Part shown: positions 1-42,330 of the stretch, piece by piece
How the letters are laid out: the number at the start of each line of letters is the position of its first letter
How positions within the stretch are numbered: the stretch's first letter is position 1
From: Candidatus Auribacterota bacterium
GTDB taxonomy: Bacteria; Auribacterota; Tritonobacteria; UBA1439
Reading direction: 5' to 3'
Assembly (NCBI GenBank): GCA_026392015.1
Contig: JAPLCW010000130.1
Coordinates: 1 to 42,330, forward strand
DNA: 42,330 bases
Program-made: the position numbers and the translations under genes
Notes under the pieces: model-generated
The model's database searches: none
What the model was told of the DNA's origin: nothing
Seen by the model: the letters and a program-made list of their open reading frames with translations, nothing else

Positions 1-20
1 GATTACCCCTCGGGGTAATC
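1..20. repeat. Short perfect hairpin at window edge
   Basis: Nine-base arms GATTACCCC and GGGGTAATC face each other across a 2-base TC centre. There is no T-run after it, so it is not a clear terminator. It may be one end of a longer palindrome cut off by the window edge. Confidence 0.4.
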
Positions 21-100
21 GGGGGGTACATCTGTACGCTATTAACAAGTTCTCTTAATTGTGCAAAAACAATAAAACTGATCCTTTTGATCTTTCTTAA

Positions 101-253
101 TCTTACGGGAAAGGGGGTACGATCTATCTTCCCATTCCCGCGGCGGATGCGAATGGAAATAGCATTATTGCCACTGATATGGTATACTATGCCAATAAAG
201 TGAAAAATTTCCCCACCAGTATGATAAGGACCAAGGAGGCCCCGGTGATATGA
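101..253 (+). pseudogene. Possible 3' remnant of a coding region, no start seen
   Basis: A stop-free plus-strand frame from 101 runs to a TGA at 251-253 and reads like the end of a protein (residues such as PAADANGN, DMVYYANKV, NFPTSMIRTK). It has no plausible start after the in-frame stop at 98-100. Its TGA overlaps the ATG of the next gene as ATGA, the usual arrangement of coupled genes. It could be the tail of a frameshifted upstream gene or chance. I do not recognise a family. Confidence 0.2.
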
Positions 254-1737
254 GGAAGCTAATATTTACCATTATTTATTCGTTCTCAATATTTTTCTTT
301 ATGCTGCCATGGGGCAAAAATGGAGCTTGTATTTTTGGGCAAACAATCGAGAAATATGTGAGCATCGACACGGGAGATGATGGCAATGACGGGTCGCAGG
401 TCCTGCCATGGGCCACTATCAAAAACGCACTCGCAAATGTCAGCGGCTCAGAATCCGCCCCCGTGAACATATATGTCGCGCAGGGGACGTATAACGAATA
501 CGAAATTAGCATGAAACCATACGTATCCATATACGGCGGATATAGTACCTCGACATGGGATAGAGATATCAAACAATACATAACCATTGTAGATGGATCA
601 GGCGCAAGCGGCGTCGCCGATGTTTTCAATGGCAAAGATAACTCTACAATCGATGGCTTCACCATTCAGAATGCAAATCAGGATGGAGTTGATGCCGATT
701 CATATTCTCCGACGATATCGAACTGCATCATAAGTAATTGCTCTTCTGGCGCCGTCAGGACCGATAACGGGGGCCCTATTGTATTGAAAAACATTCTTGC
801 ATTTAACGGGTATGGGATACTTGCGGAAACAAATATTGGAGCTACCCCAATTGTAGAAAATAATCTCATTATAGGATCGGTTCATGATGGCATTTATGCT
901 GCCAATATGACAATAATGAATAATACCATCGACAAATCCGGATCATATGGAATCTACGTTGGAACAGCGGTTCCTTCACCCAATGTACTGATCCAGAATA
1001 ACAACGTTACAAGAAACCATTTAGATGGAGTTAATGTCTCCAATAGCATCGTCGCTTCGGGAATAACCATAAAATATAATAATGTCTATGGTAATGATCG
1101 CGATAACTATGGCGGCCAGGCCAGTAGCGGCGAGGGAGATATTTCGTATAATCCTTTCTATGTGAAGCAATTACCTGAATCCGGCTCGTCAACTAATTAT
1201 GATTATCATCTTCAATGGAACTCACCTTCAATAAATGCCGGAACGAATGATGATGCACCCTCGGATGATCTCGATGGCAATCCAAGGCCGGCGAACGGGA
1301 AAACGGATATCGGCTGCTACGAATATCAGGCTGTGCCTCCCCCTCCCCCACCTCCGCCTCCGCCACCATTTGATGTCCGTCTGAATGGCACTACGCTTTC
1401 CGCAGGTGATGCTTTCAGTGTTGATGTGACGGTCCCTCCATGCAACCAGGCTTTTGATGCCTGGGGCGTGGTACTCAAAGGCGCGGCGGTACTCTATTCC
1501 TTCGACCTCCGTAATCCCGCAAATCTCGTTGCAGGCGCCAAGCCGCTAATAAAAGGCGTGCGTTCATTGCCGTCTGTTTATGAGGGGACTCTTTGTTCTA
1601 TCCCATCGATCCCTGGAGGAGCTGAGGGGCAGTACAGCGTCATCGTTGGACTGGTCCTCAGCGGCGTCACCCCAAAAAGCACCAACAATTTAATGTCCGG
1701 CTATTGGGATATGGAAAGTCTGACGATAAATCCCTGA
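250..1737 (+). CDS. Secreted parallel beta-helix protein with choice-of-anchor-Q-like end and C-terminal beta domain
   Basis: A 495-aa protein predicted to be exported. Residues 1-30 form a signal peptide with a long hydrophobic core. Residues 35-360 are a right-handed beta-helix of the pectate-lyase/DUF1565 type, with repeated short strands and Asn ladders (for example IDGFTIQNAN, ENNLIIGS). It closes with an INAGT...DLDGNPR...DIGCYEY block, the signature of choice-of-anchor-Q proteins. An 11-proline hinge (363-373) leads to a C-terminal beta-rich domain of about 120 residues that I do not recognise. The start is supported by AAGGAGG at 233-239, 10 bases before the ATG. Such proteins usually act at the cell surface on polysaccharide or as adhesins; no catalytic residues could be assigned. 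It is followed by a transposase relict, so no operon partner is visible. Confidence 0.8.
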   Translation: MRKLIFTIIYSFSIFFFMLPWGKNGACIFGQTIEKYVSIDTGDDGNDGSQVLPWATIKNALANVSGSESAPVNIYVAQGTYNEYEISMKPYVSIYGGYSTSTWDRDIKQYITIVDGSGASGVADVFNGKDNSTIDGFTIQNANQDGVDADSYSPTISNCIISNCSSGAVRTDNGGPIVLKNILAFNGYGILAETNIGATPIVENNLIIGSVHDGIYAANMTIMNNTIDKSGSYGIYVGTAVPSPNVLIQNNNVTRNHLDGVNVSNSIVASGITIKYNNVYGNDRDNYGGQASSGEGDISYNPFYVKQLPESGSSTNYDYHLQWNSPSINAGTNDDAPSDDLDGNPRPANGKTDIGCYEYQAVPPPPPPPPPPPFDVRLNGTTLSAGDAFSVDVTVPPCNQAFDAWGVVLKGAAVLYSFDLRNPANLVAGAKPLIKGVRSLPSVYEGTLCSIPSIPGGAEGQYSVIVGLVLSGVTPKSTNNLMSGYWDMESLTINP

Positions 1738-1739
1738 TG

Positions 1740-1960
1740 CCTTCTACCCTGATTCCACTTCTCATGAATTAAAAACTCTCTTCCAATCGCACACAGTCGG
1801 CTGACCGGCAGAAGCTCCACCACTTCACTTCATGGGAACTGTTCCGCATCTTCTGCACGTACCTGACCAAAAAACAATCTCAGCCCCAAGCATTCCCACA
1901 GTTTGAACCCCACCGATGTCGCCTCAATCCGGTGAAGACACCTCACCATCAGACTCGACA
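1740..1960 (-). pseudogene. Decayed transposase fragment, IS1634/IS4-type N-terminal region
   Basis: On the minus strand one frame reads HRIEATSVGFKLWECLGL, then after about 18 residues an in-frame TGA, then EVVELLPVSRLCAIG and IHEKWNQGR. The order 'RIE..., LW..LGL, about 25 residues, ...RLC...E.W' resembles the N-terminal part of IS1634-like DDE transposases as I remember them. Only about 70 residues remain, with an internal stop and no catalytic core, so this is a relict. The rest of the gap between the two flanking genes shows nothing else. Confidence 0.4.
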
Positions 1961-2035
1961 CTATCACTTCACTGCGTCGTTAACTTCCGGAGCTTGTCAT
2001 TCCCCTTGGAGACTCTTAAAGTATCTGCAAAACAC

Positions 2036-5000
2036 CTACGGATTAGGAGGGATCGCCTCAGGGGCTTTTACAATCTCCATGTCTCTCAGTACATCACTCC
2101 CGGGCCAGAGCCCCGTGCTTATAAAAGGCTCCACAAGCCCTATCGGGTGAATCACACCCGTCCCATCGGCCAGATATATGCCGACTACATTACCACTATC
2201 ATCTTTTACCAACTTGATCTTTCTTGCAATATCCTTTCCGGCGAAATAGGGCGCGGGATAGCCGGCGCGCGTGATCTCCTCAACCGTCGGCACGTTGCCC
2301 ACTGCGTGTATGCCTCCGAACCCGTCCAGAACATAATATCCGTTCACTGTCCCTGTTCCTTCATCGAATACAACCTCCAGGTCACGTGCTATATTCATAT
2401 TCGGCCAGTAGGGGCAGCCGCTGAAGGCGGGTAGGCGAACAGCTGGGTACGGATGCACTGCCCCATATGCATCGAGGATGTAGTAGCCCAGAACTTCATT
2501 CCCCGCGGACACCAGCTCTATATCCTTGGCCATGTCGCTCCCCGTGCCCCAGTCGGGGTTTCCGTATGTTGCTCCGGTGGAGAACACAATTCCCCTGCTG
2601 AGAAGCACGTAAAGACTGTCAAATGCTGGGCTGAGACCCATCTCTCTTGAAGGGACCCGCGCGGGAGTCCCGCCGCCGAATCTTCTCGGGACGGCGCCCA
2701 CCTCGAACACACGCCCCTGGCAATCAAGAACATAATATCCTTTCACTCCTCCCGCTGAATCCGTAACGACTTTCATGTCGCGATAGCGATCCTGGCCCGA
2801 TGCGTACGGCGCGCACCCTTGCGGCAGCGCGATCGGCGCGTCCTCAAGCCGGTGGGCCGGAAAAACAGCGCCGCATTTGTCCAGTATGACTATACCGGAT
2901 ATCCTGCTTGACGCTGCCTCACCAAGATCGGATATCCCGATAGCGTCCGCCACGACCTTGCCGTCGGCATACGCATTGCTCAGCCGCAGTTTGTATATCC
3001 CTTGCTTCATCGGTGCGCGCATCAGAAAATTCCATCTGCCCCCGCCTGATCGCTGATCGACGGTCGTGTTTGCCAGCCGCTGCGTGTAGTTATTGTTCCA
3101 AAGCTCGAACGGCGCATTAGGGGCTCTACCTGAGCCCTGTGGGTGCCGCTCATAGATATCATACAAACCATCCATGGGCATAGCCAGCACCCATGTAGCC
3201 ACATGGTGGACCTGTTGGTCCGCCCTGAGAGTCCTGTTCCATGCGGGAGCAAGATGACAGCTGCCGCCGTATGCTCCGGCTTCATTCAGGATGCCCCAGT
3301 TTATACCGCTTCTGGAGGTTGCGAAAGCAGCCTGTGGATCATCCATTATGCGCGCCTCATACGCCCCGATGTCAATTTCCAGGCCTGTTTTGCGCGGATT
3401 CCCATCGGGATCGGTATCCCCGGTTGCGACATAGCTGGACGTCCCCTTATCAATGCATGGCGAATCAAATCTGAGGCGGTAGTTGTCCTTCGAAATGAAA
3501 CGCGGGTCAGCGTTGATATTCCCCTCCCCCTGCCACCCGCCTCGGATACAGGAGTAGCCGGCAACATGATCCACTATTTGGGGGTCTGTGCGTAACTCTC
3601 CGTTTGTATTGCCCCAGAAAACCGAGTTGACCACTATTGGATAATCGTAGAAGGTTGAGAAATCAGCATTTGAAAAGTACACGCCCCCGCCCGACTGAGT
3701 AGCGGCATTGTCCGCTACGGTATCATTTACCAGATATGGACCATTCTCGGGGTAAGTACCATCAAAATCAGCATACACACCGCCCCCGTATGCTGCGGAG
3801 TTTAGGGCTATCAGATTGCTGCTGTAGCTCGACTGCGATACTGCATCGTAAATTCCCCCCCCCACGCCGCCAGCCCTATTATGAACTATGCTATTGCCCA
3901 CCGCGTTCAAATCAAGTGTATCCGTGTAAATACCCCCGCCTTCCTCGCCTGCTATATTTTCGCCAACCATATTCCCGGCTATCTTTGCGCTGTAATATGG
4001 CCAGCGATGAGAGCTTCTTCCGAGCTCTTCAAAGAACATGCCCGCACCGCGAACAGCGGAGTTTCCCCATATTTTATTCCCGACAATGAGCGGCATAGCC
4101 CAGTTACAGTATATGCCTCCTCCATTAACCGCGGAATTTCCTGTTATTATATTGTCAGCTATGGTCGGGTAGGACAGTACGCATTTGATTGCACCACCAT
4201 TTGCTATGCCCTCTGTATTTCGGATGGTAAAGCCGCGGATAATGGAATCACGTAGTTCACTTGAGCAGAAAATAACCGCGCTCCTTCCTTGTCCCTCAAT
4301 GATGGTGTTGCCCACGACAGCCTCATCTGATGGATCGGTACTCCGTACCGTAACCGCCAGGCCGTTGAAATTGATACTCTCACGATAGATGCCCTGGCTT
4401 ACTATGATCTCATTCCCCGCCCGACAATCTGGGTCGTTGAGCGCATCCTGGATACGGCTGTATGGTTTCTGCTCAGTCCCGTACCCGCATCCTGCGATGT
4501 TGCGCCCGTCCACGAAGAAACGAGTATCAGAGGCGCTGTGTCGTGGATTGCTGCCGGCGAGGAATTCGTGGAGGTTACTTATCCCGTCCCCGTCCGCGTC
4601 TCCCGAGCTGTCGGATGGATCATGCGGGTCAAAACCCCACCGCTCTTCCCATAAATCCGCCATACCGTCGCCATCACTATCGGCCAGCGGATTCAATATG
4701 AGATTGCAGGGGAGCCGGCGTTCGTTACGAGAGGCTTCTCCTTCCCTATCGGATACCTGGATTGAGATAATCTTCGTGCTGCAGAATTTTCCATCATCAG
4801 CCTTGATGATAACCTCCATCGGCTCATGATAAGGAGCATTATCTCCCGCATAGTCTCTGGTCCAGTTCACATCCAGTGAATCCGGGGTGAAAGTGAATTG
4901 CCCGCTCGCCGGATCAAATGTGCTGTTATAGAGCGGTGTGGTGCTGAGTGTCACGGGATCCCCATCCGGATCGGTAGCGGTTATCGTCGCGGTATAGGTC

Positions 5001-6649
5001 CCCCCCTCGATCACAGATGCACAGTATCTGTTATAGTCTTCTCCATTAACATTTATGATAGGCAATCTATTGGTGGCCCGTGAATTATAGGTTGTGAGCA
5101 CGATGGCGAAATTGCTCACAACCCCCGCGCCCATTGCGGTATTGCATTCCGACGCCTCGACGAAATGATACTCAAAGGTATCATCGAATCCAAGCTCCAC
5201 TACCAGAACCGGATTATCAAAGGGGAGGGGGCACTTATAGGAGAAGAAATCATCGACGGAGGACCATGGATTGTTTACATTTATTCCTCCCCACCAGCTC
5301 CGCTCGGTAACGTGCGGGAATTTCCAGATCCCCTGTGAGTCGGTGACGCCGATGAACTTCGGAATATCCCGTATCACGGAAACGCCGCCGGGCGGTGCAG
5401 ACTCGCGCTGGAATACCCGAATGCTGCAATTCGGAACCGGCGATCCGTCTGCCTGCCGAACGACAAGGTTTATATCACCCTGCGGGACGGCCCCGAGGTA
5501 GTCGCCATAAAAACCGCGCCTGAGCCCATAGTTACGGTTGAGTCCAGCGACGCTTCCTGGTTCTAAATATTGAGTATTATCCGCCATCAGGCCGCGTGGA
5601 GTCCTATCCACGAGCGCTTGCCCTCCTGCATGCGTCATCCTAGTGCTGCCGTAGTACACTATCCCTCTTTCAATCACTGGCATAAGTTCCGTCCCTGCCA
5701 CCCTCCCCCTGCCGGGAAGGGTGATGAGACAACGATCGATAGTTGTGTCAAAATTATATATATCCACAAGACCGATCTGGTGCCCTAATTCATGCATAAG
5801 CGAGTTCTCAATAATCTTGGCATAGGAGGATATCTTGGTTTCATTCCATTCAGTAAAGCAGAATCCCCATGCGCCATCAGTATGGCGGACATAATCTCCG
5901 ATCGGGGTATGGCCCCCTCCTGTGTCGAGTGTTCCGTCCGGGACCACCTGCACCATATCAAGCCTGATCTTCTGCGGGCAGCCCGAAGCCCTTAACCTCC
6001 TCTCGAGCCCCATAAGCTGCATTTGGCACCAATCCTCGGCGGAACGACTTTCCAGATAATTCTTTCGAGCATTAAAACGTGTATAGGTGGTCTCGTCCAT
6101 GTACATCCAGAAGTAGAGCGCATTGATGTAATCCTCAATCGAATTGTTGAGCTCACATTCCTCCGCTATAGTATGTTCCGGATCCAGCTCGAAGCGGATC
6201 CGATGGTCGCCGACCGCGCGTTCGTATTGCCTCAATTGCAGCTCCATCGCCCCGGCAGGGATGTCGATCAGGCATACAGTGTCGACGGGCCAGGGAGATG
6301 AGTACGAGAGTTCTATTGAATCGTCTCCTGCCGGTAGAAAGCTAATTATCCCCTCACGAACCTGTACATCATCAAAGTACCATCGATAGAGGATATTTGA
6401 GACGTCCTCATCTCCCTTGTTGAATACATGTGCAGTATAGGTGACCAAGTCTTCAGGTTTCGGCCATTTCTGCTCATTTTGCATACCGCCTTTGATATGT
6501 TGATCCCCGTCAAATGAAACATCAAACCTGTTGTACAAAGGCGTGCGGCTGATGAAACCAACATCGAGATCCGGCATGGAGTAGGCAAAAGAGAAGTTGA
6601 GCGCCAGGACTGCGATGATCGAGGAAATGGCCTTTAGCAACGTATTCAT
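2036..6649 (-). CDS. Giant secreted metzincin-like protease with beta-helix, golvesin-type domain and C-terminal five-repeat module
   Basis: A 1537-aa exported multidomain protein. In order: signal peptide 1-24; CARDB-like beta domain about 62-175; a zinc-protease-like region with HELGHQIGLVD at 286-296, fitting HExxHxxGxxD with H286, E287, H290 and D296, followed by a possible Met-turn GLMA at 353-356; a carboxypeptidase-regulatory-like segment 392-450; a cadherin/He_PIG-like Ig domain 530-632; calcium-binding DxDGDG thrombospondin-3-like repeats 655-702; a parallel beta-helix ending in a choice-of-anchor-Q block 710-1100; a golvesin-type domain 1107-1245; and five degenerate repeats of about 50 residues (1250-1530) built on 'RDIE.V...G.YVLD..G.IH..G'. 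The start has AGGAGG six bases upstream. A sigma54-like element lies 70 bases upstream. The protease assignment rests on the motif alone; the fold has not been tested. Confidence 0.8.
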   Translation of the reverse strand: MNTLLKAISSIIAVLALNFSFAYSMPDLDVGFISRTPLYNRFDVSFDGDQHIKGGMQNEQKWPKPEDLVTYTAHVFNKGDEDVSNILYRWYFDDVQVREGIISFLPAGDDSIELSYSSPWPVDTVCLIDIPAGAMELQLRQYERAVGDHRIRFELDPEHTIAEECELNNSIEDYINALYFWMYMDETTYTRFNARKNYLESRSAEDWCQMQLMGLERRLRASGCPQKIRLDMVQVVPDGTLDTGGGHTPIGDYVRHTDGAWGFCFTEWNETKISSYAKIIENSLMHELGHQIGLVDIYNFDTTIDRCLITLPGRGRVAGTELMPVIERGIVYYGSTRMTHAGGQALVDRTPRGLMADNTQYLEPGSVAGLNRNYGLRRGFYGDYLGAVPQGDINLVVRQADGSPVPNCSIRVFQRESAPPGGVSVIRDIPKFIGVTDSQGIWKFPHVTERSWWGGINVNNPWSSVDDFFSYKCPLPFDNPVLVVELGFDDTFEYHFVEASECNTAMGAGVVSNFAIVLTTYNSRATNRLPIINVNGEDYNRYCASVIEGGTYTATITATDPDGDPVTLSTTPLYNSTFDPASGQFTFTPDSLDVNWTRDYAGDNAPYHEPMEVIIKADDGKFCSTKIISIQVSDREGEASRNERRLPCNLILNPLADSDGDGMADLWEERWGFDPHDPSDSSGDADGDGISNLHEFLAGSNPRHSASDTRFFVDGRNIAGCGYGTEQKPYSRIQDALNDPDCRAGNEIIVSQGIYRESINFNGLAVTVRSTDPSDEAVVGNTIIEGQGRSAVIFCSSELRDSIIRGFTIRNTEGIANGGAIKCVLSYPTIADNIITGNSAVNGGGIYCNWAMPLIVGNKIWGNSAVRGAGMFFEELGRSSHRWPYYSAKIAGNMVGENIAGEEGGGIYTDTLDLNAVGNSIVHNRAGGVGGGIYDAVSQSSYSSNLIALNSAAYGGGVYADFDGTYPENGPYLVNDTVADNAATQSGGGVYFSNADFSTFYDYPIVVNSVFWGNTNGELRTDPQIVDHVAGYSCIRGGWQGEGNINADPRFISKDNYRLRFDSPCIDKGTSSYVATGDTDPDGNPRKTGLEIDIGAYEARIMDDPQAAFATSRSGINWGILNEAGAYGGSCHLAPAWNRTLRADQQVHHVATWVLAMPMDGLYDIYERHPQGSGRAPNAPFELWNNNYTQRLANTTVDQRSGGGRWNFLMRAPMKQGIYKLRLSNAYADGKVVADAIGISDLGEAASSRISGIVILDKCGAVFPAHRLEDAPIALPQGCAPYASGQDRYRDMKVVTDSAGGVKGYYVLDCQGRVFEVGAVPRRFGGGTPARVPSREMGLSPAFDSLYVLLSRGIVFSTGATYGNPDWGTGSDMAKDIELVSAGNEVLGYYILDAYGAVHPYPAVRLPAFSGCPYWPNMNIARDLEVVFDEGTGTVNGYYVLDGFGGIHAVGNVPTVEEITRAGYPAPYFAGKDIARKIKLVKDDSGNVVGIYLADGTGVIHPIGLVEPFISTGLWPGSDVLRDMEIVKAPEAIPPNP

Positions 6650-6713
6650 TACATCCTCCTCTCGGTTTCACCAAGCATTATTTTCCTTATGATATGCCCC
6701 AATTTCATCTTTA

Positions 6714-6735
6714 TAGGTAGCATAAACCATGCCAA
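6714..6735 (-). promoter_or_regulatory. Sigma54-like -24/-12 promoter for the large metzincin gene
   Basis: Read on the minus strand the core is TGGCATG-N4-ATGCT. It fits the sigma54 consensus TGGCACG-N4-TTGCW with GG and GC in the right register (12 bases apart) and two mismatches. It ends 70 bases before the ATG at 6649. Twenty of 22 positions are identical to the element at 8751-8772 upstream of the second metzincin gene. A sigma70 reading would need TATGCT as a poor -10. Confidence 0.5.
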
Positions 6736-6834
6736 GAGATAAGATCAGCTAAAAATTAAATTCGGCGCTATTTACTTCCAGTGGAGGCTAATAGCACTAG
6801 AGAATATCCATATTATTTAGGATTTATGCCCTAA

Positions 6835-6849
6835 GGGTACTTGGTACCC
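6835..6849. promoter_or_regulatory. Palindrome at enhancer distance from the sigma54-like element
   Basis: GGGTAC-TTG-GTACCC is a perfect 6+3+6 palindrome about 100 bp upstream of the -24 box of the minus-strand gene, where sigma54 activators typically bind. A second small inverted pair, ATTGGG/CCCAAT, follows at about 6866-6886. No identical site was seen upstream of the other sigma54-like element, so the role is speculative. Confidence 0.25.
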
Positions 6850-7018
6850 ATTATTTAAGTACCTGATTGGGTATTTATTGCCCAATTTCTAATAAGAATT
6901 GTCTGACAAAAGACTTATTGGCATTCCCAATGAAATAAGGTTTTGTAATAGGATAGGCATCTAACCTGGATTATTCATTAGAAGCATAAAAGAGCAATTT
7001 AAATGGATCAAAGTAAGC

Positions 7019-7115
7019 AACCGCGGATTTCGCGGATTGGGCGGATTACAAACAAGAATCCGCGTAATCAGCGTAATCCGCGGTGAAGACATTAAAAGTT
7101 GATAAATAGATCAGG
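7019..7115. repeat. CCGCGGATT palindromic element, copy 1 (short form)
   Basis: Two arms made of degenerate 9-10 bp units of the type NCGCGGATT face each other (7021-7047 and 7056-7083). They are followed by a one-sided tail that reads, on the minus strand, ATCTATTTATCAACTTTTAA. The same arm-plus-tail layout recurs at 18849-18943, and in expanded form at 29913-30072 and 32217-32410. It lies in the 6650-7352 gap. Confidence 0.75.
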
Positions 7116-7352
7116 TTAAGACTGAGAATGTGTGAAAAAATCCGGAATTCCATCTCTTTCTGAGAAGCATAGGTTGTAGGGGGCAGTTCGGGTAAAACTT
7201 GTCCTGTCGAAGACCCAGAGCGAAGTCGAAGGAACCCTGCCGCAGGATTCGACCCCTGCACAACGATTTTTTCACAGCTGCTGACCCCTTATGGCACTCC
7301 CGCTCTTGCCCCGGAGTATCCGTATCCGGGGAAGGCGGCAGGGCCGGGAGAA
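7116..7352. other. Non-coding gap with a degenerate TTCGAC-type repeat
   Basis: No convincing gene is seen. The part at about 7190-7285 (AACTTGTCCTGTCGAAG, then GAAGTCGAAGG, ending in GACCCCTTA) resembles the segment at 28300-28412. Both carry an AACTTGTCCTG or CAGGACAAGTT block, a CGAAGTCGAAG-like block and a final GACCCCTTA. They may be copies of one decayed dispersed repeat. Confidence 0.35.
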
Positions 7353-8228
7353 TTACTGTCCTTTTGCCGTGGGGGTCACGCCCTTTAACGGGACCGGGGC
7401 TACGCCGGCGAGTTCCCCGATGATATTGATGAGTTCCGTCTGTGAGGGGATGACGACCTTGGCGTTGTGCATGAGTGACTTTTCAACAGCCTCGAGCTTG
7501 CGGAGAATCTGCGCGTTGCCCACGAAATACTCTTGCGCCGCCTCGTTGACGAGGCGGATTGCCTGGGCCTCGCCCTCCGCCTGGAGGATCTTGGATTGTT
7601 TTATCCCCTCCGCCTGTTTGATCTGGGCTCTTCGCTGACCATCCGCTTCCGTTTCCGTCGCGGTCGCAAAATCAATCGCGGCGATCTTCTCGTTCTCCGC
7701 TTTCACCACTTTATTCATCGTCTCTTGAACGTCCTTGGGGGGATCGATCTCCTTGAGCTCCGTCCGCACGACATCGATGCCCCAATGCGAGGTCTCATTA
7801 CAGAGCGTCCTGAGGAGCTCCTCGTTGATCTTGCCCCGCTCGCTGTTCGCGGATTTAAGGGTAAGCGTACCGATGATATTTCTCAGGGTCGTTCGCGCGA
7901 GGTTGACGATCTGATACTGGTAGCTGAAGACGTTGTATTGCGAGCTCTTCACACTCTCCTCGTCCGCCTTCACCTTGAAATATACCTGTGCGTCCACGCG
8001 GGCGTTCAGGTTGTCGTTGGTGATGATCTCCTGGGGCTGGGCATCCACCATCTGCTCGGTTATGTTCACCTGGTACATCCGGTAGACCACAGGGAATATC
8101 CAGTGGAAACCGGGGGTGGCAAAATGGCAATACTTTCCCAGGCGCTCGATCAGGCCGCGATGCGTGGGCCTGATGATCCTGACGCCGCTGAAGAAGATGA
8201 CCAGAGCGATAATAATAATGAAAACCAT
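7353..8228 (-). CDS. SPFH/band-7 (stomatin-like) membrane protein
   Basis: A 291-aa protein of the stomatin/prohibitin/flotillin/HflK superfamily. These are anchored in the inner membrane, oligomerise, and act as scaffolds or regulators of membrane proteases and lipid domains. It has one N-terminal hydrophobic segment (residues 2-17), the stomatin-type stretch RPTHRGLIERLGKY, a band-7 domain to about 190 including the 'GIDVVRTELKEIDPP' region typical of stomatins and QmcA, an Ala/Glu-rich coiled coil (about 195-250), and a short hydrophobic C-terminus. I chose the ATG at 8228 because AGGAGG sits five bases upstream and a good sigma70 promoter at 8275-8303 lies behind it. The longer upstream frame would begin ahead of that promoter. 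No NfeD-like partner is next to it. Confidence 0.9.
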   Translation of the reverse strand: MVFIIIIALVIFFSGVRIIRPTHRGLIERLGKYCHFATPGFHWIFPVVYRMYQVNITEQMVDAQPQEIITNDNLNARVDAQVYFKVKADEESVKSSQYNVFSYQYQIVNLARTTLRNIIGTLTLKSANSERGKINEELLRTLCNETSHWGIDVVRTELKEIDPPKDVQETMNKVVKAENEKIAAIDFATATETEADGQRRAQIKQAEGIKQSKILQAEGEAQAIRLVNEAAQEYFVGNAQILRKLEAVEKSLMHNAKVVIPSQTELINIIGELAGVAPVPLKGVTPTAKGQ

Positions 8229-8274
8229 GAGAGCCTCCTTCCTGTTCTTACTGATTGTTATTGCTACCCGGAGC

Positions 8275-8303
8275 ATTGTAGCGCCTTGGAGGCAAAAATT
8301 CAA
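8275..8303 (-). promoter_or_regulatory. Sigma70-type promoter of the SPFH gene
   Basis: On the minus strand, TTGAAT (8298-8303), a 17-base spacer and TACAAT (8275-8280) precede the ATG at 8228 with a leader of about 40 bases. The MITE at 8324 is inserted about 20 bp upstream of the -35 box. Confidence 0.6.
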
Positions 8304-8323
8304 AGTGGAAAATTTGCACAACA

Positions 8324-8504
8324 GTAAGGGGTCACTTATGGGTGGTATCCATTTCGCTTGTCATCCCGGCACTTCGACTGCGCTCAGTGTAAACTCGAGC
8401 GGGGATCCATTATAAAACCTGGATTCCTGCTGGAGCTTACCCTCGTGAAAACGGGGGCAGGAATGACATATTCAGCAATGTACCACCCATAAGTGATCCA
8501 TTAC
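8324..8504. mobile_element. IS66-type MITE, copy 1 (181 bp) with 8-bp target duplication
   Basis: The element begins GTAAGGGGTCACTTATGGGT and ends in the near-complementary arm ACCCATAAGTGATCCATTAC. It is flanked by perfect 8-bp direct repeats GCACAACA at 8316-8323 and 8505-8512. Termini starting GTAA together with 8-bp duplications are the hallmarks of the IS66 family. It carries no transposase. Compared with copy 2, both internal hairpins have enlarged, different loops, and the right terminal repeat has three changes. About 240 bases of featureless sequence follow before the next promoter. Confidence 0.85.
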
Positions 8505-8750
8505 GCACAACATCATCTGCCTTGGGCCGAAGAATTGTGCCTGGGTACCATATATGGGGCATTGAGTTGGGGACTGGGTAGTTATAGCACTTGGGCCCGG
8601 TCAGCCCTTGTGGATACAAACTACCCCAAAAGCCATACTATCATTGAGTATTCAGTATCCTTCCAGAATTTATAATGAATTCCTCACAAATGTGCAGGTT
8701 GTAACTCATTCAAAGCCAGGATGATAAAATTATAGCCTTAGATACGGCCT

Positions 8751-8772
8751 TTGGCATGGATTATGCTAGCTT
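8751..8772 (+). promoter_or_regulatory. Sigma54-like -24/-12 promoter for the 8887-15912 gene pair
   Basis: TGGCATG (8752-8758), GATT, ATGCT (8763-8767) matches the sigma54 consensus with correct GG-to-GC spacing. It lies 120 bases upstream of the ATG at 8887. The match to the element upstream of the other metzincin gene extends beyond the consensus on both sides. No dyad upstream activator site was convincing here. Confidence 0.5.
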
Positions 8773-8886
8773 ACTATAATTGAGGACGTATGCCGTACAT
8801 TTCAGTCTATGTGACTGGAGATGTGCGATAGATAGTTTTTTCAGTCTGTTTCTCAAACTCGGCTTCTCCATAAAAGCGAGGTGGCC

Positions 8887-11800
8887 ATGAAGGTCAGAAC
8901 ATTCTGTGGTATGGCGGAGGCGGCGGTATTAATTGGGTGGAGCCTCGCCGCATTCGCAGAGTCGCTTCCACCGGACGGTGGTTCACATAACCAGTTCGAT
9001 CCGAGTATGATGCGGGAAGGAAGTCCGCTTCCGGGTGCCGGTTATCCCTGGGAACGTGTTGTGCCGATCAAAGCCGAAAAGCAGGCCACAACGTCTCGCC
9101 CTGACGGCATTGATCTTGATGTCACCTATATCAGCCGGGAGCCGAGGTATAAAAGATATGATGTCCCCTCCTTTCGTATCCCGCAACTGAAACCGGGGAC
9201 GGAGAACGACAAGCGCTGGCCGGATCACGGCGAGGCCGTGGCATTCACCGCCCATTTCAAGAACAGTGGGACAAGTACAAGTCCTCCATTCAAGTATAAG
9301 TGGTTGATAGACGGGAGGGAGGTTGTTCCTGCATCGTTTTTTCCCCAAATGGAACCATCCGTCGAGGGCACCTCTATTTTATGGTGGAACTGGGCGCACA
9401 TGATGGATGGCGAACGTGTTGTGGACGATCATACCGTGCAGTTTATTGTAGATCCGGACAACCTTGTCCCCGAGACGTGCGAGACGAATAATAGTCTGGA
9501 GGATCGCACAAACGCACTGTCTCTTCGCATCGTCATGACGCCGGAGATGTACGCAAAATATAGTGTCCCCGCGGCCCCGGCTCTGCCCTGCTCCGCTGAG
9601 GACTGGCTCCAGAAAAACATCGCCGCAATGAATTGGGCCTTCGCCAATTCCGTATACGACTGTGCGCCCGATGGAGCCACCGAGCGGGTGAGAATAGACT
9701 CGATTGAAATATCCTCCCGCGCTCCCCATGTTGACCTTGCGTTTGACGGCGGTTGGTTTGTCAATGCCGACTACCGACACGTGAGCGCCTTCTATGATCC
9801 CGCCACTGACATCGACTGGGGCTTTGCGCATGAGCTGAGTCATCAGGTAGGTCTGATAGACCTCTATGCATCGAATCTCTTCGATGTCGATGTACGAGTG
9901 CTCGATCGTGAAGGGATGCCCGCCAACTTCGGCTTTATGTGGCCCCGCGGGGACCTCATGGAGGGAGGAGATATCGCGCCGCATACAGATCATCACCTCT
10001 ATTCCAGTCACAGCGCCTGTGGCATCTCGTCAAACAAGGGGTACAGACGAGGCTATATTGGAGAATATCAATTTGACATCCCCCGCGAAAACTATCTGCG
10101 CGTCCTGGACGTGCGAGGCAATCCGGCACCGGGCGTACGGGTGGATATCTACCCGCAGGCGGGTGTGTATCCCAATCAAGAAACGTACATCAATAACAGT
10201 CCCGTGATCAGCGGCATCGCCGACTACGATGGTATTTTTCACCTTCCCAACCGTTCAGTAAATGGCGGCATAACAACCCGCACGGGCCATACTTTTCGGG
10301 ATAATCCGTTCGGAGCTGTGAGTGTGGCAGGCGATAATAACCGTTTTCTTGTGAAGCTCAGCAGGGAGGATCATGAAGAGTTCGATTGGATGGATATCAC
10401 CGAATTCAACCTTGCATACTGGAGCGGCGATACGGAAAGCCATACGTTCACAATCAACTCTCACATTCCGACATATGGTCTGCGTGGACCTGGGACAGTA
10501 TCCGCGAAGGTGGAAGGATCGAAGGCGACGCTGAGCTGGAGCCCCGGTCCTCCGCCGGCGGTCTCAGGTTACTATGTGTACAGGGCCGCGCCCCCGATTT
10601 ACCGATATGAGAGAGTCAGTAATATTGTGTACGGGTTAAGCTATACAGATGTCTATAATGACAAGCGTATTTACGCGGTGACGGCGCTAGATGGTAATGG
10701 GGAGGAAAGCGGGTTCAGTAATTTTGTATGGGCGCCATGTCTCTCAAGCCCCACCTCGGTGGACATCGCCCCCGATGGCACAAGGGTCATTCTTGACCAT
10801 ACAGTATTGCTCCAGCGGCCAGACGGAAGATACATTCGGAACTTCGGGAGCCCGCACTATGACCTTTCTTCCGCGGAGTTCATGGCTATGGATAGCCAGG
10901 AGCGCTTTCTCTTTAATTATGATGAGGCGCATGGCGTGGGCCGCCAGTTCGTGCGCTTCGCCCGAGGTGCTCTCCAGAGCATTTATGATTTTGGCTCGCG
11001 TGGCTCCGGGAATGGGCAATTTCGCTCTCCGGCGGCTATCGCGGTGCGCGGCGATCCATGCGATTGGATGGGGTATAGCGAAGATACGACATGCGATTAC
11101 CGCATTCTCGTGGCCGACAGCAGCAACAACCGTATCCAGGTGCTTCACGAGCCGGTATTTGACGAGTATCTGGAATTTTTAAGCGCATACGGTGGCTACG
11201 GGCAAGGCCCGGGACAGTTTAATTATCCGCGGGGACTTGCGGTAGCAGGCCTCGGCATGGTTATAGTCGCCGATTCCGGAAATGACCGTCTCCAGGTCCT
11301 GTCCTTTGATGGCACTGACTTTAGCTTCATCCGCGAGATCACGGGTGATCTTTATAGCCCTACTGCGGTGGATGTATACGGTTCGGATAAAATTATTGTA
11401 GCCGATACCGGGAATAACGCGATTAAGGTTTTCGATATGGAAGGGAATCTCCGTTCGCACTATACCTTGCCCAACGACGGTTGTTACAGAGGCCCATTCA
11501 ATCAGCCTACGGGAGTTACCGTAGACCGGAATGGCAATATCATAGTCGCTGATACAGGTAACAAGCGCGTGGTTTCCATCCTGAATGCGCTGCCGCCCTT
11601 ACCCACACCGACGCGTACCCCCACATCTACTCCTACTCATACGCCGACGACGACGCCCACATCTACTCCCACGAGCACGCCGACAATTACCCCCACGACC
11701 CCGCCGCTTCCGTCCTACATCATAGACAATACGGACATCGCCGGTTTCAGAGTGACAGGCGCGTGGACATCGGGAGCTGCATCGTCCCAGAAATACGGGA

Positions 11801-12585
11801 GTGACTATGGATACCACGCGGTGAACGCCTCTTCCGACACCGCGCAGTGGGCCGCGAATGTGGAAGCGGGCGTGTATGAAGTGTACGTCTGGTATCCAAC
11901 GGGCACCAACAGGAGCGCCGATGCGCAGTACATTGTTCAGGATAGCCGCGGGGCGTATTCGTATTACGTCAATCAGCAGGCGAACGGTGGAGGATGGCGC
12001 AGGCTGGGAACGCAATTCCGCTGTTCCGGGAGCACCACCGTCACGCTTACGGCGCGGGGTTCGGACACAAGCCGGTATGTCATCGCCGATGCGATAAAAC
12101 TGGTTATGATCTCCAGGGATCTTGCCCCGACGCCGACCCCCACTCGTACCAATGTTCCCACCCCTCCGCCTCTTCCGTCCTACATCATAGACAATGCGGA
12201 TGCCGCCGGCTTCAAAGCGACGGGCGCGTGGACATCGGGAGCTGCATCGTCTCAGAAATACGGGAGTGACTATGGGTACCACGCGGTGAACGCCTCTTCC
12301 GACACCGCGCAGTGGGCCGCGAATGTGGAAGCGGGCGTGTATGAAGTGTACGTCTGGTATCCAACAGGCACCAACAGGAGCGCCGATGCGCAGTACATTG
12401 TTCAGGATAGCCGCGGGGCGTATTCGTATTACGTCAATCAGCAGGCGAACGGGGGAGGATGGTGCAGGCTGGGAACGCAATTCCGCTGTTCCGGGGGCAC
12501 CACCGTCACGCTTACGGCGCGGGGTTCGGACACAAGCCGCTATGCCATCGCCGATGCGGTGAAGCTGGTGATGGTCGCGAGGTAA
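8887..12585 (+). CDS. Secreted metzincin-like protein with NHL propeller and two golvesin-type domains
   Basis: Exported protein of 1232 aa, paralogous over its first ~400 residues to the 1537-aa protein. Numbered from the GTG at 8881: signal peptide to about 27; CARDB-like domain about 112-215; HELSHQVGLID at 317-327, again HExxHxxGxxD (H317, E318, H321, D327), with a possible Met-turn DLME at 358-361; a carboxypeptidase-regulatory-like segment about 404-460; fibronectin type III domain about 533-615; an NHL-type six-bladed propeller about 700-900 with ADSGNDR and ADTGNN signatures; a Thr-Pro-rich linker 906-944; golvesin-type domain 946-1077; second linker; near-identical golvesin-type domain 1100-1232. 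I prefer the ATG at 8887 because GCGAGG lies just upstream; the GTG two codons earlier is possible. It probably binds or processes a surface polymer. The next gene starts 123 bases on and may be cotranscribed. Confidence 0.8.
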   Translation: MKVRTFCGMAEAAVLIGWSLAAFAESLPPDGGSHNQFDPSMMREGSPLPGAGYPWERVVPIKAEKQATTSRPDGIDLDVTYISREPRYKRYDVPSFRIPQLKPGTENDKRWPDHGEAVAFTAHFKNSGTSTSPPFKYKWLIDGREVVPASFFPQMEPSVEGTSILWWNWAHMMDGERVVDDHTVQFIVDPDNLVPETCETNNSLEDRTNALSLRIVMTPEMYAKYSVPAAPALPCSAEDWLQKNIAAMNWAFANSVYDCAPDGATERVRIDSIEISSRAPHVDLAFDGGWFVNADYRHVSAFYDPATDIDWGFAHELSHQVGLIDLYASNLFDVDVRVLDREGMPANFGFMWPRGDLMEGGDIAPHTDHHLYSSHSACGISSNKGYRRGYIGEYQFDIPRENYLRVLDVRGNPAPGVRVDIYPQAGVYPNQETYINNSPVISGIADYDGIFHLPNRSVNGGITTRTGHTFRDNPFGAVSVAGDNNRFLVKLSREDHEEFDWMDITEFNLAYWSGDTESHTFTINSHIPTYGLRGPGTVSAKVEGSKATLSWSPGPPPAVSGYYVYRAAPPIYRYERVSNIVYGLSYTDVYNDKRIYAVTALDGNGEESGFSNFVWAPCLSSPTSVDIAPDGTRVILDHTVLLQRPDGRYIRNFGSPHYDLSSAEFMAMDSQERFLFNYDEAHGVGRQFVRFARGALQSIYDFGSRGSGNGQFRSPAAIAVRGDPCDWMGYSEDTTCDYRILVADSSNNRIQVLHEPVFDEYLEFLSAYGGYGQGPGQFNYPRGLAVAGLGMVIVADSGNDRLQVLSFDGTDFSFIREITGDLYSPTAVDVYGSDKIIVADTGNNAIKVFDMEGNLRSHYTLPNDGCYRGPFNQPTGVTVDRNGNIIVADTGNKRVVSILNALPPLPTPTRTPTSTPTHTPTTTPTSTPTSTPTITPTTPPLPSYIIDNTDIAGFRVTGAWTSGAASSQKYGSDYGYHAVNASSDTAQWAANVEAGVYEVYVWYPTGTNRSADAQYIVQDSRGAYSYYVNQQANGGGWRRLGTQFRCSGSTTVTLTARGSDTSRYVIADAIKLVMISRDLAPTPTPTRTNVPTPPPLPSYIIDNADAAGFKATGAWTSGAASSQKYGSDYGYHAVNASSDTAQWAANVEAGVYEVYVWYPTGTNRSADAQYIVQDSRGAYSYYVNQQANGGGWCRLGTQFRCSGGTTVTLTARGSDTSRYAIADAVKLVMVAR
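11704..12582 (+). repeat. Recent in-frame tandem duplication of a golvesin-domain segment
   Basis: The segment from about 11704 recurs at a 465-base offset (155 codons), for example TACATCATAGACAAT at 11716 and 12181. Most of the roughly 410 bases match with only scattered changes, including R-to-C in NGGGW(R/C)RLG and V-to-A in SRY(V/A)IAD. Each copy is preceded by a Thr-Pro linker. Confidence 0.9.
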
Positions 12586-12708
12586 GCCTCTCCCGAGGTA
12601 CGGTGGGGCAAGGTGGAATCGTAGAGCAGACCGCTTCGATGATGATTGCCGACAAAAGAGGAGTAGCTCAATGACGTGCAAACGCCGTGTGCGGAGGGGG
12701 ATCCTATT

Positions 12709-15700
12709 ATGAAGAGAAGCAGCCGGTTATTCTTTATTCCGGGTATAGCCTGTGGGGCCATCTTCACTCTCATTCATTGCCAAACGGCCGCCGCGCGGGA
12801 ACTCGTGGTCGACGCGAGTGGTGAGGAGGAGTACAGGATTATCCAGGAAGCGATTGACGATGCCTCACCCGGAGATGTCGTAAAGGTGAAGAGTGGAAGG
12901 TACAGGGATTATTTTATAAGAAACATACCCGGGCATGGCAATGTATGGGGGGCTGTTTTCCTTAAAAGCAATGTATCTGTTATAGGAGAGGGCGCGGACG
13001 ATACCGTTATTGAGGGGGTTATGCCATATTCGAGTACCGTACCGACGCAGAATCTGGGCGTTGTCAACGCATTCGGCGCTGATGGGGCGAGGCTTAGCGG
13101 TTTTACCATAGTTGCGTATAGTGATGAGATCTATACTTTTTCCGGAGCTTATGGAGTCTATGGAGAGCATTCAGACAATTTAATCATCGACAATAACTTT
13201 ATTGACGGAAGGCGCAACACAGGCACATGCAGGTGCTTCGATGGGGCGATCAGGCTTTTGGGATGCAATGCCAGTATCTATAGAAATACATGTTACTGGC
13301 TCGATTCGGTTGGCATAGAGCTGAGGGGATGGGATATCTCTCACATCTATAATAATACTCTATACGGGCATACTGAGGATGGGATGCCTTACGCAATGTA
13401 CGGTATGGACCTGGCAGGCGGAAGCTCTCCTCATATTTGGAATAACATTATTGCGGGATATAAAAGCGGTATAGGGATTTCCTCTGACTCGAGCATTGTA
13501 AGCGGGTCGAGAAGCAACAATTTCTGGAACTGCGGCCGTAAATATTCCGACAATAGGAGCGGCGATGATGATCTGGAAACCAATCCGGTATTCATCGACA
13601 ATCCGGAGTGGGTCTTCAACGAGAAGCTGAACCTCGGTTTGAAAAACGGTTCTCCCCTCATAGATCGAGGAGCTATGATTTCTGGTCTGGTCTACGCCGG
13701 CAGCGCCCCGGAAGTGGGCGCATACGAAAAAATGGAAGGGGATGCCGGAAGCTGCATTGTGGATGATGGTTCGGAGAATTATTTTGAAAGCGGATCCGGA
13801 TGGACAGGCGGCAACGCCAGTCCCGGCTATTACGGGTCTGGCTATAGATATCATGCGGGTGGCGCAGCTTCCGCGTCTGCCCGATGGTCTTATCCCGGAA
13901 CTATTCCCTTCTCCGGTGTTTATGAGGTCCGGGTGATCTGGTCCGCAGGATCGAATCGGGCAACTAACGCGCCCTATGAAGTCATGATAAACGGTACTCC
14001 TCATCAGACATTGAGGGGGGAACACGGATACGACCAGCGCTCCGCCGGCGGGCAATGGCACACCCTCGGGGCATATACGCTGGATGTGGGAGACAGCCTT
14101 GCAATAAGGCTCCGATGTAACGCGAACAATTATGTTATCGCCGATGCCGTAAGATTCTTATTCAAGGGGGATAATTTCAGCGGGCCGATCATCGTGGATA
14201 ATTCAAACACCGATGCGTTCCTCATATACGGCGATGGCTGGAGCAGGGGCAGTGCCCCTGTTCCCTATGGCAGCGATTATCTCTACCATGTCACGACTGC
14301 GCGAGGAGACGAGAGTAACTTTGCTCTCTGGTCCGCGATAGCTCCGGTGGAAGGCGATTACGTGGTGTGGGCGTACTGGGTGCCCGGCCAGAATCGCACT
14401 GCGGATGCAACCTACCTTGTGGAGGGAGGAAATAGCGTTGCAGAAGTCGGGGGTAATCAAACGGTTGCCGGATGCACATGGAACCGTCTTGATGAACTCA
14501 CGAATGTGCAGAAAAACCAAAAGATGGATGTCTCCCTATTCACCGGGTCGTCTCATGCCGGCTCCTATGTTATTGCCGATGCGGTAATGTTTGTATACAA
14601 GGACCCTTCCATGGATTATATAGTGGACGACGCTGATGCGGGTTTTGAGTTATATCCGCCGGCCGGCTGGACGCGGGACAGCCTGAGCCCGAATAGATAC
14701 GGGCCTTGCCGCCGGTATTCTCTTAAGGGTGACGGCGAAAATTATGCCGTGTGGACCGTGAACATCGAGGAGGCGGGCTGGTATGAACTCTACGTCTGGT
14801 ATACCGGGTCTTCCAATAACACGAGCACAGCGTGTTATGAGTTTTGGGAGGGAAGGTATGCATCGCTGATAGGCCGGAAATGCATGAATCAGCGCGTAAC
14901 CGGCGGGCCATGGAACCGCATCGGCGAATACATGCTACAGCCCGGGATGTACACATCCCGCCTTTCTAACACGCATGCCGATGGGTATGTCATCGCCGAT
15001 GCCTTTGGATTGAAAAGAAGGCGCATTGGTGTTCCATTTTCCTATGGTGTATACGGGCTGGTTACCCTCGATAAATGTGGTGCTGTTTTTATGGCGCACA
15101 CGGAGGGAAGATCACCAATCCCTCTTCCCTCAGGCTACCCGCCCTATTGTCCCGGCCAGGACCGGTACAGGGATATCGAAGCGATTGTGGATTACCTTGG
15201 GAACTTTATCGGCTATTACGCCTTGAGCGGGGATGGGCACGTATACGGGGTTGGCCGCACACCGGCCGGCATAGGGCAGGATCTCGCAGCTCCCGGTCCT
15301 GCCGCCGCCCTGAAACTCAACCGGACGGGGGACGGGCTCTATGTTCTTCTGAATAACGGCTCCGTATGGGCGGAAGGCTCAAATGCTCCTACCTTCGGTT
15401 ATCCCGAATTGGCGGGAGGAAATCAAGCCCGAGATATCGAGCTCGTACACAAGAACGGTAGGGTAGCGGGCTATTATATTCTCGATTCCTATGGCCAGGT
15501 CTACGCGTACCCGGAAGGGGCGCTGCCGTTGTTCGAGGAGGGCCCGATCTGGGCCGGACAGGATAGGGCGCGGGATCTGGAGATAGTATATGACGGTACG
15601 ACGGGTGTGGTGAGCGGATATTACGTGCTGGATGGATGGGGCGCTATTCGTGCGCGGGGGAATGTTCCTTCTGTTGCGGAAATTACCAGAATAGGATATG

Positions 15701-15912
15701 AGGCGCCGAATTTCGGATGGGACATCGCCCGGAAAATAAAGCTTATCAAGAATAGAGAAACAGAGGTAACAGGAATCTATCTATGTGATGGGACTGGGGT
15801 GATCCATCCCATAGGGCTTGTAGAACCTTTTATCAATACGGGGTTATGGCCGGGCAGCGATATTATCAGAGGCATGGACATTGTCGGGGATTCTTTTAGA
15901 GCCCTTCGCTAG
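12709..15912 (+). CDS. Secreted beta-helix protein with three golvesin-type domains and C-terminal five-repeat module
   Basis: An exported 1067-aa protein. In order: signal peptide 1-29; a beta-helix about 32-340 that opens with a DUF1565-like segment (IIQEAIDDASPGDVV) and closes with an anchor-Q-like DRG...EVGAYE; three diverged golvesin-type domains about 348-487, 492-640 and 645-772, each ending in a (Y)VIADA motif; then five repeats of about 50 residues (774-1067) homologous to the C-terminus of the 1537-aa protein. The last ~90 residues are very close to it, including the shared DGTGVIHPIGLVEPFI. The start is placed at the ATG at 12709, with GGAGGGGG 9 bases upstream, rather than an in-frame GTG at 12676 lacking a ribosome site. 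No catalytic motif was found; a carbohydrate-binding or surface role is likely. No clear terminator is seen in the 126 bases before the convergent next gene. Confidence 0.8.
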   Translation: MKRSSRLFFIPGIACGAIFTLIHCQTAAARELVVDASGEEEYRIIQEAIDDASPGDVVKVKSGRYRDYFIRNIPGHGNVWGAVFLKSNVSVIGEGADDTVIEGVMPYSSTVPTQNLGVVNAFGADGARLSGFTIVAYSDEIYTFSGAYGVYGEHSDNLIIDNNFIDGRRNTGTCRCFDGAIRLLGCNASIYRNTCYWLDSVGIELRGWDISHIYNNTLYGHTEDGMPYAMYGMDLAGGSSPHIWNNIIAGYKSGIGISSDSSIVSGSRSNNFWNCGRKYSDNRSGDDDLETNPVFIDNPEWVFNEKLNLGLKNGSPLIDRGAMISGLVYAGSAPEVGAYEKMEGDAGSCIVDDGSENYFESGSGWTGGNASPGYYGSGYRYHAGGAASASARWSYPGTIPFSGVYEVRVIWSAGSNRATNAPYEVMINGTPHQTLRGEHGYDQRSAGGQWHTLGAYTLDVGDSLAIRLRCNANNYVIADAVRFLFKGDNFSGPIIVDNSNTDAFLIYGDGWSRGSAPVPYGSDYLYHVTTARGDESNFALWSAIAPVEGDYVVWAYWVPGQNRTADATYLVEGGNSVAEVGGNQTVAGCTWNRLDELTNVQKNQKMDVSLFTGSSHAGSYVIADAVMFVYKDPSMDYIVDDADAGFELYPPAGWTRDSLSPNRYGPCRRYSLKGDGENYAVWTVNIEEAGWYELYVWYTGSSNNTSTACYEFWEGRYASLIGRKCMNQRVTGGPWNRIGEYMLQPGMYTSRLSNTHADGYVIADAFGLKRRRIGVPFSYGVYGLVTLDKCGAVFMAHTEGRSPIPLPSGYPPYCPGQDRYRDIEAIVDYLGNFIGYYALSGDGHVYGVGRTPAGIGQDLAAPGPAAALKLNRTGDGLYVLLNNGSVWAEGSNAPTFGYPELAGGNQARDIELVHKNGRVAGYYILDSYGQVYAYPEGALPLFEEGPIWAGQDRARDLEIVYDGTTGVVSGYYVLDGWGAIRARGNVPSVAEITRIGYEAPNFGWDIARKIKLIKNRETEVTGIYLCDGTGVIHPIGLVEPFINTGLWPGSDIIRGMDIVGDSFRALR

Positions 15913-16038
15913 AGAAAGGCGCACCGTCACGCGCTGTACGCTGCCGGATGCCGAATCAACGGATCGCGCCCCCCCCGCAGGCCACCCGGCGTGAGAATGA
16001 TCTCCCTCCATGAAAAGGGCGGCCCCATAAAAAGCATT

Positions 16039-18840
16039 TTAGACTTCGATCCCGAGGCGCTTGAGCATTCGCGCAAGGCCTTTGCGGCTCACGCCCAATT
16101 CCTCGGAGGCTTTTGTCTGGTTCCCGTTCCACTTTGCGAGGGCTTTGATAATCATCTCTTTTTCGAGAACCTTGACAGTTTCCTTAAGGTTGAGGCTCTC
16201 TACGGAGAGCTTCTCCAGGAGTTGGGCTCCCTCCTCTCCGGAAATTTTGGGCGAGAGGTCTTTTGTTGTCAGCATTTCGTCGTCGTCGGCCATGACCATC
16301 GCTTTCTCGATCTCGTTCTCCAGTTCCCGCACATTGCCGGGGAATCTGTATGCCATAAGCCTGCCCATAGCCTCCCTGCTGATCCCCTTGATGTTTTTCT
16401 TCGACGATTTGCTCATGGTTTCAAGAAAGTGCGCTGCGAGGAGCGGGATATCCTCTTTTCTCTCCCTGAGCGGCGGGACATGGATGGTGAAGGCGTTCAG
16501 CCTGTAGTAGAGATCCTCCCTGAATCTGCCCTCCTTTACCTCCGTTGCCAGATCCTTGTTCGTGGCGGATATGATCCTGAGATCGACACTCTTTTCCTGC
16601 ACGCTCCCCAGCGGACGCATCACCCCTTCCTGGAGCACCCGGAGAAGTTTGGCCTGGAGAGACGGCGTCATGTCGGCGACCTCGTCGAGAAAGATGGTCC
16701 CCCCGTCGGCGATTTCGAACAGTCCCTTCTTGTCCTGAACGGCCCCCGTAAATGCCCCCCGCTTATGCCCGAAGAGTTCGCTCTCCAGGAGGGACTCCGC
16801 CAGGGCCGAGCAGTTCTGGGCAACGAACATGGCGTCCTTCCGGGGCCCCTTAAAATGGATTTCCTTGGCGATGAGTTCCTTGCCCGTCCCTGTCTCTCCC
16901 TCGATGAGCACGGCGATGGTGGATGCGGCAGCCTTATCGATCAGGTCGAGCACCTTGTGCAGGATGGGGCTATTCCCCAGGATATAGCGTGACCTCTGCA
17001 GGGTGGCGCGCACCTCTTTCTTTAAATAGAGATTCTCTGTTCGCAGGTGCTCATCCTCCTGCCGGAGCTTGGAGTAAATCCCCGCGTTCTCCAGGGCAAT
17101 CGCAGCTTGTGTCGCGAATGAATCGATGACCTTGATGTCTTCGTCCCAGAGATGATAGCCGGGGTGATCTCTCTCCATATAGATGATCCTCATCTGCGTT
17201 TTCCTGTGCACAATCGGCAGGCAGAAGATCGCGCGCGGGCGAATGGAATGGTCTCCCTCGAGAAATGAGGGGGTCTTTCCTTTCGGCAGATGGTTAATCA
17301 CCAACGGATGCCTCTCCGCCGCGACCCTGGAGATGATCTCTTTGCCGTAGGCGAAGTGATCGCTGTCTATGAGCGCGACGGGCATCCCCACCGCGCACTC
17401 GATGCGCAGCTCATGGTTTTCCTCCCCGCCGTCCCCGCAGGTGAACAGCGCACCCCTGTCGGCGCCCACCGCGCTGATCATTGACTCGAGAATTGCGGGG
17501 CACAACTCGTTGATGTCCAGGACGCCGCTGATCGCGGCGCTCATCTCTGACACGGATCTCCTGAGTTTTTTCGCGCGACGCTCGTGGACAACCCCGGTAT
17601 GGATGGAAAGCGCAAAGTAGGATGAGAAGATGGCGAGGAGCGGATAGATGGTGTTGGATTGGATGCCATGGGCAGAGAACAGGTATTGGTTGGATATAAG
17701 GAAAATTGCAATGAAGACGAGCGCGACGCCGAGGCCGAGGAGTGACCTCCCTGCGCGCGGAAAGAAAAGAGCCATGAGGAGCGGGAGAAAGATGATGCAG
17801 AACGCGGTGATTGCGGCGCCTTCCGTTGACTCGGTGAGGTAGCGCGCGTGCAGCATGTTGTCGATGCAGGTGGCCTGAAGCTCCACGCTGGGGAGTGCCG
17901 CGTAGAAGGGGGTGATGCGTGTCTCGAAATCCCCGCTGCTGGTTCCTCCTATGAGCACCGCCTTATCCCGGATGAGATTCTCCGGGACATCGCCGGCGAG
18001 GATCTTCCACGCCGGAACCGATCTGAAGGTCTGTGGAGGGCCATAATAGTTAATGAACATCTGTCCCATCCCATCCGTGGGAATCTTCAGAGGACCGACC
18101 TCGAGGTAGAGGGCGTGTTTCCCGACGAGGATGACCCGCGGATTTTTTGCATTGCAATACTGCTTCAGCGCGGCGGTTGCGAAGCTCTGATAAATATTGT
18201 TTCCCGATTGGACGAAGAGCGGAATGCGGCGCACGAAGCCGTCGTTCTCGAGCTGGACATTGTAGTACCCGCTTGCAGCCGCGACCGCGGTAATGGCCGG
18301 GGTGTTCAGCTCCAGCCCGAGCACCTCGAGGAGGTTCGGTTTTATATCCTCTCCGGAGATGTTGGTGAGCACCGGAATCCTGAATGGGCGCAGGAGATCA
18401 AGGGATTTTTCAAATAGCTCGCGTGATTGAAAAGTGGACTCCTGCGGGGTGAAGCTTACGTAGTACGCGAGCACAACGTTCCCGGCATCTTTCATGGCCT
18501 GGATGAGTTCGAGATCGGCAATTGGGTCAGGCGACGGGAATGAGAAGAGGATATCGATGCCTATGAGCTTCGCTCCCTTTCCGGAGAGATTCCTGATCAA
18601 CCGGGCGAATATTTTCCGGTCCCAGGGCCACTTCCCGACATTGTCCAGGCTCTTCCGGTCAATGGCGATGAGGGTGATCTCATCGCCGGGCCTGAGGTGA
18701 CCGCGAATTCTGAATTTGGCGTCGATGCATTTGAACTCGAGCTGCTGGAGGGCGTAGGGTTTGAGAAAATAGAGTGCGAAGGCGGCGATGATTATCGCGC
18801 CCGCAATGCACAGTCTTGTCTTGAGCATGTTTCCGGCCAT
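16039..18840 (-). CDS. CHASE2-GAF sensor fused to a sigma54-dependent activator (AAA+, Fis-type HTH)
   Basis: A 933-aa one-component regulator. Residues 8-27 are a membrane segment, followed by an extracytoplasmic CHASE2 sensor (about 33-335) and three membrane helices (342-412). A cytoplasmic GAF domain (about 440-585) and a short coiled coil come next. The AAA+ core has Walker A GETGTGKE (648-655), an intact GAFTGA sigma54-contact loop (695-700), Walker B IFLDE (716-720) and an arginine-finger region RFREDLYYRLN (772-782). A Fis-type helix-turn-helix ends the protein (about 896-930). With every catalytic element present it should remodel sigma54 RNA polymerase in response to an external signal and perhaps a GAF ligand. 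CHASE2 is more often joined to cyclases, kinases or GGDEF domains. The first ATG is used; the ATG four codons on is an alternative. No rpoN gene is in the window; targets are inferred only from the sigma54-like elements nearby. Confidence 0.93.
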   Translation of the reverse strand: MAGNMLKTRLCIAGAIIIAAFALYFLKPYALQQLEFKCIDAKFRIRGHLRPGDEITLIAIDRKSLDNVGKWPWDRKIFARLIRNLSGKGAKLIGIDILFSFPSPDPIADLELIQAMKDAGNVVLAYYVSFTPQESTFQSRELFEKSLDLLRPFRIPVLTNISGEDIKPNLLEVLGLELNTPAITAVAAASGYYNVQLENDGFVRRIPLFVQSGNNIYQSFATAALKQYCNAKNPRVILVGKHALYLEVGPLKIPTDGMGQMFINYYGPPQTFRSVPAWKILAGDVPENLIRDKAVLIGGTSSGDFETRITPFYAALPSVELQATCIDNMLHARYLTESTEGAAITAFCIIFLPLLMALFFPRAGRSLLGLGVALVFIAIFLISNQYLFSAHGIQSNTIYPLLAIFSSYFALSIHTGVVHERRAKKLRRSVSEMSAAISGVLDINELCPAILESMISAVGADRGALFTCGDGGEENHELRIECAVGMPVALIDSDHFAYGKEIISRVAAERHPLVINHLPKGKTPSFLEGDHSIRPRAIFCLPIVHRKTQMRIIYMERDHPGYHLWDEDIKVIDSFATQAAIALENAGIYSKLRQEDEHLRTENLYLKKEVRATLQRSRYILGNSPILHKVLDLIDKAAASTIAVLIEGETGTGKELIAKEIHFKGPRKDAMFVAQNCSALAESLLESELFGHKRGAFTGAVQDKKGLFEIADGGTIFLDEVADMTPSLQAKLLRVLQEGVMRPLGSVQEKSVDLRIISATNKDLATEVKEGRFREDLYYRLNAFTIHVPPLRERKEDIPLLAAHFLETMSKSSKKNIKGISREAMGRLMAYRFPGNVRELENEIEKAMVMADDDEMLTTKDLSPKISGEEGAQLLEKLSVESLNLKETVKVLEKEMIIKALAKWNGNQTKASEELGVSRKGLARMLKRLGIEV

Positions 18841-18848
18841 AAGAAGTA

Positions 18849-18943
18849 AATCTATTCACCAACTTTTAATGTTTTAACCGCGGATTACGCGGATTATGCG
18901 GATGTGCATTGTTTAATCCGCCCAATCCGTCCAATCCGCGGTT
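18849..18943. repeat. CCGCGGATT palindromic element, copy 2 (short form)
   Basis: It starts with the tail ATCTATTCACCAACTTTTAA, then a left arm of three NCGCGGATT units (18877-18903), a short spacer, and a right arm of the complementary units ending CCGCGGTTT. It sits directly before the start of the CHASE2 activator gene, so it forms most of that gene's upstream region. Confidence 0.75.
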
Positions 18944-19025
18944 TCGTATGTTTGGCCGTTAAGATTGCTCTTTTATTCGTCTGCTGAATAATTTTCAGGC
19001 TAAATAGCCTCGCGAATAATCCCGC

Positions 19026-20525
19026 CTATAAGCTTATTGTCCCCACCAGCGAAAATATGTCCCGGCCGTACTCGAACAGCGCCACCGTGGAGCCGTTCAC
19101 CACAAGTTCGTATTGCAGCGCAACCCCCAGATACTTGTTGAGCTGCCGGTTGACTGTCACGATGTAATTCTGCTGTTCGTCGTAGCGGTTAAATTCGCTC
19201 TTGAAGTAGTCTTTTATATAGTACTCGCCGATAAAATCGAGCGTCACATCGCACACGAGCGGCGTGAATAGCTCCCCATAGACCTTCATGCCGTTGTAGA
19301 CGTAGTTGAATCCGTAGGCGTTATTCCTTTCGTAATCAACCCCGGTGCGCACCCACCTGCGCGCGTCCCGCGATAAGAAAAAGTATTGATCAATCGCCAC
19401 CGTATGGTTACGCGCGCTTCGATTATCCTGCTTGAACTCGAACGGGAGAAGGTAGTCGTCCACCTCGAACCGGTAGTACGGCTGCGTGAAGGTAAACCAC
19501 GTCTCCGGCAGGGTGAAGCCGGGGGACACCGAGTTGCTCCTGAGGTAACTTTGTTTGCAGTCATCGAGGAAGTAGTATTCGTACTCATAGCCCACGAAGG
19601 GGGAAAACCAGGGCAGATTGAAATTCAGTCCCGAGGAAAGATCGTTCCCCGTGAGGTTGAAGTCCCCGAGCTGATTGTGCACGGACTGGATGAATCGCTC
19701 GCGGGTATTGAAAGTCATGAGATCTCCCACGGGCAAGCTAAAGTTGAGGATGCCCGTCGTGGCAAATCTGAAATCGTCCTGGTCGGATATGTCAAGGATA
19801 CTGCTGTCATACGGATTGAGCACCACATTGCTGTCGTACTCGTACCGCGTCTCTACCTGTATCCCGAGGTGCGGCGCCGCCCTCTTCTGGCTGAGGAGAC
19901 GGGCGAGATCGCCGGCCTCAAGCCCCACCTCGGATTCGGGAGCGGCCTGGTACGCCTGGCTGAATTCGTTGAGCGCTTCGGCCGTGTTTTTTCTCTCGAG
20001 GTGGGCCAGGCCCATCCTGTAATGGTGATGGACACGATAGGAGGGGTCCAACCTGGCGGCCTCTCTGAACGCCTCATCCGCCTTCGCAAGCTCTCCGAGC
20101 GCGATCCATGAGAGTCCGATGTAGTAGACGCATTCGGCGTCCTGGGTCCTTTCTTTTCTGACCGAGTCGAGCAGCTTCATTGCATCCGGATAACGCCCCT
20201 GGTAGTAGTAGGCGATCCCAAGCTCATCTTTCGCGTCGGTATAGTCGGGGTGTTCCTCCAGGAGGTCCGTTAATAGAGAGATCGCTTTTTCGTGACGCCC
20301 GAGACGGTTATAGCTGGCGCCGAGGTAGAGCGTGGCCTGGGGGTCCGCTTGTTTTTCCTTCAGGGCGCTTTCAAATTCCTTTATCGCCGTGAGGTAGTCG
20401 AGATTGTTCATCGCGGCCATTCCGCGCGAAATGCCCAATTCGTAGAGAGTTTCGTTTGCATTCGGGGATGTGGGATAGAGCATCAGAGACAACAGAGATA
20501 GTCCGACCACAGTCGTTTTTCTCAT
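19026..20525 (-). CDS. TPR-repeat protein with C-terminal outer-membrane beta-barrel-like region
   Basis: A 499-aa exported protein: signal peptide 1-23, then about five tetratricopeptide repeats (residues 25-215; canonical LG..Y..LGR...A and LGIAYYYQGRYPDA helices). The remaining ~275 residues are rich in alternating aromatic strands such as ETRYEYDSNVVL, YEYEYYFLD and QPYYRFEVDDYL, as in outer-membrane barrels of the surface-lipoprotein-assembly-modifier or TPR-porin type. It probably lies in the outer membrane with TPRs facing the periplasm, handling export or assembly of a partner; this is an inference. The start at 20525 fits the signal peptide and an overlapping promoter. There is no Shine-Dalgarno site, and the -10 box is only 9 bases away, so the mRNA may be leaderless. 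It lies between FecR and CHASE2 genes on the same strand. Confidence 0.8.
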   Translation of the reverse strand: MRKTTVVGLSLLSLMLYPTSPNANETLYELGISRGMAAMNNLDYLTAIKEFESALKEKQADPQATLYLGASYNRLGRHEKAISLLTDLLEEHPDYTDAKDELGIAYYYQGRYPDAMKLLDSVRKERTQDAECVYYIGLSWIALGELAKADEAFREAARLDPSYRVHHHYRMGLAHLERKNTAEALNEFSQAYQAAPESEVGLEAGDLARLLSQKRAAPHLGIQVETRYEYDSNVVLNPYDSSILDISDQDDFRFATTGILNFSLPVGDLMTFNTRERFIQSVHNQLGDFNLTGNDLSSGLNFNLPWFSPFVGYEYEYYFLDDCKQSYLRSNSVSPGFTLPETWFTFTQPYYRFEVDDYLLPFEFKQDNRSARNHTVAIDQYFFLSRDARRWVRTGVDYERNNAYGFNYVYNGMKVYGELFTPLVCDVTLDFIGEYYIKDYFKSEFNRYDEQQNYIVTVNRQLNKYLGVALQYELVVNGSTVALFEYGRDIFSLVGTISL

Positions 20526-20534
20526 TGGATGATT

Positions 20535-20562
20535 ATTATATAACCTTCGCCCGGAAAGACAA
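20535..20562 (-). promoter_or_regulatory. Sigma70-type promoter giving a near-leaderless TPR/barrel mRNA
   Basis: On the minus strand TTGTCT (20557-20562), a 16-base spacer and a perfect TATAAT (20535-20540) are followed by only 9 bases before the ATG at 20525. Transcription would start within about 3 bases of the start codon. Confidence 0.55.
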
Positions 20563-20731
20563 ACCAAAATTCAAAGGACGAATTCAAAGATGTGGGGTAA
20601 TTCTCAGGGGCGGAATATGCTGAACGGATAGAATCCGCATATTTTCTTGTAGCAGTATCCGTGTTTCCCTAACTACTAGACATCTTCATAATCCAAAAAC
20701 TTAACAAATGAGTCAAGTTTGAGGAGAGTAT

Positions 20732-20780
20732 AAATCCCCCTTCCTCCCCCTTTTCAAAAGGGGGATAAGAGGGGGATTTG
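20732..20780. repeat. AAATCCCCC inverted repeat
   Basis: AAATCCCCCTTCCTCCCCC at 20732-20750 faces its imperfect complement GGGGGATAAGAGGGGGATTT across a TTTTCAAAA turn. This CCCCC-type palindrome is widespread in bacterial genomes. It lies in the 350-base gap between the FecR and TPR genes. Other parts of that gap hold only fragments of a CTAACTACTAG motif (20668-20680, 20838-20852). Confidence 0.7.
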
Positions 20781-20875
20781 AAATGTCGTCAATACTTCAC
20801 CAGGCACGAATCATCCGGTTTGAGGCGAAGCTTCGCTAGCTACTGACTACTAAACTTCTGGTTTCTCGCTACTGA

Positions 20876-21883
20876 TTAAGGTCCAACGATACCGGACATA
20901 CCCCCTCCTCCTCCTCCTCCTCCGGTGATGCCGGAGATGCCTCCGGTGCCGCTGCCTCCGCCGGGAACAATGCCGCCGACCGTGCCTCTTGAAGAACCGG
21001 CTCTACCCGCCGCGCTGCCGGAGCCGGAAACAGCGGATACGGCACCCACCCTACCTCCGGGAATGCTCGCCTGCCCGCCCACGCTCGCGGGGAGGATGAA
21101 ATCCTTTCCCACCACGGAAACCTGGGGACTTCCTGACTGGGCGGCTGCCTTTCGCATATCCGATTTTGCGGCCGATCCGCCCTTGGAGCCGGCGCCGCTG
21201 CGAATCTCGGCCGATTTCAGGTTCTTGCGCGATTTGTCGCTGAGCTGGTCGGTGATCGAGGTCGCTTTTCTCAGAGAATCAGCCGCTTCTTTCGTGAGTA
21301 CGCGTGGCTGCTCCGGCGCATTCCTGGCCTTCACATCAGTCCAGTGATTTGCGGTGAGGCGTGTCACGCCCGCGATGTGCTCCTTGCGTTGCTGCACCTC
21401 AACCGTTCCATCCAGCACATATACCTGGGTCAACTCGCTCGCAGGGGTGTAGCGGACGAGAAAGTCCGTGCCGCGGACCCCCGCGATCGCGTTCCCGGAC
21501 TGTATGACACTGAGAGAGTCCTGCGAATATTCCTGGAGCATCGAGCGGATGAAACCCTTCTTGAGGTTGAAGAGCGTGTCCCGCCATTTCTTCTCCGTGT
21601 CGGCCAGGTGCTTGGTGATCTCGATCGTGGTATCCTCCGTTATCACGAGAATATTGTTGTCGTTAAAGAGCACCTTCGCCTGCCCCCCGACGCCTGTCTG
21701 GATCACATCGTGCAGGTAGATCTTCTCGCTGAGGTTTGGGGCAAATTCAGAGTTTTCCCTGACAATCGTCACCGGCATCTTCATCGCGGTGAATACGCCC
21801 ACCTCGTCCTCCGCATACGATCCCGCAGCAAACAAAAGAGTGACCGCGATCGCGGCAAGACCTGCCCATTGCGCCCTTTTCAT
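20876..21883 (-). CDS. FecR-domain periplasmic/surface protein with Gly-rich tail
   Basis: A 335-aa exported protein. Signal peptide about 1-24 (MKRAQWAGLAAIAVTLLFAA), then a FecR domain about 30-175 with the typical LHDVIQTGVGGQAKVLF, GFIRSM and AIAGVRGTDFLVRY segments. A linker about 180-260 and a low-complexity Gly/Ser tail ending in runs of glycine (encoded by CCT/CCG triplets on the plus strand) follow. FecR domains occur in anti-sigma factors and in many surface proteins. Here there is no N-terminal anti-sigma region or internal membrane helix, so a stand-alone structural or sensory role is more likely. FecR proteins are often encoded near CHASE2 proteins, as here. I chose the ATG at 21883 for its signal peptide and upstream GGAGAGGGGG, rather than one 12 codons earlier. 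Confidence 0.85.
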   Translation of the reverse strand: MKRAQWAGLAAIAVTLLFAAGSYAEDEVGVFTAMKMPVTIVRENSEFAPNLSEKIYLHDVIQTGVGGQAKVLFNDNNILVITEDTTIEITKHLADTEKKWRDTLFNLKKGFIRSMLQEYSQDSLSVIQSGNAIAGVRGTDFLVRYTPASELTQVYVLDGTVEVQQRKEHIAGVTRLTANHWTDVKARNAPEQPRVLTKEAADSLRKATSITDQLSDKSRKNLKSAEIRSGAGSKGGSAAKSDMRKAAAQSGSPQVSVVGKDFILPASVGGQASIPGGRVGAVSAVSGSGSAAGRAGSSRGTVGGIVPGGGSGTGGISGITGGGGGGGGMSGIVGP

Positions 21884-22037
21884 AGCATCAATCCCCCTCT
21901 CCGCTGGATTTCGCGACATTCTTCAACCATCGAATCGGCCGTAGTGTTTGTTGCATCGAGCAGCGCAACATTTACAATTTCACTTTCTCGCTATGAAAAT
22001 AGCATATATTTCAGGCAAGGCAAAGCCGCAATTCGCC

Positions 22038-22172
22038 GTAAGGGGTCACTTATGGGTGGTATCCATTTCGCTTGTCATCCCCGCGAAAGCGGGGATCCAT
22101 TATGAAACCTGGATTCCTGCTTTCGCAGGAATGACATATTCAGCAATGTACCACCCATAAGTGACCCCTTAC
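22038..22172. mobile_element. IS66-type MITE, copy 2 (135 bp) with 8-bp target duplication
   Basis: Perfect 24-base terminal inverted repeats run from GTAAGGGGTCACTTATGGGT to ACCCATAAGTGACCCCTTAC. They are flanked by perfect 8-bp direct repeats AATTCGCC at 22030-22037 and 22173-22180. Inside lie two mutually complementary hairpins, one with stem CCCCGC/GCGGGG and one with stem CCTGC/GCAGG, each adjoining TGTCAT or ATGACA. There is no coding capacity. It lies upstream of the FecR gene. Confidence 0.88.
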
Positions 22173-22237
22173 AATTCGCCTGGTCTGATCTATTCACCAA
22201 TTCAAAACTGACATAACTGATCTTCATAAAAGATTAT

Positions 22238-22377
22238 AGTAGCTAGGGGTTAGTAGTTAGGTAATAGGGAGAATGTTATATTTCTGGGACATTATCCTTA
22301 GCACCCGGCTATTAATATCCAGCTACCGCCTTGCAGTTTCACTTTCCCTAATCCCTAACTACTAGTCCCTAGCTACT
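22238..22377. repeat. AGTAGCTAGGG inverted repeat
   Basis: Arms of about 24 bases, AGTAGCTAGGGGTTAGTAGT... (22238-22261) and ...ACTAGTCCCTAGCTACT (22353-22377), face each other with about 90 bases between. Both arms consist of short TAGTAGYTAG-type units. The flank at 22186-22215 carries CTGATCTATTCACCAA, the tail motif of the CCGCGGATT elements. No gene was seen in 22173-22513. Confidence 0.65.
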
Positions 22378-22513
22378 GTTGTTCATCTGCGCAAATCTGC
22401 GTCCAAACATTCAGTATATTCATTGCCCTCAGTGGTTACGCCCCTTTTACTACGGGTGCCTCATGAATAATCCAGGCTAGAGGGGGCGGCGGGAAAATTT
22501 TCTTAGACTCCCG

Positions 22514-25162
22514 CTATTCCACCATCAGGCTATTGCTGTTTGTCATGTAGACTATCCTGCCCGAACCGGGCTCTGTGAGCGCCACTATGAACCTGAAGCT
22601 CCCCGGTGCCGATATTGTGAACGGCATCACCCCGCTCTGCGCTGTGTGGATCCTCATTCTCGATACCGCCCTCGGAATAGAACTTATTCTCCTCGGGTTC
22701 ACGTTCACAAATCCGCGGAAGTTGTTTGTGGCCGCATAATAGGTGCTCTCCTGGTACGCGATCGCAAAAATCACGTCCGCCGTGAAGTCGATCCCCGCCG
22801 GCGGCAATAGTGACCAGTCTATGTACATCTGGGCGCCCTTTTCCGATCGGATGATCCTCCTGGGGCTCGCGAACAGGGTGATCCCCTGGAATCTGCTCGT
22901 CTGAATCGTCGGGAGCGCGTAATTCTCGATGGCCACCGCATACGGATTGACCCCCACGATGACCCGCTGAGGATCGCCTCCCGTTGTGGTATTCAGCACG
23001 TTCAGTTCACCCAGGAACGCTCCCTGAGAGACGCCAAAGCAGGGCACGACGAACTGATCTGCCTGCTGCGTGGACCGCCATGCGCCTATGAGCGGTCCCT
23101 CATTCACATTAAAATAACTGTTTGAGGAACTATTCCACGTGCTGTAGCAGACATTATTTGAGCTGAAATTGGAGGTGAAGAAATACCGGCCATCACGCCG
23201 GAAGCTGATACTCACCGGATTCATCCCTTCCTCATCGTAGGGGATGTAGGAATTGTCCGTGAGATCCACGGCCTTCACGTTGCTGTCAAACTCGCCCGTG
23301 TAGCTTATGTACAATCGCTTGTGAACGCTACCATCTTCGAGCCGCTCGTCAGGGCCGAACTTCACGTCGAACGGCGGGCGACCGAGGCTATCACCGATTA
23401 CACGATAGGACGGATCGGCCGGGCGGCCGTCGGAACCGATAGCGAACAGTTGGACGACGTAGTCATTGGAGCAGGAGACGGCGAGCACTGAATTGTCGTT
23501 GGATATCGCGATGCCCGCGCAATTCGTTTTGCCGATAGTGATGGGGTCGCCGGCCGGCTCGCCCCAGACCACCTCCAGACTGTTGAGGTCGATAACGCTT
23601 ATACTGCCGGGGGTAGTCTCGGGTGACGGGCCGAGGTTCTTGACGTACGCAAACCTGCCGTCATGATCTATCGCAATACCGTAGGGCTGGGTGCCTACGT
23701 CTATCTGTTTGATCTCCCGGGGGTTATCCCTGTCCGCGCGGATTACGGAGACGGTGTTGGAAGAGGAATTTGCGACAAGGACATATTCGCCGTGCGGCAT
23801 GATATCAATGCCGATGGGCCTGGACCCGACGGTGATTGTCTTGTCGACAATGGGGATGGATTCGAGAAGTTTTATCCGTGAGACTGTGTTCCGTGGGGAA
23901 GATTCACTCCCCGCATTGGTCACGTAGGCATAATCTCCCGGCGCCGCGGTCTCTCCGAACGTCGGTGTGGGGGTGGTAGTGGGGGTCGGGGTAAGCGTCG
24001 GGGTTCTGGTTGGTGTGGGCGTTGCCGTGGGATCTTTAAAACAATAAATAACATAATCCTCGGCGCCGATATAGAGGCTGTGGTCTGCCCCAAGAGAAGG
24101 AGATGCAAATATTCCCGATAGGCCATAGGGATTGACACCGGTCTCATAGGTCCACAGGAGAGAACCGGAGGGGCCAAATGCATAGATCTTTTTATCGTTT
24201 GATCCTGCGTACACTATTCCGTCGGAGCTAACCACAGGGGAAGACCGAACATCGCCTCCGGTTGTGTATATCCATGAAATCAAACCGTTGGAATTAAGAG
24301 CGAAAATTTTATTGTTATCACATCCGATGTAAATTCGCCCGTCGGGCCCTATCGCGGCGGAAGAATTTATGGCACCCACATCGGAGGTATGGTCCCATGC
24401 GAGGGATCCATCGGAATAGAGGGCGTAAATATTGTTCGAGTAAGCTCCAAAATATATCTTCCCATCCGAGCCCACAGAGGGGGAGGACTGACCCATCCAT
24501 TGGGAGTACGTAAAGAATAGTGAACCTGTAGAATTGAGCGCGTAGAGACCGTTGGTTTGAGCACCTACGTAGATGTGTTGGTCATAGCCGATCGCCGGGC
24601 TGCCTTGAATAGCGGAATCGGTTGTGTAGCTCCATGAAAGAGAGCCTGTTGAATACAGAGCATACACATTGTTCCCCGCGCTGCCTATGTATACGATTCC
24701 ATCCGGGCCTATCATAGGCGAGGAGTAATAGCTTCCTGTCCGGTAACTCCATAGAATGACGCCGGAGGGATCAAACTTGCATAATCCGACACCACCGGTT
24801 GCATGAAGATAGATATTGTCTTCGAAATCTATAGCCGGCGATGATTCGGCGCGAAAGTCATCATAACTCCAAATAATGGATCCCGTGGAGCTGAAGCAAT
24901 ATACCCTATCGTCAGATGCGGTAGTGCCTACATACATCCTTCCGTCGGATGCGAGCGCGCATGAGGAGTGAATGTACCCATTGGTAATGTAGCTCCAGAA
25001 CAGTTTGCCCGCGACCGGTCCCGCATAGTCACTTCGCCCGGTGTTGTGCATATCCTGCCTGAACATCGGCCAGGGAGAATCGGCGGGCTGGGCGAAGGTC
25101 GGCAGTGAAGATAGCGCGTACACACAAAAAAGAGCCAGGGAATATAAGCATAATTTTTTCAT
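22514..25162 (-). CDS. Secreted double beta-propeller protein (PQQ-type plus YVTN-type)
   Basis: An 882-aa exported protein. Signal peptide 1-24; then WPMFRQDMHNTGRS, the usual opening of outer-membrane/secreted PQQ-like propellers; about eight PQQ-like blades (50-375) with repeated 'SSP.IG.DG.IY.G....IYAL.S.GSL.W.Y'. A Thr-Pro linker (378-401) resembles that of the NHL/golvesin protein. A YVTN-type propeller (410-750) with 'P.GI.I...G.Y.LVAN..SNTVSVI' follows, and a C-terminal beta domain of about 130 residues is not recognised. PQQ-like repeats here lack evidence for cofactor binding. It is probably a surface scaffold or binding protein. The ATG at 25162 was chosen over an upstream frame because of the signal peptide and GAGGAGGAG nine bases before it. 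It is transcribed alone, divergent from the 63-aa gene. Confidence 0.88.
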   Translation of the reverse strand: MKKLCLYSLALFCVYALSSLPTFAQPADSPWPMFRQDMHNTGRSDYAGPVAGKLFWSYITNGYIHSSCALASDGRMYVGTTASDDRVYCFSSTGSIIWSYDDFRAESSPAIDFEDNIYLHATGGVGLCKFDPSGVILWSYRTGSYYSSPMIGPDGIVYIGSAGNNVYALYSTGSLSWSYTTDSAIQGSPAIGYDQHIYVGAQTNGLYALNSTGSLFFTYSQWMGQSSPSVGSDGKIYFGAYSNNIYALYSDGSLAWDHTSDVGAINSSAAIGPDGRIYIGCDNNKIFALNSNGLISWIYTTGGDVRSSPVVSSDGIVYAGSNDKKIYAFGPSGSLLWTYETGVNPYGLSGIFASPSLGADHSLYIGAEDYVIYCFKDPTATPTPTRTPTLTPTPTTTPTPTFGETAAPGDYAYVTNAGSESSPRNTVSRIKLLESIPIVDKTITVGSRPIGIDIMPHGEYVLVANSSSNTVSVIRADRDNPREIKQIDVGTQPYGIAIDHDGRFAYVKNLGPSPETTPGSISVIDLNSLEVVWGEPAGDPITIGKTNCAGIAISNDNSVLAVSCSNDYVVQLFAIGSDGRPADPSYRVIGDSLGRPPFDVKFGPDERLEDGSVHKRLYISYTGEFDSNVKAVDLTDNSYIPYDEEGMNPVSISFRRDGRYFFTSNFSSNNVCYSTWNSSSNSYFNVNEGPLIGAWRSTQQADQFVVPCFGVSQGAFLGELNVLNTTTGGDPQRVIVGVNPYAVAIENYALPTIQTSRFQGITLFASPRRIIRSEKGAQMYIDWSLLPPAGIDFTADVIFAIAYQESTYYAATNNFRGFVNVNPRRISSIPRAVSRMRIHTAQSGVMPFTISAPGSFRFIVALTEPGSGRIVYMTNSNSLMVE

Positions 25163-25299
25163 TGTATCTCCTCCTCTTTTTAATGATTCAAAATCCATGA
25201 AAAGCATTCTATAGCTGCAAAACAAATTGTCTCCGAACTCGTCCTCTTCCATTGGAGAAAGCAAAAATCTTCCACCACAATTCAATCTCATCTGATGAA

Positions 25300-25328
25300 A
25301 GTATAGCACATTTATTGACCCAAGACAA
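25300..25328 (-). promoter_or_regulatory. Sigma70-type promoter of the double-propeller gene
   Basis: On the minus strand TTGTCT (25323-25328), a 17-base spacer and TATACT (25300-25305) precede the ATG at 25162, leaving a long leader of about 130 bases. The -35 hexamer is the same as that of the TPR/barrel gene. No known riboswitch was recognised in the leader. Confidence 0.5.
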
Positions 25329-25565
25329 GGAGCAGATCAAATGAATCATCTACTGAATATGGCGAATCAGCGTCAGTATGGGGTGGTGGGAAAAAGTCAG
25401 AAAAAAGTGGAATTTGCGCCTTGATTGCATATTCCTTAATGATAGAGTAAAGTACGTTCAGGTCAGGATAAGCCGCAGTTTCCCCTGCGATTCTGAAGAT
25501 GGGGTAGCTCTTGAACTTGTATATTCCCCGACATAAATGAGGCGGTGTGCGAATTTTTATTTGCA

Positions 25566-25593
25566 TTGACATAAGAACATCATTATGTAATAT
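25566..25593 (+). promoter_or_regulatory. Sigma70-type promoter of the 63-aa gene
   Basis: A perfect TTGACA (25566-25571), a 16-base spacer and TAATAT (25588-25593) lie about 80 bases upstream of the ATG at 25674. It is divergent from the promoter at 25300-25328. Confidence 0.5.
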
Positions 25594-25673
25594 TGAAGAG
25601 CGAGTTCGTCGCAGTGTCGGTAAGGGCTACACGCGATCATATAGATGAAACAATAAATGAGGGGAGGTGATTC

Positions 25674-25865
25674 ATGGCGTACAGAAACAAAGGAATCATG
25701 CATGAGAATTGCATCACGGGGAAAAGCTACATCGTGGACATCAAGGGGAAGAGGTTCGAGGCGTGTTTCAGAGGCTATCCCGACGGCGACCAGTACAATC
25801 CGGTATTCGAGATCAGAGACCATTCCGGCAGCGTCAAGGTGCTCAAAGAATACGAGATAGTGTAA
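25674..25865 (+). CDS. Small conserved-looking hypothetical protein (63 aa)
   Basis: A 63-aa soluble protein with no signal peptide or membrane segment. The start is firm: GGGGAGGTGA lies 6 bases before the ATG. A consensus -35 promoter lies upstream, and a strong intrinsic terminator begins 20 bases after the stop, so this is a monocistronic gene. The sequence has two Cys (NCITGKSY and EACFRGY) and many charged and aromatic residues in what looks like a small beta-rich fold (SYIVDIKGKRFEACFRG, VFEIRDHSGSVKVLKEYEI). I do not recognise the family. It is upstream of rnr but separated from it by the terminator. Confidence 0.8.
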   Translation: MAYRNKGIMHENCITGKSYIVDIKGKRFEACFRGYPDGDQYNPVFEIRDHSGSVKVLKEYEIV

Positions 25866-25885
25866 TCCCCCTGCAATTCAGATCT

Positions 25886-25925
25886 AAAAAGCCCGAAGAA
25901 GCGCAATCTTCTTCGGGCTTTTTAT
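25886..25925 (+). terminator. Strong rho-independent terminator after the 63-aa gene
   Basis: AAAAAGCCCGAAGAAG pairs perfectly with CTTCTTCGGGCTTTTT across the 6-base loop CGCAAT and runs into a T-rich tail. The A-rich 5' side means it could also work on the minus strand. Confidence 0.95.
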
Positions 25926-25949
25926 TTTCCTGCAATCAGCCACAGTTGC

Positions 25950-25955
25950 TATAGT
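25950..25955 (+). promoter_or_regulatory. Candidate -10 box giving leaderless rnr mRNA
   Basis: TATAGT ends 7 bases before the rnr ATG at 25963, and no Shine-Dalgarno sequence is present. No good -35 box is seen at 16-18 bases; the nearest is TTCCTG at 25927. The -10 to ATG layout and the ATCCAATG context match the TPR/barrel gene. Confidence 0.35.
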
Positions 25956-25962
25956 ATATCCA

Positions 25963-28158
25963 ATGAAGAAAGACACCGCCGCCACAAGGGATTCGGTTAT
26001 CGCGTTCCTCTCGTCGCCGGACTACAGGCCGATGAGACGCACTGAACTCTACCATGAGTTTCATCTCAGGGGAGACCGATCGCGCGAACTCCGGCGTCTC
26101 CTCCAGGATATGGAGCGGAGCGGAGAAGTCATCCGGGTCAAGGGGAGCCGCTACGCGCTCCCGCAGAAGGTCGATCTCATCACCGGCGCGCTCGAGGTGC
26201 ACCAGAGGGGGTTCGGCTTCGTCACGCCGGCAAAGGGCGGGGACGACATCTATATCCACAGCGAGAATATGTCGCATGCGATGCACGGTGACACGGTGTC
26301 CGTCAGGATCATCAGTGAACATTGTCGCAGGGGACGCCAGTCCCGCCGCGAGGGACAGATCGTAAAGATCATCGAGAGGGCGAACGAGGAGATTGTCGGG
26401 ACCCTGGAGAGGAGCGGGAAGTTCCTGTGCGTTGTGCCCGACAACCCGCGCATTCAGCACAATGTGTATGTCGCTCCCTCGGATATAAAGGGCGCGCGCG
26501 TGGGCCAGAAGGTGGTGGTGAAAATCACCGATTGGGAAAGCAGGCACGTGAGTCCTCAGGGGGTCATCATCGAAGTTCTCGGCGACGCGGGCAAGCCGGA
26601 GACGGATCTCCTCTCGATCATCCGTGAGCACAAGCTTCGGATGGAGTTTTCTTCCGCCCTTCAGAAAGAGGCGGAGAGCGTTTCCCATGAGGCGTCCGCG
26701 CAGGCGCTTCGCGGCAGAGAAGATCTGAGGGGGACTGTCACCTTCACCATCGATCCCGTCGATGCAAGGGATTTCGATGACGCTGTATCGCTCACGCGGC
26801 GGGGACGGGACTTCGTGCTCGGGGTCCACATCGCGGATGTTTCGCACTATGTGACGCCGGGGAGCCTGCTCGACGAGGAGGCGCGCCTGCGCTCGACGAG
26901 CGTCTACTTCCCTTCACGCGTCCTGCCGATGCTTCCGGAATCGCTCTCCAACGGGGTGTGCAGCCTGAGGGAGAACGAGGACCGCCTGACGCAGAGCGTC
27001 TTCATCACCCTCTCGCCGGAAGGCCGAGCCATCGACTGCCGTTTCGCGGACACGGTGATCCGTTCCCGGAAGCGCTTCACCTACCATCGGGTAGGCGCTC
27101 TCCTCCGCGGCGAGGCCGCTCCGGAGGGTGAGGCGGAGCGCGAAATCCTCCCTCTCCTCAAGGAGATGGAGCGGCTCGCGCTCGCCATTCGCGCACAGCG
27201 TTTCAATCGCGGCGCGCTGGACCTCGACATGCCCGAAGCGGTGATCCAGTTTGATGATCAGGGGCGCGTCACGGGCGTGCATCGCGAGGAGTTTGACAAC
27301 TCGCACATCATCATCGAGGAGTTTATGATCGCCGCCAATGAGGCGGTCGGCACATTCGTCGAATCCCGCCGCGCTCCGGGCCTTTGGCGGGTGCACGAGG
27401 ATCCCGACGACGAGAAACTGTATGAGTACCTCGAGCTCATCAAGCCGTTCGGCTACGCTATCCGCGACATCCACGATAAGCGCGCCCTTCAAAAATTTCT
27501 GGATCAGGTAAAGGGGAAGCCGGAGTCGTATGCGCTCCAGCTCGCTTTCCTGCGCTCGCTCAAGCTTGCGGTCTACTCCACGCGCAACACCGGACATTAC
27601 GGTCTCGGCTCAAAGAACTATCTCTACTTTACATCCCCCATCCGCAGATACCCCGATGTCATCACGCACCGCGTGCTCCGGGTGCTCCGCGCGGGCCGTC
27701 CGGTCGCCGGCCTCCCCGACCTCGAAAAGCTCGCGGCGCACTGCTCGGAAGCCGAGGAGGAGGCCGAGGATGCCGAGCGCCAATGCGTGAAACTCCGCAA
27801 ACTTCAGTACCTGAAGAGTCACCTCGATGCAGGGAAGATAGATCTTCTTCAAGGCGTCGTCACCGGGATCAGGGAGTTCGGCATCTCGGTGTACCTCAAC
27901 GACTATCTCCTCGATGGGCTGGTGCATGTTTCGAGCCTCACCGATGACTTCTACCGCATGTCAAAGAATAAGACGCAAATGGTCGGCGAGCGCACGAAGC
28001 GCAGGTTCCGCGTGGGCGATATTCTCACGGTCCAGGTAGAGCGCGTGGATCTTGTAAAGCGCGAGGTGGACTTCACTGTCGTGGATAAATCGCGAAGCGC
28101 TCCGAAAGCCCCACATCGCCCGAGAGGCACATCGCAGAGGAGAACAAACCGCCGCTAG
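25963..28158 (+). CDS. rnr: Ribonuclease R (3'-5' exoribonuclease, RNB family)
   Basis: A 731-aa cytoplasmic exoribonuclease that degrades structured RNA processively from the 3' end. In order: an N-terminal winged-helix domain (about 8-66), cold-shock-type OB domains (about 75-115 with GFGFVTP and DDIYIHSENM, and about 140-205), the RNB catalytic domain (about 255-580) and an S1 domain (about 625-710). The metal-binding cluster IDPVDARDFDDA is complete, with Asp264, Asp270, Asp272 and Asp273. The C-terminus ends in a short basic tail rich in Arg, as in RNase R rather than RNase II. Length is within the family's range. No ribosome-binding site precedes the ATG, and the transcript may be leaderless. 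It stands alone between a terminator and a repeat-rich gap before the ATPase operon. Confidence 0.96.
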   Translation: MKKDTAATRDSVIAFLSSPDYRPMRRTELYHEFHLRGDRSRELRRLLQDMERSGEVIRVKGSRYALPQKVDLITGALEVHQRGFGFVTPAKGGDDIYIHSENMSHAMHGDTVSVRIISEHCRRGRQSRREGQIVKIIERANEEIVGTLERSGKFLCVVPDNPRIQHNVYVAPSDIKGARVGQKVVVKITDWESRHVSPQGVIIEVLGDAGKPETDLLSIIREHKLRMEFSSALQKEAESVSHEASAQALRGREDLRGTVTFTIDPVDARDFDDAVSLTRRGRDFVLGVHIADVSHYVTPGSLLDEEARLRSTSVYFPSRVLPMLPESLSNGVCSLRENEDRLTQSVFITLSPEGRAIDCRFADTVIRSRKRFTYHRVGALLRGEAAPEGEAEREILPLLKEMERLALAIRAQRFNRGALDLDMPEAVIQFDDQGRVTGVHREEFDNSHIIIEEFMIAANEAVGTFVESRRAPGLWRVHEDPDDEKLYEYLELIKPFGYAIRDIHDKRALQKFLDQVKGKPESYALQLAFLRSLKLAVYSTRNTGHYGLGSKNYLYFTSPIRRYPDVITHRVLRVLRAGRPVAGLPDLEKLAAHCSEAEEEAEDAERQCVKLRKLQYLKSHLDAGKIDLLQGVVTGIREFGISVYLNDYLLDGLVHVSSLTDDFYRMSKNKTQMVGERTKRRFRVGDILTVQVERVDLVKREVDFTVVDKSRSAPKAPHRPRGTSQRRTNRR

Positions 28159-28431
28159 CCTGATCTATTCACCAACTAAAAACTGACATACCTGCCCAAT
28201 AGCACAACAGACTACACTCTTTTAACCACTGAAGACGCTGAGGACACTGAACGGTTCAAAAAACTATCCCATTGATATCCTAATCGCTATTCAGGCGATC
28301 CCTCGGCAAGCTCAGGACAAGTTTTATCGCGCCCGGGTTCGATCCTTCGGCTTCGATCAGGATAAGTTCATCGAACCCCTGCAATTGTAGTCCCCCAAGA
28401 TTGACCCCTTACCATTTTCGTTATTTTTGCG
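28159..28431. other. Repeat-rich gap between rnr and the ATPase operon
   Basis: No gene seen. It holds CTGATCTATTCACCAAC (28159-28175), also found at 22188 and in the tails of the CCGCGGATT elements. It also has an ACCACTGAAGACGCTGAGGA stretch (28225-28244) and a degenerate AGGACAAGTT / CTTCGGCTTCGAT segment (28310-28412) ending TTGACCCCTTAC, similar to 7190-7285. These look like decayed dispersed repeats. Confidence 0.4.
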
Positions 28432-28460
28432 TTAACTTTGCCCGAATCCTTCGCTATAAT
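28432..28460 (+). promoter_or_regulatory. Sigma70-type promoter of the V/A-ATPase operon
   Basis: TTAACT (28432-28437), an exact 17-base spacer and a perfect TATAAT (28455-28460) lie about 70 bases upstream of the first ATPase gene. Confidence 0.7.
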
Positions 28461-28529
28461 GTGCATCGCAGCTACTGAATAACGAGTAAAGACCGAGTTT
28501 TCACATCATTCGGGAGGAGAAGCTCCCCT

Positions 28530-28844
28530 ATGGCGCTCAAAGAGGCGATCGATAAGGTGCTCCGCTCCGAGACCGAGGCAAAGAACCTGCTCGCAGGGGC
28601 GCGATCGAAGGAAGAAGAGATACTCGCTGACGCCGAGAGGCGCGCGAAGGAGATTGTCGAGAAAGCGGTCCGGGATGGAACCGAGCAGGCGCACGTCATC
28701 ATCGTGAGTGCGCGACAGGAAGGCGAAGAGACGCGCGAACGAACCCTTGCGGAGGCAGCAGAGCGCATTCAGGCAGAGGCGCGTGAGGGGGGCGCGAGGC
28801 TCGCCGAGGCGGTCCGGAAGGTAATGGAGCTTCTCCTGAAATGA
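28530..28844 (+). CDS. atpH: V/A-type ATPase peripheral-stalk subunit H (G/H-like)
   Basis: A 104-aa, almost wholly alpha-helical, charged protein with long Ala/Glu/Arg heptads (SETEAKNLLAGARSKEEEIL, ERRAKEIVEKAV). This is as expected for the G/H subunit that pairs with subunit E to form the peripheral stalk holding the catalytic head. Assignment relies on size, coiled coil and first position in the operon, the place of ahaH/ntpF in other V/A operons. GGGAGGAG lies about 11 bases before the ATG. Its stop overlaps the next start as ATGA, so translation of the two is probably coupled. Confidence 0.85.
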   Translation: MALKEAIDKVLRSETEAKNLLAGARSKEEEILADAERRAKEIVEKAVRDGTEQAHVIIVSARQEGEETRERTLAEAAERIQAEAREGGARLAEAVRKVMELLLK

Positions 28845-29902
28845 AATCCCTCGCCACGTATGCCTATCTCAATGTGCTTCTCCGCGCGAGGCTGAGCAAG
28901 CGGCTAAGCGAAAGGCAGATGGGAGCGATTGCCGGGGCCGCCGATCTCTCCCGGGTTGCGTTGCTCCTCAAGGAGACCGACTATGCGTCGATCTCCACTC
29001 TCCTCGAATCAGAAGCCCCTCCGAAGGTTGTCGAGAAGGCGATCATGATGATAGAGATCGCCCGCTACCGCGACCTCCTCAAATACGTCAAGGACCCAGT
29101 CCGGGCGTTCGTCTTTATACTTATGGAGATGTACGATATTGAAAAGGTCGAGGGGACGCTGCGCCTGTGGAGGGAAAAGGCATGGGAGGAACGCGATACC
29201 CTCATCGAGCAGACGATCTGCTTTGATATTCCGGTGGGGGATCTCCTGAAGGCTTCGACTATCGAGGAGTTTATTTTGCTCCTCGATGAAACGCCGTACG
29301 GGAGAGCGCTCTTCTCCGCCTACAAGCGGTACCGCCGGTCGGGCTTTCTCTTCACTCTCGAAACGGCGATCGAGACAGATTACTATCGCCGATTGTGGGA
29401 CAGGGTTAAGGAACTGAGCCGCCTCGACCGCTCCGCAGCCACAAGGCTTCTCGGGCTGGAGATAGATATCCGCAATATCGAGATCCTCACGAGGCTCATC
29501 CACTACAGCGATCTCCCCGCCGGTGAACTTGCCGGGATCCTTCTCCCGGGCGGGTCCCGTCTTAATGAGAAGCTCCTTGTGAACGCGTACTCATCGAAAG
29601 ATACGGGCATCCTTATGGACTCGCTCAGGACAACCCCGCATATTCTCCCCGCGCCCCTGCATGCGGAGAGGGGGACGATCGACCAACTCCGCCTACTCCA
29701 GGCGTTTTTGGGGGAGATGTTGCGGGCGGCCGCCCGCCATGCGCTCTCCGGATTCCCATTTACCATCGGGACGGTCCTCGCGTATTTTGCCCTGGGGAGA
29801 TCGGAGGCGAGATCGCTGCGGCGGATCATTGTGGGGAAATATCTGGGACTCCCCGCGGAACGCATTACCCGGGCCACGGGGATTGGAAATGGCAGATCGT
29901 AA
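28841..29902 (+). CDS. atpC: V/A-type ATPase subunit C
   Basis: A 353-aa protein of the AtpC/vacuolar d-subunit family. It forms the socket between the central stalk and the membrane rotor ring. The N-terminus SLATYAYLNVLLRARLSKRL and the all-helical pattern of three internal repeats, with 'EIDIRNIEIL.RLIHYSDLP' near residue 205-225, are typical. It overlaps atpH by 4 bases. In most bacterial V/A operons this gene lies after I-K-E, whereas here it is second, ahead of I. A 290-base gap carrying a nested palindrome follows. Confidence 0.93.
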   Translation: MKSLATYAYLNVLLRARLSKRLSERQMGAIAGAADLSRVALLLKETDYASISTLLESEAPPKVVEKAIMMIEIARYRDLLKYVKDPVRAFVFILMEMYDIEKVEGTLRLWREKAWEERDTLIEQTICFDIPVGDLLKASTIEEFILLLDETPYGRALFSAYKRYRRSGFLFTLETAIETDYYRRLWDRVKELSRLDRSAATRLLGLEIDIRNIEILTRLIHYSDLPAGELAGILLPGGSRLNEKLLVNAYSSKDTGILMDSLRTTPHILPAPLHAERGTIDQLRLLQAFLGEMLRAAARHALSGFPFTIGTVLAYFALGRSEARSLRRIIVGKYLGLPAERITRATGIGNGRS

Positions 29903-29912
29903 AGGGGGAGTG

Positions 29913-30072
29913 TTTTAACCGCGGATTATGCGGATTTGGCGGATTAAAAGAGAGAAAGCGATGTTAAAACCACGGATGAACACGGTGAAGAAGTTTCAAC
30001 AGTGTTAATCCGTGTCCATCCGTGGTTATACAAGTTTTTTAATCCGCATAATCCGCGCAATCCGCGGTTTAA
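29913..30072. repeat. CCGCGGATT palindrome with nested CCACGGATG palindrome (atpC-atpI gap)
   Basis: The outer arms are AACCGCGGATTATGCGGATT (29917 on) and the complementary units up to CCGCGGTTT (30041-30070). Between them sits a second inverted pair, AACCACGGATGAACACGG (from 29968) and CCGTGTCCATCCGTGGTT (30010-30027). Together they fill most of the atpC-atpI gap. AT-rich sequence with two copies of ATTTACAATTT follows before the atpI ribosome site. Confidence 0.85.
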
Positions 30073-30193
30073 GAGCTTTACCCGTTGGTGGAGGGACCGA
30101 GCTAGGGAATATCGTGGCGTAATCTGTTATTGCGGTAAAGGAAATATATAGATTTACAATTTGATATTTACAATTTCCAATCCCGGAGGAATT

Positions 30194-32164
30194 GTGCTAA
30201 AGCCGACGGAGATGCAGCAGATGAACATCCTCGTGTTCAGGGAGGATGTGGACGCGATTATCGAGAGGATCGCCGAAATCGGGGTCGTCCACCTCACCGA
30301 CTCAAGCGAGCTGAAGGAGTGGGGAGGAGATCTCAGCGCGGTACCGACTGCGGAGATCATCGATCGACTTGAAAAATGCGAGAAGAAGATCCGGGATCTC
30401 GCGCAGTGGCTCGGCATCGGGGCGCTCCCCCGCACAATATCCTCGGCACGGCAATACATGAACGCCGGCCAACTCGAACAGGAGGAGAAGAGAATTGCGG
30501 AGATAGAGACCGAGTTGAGGGCGCTCCTGCACAATCGCGATTCCACGAACGAGGAGATCGAGAAGCTCCTTAAGATCTCAGGGGATCTGAAACTGCTCGC
30601 GCCACTTGGTCCCATAGGCCTCGGTGCGCGCACCTCCTTCCTTCAGGTGGAAACAGGCAGGATCAGGCGCAAGAACCTTCCCCTCATCGAACGCGCCCTG
30701 GCGGGAATCCCGCACGCCATCATGTCCCTCGGCACGGAAAAAGATGTGCTCGCGCTCGCGGTGATCTCCCTTAAGAAAGACGCAGCGGTGCTCTCCGGCG
30801 CTCTCCGCGATGCCTCATGTGAACGGATCACGCTCCCTGCGGAGACATCGGAAATCTCCGAAGGCGTGGAGGGGGAGACGGCGGATAAGGTGGCGGCGTT
30901 CCGCCGCACGCTCGCCGCGCAGCAGGGAGAGATCGCGGCATTCAGGCGCCGCCACGAGCGCGCGCTCAAGGAACTGGCCGAGAGGATCAACTGCACAAAA
31001 CTCCTTTCGCACGCACGGACGCACTTCCGGAAAACCGCGAGCACATGGCTCATCACCGGTTGGATTCCGGCCGCGCATGCGTTCCGCGTCTCCGCAGAGA
31101 TCGAGCGCATGGCAAAAGGCCGGTGCTACATCGAGGTCCGCAGCCCCATCGCGGTGCCCGGCGTGCGCGAGGGAAGGGTGAAGGTTCCTGTGCTTTTAAG
31201 AAACCCGATTTTCGTTCGTCCGTTCGAGCTCCTCACCTCCACCTATGGCATTCCCGCGTACAATACCATTGATCCCACACTGTTCGTGGCGATCACCTTC
31301 CTGATAATGTTCGGCGTCATGTTCGGAGATATCGGTGACGGCCTTGTCCTGGCGCTTCTCGGAGGCTTTCTGGCCTTCCGCGGCCATCCAGTGGAACTCC
31401 GCCGGATCGGAACGCTCATCCTCTACGGAGGGATATCCTCGCTCATCTTCGGCTTTCTCTACGGGAGCTTTTTCGGCGTCGAGGACTGGTTCGCCCCGCT
31501 CTGGATCAGCCCGATGCACAATGTGCTCTATTTCATCACCACGGCGCTCTACTTCGGCATCGCCATGGTGAGCCTCGGCATCCTTATCAATATTATTAAT
31601 GCCCTGATGACGCGCGATTGGATCAGGGGGATCTTCGACAAGGCGGGGCTGCTCGCCGGTGTAGTATACTGGGGATGCATCGGACTGGTCATACGCTTCC
31701 TCGTGGACAAAGAGGGGGTCGGGATCAATCGGTCGCTGGTTATTGCGATTGTGGGAGTTCCCATCCTCCTCCTCTTCATGAAGGCGCCGGGCGCGTGGCT
31801 GATGGGAAAGAGCGCAAAGCTTTTCCCCGAGGGGGTGCTGACGTATTTCATGGAGATGCTCATTGAGGTGGTGGAGATATTCCTCGGATTCCTTGCGAAC
31901 ACGCTCTCGTTCATAAGGGTGGCCGCGTTTGGCCTGGCGCACGCCATGCTCTTCATCGCGGTGTTCGCCCTGGTAGACGCCGTCCGCGCCGGAACGTTCG
32001 GGACGGTTATTTCTATTCTGTTGATTCTCCTGGGCAATATCGTGATAATTGTGCTCGAGGGATTGATCGTCACCATCCAGGCGATGCGGCTTGAGTATTA
32101 TGAGTTCTTCGGCAAATTTTTCACCGCGGAGGGGGAGCGATACGCGCCGATAAAAATCGGTTGA
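30194..32164 (+). CDS. atpI: V/A-type ATPase subunit I (a-subunit)
   Basis: A 656-aa membrane stator subunit that forms the ion half-channels against the K ring and anchors the peripheral stalks. The first ~310 residues are soluble and partly coiled coil (REDVDAIIERIAEIGVVHL at the start, as in the family). The remainder holds about eight hydrophobic segments, with the conserved ETL-like loop region replaced by FLGFLANTLSFIRVAAFGLA, which contains the expected functional Arg in SFIR. I start at the GTG at 30194 because CGGAGGA lies 4-5 bases upstream; an in-frame TTG at 30161 has no ribosome site. It is flanked on both sides by nested palindromes. Confidence 0.95.
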   Translation: MLKPTEMQQMNILVFREDVDAIIERIAEIGVVHLTDSSELKEWGGDLSAVPTAEIIDRLEKCEKKIRDLAQWLGIGALPRTISSARQYMNAGQLEQEEKRIAEIETELRALLHNRDSTNEEIEKLLKISGDLKLLAPLGPIGLGARTSFLQVETGRIRRKNLPLIERALAGIPHAIMSLGTEKDVLALAVISLKKDAAVLSGALRDASCERITLPAETSEISEGVEGETADKVAAFRRTLAAQQGEIAAFRRRHERALKELAERINCTKLLSHARTHFRKTASTWLITGWIPAAHAFRVSAEIERMAKGRCYIEVRSPIAVPGVREGRVKVPVLLRNPIFVRPFELLTSTYGIPAYNTIDPTLFVAITFLIMFGVMFGDIGDGLVLALLGGFLAFRGHPVELRRIGTLILYGGISSLIFGFLYGSFFGVEDWFAPLWISPMHNVLYFITTALYFGIAMVSLGILINIINALMTRDWIRGIFDKAGLLAGVVYWGCIGLVIRFLVDKEGVGINRSLVIAIVGVPILLLFMKAPGAWLMGKSAKLFPEGVLTYFMEMLIEVVEIFLGFLANTLSFIRVAAFGLAHAMLFIAVFALVDAVRAGTFGTVISILLILLGNIVIIVLEGLIVTIQAMRLEYYEFFGKFFTAEGERYAPIKIG

Positions 32165-32216
32165 GCGGCGCAGAGGAAGAGAATCGCTGAGCGGGATTGA
32201 TCGCGAAAGAAAATGC

Positions 32217-32410
32217 TTAAACCGCGGATTGCGCGGATTTGGCGGATTAGAAGAGAGAATGCGGTGTTAGAATCACGGATGAACACGGATGAACACAGAT
32301 TAGCACTGTTGAAATTTCTTTACCGTGTCCATCCGTGGTTATAGTAGTTTTTAAATCCGCGTAATCCGCACAATCCGCGGTTTAAAGACGTTATCTGTTG
32401 ATGAATAGTT
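32217..32410. repeat. CCGCGGATT palindrome with nested CACGGATG palindrome (atpI-atpK gap)
   Basis: Outer arms ACCGCGGATTGCGCGGATT (32221 on) and complementary units ending CCGCGGTTT (32354-32383) enclose an inner pair, TCACGGATGAACACGGATGA (from 32273) and CCGTGTCCATCCGTGGTT (32323-32340). On the right, the minus strand continues with AACTATTCATCAACAG, matching the tail of the other copies. Confidence 0.85.
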
Positions 32411-32451
32411 CATTTGGGGATGCAGTCAAATAGACAGAAAGGAGGAACGGG

Positions 32452-32817
32452 ATGGGAAACATCTCTCAGCGAAGATTACGTAAATTTATCAAGACTTCCC
32501 TTTTCATTATTGGGACGGTCATGACGGCGTTTGTCGTCACGGGGGGTATGTACGCCGTTTATGGCCAGGGAGCGGAAGGAGCTGCTAAGAACGTCGATCC
32601 CTCGGTCATGTGCTGGGGATTTATCGCGGCCGCCATCTCTGTCAGCGTGGGCTCCATCGCGGGGGGCTTCGCGGTTGCCTATGTGGGATCCGCGGCGCTT
32701 GGAGGTCTCGCGGAGAAACCGGAGCTTTTCGGCCGGGCTATCGTCTTCGTGGGGTTGGCGGAGGGGATCGCGATCTACGGCTTGTTAATCGCTATTCTTA
32801 TACTGTTCCGTCTGTAA
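32452..32817 (+). CDS. atpK: V/A-type ATPase proteolipid subunit K (c-ring)
   Basis: A 121-aa protein forming the rotor ring. An N-terminal hydrophobic segment (about 13-37, following RRLRKFIK) precedes the two-helix hairpin (52-82 and 94-120). The first hairpin helix has the small-residue packing pattern SVGSIAGGFA. The second carries the ion-binding glutamate Glu104 in GLAEGIAIYG. The Gln and the Ser/Thr that coordinate Na+ in sodium-type rings are not seen, so protons are the more likely coupling ion. The extra N-terminal segment may be a cleaved signal peptide or a third helix. AGGAGG lies 6 bases before the ATG. Confidence 0.93.
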   Translation: MGNISQRRLRKFIKTSLFIIGTVMTAFVVTGGMYAVYGQGAEGAAKNVDPSVMCWGFIAAAISVSVGSIAGGFAVAYVGSAALGGLAEKPELFGRAIVFVGLAEGIAIYGLLIAILILFRL

Positions 32818-32887
32818 TTGAAATCGTAAACCAATCTCTCTGATTCATACTATTGTTTTAGACAGTAGTTATCCGTGTGTAAGTGTA

Positions 32888-33067
32888 GCCACAGAGGACA
32901 CAGAGGTGAAAGTTTGGTGTGTGTCTTCCACTTAACTTTTTGGGAATTTGGATGAATGTGGGAGCGGCTTCCCGCCGCGATGATCGGGGCAAGATGCCCC
33001 TCCCACAATTGCGAAGTCTGATTAGAATTAAAAAGGTTACATCACAATTCTCTGTGTGCTCTGTGGC
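32888..33067. repeat. CCACAGAGG palindrome with nested GGGAGCGGC hairpin (atpK-atpF gap)
   Basis: The outer arms are GCCACAGAGGACACAGAGG (32888-32906) and CTCTGTGTGCTCTGTGGC (33050-33067). Inside is a compact element GTGGGAG ... CTCCCAC (32959-33006), whose arms hold two small hairpins, GCGGCTTCCCGCCGC and GGGGCAAGATGCCCC. It repeats the 'palindrome within palindrome' layout of the other ATPase gaps with unrelated sequence. No gene is seen in this 350-base gap. Confidence 0.8.
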
Positions 33068-33170
33068 GTAACAATGATTTAGTTGCGCCTATGGCCGCGC
33101 TGTGCGCTCCATGCCGTGCATTTATTGAATTTCTGGGGCGGCATGTGAGTGAGGTGGTGAAAGACATCCT

Positions 33171-33473
33171 ATGAGCTATTTCGCAATCGGAGATGAGGAA
33201 ACCGTGACCGGCTTTCGCCTTGTCGGCGTTGAGGGGCGCGTTGCCCGCACGCCGGCCGATACTCGGGAGGCGCTCACGGTAGCCCTGGGCACGGAAGGGG
33301 TTAACATCATCGTCATCACGGAACGCCTCGCAGCCGAGGTGCAGGCGGAGCTCAGCCGCTACTACTCGCTAAACTTCCCGCTCATCATTCAGATCCCCGA
33401 CCGCGCGGGGCCATCGGGGAAGCAGAGGTCGATCCACGATATAATCAAGGCGGCTGTGGGCGTAACGATATAG
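33171..33473 (+). CDS. atpF: V/A-type ATPase subunit F
   Basis: A 100-aa central-stalk subunit with the family's Rossmann-like pattern: YFAIGDEETVTGFRLVGVEG at the N-terminus, GVNIIVITERLA in the middle, and PLIIQIPD near residue 76. It binds subunit D and modulates ATP hydrolysis. Its stop is 28 bases before atpE. In the common order F follows C; here it precedes E. Confidence 0.93.
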   Translation: MSYFAIGDEETVTGFRLVGVEGRVARTPADTREALTVALGTEGVNIIVITERLAAEVQAELSRYYSLNFPLIIQIPDRAGPSGKQRSIHDIIKAAVGVTI

Positions 33474-33501
33474 CGGAACAGCCCCGGGGTGCGGAGTACA
33501 C

Positions 33502-34131
33502 ATGGAAGAGAAGGGCATCGGCGAACTCTGCGGCAGGATCGCGGAGGATTCCTCGAGAGAGGCAGCGGAAATCATCCGAATGGCGGAGGAGAAGGCTGCC
33601 TCCCGCCTCGCCCAGGCGAAGATTGATGCCGACAGGGCTGCAGATGATATCCTCCAGCGGGCGGGGAGAGACTCCGCGGTTGAGTCGAGGAGGACCAGCT
33701 CACGGCTGCATCTCGAACTGAGGAAGATGGAGCTTCAAGGGCGGGAGGCGCGCATCGAAAGTGTGATGCAACGCGTCCGGGAGGAGATCAATTCCCTGCG
33801 CGGCACGCAGGAGTATCCGGAGCTTCTCATCCGGCTGATCGTGGACGGGGCCCTGAAGCTGGGGGAGAGAGAGATGGAGATCGCGGTCGCGGCGCCGGAC
33901 AGAAAAATTTTTGCCGATGCCTTCATGCAGCGCATCTCCGAAGAGTTGAGCCGGGCGGGAATCTCAGGTCCGGCAGTCACCCTCTCCCCGCAGCCGATCG
34001 CCGGTACCGGGGTGATTGTGCGGGGAAGGTCGGGGAAGGTCGAGGTGAACAACACCCTGGAGGGAAGAATCAGCCACATGGGCAGGGAGCTGAGAATGGC
34101 TATTGCGAAGATTCTTTTCGGGGAGAAATGA
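33502..34131 (+). CDS. atpE: V/A-type ATPase subunit E
   Basis: A 209-aa peripheral-stalk subunit. The N-terminal ~105 residues form a charged coiled coil (SSREAAEIIRMAEEKAASRL) that pairs with subunit H. The C-terminal domain carries the typical GTGVIVRGRSGKVEVNNTLE segment that contacts the catalytic head. GCGGAG lies upstream of the ATG. It is followed by a gap with repeat elements before atpA. Confidence 0.93.
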   Translation: MEEKGIGELCGRIAEDSSREAAEIIRMAEEKAASRLAQAKIDADRAADDILQRAGRDSAVESRRTSSRLHLELRKMELQGREARIESVMQRVREEINSLRGTQEYPELLIRLIVDGALKLGEREMEIAVAAPDRKIFADAFMQRISEELSRAGISGPAVTLSPQPIAGTGVIVRGRSGKVEVNNTLEGRISHMGRELRMAIAKILFGEK

Positions 34132-34149
34132 GAATTAGGAATGTGGCGG

Positions 34150-34287
34150 CAAGAATACAGAAAACAGAAGACAGAATGGAAAAGCAAGAATACAGAATCC
34201 AGAATACAGAATTAAGAATAACGGCATTTCAAGGAAACGTTTATCTCCTGTCTCCTGAATTCTGAATTTTGCCTTCCGTATTCTCGA
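34150..34287. repeat. CAGAATACAGAATT palindromic element (atpE-atpA gap)
   Basis: The left half is a run of 7-base CAGAATA-like units (GAATACAGAATCCAGAATAC and similar). The right half is the complementary CTCCTGAATTCTGAATTTTG. Bases 34209-34264 are identical over all 56 positions to 37503-37558 in the atpB-atpD gap. The element ends about 8 bases before the atpA ATG, which has no recognisable Shine-Dalgarno site. Confidence 0.9.
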
Positions 34288-34294
34288 TATAATT

Positions 34295-36076
34295 ATGAAT
34301 AAAAATATTAACATTATCGGCCGCATCAGCCGCATCGTGGGCCCGCTCGTCCAGGCGACAGGGGTGAAAGATGCGCAGATGCTCGAGCTTGTCGAGGTGG
34401 GCGATGACCGCCTCGTCGGGGAGATTGTGCGCCTTGAGCAGGAAAAGGCATCGATCCAGGTGTATGAAGACACCACCGGGATCAGGCCCGGAGAGAATGT
34501 ATATGGATCCGGAATGCCGCTCTCCGTCGAGCTTGGGCCCGGGCTTCTCGGCACCATCTATGACGGAATTCAGCGCCCCTTGGAACTTATCCGTGACCGC
34601 TCGAATCAGTATATCCAGCGCGGGATCCATCTTCCCGCGCTCGACCGGGATAAGATGTGGCGCGTGACGCCGTGCGCGCGGAAGGGAGACAGTATCGAGG
34701 GGGGCCGGATCATCGCCACCGTGCCGGAGACGCAGACTGTGGAGCACCGCATCATGGTTCCCCCGGGGATTTCGGGCACGCTCTCGATGGTCGTCCCGGA
34801 GGGGGAATATCGTGTCGAGGACACGATCGCCGTCGTCAGGGGTGAGCGCGGTGACCAGGAGATCAATCTCTATCAGCGATGGCCTGTCAGAAAATTGCGC
34901 CCGTATAAAAGTAAGGCGTACCCCTCCGCGCTCCTCGTCACCGGCCTGCGTGTGCTCGACGTTCTCTTCCCCATCGCCAGGGGCGGGTCGGTGGCGCTCC
35001 CGGGAGGCTTTGGAACGGGCAAGACGATGCTCCAGCACGCCCTGGCAAAATGGTGCGATGCGCATGTCATAGTATTCATCGGGTGCGGCGAGCGTGGAAA
35101 CGAGATGACGGATGTGCTCACGGAATTTCCCAAGCTCATCGACCCCAGGACCGGGAAACCGCTGATGCAGCGCACCATCATGATCGCCAATACATCGAAC
35201 ATGCCGGTGGCGGCGCGCGAGGCATCCATCTACACCGGCATCACCCTGGCTGAATATTACCGGGATATGGGGTACACGGTGGCGGTGATGGCGGATTCCA
35301 CGTCCCGCTGGGCTGAGGCGCTCAGGGAGCTCTCCGGCCGCATGGAGGAACTCCCGGCGGATGAGGGCTTTCCCTCGTATCTTCCCTCGCGCCTCGCGGA
35401 GTTTTACGAGCGGGCCGGCAGCGTGACCGCCCTTTCCGGGCGAGAGGGATCGGTTTCCGTGATCGGATCCGTCTCTCCCGCCGGCGGAGATTTTTCGGAG
35501 CCGGTGACCCAGCACTCGAAGCGGTTCGTGCGCGCGTTCTGGGCGCTCGACCGCCAGCTCGCCAACGCGCGTCACTATCCCGCGGTGAGCTGGCTCGATT
35601 CGTACAGCGAATACGTCGATGACCTCGGAGGGTGGTGGGTTGCGCAGGGTTTTCCCGACTGGAAAGAGTTGCGCGGGCAGATCATGGACCTGCTCCAGCA
35701 GGAGAACCGTCTCCAGGAGGTGGTGAAGCTCGTGGGCCCCGACGTGCTACCGGATTCTCAGCGGATCGTCCTCGAGACGTGCGGCATCTTCAAGAATTCC
35801 TTCCTCCAGCAGGATACACTCAACCCCATGGATATGTTCTGCCCCATCGAGAAGCAGATCAAGATGCTCCGGTTGATCGTCCTGTTTCACCGGCTCGCGA
35901 GCCGCGCGATCAACAGGGGGGCGACGCTCGTTGCGGTGCGGGGGACAAAGATTTATAGCGAACTCATGAGGATCCGCCAGACGGTGAAAAATGAGGAGCC
36001 TGAGAAGCTCGACCAGATGGCGGACGAGCTGAAGCGCTCGATGGACGAACTGGAGGCGCGGTGTGAGAAACGATAA
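34295..36076 (+). CDS. atpA: V/A-type ATPase catalytic subunit A
   Basis: The 593-aa catalytic subunit of the V1/A1 head. It has an N-terminal barrel ([15 protein letters not shown]), the non-homologous insert of A subunits (about 115-190), the P-loop GGFGTGKT at 237-244, and GCGERGNE at 263-270 with the catalytic Glu region. [14 protein letters not shown] and the C-terminal helical domain follow. Length is normal. No ribosome-binding site is visible before the ATG, which directly follows a palindromic element. The gene overlaps atpB by 14 bases, consistent with coupled translation. Confidence 0.97.
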
Positions 36077-37457
36077 CCGGGGGCAGAGCGGGAGGGAATA
36101 TCTCGGGATCGACGAGGTTGTGGGCCCCCTTGTGTTCATCCGCGGGGCGGAGGCTGTGGGCTACAACGAACTGGCGGAAATCACGGGCGCCGACGGGAGC
36201 CGCAGGCTCGGCGTGATTTTGGAGTCGGCGGACGGCGTGGCGGTCATGCAGGTGTTCGAGGGGACGATGGGGCTCTCAATCCCCGGCACCAGGGTCCGAT
36301 TCTTCGGGACTCCCCTGGAGATCCCCGTTTCCCGCGAGATGCTCGGTCGGGTCTTCGACGGCCTCGGGCGGCCCAGGGACGACGGCCCGGAGCCGATCAG
36401 CGAGTTGCAGCTGAACGTGAACGGCCTCCCCATAAACCCTACGGCGAGGACGTATCCCAGGAAATTCATCCAGACGGGGATCTCTGCGATTGATGGGATG
36501 AATACGCTCATACGGGGACAGAAGCTGCCGATCTTTTCGGGGAGCGGACTGCCCCACAACCGTATTGCCGCGCAGATCGCCCGGCAGGCGAAGATCCTCG
36601 GCGAGGATATGCAGTTCGCGGTCGTCTTCGTCGCAATGGGGGTCAAGTACGATGTCGCGCGCTTTTTCATCGACAGCTTCGAGCAGAGCGGCGTGCTTGA
36701 GAATGTCGCCCTTTTCCTCAATCTCGCGGATGATCCCCCCGTCGCGCGGCTCACGACGCCCCGCGTTGCCCTCACGCTTGCCGAGCACCTCGCGTTCACC
36801 CTCGGCATGCACGTGCTCGTCATTCTCACCGACATGACAAACTATTGCGAGAGCCTTCGCCAGGTCGCCACCGTGCGGGGCGACATCCCCAGCAGGAAGG
36901 GTTATCCGGGCTATCTCTACAGTGACCTCGCGAGCATTTACGAGCGGGCGGGGATGATCCACGGATCTGAGGGATCCATCACGCAGATGCCGATCCTCAC
37001 CATGCCCAACGATGATATCACCCACCCCGTTCCGGACCTTACAGGGTACATCACGGAGGGGCAGACCGTCCTGGAGCGGGATCTCCTCCATCGCGGCATC
37101 TACCCGCCGATCGCGGTGCTCCCCTCCCTCTCGCGTCTGATGAAAGACGGCATCGGCCCGGGCATGACGCGCGAGGACCACGCGCACCTCGCCAGCCAGT
37201 TGTTCGAGGCGTGCGCGTATGTGCGTGACATCAGAGCCCTGGCATCAGTGATCGGCGAGGAGGAGTTGAGCCCGCTTGATACCACCTACATGAAATTCGG
37301 GAGGGAGTTTGAGGAGAAATTCCTGAAACAGGGAGAGTACGAAAACCGCTCCATCGAGCAGACACTCGACATCGGATGGAGCATGCTCTCGCTTCTCCCA
37401 AGAGATGAGTTGCACAGAATGACGGAAGAGGAGCTAAAGAAACATTACAGGGGATAG
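36063..37457 (+). CDS. atpB: V/A-type ATPase regulatory subunit B
   Basis: The 464-aa non-catalytic partner of subunit A. It aligns with the family from [18 protein letters not shown] and contains [18 protein letters not shown] in place of a P-loop, as expected for B subunits. [34 protein letters not shown] and the C-terminal helical region are all present. It starts with GTG inside the end of atpA (14-base overlap). A palindromic element fills the gap to atpD. Confidence 0.97.
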
Positions 37458-37469
37458 GAGGAGGAATAA

Positions 37470-37598
37470 GGAGAGAATATAGAATTCAGAAGTCAGAATA
37501 CGGAATTAAGAATAACGGCATTTCAAGGAAACGTTTATCTCCTGTCTCCTGAATTCTGTATTCTGTATTCTTGCTTTTTCATTCTGTATTCTCCCGGA
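37470..37598. repeat. CAGAATAC palindromic element (atpB-atpD gap)
   Basis: The left part is AATATAGAATTCAGAAGTCA and similar 7-base units. The right part is TCCTGAATTCTGTATTCTGT and further complementary units to 37594. It includes the 56-base block (37503-37558) identical to 34209-34264. It ends shortly before atpD, which lacks a clear ribosome site. Confidence 0.9.
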
Positions 37599-37608
37599 TT
37601 ACATAACC

Positions 37609-38244
37609 ATGCCCAGACACGCGCTTGCACCCACAAAGACGAATCTGATCAAGACAAAGGTGAGCCTCGCCTTTGCGCGCGAGGGGCTCGAGCTCCTCAC
37701 CAAGAAGAGGGATATTCTCGTGGCGGAGCTCCTCGGCATCATGGCGCTCGCCACGAAAGCGCAGCGGGTTCTCGATGAGAAGCTCGGAGAAGCCTTCGCC
37801 GCGCTCGATGAGGCGATGCTCGACCTCGGCACTCACGCGGTGAGGGAAGCATCGTGGGCGGTGGAGAGCAGGGTGGATACCCGCGTCACCGAGAGGAGGG
37901 TGATGGGGGTGACCCTCCCCACGGTGCGGTCGAAAGTGACCGGAGATCCTCCCTTCTACGCCCTCCGGCCGACCAGCTTTTGGCTGGATGAGGCCCAGGC
38001 GCGCTTCAGGGAAGTCCTGGAGCATCTCGACAACGTAGCGGGAACGCGCATATCGGTGTTCAGGCTCGCGAGCGAGGTGCGGAAAACGCTCCGGCGCGTG
38101 AACGCGCTGGAGAAGATACACATTCCGGATTACTCGGAAATACTGAAGTACATACAGGATACCCTCGAGGAATCCGACCGCGAGGCGTTCTTCATCCTGA
38201 AATTGATCAAAGGGAAACTGGCGAAAAAGACAAAGACTGCGTGA
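37609..38244 (+). CDS. atpD: V/A-type ATPase subunit D
   Basis: The 211-aa central rotor shaft. The N-terminal helix has the family signature LAPTKTNLIKTKVSLAFARE followed by GLELLTKKRDILVAEL. The C-terminal helix (FRLASEVRKTLRRVNALEKI) completes the long antiparallel coiled coil. It is the last ATPase gene; no terminator was seen. A promoter for the next gene begins 7 bases after its stop. Confidence 0.96.
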   Translation: MPRHALAPTKTNLIKTKVSLAFAREGLELLTKKRDILVAELLGIMALATKAQRVLDEKLGEAFAALDEAMLDLGTHAVREASWAVESRVDTRVTERRVMGVTLPTVRSKVTGDPPFYALRPTSFWLDEAQARFREVLEHLDNVAGTRISVFRLASEVRKTLRRVNALEKIHIPDYSEILKYIQDTLEESDREAFFILKLIKGKLAKKTKTA

Positions 38245-38250
38245 TGACAG

Positions 38251-38280
38251 TTGAGTGATCAGGGGTAACGGTTATATAAT
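38251..38280 (+). promoter_or_regulatory. Sigma70-type promoter of the universal stress protein gene
   Basis: TTGAGT (38251-38256), an 18-base spacer and a perfect TATAAT (38275-38280) lie between atpD and the ATG at 38315. This makes the stress protein gene independently transcribed. Confidence 0.6.
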
Positions 38281-38314
38281 AGGGGTGGCGCTTTTTTGCT
38301 CCACGGGCTGGACT

Positions 38315-38809
38315 ATGACGGATGGTCACGGTATTACTACAATAATGATTCTTGTGGAGAGCAGCGAGAAATCGGTCATCGCTGCCAGGTATGCCGTCTG
38401 GCTCGCGAAGACCATGGGCGCGCGGATAATTGCGCTCTACACTGTGGATACGCATGCGCTCGAGGAACTGCTCCGGGCGCGCATCTTCGTCCGCATGGAG
38501 GGGATGGATTACGAGCGCGATCTCGAGGAGGACGCAAAGAGATACCTCAACCTGGTGAAGGATCTCGCCGAGGCCAAGGGCGTCGAGCTTACGACGGTTC
38601 TCGAGAAGGGTGAGGTCCACTCGATCGTTGCGCGGAAAGTGAGCGAGCTCGGAGTGGATCTGCTCGTGATGGGCGAACACGCCGCGCCCCGTTCGCGCAG
38701 GGAATGCTACTATGACGAGGGGCAGCGGGTGCTCTGTGAGGCCCAGTGTCCGGTTCTTGTGGTAAAGGGAGATGAGCGGATCAGGTCTCTCTATAACGGT
38801 ATTTCATAA
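38315..38809 (+). CDS. Universal stress protein (UspA family)
   Basis: A 164-aa single-domain Usp protein. It begins with the family's first strand (TTIMILVESSEKSVIAARYA), has the alternating alpha/beta layout, and ends with LVMGEHA and LCEAQCPVLVVKG. The ATP-binding signature G-2X-G-9X-G(S/T) is not intact after LVMG, so it may be of the non-ATP-binding UspA type. I start at the ATG at 38315 because the promoter at 38251-38280 rules out the longer frame from a GTG at 38255; the ribosome site is weak. The physiological role is unknown, though its placement after the ATPase suggests an energy-stress link. Confidence 0.85.
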   Translation: MTDGHGITTIMILVESSEKSVIAARYAVWLAKTMGARIIALYTVDTHALEELLRARIFVRMEGMDYERDLEEDAKRYLNLVKDLAEAKGVELTTVLEKGEVHSIVARKVSELGVDLLVMGEHAAPRSRRECYYDEGQRVLCEAQCPVLVVKGDERIRSLYNGIS

Positions 38810-38896
38810 GGAAGGTATGCCGCTGATCAAGATGAGCCGTTCTCTTCATTCAGCGGGTTCTGCGCATACAGTGGCTTATTAGTGAAAGGCGGACTC

Positions 38897-39361
38897 ATGA
38901 AACTATCTCAACTGCTCTCGAAAAATCTTATCCAGATCGGTCTCCACCACAGCGACAAGAAGGGCATCGTTGAGGAACTGGTGGATATCCTGGTCGCTGC
39001 GCGAAAGGTCGCAGACAGGGAAGCGGTCATTGTGGCGACGATGGAGCGGGAGGCGAAGGGGAGTACCGGCCTGGAGAGAGGGGTGGCGGTGCCGCACTGC
39101 AAGACGGCCGCCGTCACGGAGCTGACCTGCTCGCTGGCCATTTCGCGGGAGGGGATCGATTTCGACGCCGCGGACGGGAAACCCTCGCACATCTTCATTT
39201 TCCTCGCAGCCCCCCCGGGCATGTCGGGGCCTCACGTGAAGGCGCTCGCGAATATCGCCAGGCTCTCCCAGAACGAAGAGTTTCTCCGCCGCCTCCGGGA
39301 GGCGGCGCAGCCCGAGGAAGCACTTGAGGTTATCAACGAAGAAGAAATGCTCCCTGAGTGA
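38897..39361 (+). CDS. PTS EIIA domain protein, PtsN (EIIA-Ntr)-like
   Basis: A 154-aa protein of the fructose/mannitol EIIA superfamily. It has the phosphorylated histidine His67 in RGVAVPHCKT, preceded by ATMEREAKGSTGLERG, and followed by IFLAAPPGMSGPHVKALANI, the typical EIIA-Fru/Ntr motif. No EIIB or EIIC genes are adjacent, so a regulatory (PtsN-like) role is more likely than sugar transport. The ATG at 38897 was chosen because GGCGGA lies just upstream; an in-frame GTG at 38882 lacks one. The next gene starts 16 bases after its stop, suggesting cotranscription. Confidence 0.88.
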   Translation: MKLSQLLSKNLIQIGLHHSDKKGIVEELVDILVAARKVADREAVIVATMEREAKGSTGLERGVAVPHCKTAAVTELTCSLAISREGIDFDAADGKPSHIFIFLAAPPGMSGPHVKALANIARLSQNEEFLRRLREAAQPEEALEVINEEEMLPE

Positions 39362-39377
39362 GAGCCCTGCCCGACTC

Positions 39378-41342
39378 ATGCGCTCATCATTGATACTCGC
39401 CATCGCCGTCCTCGCGTGCGCCGCCGGGGTAGTCGCCTGGCATCTTCTCGATACGCGCCCGCCTCTCCCGGGCGAGGCGGAGCGCCTGCGCGCGAGCCTG
39501 CGGTATTTTCATGACCTCGAGTGTCCGATCGGCGAGAGGCTCGCCCTGCTCGCATTCGCACAATCCGAAAGCCATCCGCCGATGCTCTGCCTCGCCACTC
39601 TCCCCCTCTACGTGATCGGGGGCACGGGAACGGCTGTGGCGGGAATGGTGCAGATTCCCTTTCTCGCGATCATGCTGCTTTCGGTGTACGGCATCGGGAG
39701 GAGACTTTACTCCGCGCACATCGGCGCACTGGCCGCACTGATTCTCTCATGCTCTCCGGTGATCATCGGCTTTTCAAGGCTCTATCTCCCCGATATACCC
39801 GAGGTGGCCATGCTGTGCCTCGCAACCTACGCGGCGCTCCGCACGGAAGGCTTCTGGAACAAATCCTGGTGTAGCGCGCTCGGGGTCGTTCTCGGCATGG
39901 GGATGCTCACCACGGCGCGCTTCGCGCTGTTCATCGCCCCTGTCGCCCTCTACCTTTTTTTCTCTTCGCGAGGCACGCTGCTCTCGGCCGTTTCGGGCAG
40001 GCAGAAATATTGGAATCTTCTCTTTGTGATCATTCCCGCCGCGCTCATCTCCGCCCCATGGTACATCTTTTGTTTGTGGGCGTTGTCCCCCCTCACTGCC
40101 CGGGGTTTCAGGGGCGCTCTGGCCGCAGTCTCTCCCTCTCTTCTTCTTTCCCTGCCGCGCGTTCTCCTCGAGAGCATATATCCGCCGATGGCGGTGCTTC
40201 TCATACTGGGTCTCGCACTCTCGGTCTGGAAAAGAAGCGCTTCTCTTCTGCTCCTCCTGTGGCTCCTGGTCCCGATAGCCCTGCTCGTTGTCTTCTCCGG
40301 AGAGGCACCGCACTCCGTTATCGCTGCAATCCCGCCGTCCTCGCTTATTATCGCCGCAGGCCTCTATACGATTCCACACAAGATAATAAGGAGAGTTTGT
40401 ATCAGCGCGGCATGTGCGCTGGCCATAGTCTCCTTTGCCGCGCTCACCTTTCCTGTCCCGTGGGAGAGGGTCGCCGTCTCCCTCAGGATTCCCTCTATTA
40501 TCCGGATGTACGCGTCGCGCGCAGCGCGTAGCGCGTGTGGAATTTCTCAAGAACTCTCGGATGTCGCTATCGGGCCTCCGCGGAGGGAGTCGTGGGATAT
40601 TGAGACGATGCTCTCGGATATTGTCTCGCTCTCCGGGGAGCGCCAGGACCGGAAAGTGCCCACGGCATGGTCCATCACCCCGCACACCCGTTTTAATCGC
40701 TTTTCCCTGCGTTACACAATGGAGAAGGGAAATTACCCGATCGAGCTGGTGAAACCCGATAAAGCGCAGTTTATCCTTACCCGGTTCGTTACCGACGAAC
40801 AGCGGACAAAATTCGACGCATGGTGCCACGCAGGCCGGCAGGTCCGAATGGTGAAGACCTATCCGTTGCCGGACGGGTCGGAGGCGGAGCTGTATACTGT
40901 CCCGGCAATCCGCAGGGTGCGCCACAGCGCCTTTGGACTACCGCGAGAAACCGGCGAGGAGAAGGTGTCTGACGCTGATGCCCAAGGCGGATGGGCGCGC
41001 TTCGCAGATCGGGAGAAGGCGGCTCCGGGGGAACTGGCCAGAAGCCCGCGCCAGGAAATGGAGCGCGGCGCGTATCAGTTCTCGATGAGGCTTAAATACA
41101 ACCGGCTCACCGGGGATATGCCCATCGCGCGCGTCACGATCGTGGGAGCGGAGGAGGATATGCCCCTCGCGACACGAGAGATCCTCGCCCGTGAATTCGG
41201 AGAAGCAAACAGCTACGGCTCCGCGCGGTTTGACTTCGCGATACCGGAGCGCGGCCCCCTCGAGTGCAGAATCTTCTGGACGGGCGCGTCCGATCTCTGG
41301 ATCGATTCCATCGAGGTATATCCCATCGCCGGAACACAGTGA
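39378..41342 (+). CDS. PMT/ArnT-like integral membrane glycosyltransferase
   Basis: A 654-aa membrane protein with an N-terminal signal-anchor helix, a loop RPPLPGEAERLRASLRYFHD and about ten further hydrophobic segments to residue ~375. A soluble C-terminal part of about 270 residues follows. The layout and the family features (a first periplasmic loop with an acidic residue, then ARFALFIAPVALYLFF) fit lipid-phosphate-sugar-dependent transferases of the GT39/GT83 clan, which glycosylate proteins or lipid A from undecaprenyl-phosphate sugars. The usual DE/DP pair in the first loop appears as GEA, so activity is uncertain. The ATG at 39378 begins right at the signal anchor; a longer frame from TTG at 39324 overlaps ptsN. 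Confidence 0.75.
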   Translation: MRSSLILAIAVLACAAGVVAWHLLDTRPPLPGEAERLRASLRYFHDLECPIGERLALLAFAQSESHPPMLCLATLPLYVIGGTGTAVAGMVQIPFLAIMLLSVYGIGRRLYSAHIGALAALILSCSPVIIGFSRLYLPDIPEVAMLCLATYAALRTEGFWNKSWCSALGVVLGMGMLTTARFALFIAPVALYLFFSSRGTLLSAVSGRQKYWNLLFVIIPAALISAPWYIFCLWALSPLTARGFRGALAAVSPSLLLSLPRVLLESIYPPMAVLLILGLALSVWKRSASLLLLLWLLVPIALLVVFSGEAPHSVIAAIPPSSLIIAAGLYTIPHKIIRRVCISAACALAIVSFAALTFPVPWERVAVSLRIPSIIRMYASRAARSACGISQELSDVAIGPPRRESWDIETMLSDIVSLSGERQDRKVPTAWSITPHTRFNRFSLRYTMEKGNYPIELVKPDKAQFILTRFVTDEQRTKFDAWCHAGRQVRMVKTYPLPDGSEAELYTVPAIRRVRHSAFGLPRETGEEKVSDADAQGGWARFADREKAAPGELARSPRQEMERGAYQFSMRLKYNRLTGDMPIARVTIVGAEEDMPLATREILAREFGEANSYGSARFDFAIPERGPLECRIFWTGASDLWIDSIEVYPIAGTQ

Positions 41343-41400
41343 GTTCCCGCCGGATAGTTTTTCCGCTCAATAGCCGAGATAGTGAATAATACATCAGAAG

Positions 41401-41419
41401 CTTCACCCAACAGGTGAAG
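41401..41419. repeat. Perfect hairpin downstream of the glycosyltransferase gene
   Basis: CTTCACC-CAACA-GGTGAAG is a 7-bp stem with a 5-base loop and no T-run. It may be an mRNA 3'-end structure or an operator for the downstream toxin-antitoxin genes. Confidence 0.4.
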
Positions 41420-41461
41420 GATGCAATTAAATATGATTGTGATAGATGACAGCGAGGGTGG

Positions 41462-41467
41462 TATACT
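41462..41467 (+). promoter_or_regulatory. Candidate -10 box of the mntA-hepT pair
   Basis: TATACT lies inside the imperfect palindrome GGTATACTACC, about 54 bases before the mntA ATG. A TTGTGA 19 bases upstream is the best -35. The palindrome could serve as an operator for self-regulation; both points are weak. Confidence 0.3.
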
Positions 41468-41520
41468 ACCTGCAACCGTCTAGATTGCAGTAGATAGTGG
41501 AGGAAAGGCATATCTTTATC

Positions 41521-41817
41521 ATGACAAAGCAATCAGTGACCAAGATTATGCAGGATAACATGGGAAAAATTCGCGCCTATGGTGTGGCCCGCATAGGCGT
41601 ATTCGGGTCATTCTCTCAGTCTGTACAGAACAACAGGAGCGACATAGATATCCTCATCGAATTCAGAAAAGGACAAAAAAAGTTTGATAACTACATGGAT
41701 CTTAAGTTCCTTCTGGAGAAACTGTTTCATCGCAGGGTGGACCTGGTTATGAAGGACACGCTAAAACCAGGCATTAAGCGTCATGTCATGAGAGAAGTTA
41801 TATATGCGAGAGTATAA
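41521..41817 (+). CDS. mntA: MntA-like minimal nucleotidyltransferase antitoxin
   Basis: A 98-aa minimal nucleotidyltransferase. The motif GSFSQSVQNNRSDIDILIEF has the GS(F)...DxD arrangement that binds Mg-ATP, with a later RRVDLVM strand giving the third acidic residue. In characterised MntA-HepT systems the antitoxin neutralises HepT by adding AMP groups to a tyrosine near its active site. The ATG at 41521 is chosen although the ribosome site (GGAGGAAAGG at 41499-41508) is rather distant; a GTG at 41497 would add eight residues. It overlaps hepT by 14 bases. Confidence 0.9.
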   Translation: MTKQSVTKIMQDNMGKIRAYGVARIGVFGSFSQSVQNNRSDIDILIEFRKGQKKFDNYMDLKFLLEKLFHRRVDLVMKDTLKPGIKRHVMREVIYARV

Positions 41818-42142
41818 GCTCTATTTAACCGACATTCTCCTCGCCATCAAAAGTATTGAGAATTACACGCGGGGCGTAATTTTAGAGGAGTTCAAGAAAA
41901 ATCAGTTGATTGTCGATGCCACAGTGAGAAACCTCGAAGTAATTGGCGAGGCCGCGAAGAATGTACCCCCGGGCATAAGACAGAAATTCCCTAACATCGA
42001 ATGGAAGAAAATCGCTGGATTACGGGACATCTTGATTCACGAATATTTCGGAGTGGATGTAGAGATAGTATGGGATATCATAAAGCATAAGCTCCCGGAA
42101 CTGAAAACAACTCTCCGACGCGGATCGAAATCTTTTAAATAA
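41804..42142 (+). CDS. hepT: HepT-like HEPN-domain RNase toxin
   Basis: A 112-aa HEPN protein of the DUF86/HepT family, an RNA-cleaving toxin in pair with MntA. The active-site motif Rx4HxY is intact in RDILIHEYFGVD, with the tyrosine that MntA would AMPylate. The upstream TVRNLEVIGEAAKNVP helix is also typical. Overlap with mntA supports an operon in antitoxin-toxin order. No inactivating change was seen. Confidence 0.93.
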   Translation: MREYKLYLTDILLAIKSIENYTRGVILEEFKKNQLIVDATVRNLEVIGEAAKNVPPGIRQKFPNIEWKKIAGLRDILIHEYFGVDVEIVWDIIKHKLPELKTTLRRGSKSFK

Positions 42143-42187
42143 TCGCTATTCATATTCTGCAACGCGAAGCAAAGTCAAGCTTCATGG

Positions 42188-42210
42188 AAACTGGACTATC
42201 CCCAGTTTTT
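42188..42210 (+). terminator. Weak possible terminator after hepT
   Basis: AAACTGG and CCAGTTT form a 7-bp stem around a 7-base loop, followed by a short T-run. The stem is AT-rich, so termination strength is doubtful. The remaining 120 bases of the window show no gene. Confidence 0.35.
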
Positions 42211-42330
42211 TCAAATCGGGTCAAAAAGCATGATTTGACTCTGGGCCGTACTTGAGAAGTTAGTTCGTGATTTTTGCATAAATGCGCCCAAGTACGTCAG
42301 CAGTACCGAGATCCCATCTGCAAGGGCGTA

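Follow-up and report, generated by a model that had tools for sequence, protein, structure and literature searches.

A contig of a Candidatus Auribacterota bacterium, analysed here over a stretch of 42,330 nucleotides (the window), carries two large genes for secreted proteins, each preceded by nearly the same short element, and encodes a candidate sigma54 activator with a CHASE2 domain nearby. This arrangement raises the question of whether the two elements are genuine promoters and, if so, which genes share their control and which activator reads them.

Sigma54 promoters in the window and the genome

An exact-match scan of the window placed TGGCATG-N4-ATGCT at 6719-6734 (minus strand) and 8752-8767 (plus strand) and revealed no further exact copy. 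The preliminary description had reported this core in both elements, together with the GG/GC spacing of sigma54 promoters, and the sequence agrees on both points, while its count of 20 shared bases among 22 had to be lowered to 19 (6714-6735, minus, against 8751-8772, plus; mismatches at positions 10, 19, and 22). Tolerated C/T and T/A changes aside, both elements match the sigma54 consensus TGGCAYG-N4-WTGCW. The promoters and the genes that they concern are as follows.

2036-6649, minus strand: gene for a secreted 1537-aa protein, CARDB-like, with a HELGHQIGLVD metzincin-like motif, TSP3, beta-helix-like, and Golvesin_C parts
6719-6735, minus strand: sigma54 -24/-12 promoter TTGGCATGGTTTATGCT for gene 2036-6649; exact match, 23.0 bits with a PWM built from sigma54 sites of this genome
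8751-8767, plus strand: sigma54 -24/-12 promoter TTGGCATGGATTATGCT for gene 8881-12585; exact match, 24.9 bits with the same PWM
8881-12585, plus strand: gene for a secreted 1234-aa protein with CARDB, a HELSHQVGLID metzincin-like motif, an NHL propeller, and two Golvesin_C domains; likely start ATG 8887
12676-15912, plus strand: gene for a secreted beta-helix protein with three Golvesin_C domains, without a sigma54 site of its own

The two genes directly behind the elements had been described as encoding paralogous secreted HExxHxxGxxD proteins, and their products indeed share 31% identity over ~450 aa in the metzincin region, with no peptidase-family match for the HExxH proteins in Pfam or NCBIfam. 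The third gene (12676-15912) is probably transcribed by read-through from the 8751 promoter. Between the two divergent promoters lies an SPFH/Band 7 (stomatin-like) gene (7353-8228, minus strand), for which we found no evidence of regulon membership.

Beyond the window, the genome (94% complete, 216 contigs) encodes a full-length RpoN DNA-binding domain (PF04552, 216 bits, E=4.7e-64), and the strict sigma54 pattern TGGCAYGNNNNWTGCW occurs 77 times in it versus 2 times for a reversed-pattern control. Among 38 relatives the same pattern occurs 0-17 times per genome (1-8 in other family members), so that the window elements belong to a lineage-specific expansion of sigma54 promoters. The preliminary description had named an rpoN gene and a genome-wide scan for the motif as checks on its reading of the elements as sigma54 promoters; the gene is present, the pattern is enriched over its control, and, together with the -24/-12 match, these results make the two window elements almost certainly real sigma54 promoters. 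Homologues of the metzincin-motif proteins occur elsewhere in the phylum, outside the family (G019, G022, G036), and the stretches examined there contain no sigma54 site; the promoter is therefore not ancestral to this protein family, and the pair itself is missing from same-family genomes.

Nearly all strict sites have a gene downstream, and the N-termini of the products are mostly signal-peptide-like, which is a reading and not a statistic. A signal-peptide heuristic was dropped as a statistic because its baseline was too high (91/171). Two protein families, F1 and F2, dominate downstream of the strict sites. F1 proteins (>20 paralogues; e.g., L138:2468-3412, L060:1871-2947, L137:5850-10126) combine a near-constant N-terminal domain (GSIDSPGAPSxGSGMYTLxQIYDYL) and a Pro-Thr linker with a C-terminal domain that differs per copy and in some contains a fibrinogen-like GGGW; scanning the named genomes returned no relatives of the N-terminal domain outside the present one. 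F2 proteins are ~273 aa long and carry W-G-E-N repeats. The proteins of the two families are unrelated, yet the upstream cassette is common to both.

Golvesin genes and three classes of paired enhancers

A de novo EM motif search upstream of the sigma54 sites outside F1 and F2 revealed palindromes far above shuffles (LL 91.8 versus 46-50 at width 16), and these proved to be 17-bp palindromes paired at set distances upstream of sigma54 promoters, in three classes. An earlier enhancer suspect, AACT-N2-TT near -60, proved to be an A/T-rich feature of common occurrence that is less specific than these palindromes. Whole-genome figures below are pattern counts only, and PWM counts refer to 0.70 Mb chosen around sites.

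Class A (TGYAWAC-N3-GTWTRCA) has 133 exact copies in the genome, with 0 for the control and 0-1 in the 38 relatives, and its pairs stand at 62 promoters in the 0.70 Mb, 60 of them exactly 34 bp apart, the proximal copy mostly starting 129-132 bases before the -24 element. Class B (TGTTCR-N5-YGAACA) has 29 copies versus 0 in the control and forms pairs at 19 promoters, nearly all 21 bp apart and many of them for secreted proteins. Class C (approximately TGGRYA-N5-TRYCCA) is found at six promoters with a pair spacing of 33-34 bp. Classes A and C have the 34-bp spacing and an AC-N3-GT core in common, and tandem promoters of two classes occur as A with B (C156, C215, C121, C161) and as B with C (C86). 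Copies on this scale (>60, 19, and 6 promoters) suffice for a statistical reading of the enhancer code.

Several further observations concern these promoters. At L060:1871-3782, 10 bp separate an F2 gene from the F1 gene behind it, both in the same orientation, which suggests operons of F2 and F1 genes with a shared class A promoter. Many class A cassettes sit at the ends of contigs (L205 on C11, and on C3, C56, and C111), as does the sole class A site of a same-genus genome, G001 (L271, G001:C261); the assembly probably breaks or collapses at these cassettes, and the true class A copy number may be higher than counted. Sigma54 sites without class A, B, or C enhancers also exist, such as one before a type IV pilin-like gene (L142 ~4640, C7:18639) and one before a gene that encodes a ComEA-like helix-hairpin-helix protein and runs divergently to that of a GAF activator (L128, C44:1038).

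In the window, we found one class C pair at each promoter.

6834-6850, minus strand: class C palindrome, proximal copy TGGGTACCAAGTACCCT, starting 116 bases upstream of TGG; pairs with 6868-6884 at 34 bp (p=0.0005, the resampling floor)
6868-6884, minus strand: class C palindrome, distal copy TGGGCAATAAATACCCA; pairs with 6834-6850 at 34 bp
8611-8627, plus strand: class C site, distal copy TGGATACAAACTACCCC; paired at 34 bp (p=0.0005, the resampling floor)
8645-8661, plus strand: class C site, proximal copy TGAGTATTCAGTATCCT, degenerate; pairs with 8611-8627 at 34 bp

A class C PWM trained on C17, C86, C93, and C192 only, with the window sites left out, gave a 34-bp pair at both window promoters, in each case with p=0.0005, the lowest value that 2000 resamplings allow. 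The test is only partly independent, since the minus-strand window site first drew attention to class C and resemblance guided the choice of training loci. Judged by these sites, both window promoters are class C. Independent support comes from the identity over the six class C promoters, which amounts to 62% in the enhancer pairs and 72% in the -24/-12 elements versus 26-30% in the spacers. The start of the distal copy lies some 141-150 bases before the -24 element.

Linking class C to its target genes revealed a concentration on one domain. The genome has eight Golvesin_C genes (three in the window, two on C147, and one each on C93, C192, and C17), with the domain (PF25275) above the Pfam cut-off. 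A sigma54 promoter with class C sites precedes five of the eight (two in the window, C93, C192, C17), and a sixth, 12676-15912, lies downstream of a class C promoter in the same orientation. The two C147 genes have no such promoter, and their products begin, by eye, with a membrane anchor and not a secretion signal. Golvesin_C genes follow five of the six class C promoters, the remaining one (C86) driving a secreted protein that looks dockerin-like by eye. Four of the eight golvesin genes have a strict site within 500 bases upstream, with a binomial probability near 4e-8 if the strict motif density is taken as ~1e-5 per base per strand. Class C is in all likelihood a shared code for golvesin genes, which thereby gain a regulatory context for the Golvesin_C proteins; a search of largely open-access literature returned no paper linking golvesin and sigma54. 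The regulon of secreted golvesin and metzincin-motif proteins suspected at the outset, for which enrichment upstream of such genes had been suggested as a test, stands in this part, and what had not been foreseen were the paired enhancers, the three classes, and a much larger secreted-protein regulon.

The CHASE2 activator and the probable assignment of activators to classes

The candidate activator of the window belongs to a group of three genes.

16039-18840, minus strand: CHASE2-GAF-AAA+(GAFTGA)-HTH_8 membrane-anchored sigma54 activator (C213), CHASE2 at residues 18-349
19026-20567, minus strand: TPR protein gene, directly upstream of the activator gene
20876-21919, minus strand: FecR-domain protein gene, first of the FecR-TPR-CHASE2 group

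Both the intact GAFTGA loop and the CHASE2 domain that had been read from this gene were recovered, along with a GAF domain, an AAA+ domain (PF00158, 228 bits), and a Fis-type HTH (HTH_8). CHASE2 is an extracytoplasmic sensor domain and is here flanked by membrane segments, so that a direct route from membrane sensor to sigma54 is plausible. The FecR, TPR, and activator genes stand in a row on one strand, and the same trio recurs on contig C160, whose CHASE2 paralogue shares 55% identity with that of the window (C213), the HTH helices having diverged too. No class C site was found at the CHASE2 activator gene itself.

Full-length activator-like genes number 11 in the genome, or ten with a GAFTGA loop. 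The exception, among class B genes on C161, has FGILPNCV in place of the loop; it is a response regulator with a GAFTGA-less AAA domain beside a PAS histidine kinase (L082:1045-2403, 2410-3486), inside a class B promoter cluster. Orthologues of the activators of C73, C200, C44, C204, and C93 are spread over the family, in genomes that lack class A, B, and C sites, and the C102 activator has no orthologue in the family. Phylogenetically, the activators of C213, C160, and C15 form sister clades with 96/90 support.

Two relatives helped to assign these three. A first scan for palindrome pairs at other spacings near the relatives' sigma54 sites yielded none above threshold, and the pairs in G001 and G003 were afterwards found by direct inspection. 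Immediately before the C15 activator gene stands a sigma54 promoter of class B. In G001 the sigma54 promoter of the orthologue comes with two 17-bp palindromes that differ from class B in sequence (TGCTC...GAGCA) but are likewise 21 bp apart (p=0.008, for a pair picked by inspection). Self-regulation that is conserved while its code drifts would produce this picture, and class B therefore fits C15. On C160, class A sites are found at a STAS-PilZ gene. The orthologue of this gene in G003, at 41% identity, has a matching pair, AACAAAGTTATCA and GAACAAAGTA, 23 bp apart and not 34, which is about one helical turn shorter. Since the G003 gene runs divergently to the gene of a CHASE2 activator, which the tree places as the orthologue of that of C160, class A fits the C160 type. 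With class B given to C15, class A to C160, and classes A and C alike in spacing and core, class C is left for C213.

The CHASE2 protein of the window is probably the class C activator. We infer this pairing from phylogeny, elimination, and proximity, all of which favour the nearby protein that the preliminary description had taken as the activator. An activator would fall within 12 kb of a class C locus by chance with an estimated probability of ~0.3 (11 activator-like genes, five class C loci), so that proximity alone is weak evidence. Speaking against the pairing are also the missing class C site at the activator gene and the degenerate proximal site of the plus-strand window promoter. Some room is left for another activator at genuine class C promoters and sites, be it C160 reading both A and C or the response regulators C102 or C187, with the window protein a bystander. 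The related cores and common 34-bp spacing of classes A and C would suit such an arrangement, as would the absence of a C102 orthologue in the family, whereas the divergence of the two CHASE2 paralogues, HTH helices included, is in line with two site classes, and the triad C213/C160/C15 corresponds to the three classes; we consider a different activator unlikely.

A second alternative is that we are looking at the PrsK/PrsR regulon of PEP-CTERM proteins in another guise. The PEP-CTERM cis-element consists of a 17-nt motif ending TTTACA, a spacer of ~63 nt, and a sigma54 site, with PrsK, PrsR, and the TPR protein PrsT (Haft et al. 2006, PMC1569441), and RpoN dependence was shown for a PEP-CTERM gene in Aquincola (PMC9850573). 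In both systems, many single genes for secreted proteins are preceded by sigma54 promoters with a 17-nt motif for an activator, which is of the Fis type, and a TPR protein is present; Haft's motif 1 and the class A halves, moreover, both end in TTTACA. Against this, no tested activator reached the PrsR cut-off (TIGR02915, 502.6 bits; C213 333, C160 318, best C93 408), and C213 and C160 are CHASE2 one-component proteins. The distance between enhancer and -24 element is 90-99 bases in class C and ~114 in class A versus a mean of 63 (max 92). The tested target proteins (P0001, P0002, the C93 golvesin protein, and two class A family proteins) had no PEP-CTERM match in NCBIfam, none was visible in the C-termini inspected, and P0002 matched the ScyF model below cut-off and through its NHL part only. 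These differences make a PEP-CTERM regulon very improbable.

That the 22-bp element is chance or duplicated DNA between paralogues, without promoter function, is hardly credible: class A cassettes were amplified with their genes, so that copy number alone is no proof of function, but the class C spacers are far less alike than the elements they separate, sites outnumber the control 77 to 2, and the spacing is exact to the base.

Proposed mechanism and comparison with known systems

The promoters, their paired sites, the membership of the regulon, and the intact activator can be read from the DNA itself, and the model that we build on them runs as follows. Both window elements would be promoters of a small class C regulon for secreted proteins with golvesin domains, of which two also have a metzincin-like motif, and each class C promoter would be served by two 17-bp palindromic enhancers 34 bp apart. 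The membrane-anchored C213 protein most likely binds these pairs. An extracytoplasmic state would be sensed by its outer CHASE2 domain, perhaps together with the FecR and TPR proteins, and its AAA+ ring would then remodel sigma54-RNA polymerase by looping, turning on the secreted proteins. With diverged codes, the C160 paralogue would serve class A (>60 promoters, mainly two amplified secreted families) and C15, a smaller relative, would serve class B (about 19 promoters). The activator-class pairings, the external signal, and the protein functions are the parts that we infer.

Overall, we lean slightly towards a view in which much of one bacterium's secretome is controlled by a trio of related sigma54 activators. 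Two of these would be CHASE2 membrane sensors accompanied by FecR and TPR proteins, and each of the three would read its own 17-bp palindrome pair at a fixed, class-specific spacing. One cassette would have been amplified to >60 promoters, mostly of two unrelated secreted families, another would be the golvesin/metzincin regulon, and tandem two-class promoters could integrate signals. Such a system would have a CHASE2 membrane sensor acting directly as a sigma54 activator, and would offer a clean natural case of paralogous activators and enhancer sites that diverged side by side.

The weighting of the regulon to the cell exterior is shared with the picture of sigma54 as governing the outside of bacterial cells (Francke et al. 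2011, PMC3162934) and with the sigma54 regulome of D. vulgaris, where 87 promoters fall into 33 EBP regulons and the flagellar EBP, listed with the most targets, has about a dozen operons (PMC4641369). The present genome, with 10 activators of the GAFTGA type, differs in having >60 promoters in one enhancer class, mostly for two secreted families that have been amplified. CHASE2 sensory proteins (PF05226) likewise have an extracytoplasmic CHASE2 domain and FecR genes nearby, but the output here is a sigma54 AAA+ activator, and our literature search, with the scope given above, found no published CHASE2 sigma54 activator. The closest precedent is PrsK/PrsR/PrsT, which resembles the present system in that many genes for secreted proteins have a sigma54 promoter and a 17-nt site for the activator, in some cases repeated, upstream of them, and in its Fis-type activator and associated TPR protein. 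PrsK and PrsR are a kinase and a response regulator, whereas here we see a CHASE2 one-component membrane activator, three parallel site classes, a strict pair spacing (34 or 21 bp), and a FecR partner. The class A/B/C system is a new variant on this precedent and very probably not a member of the PEP-CTERM system.
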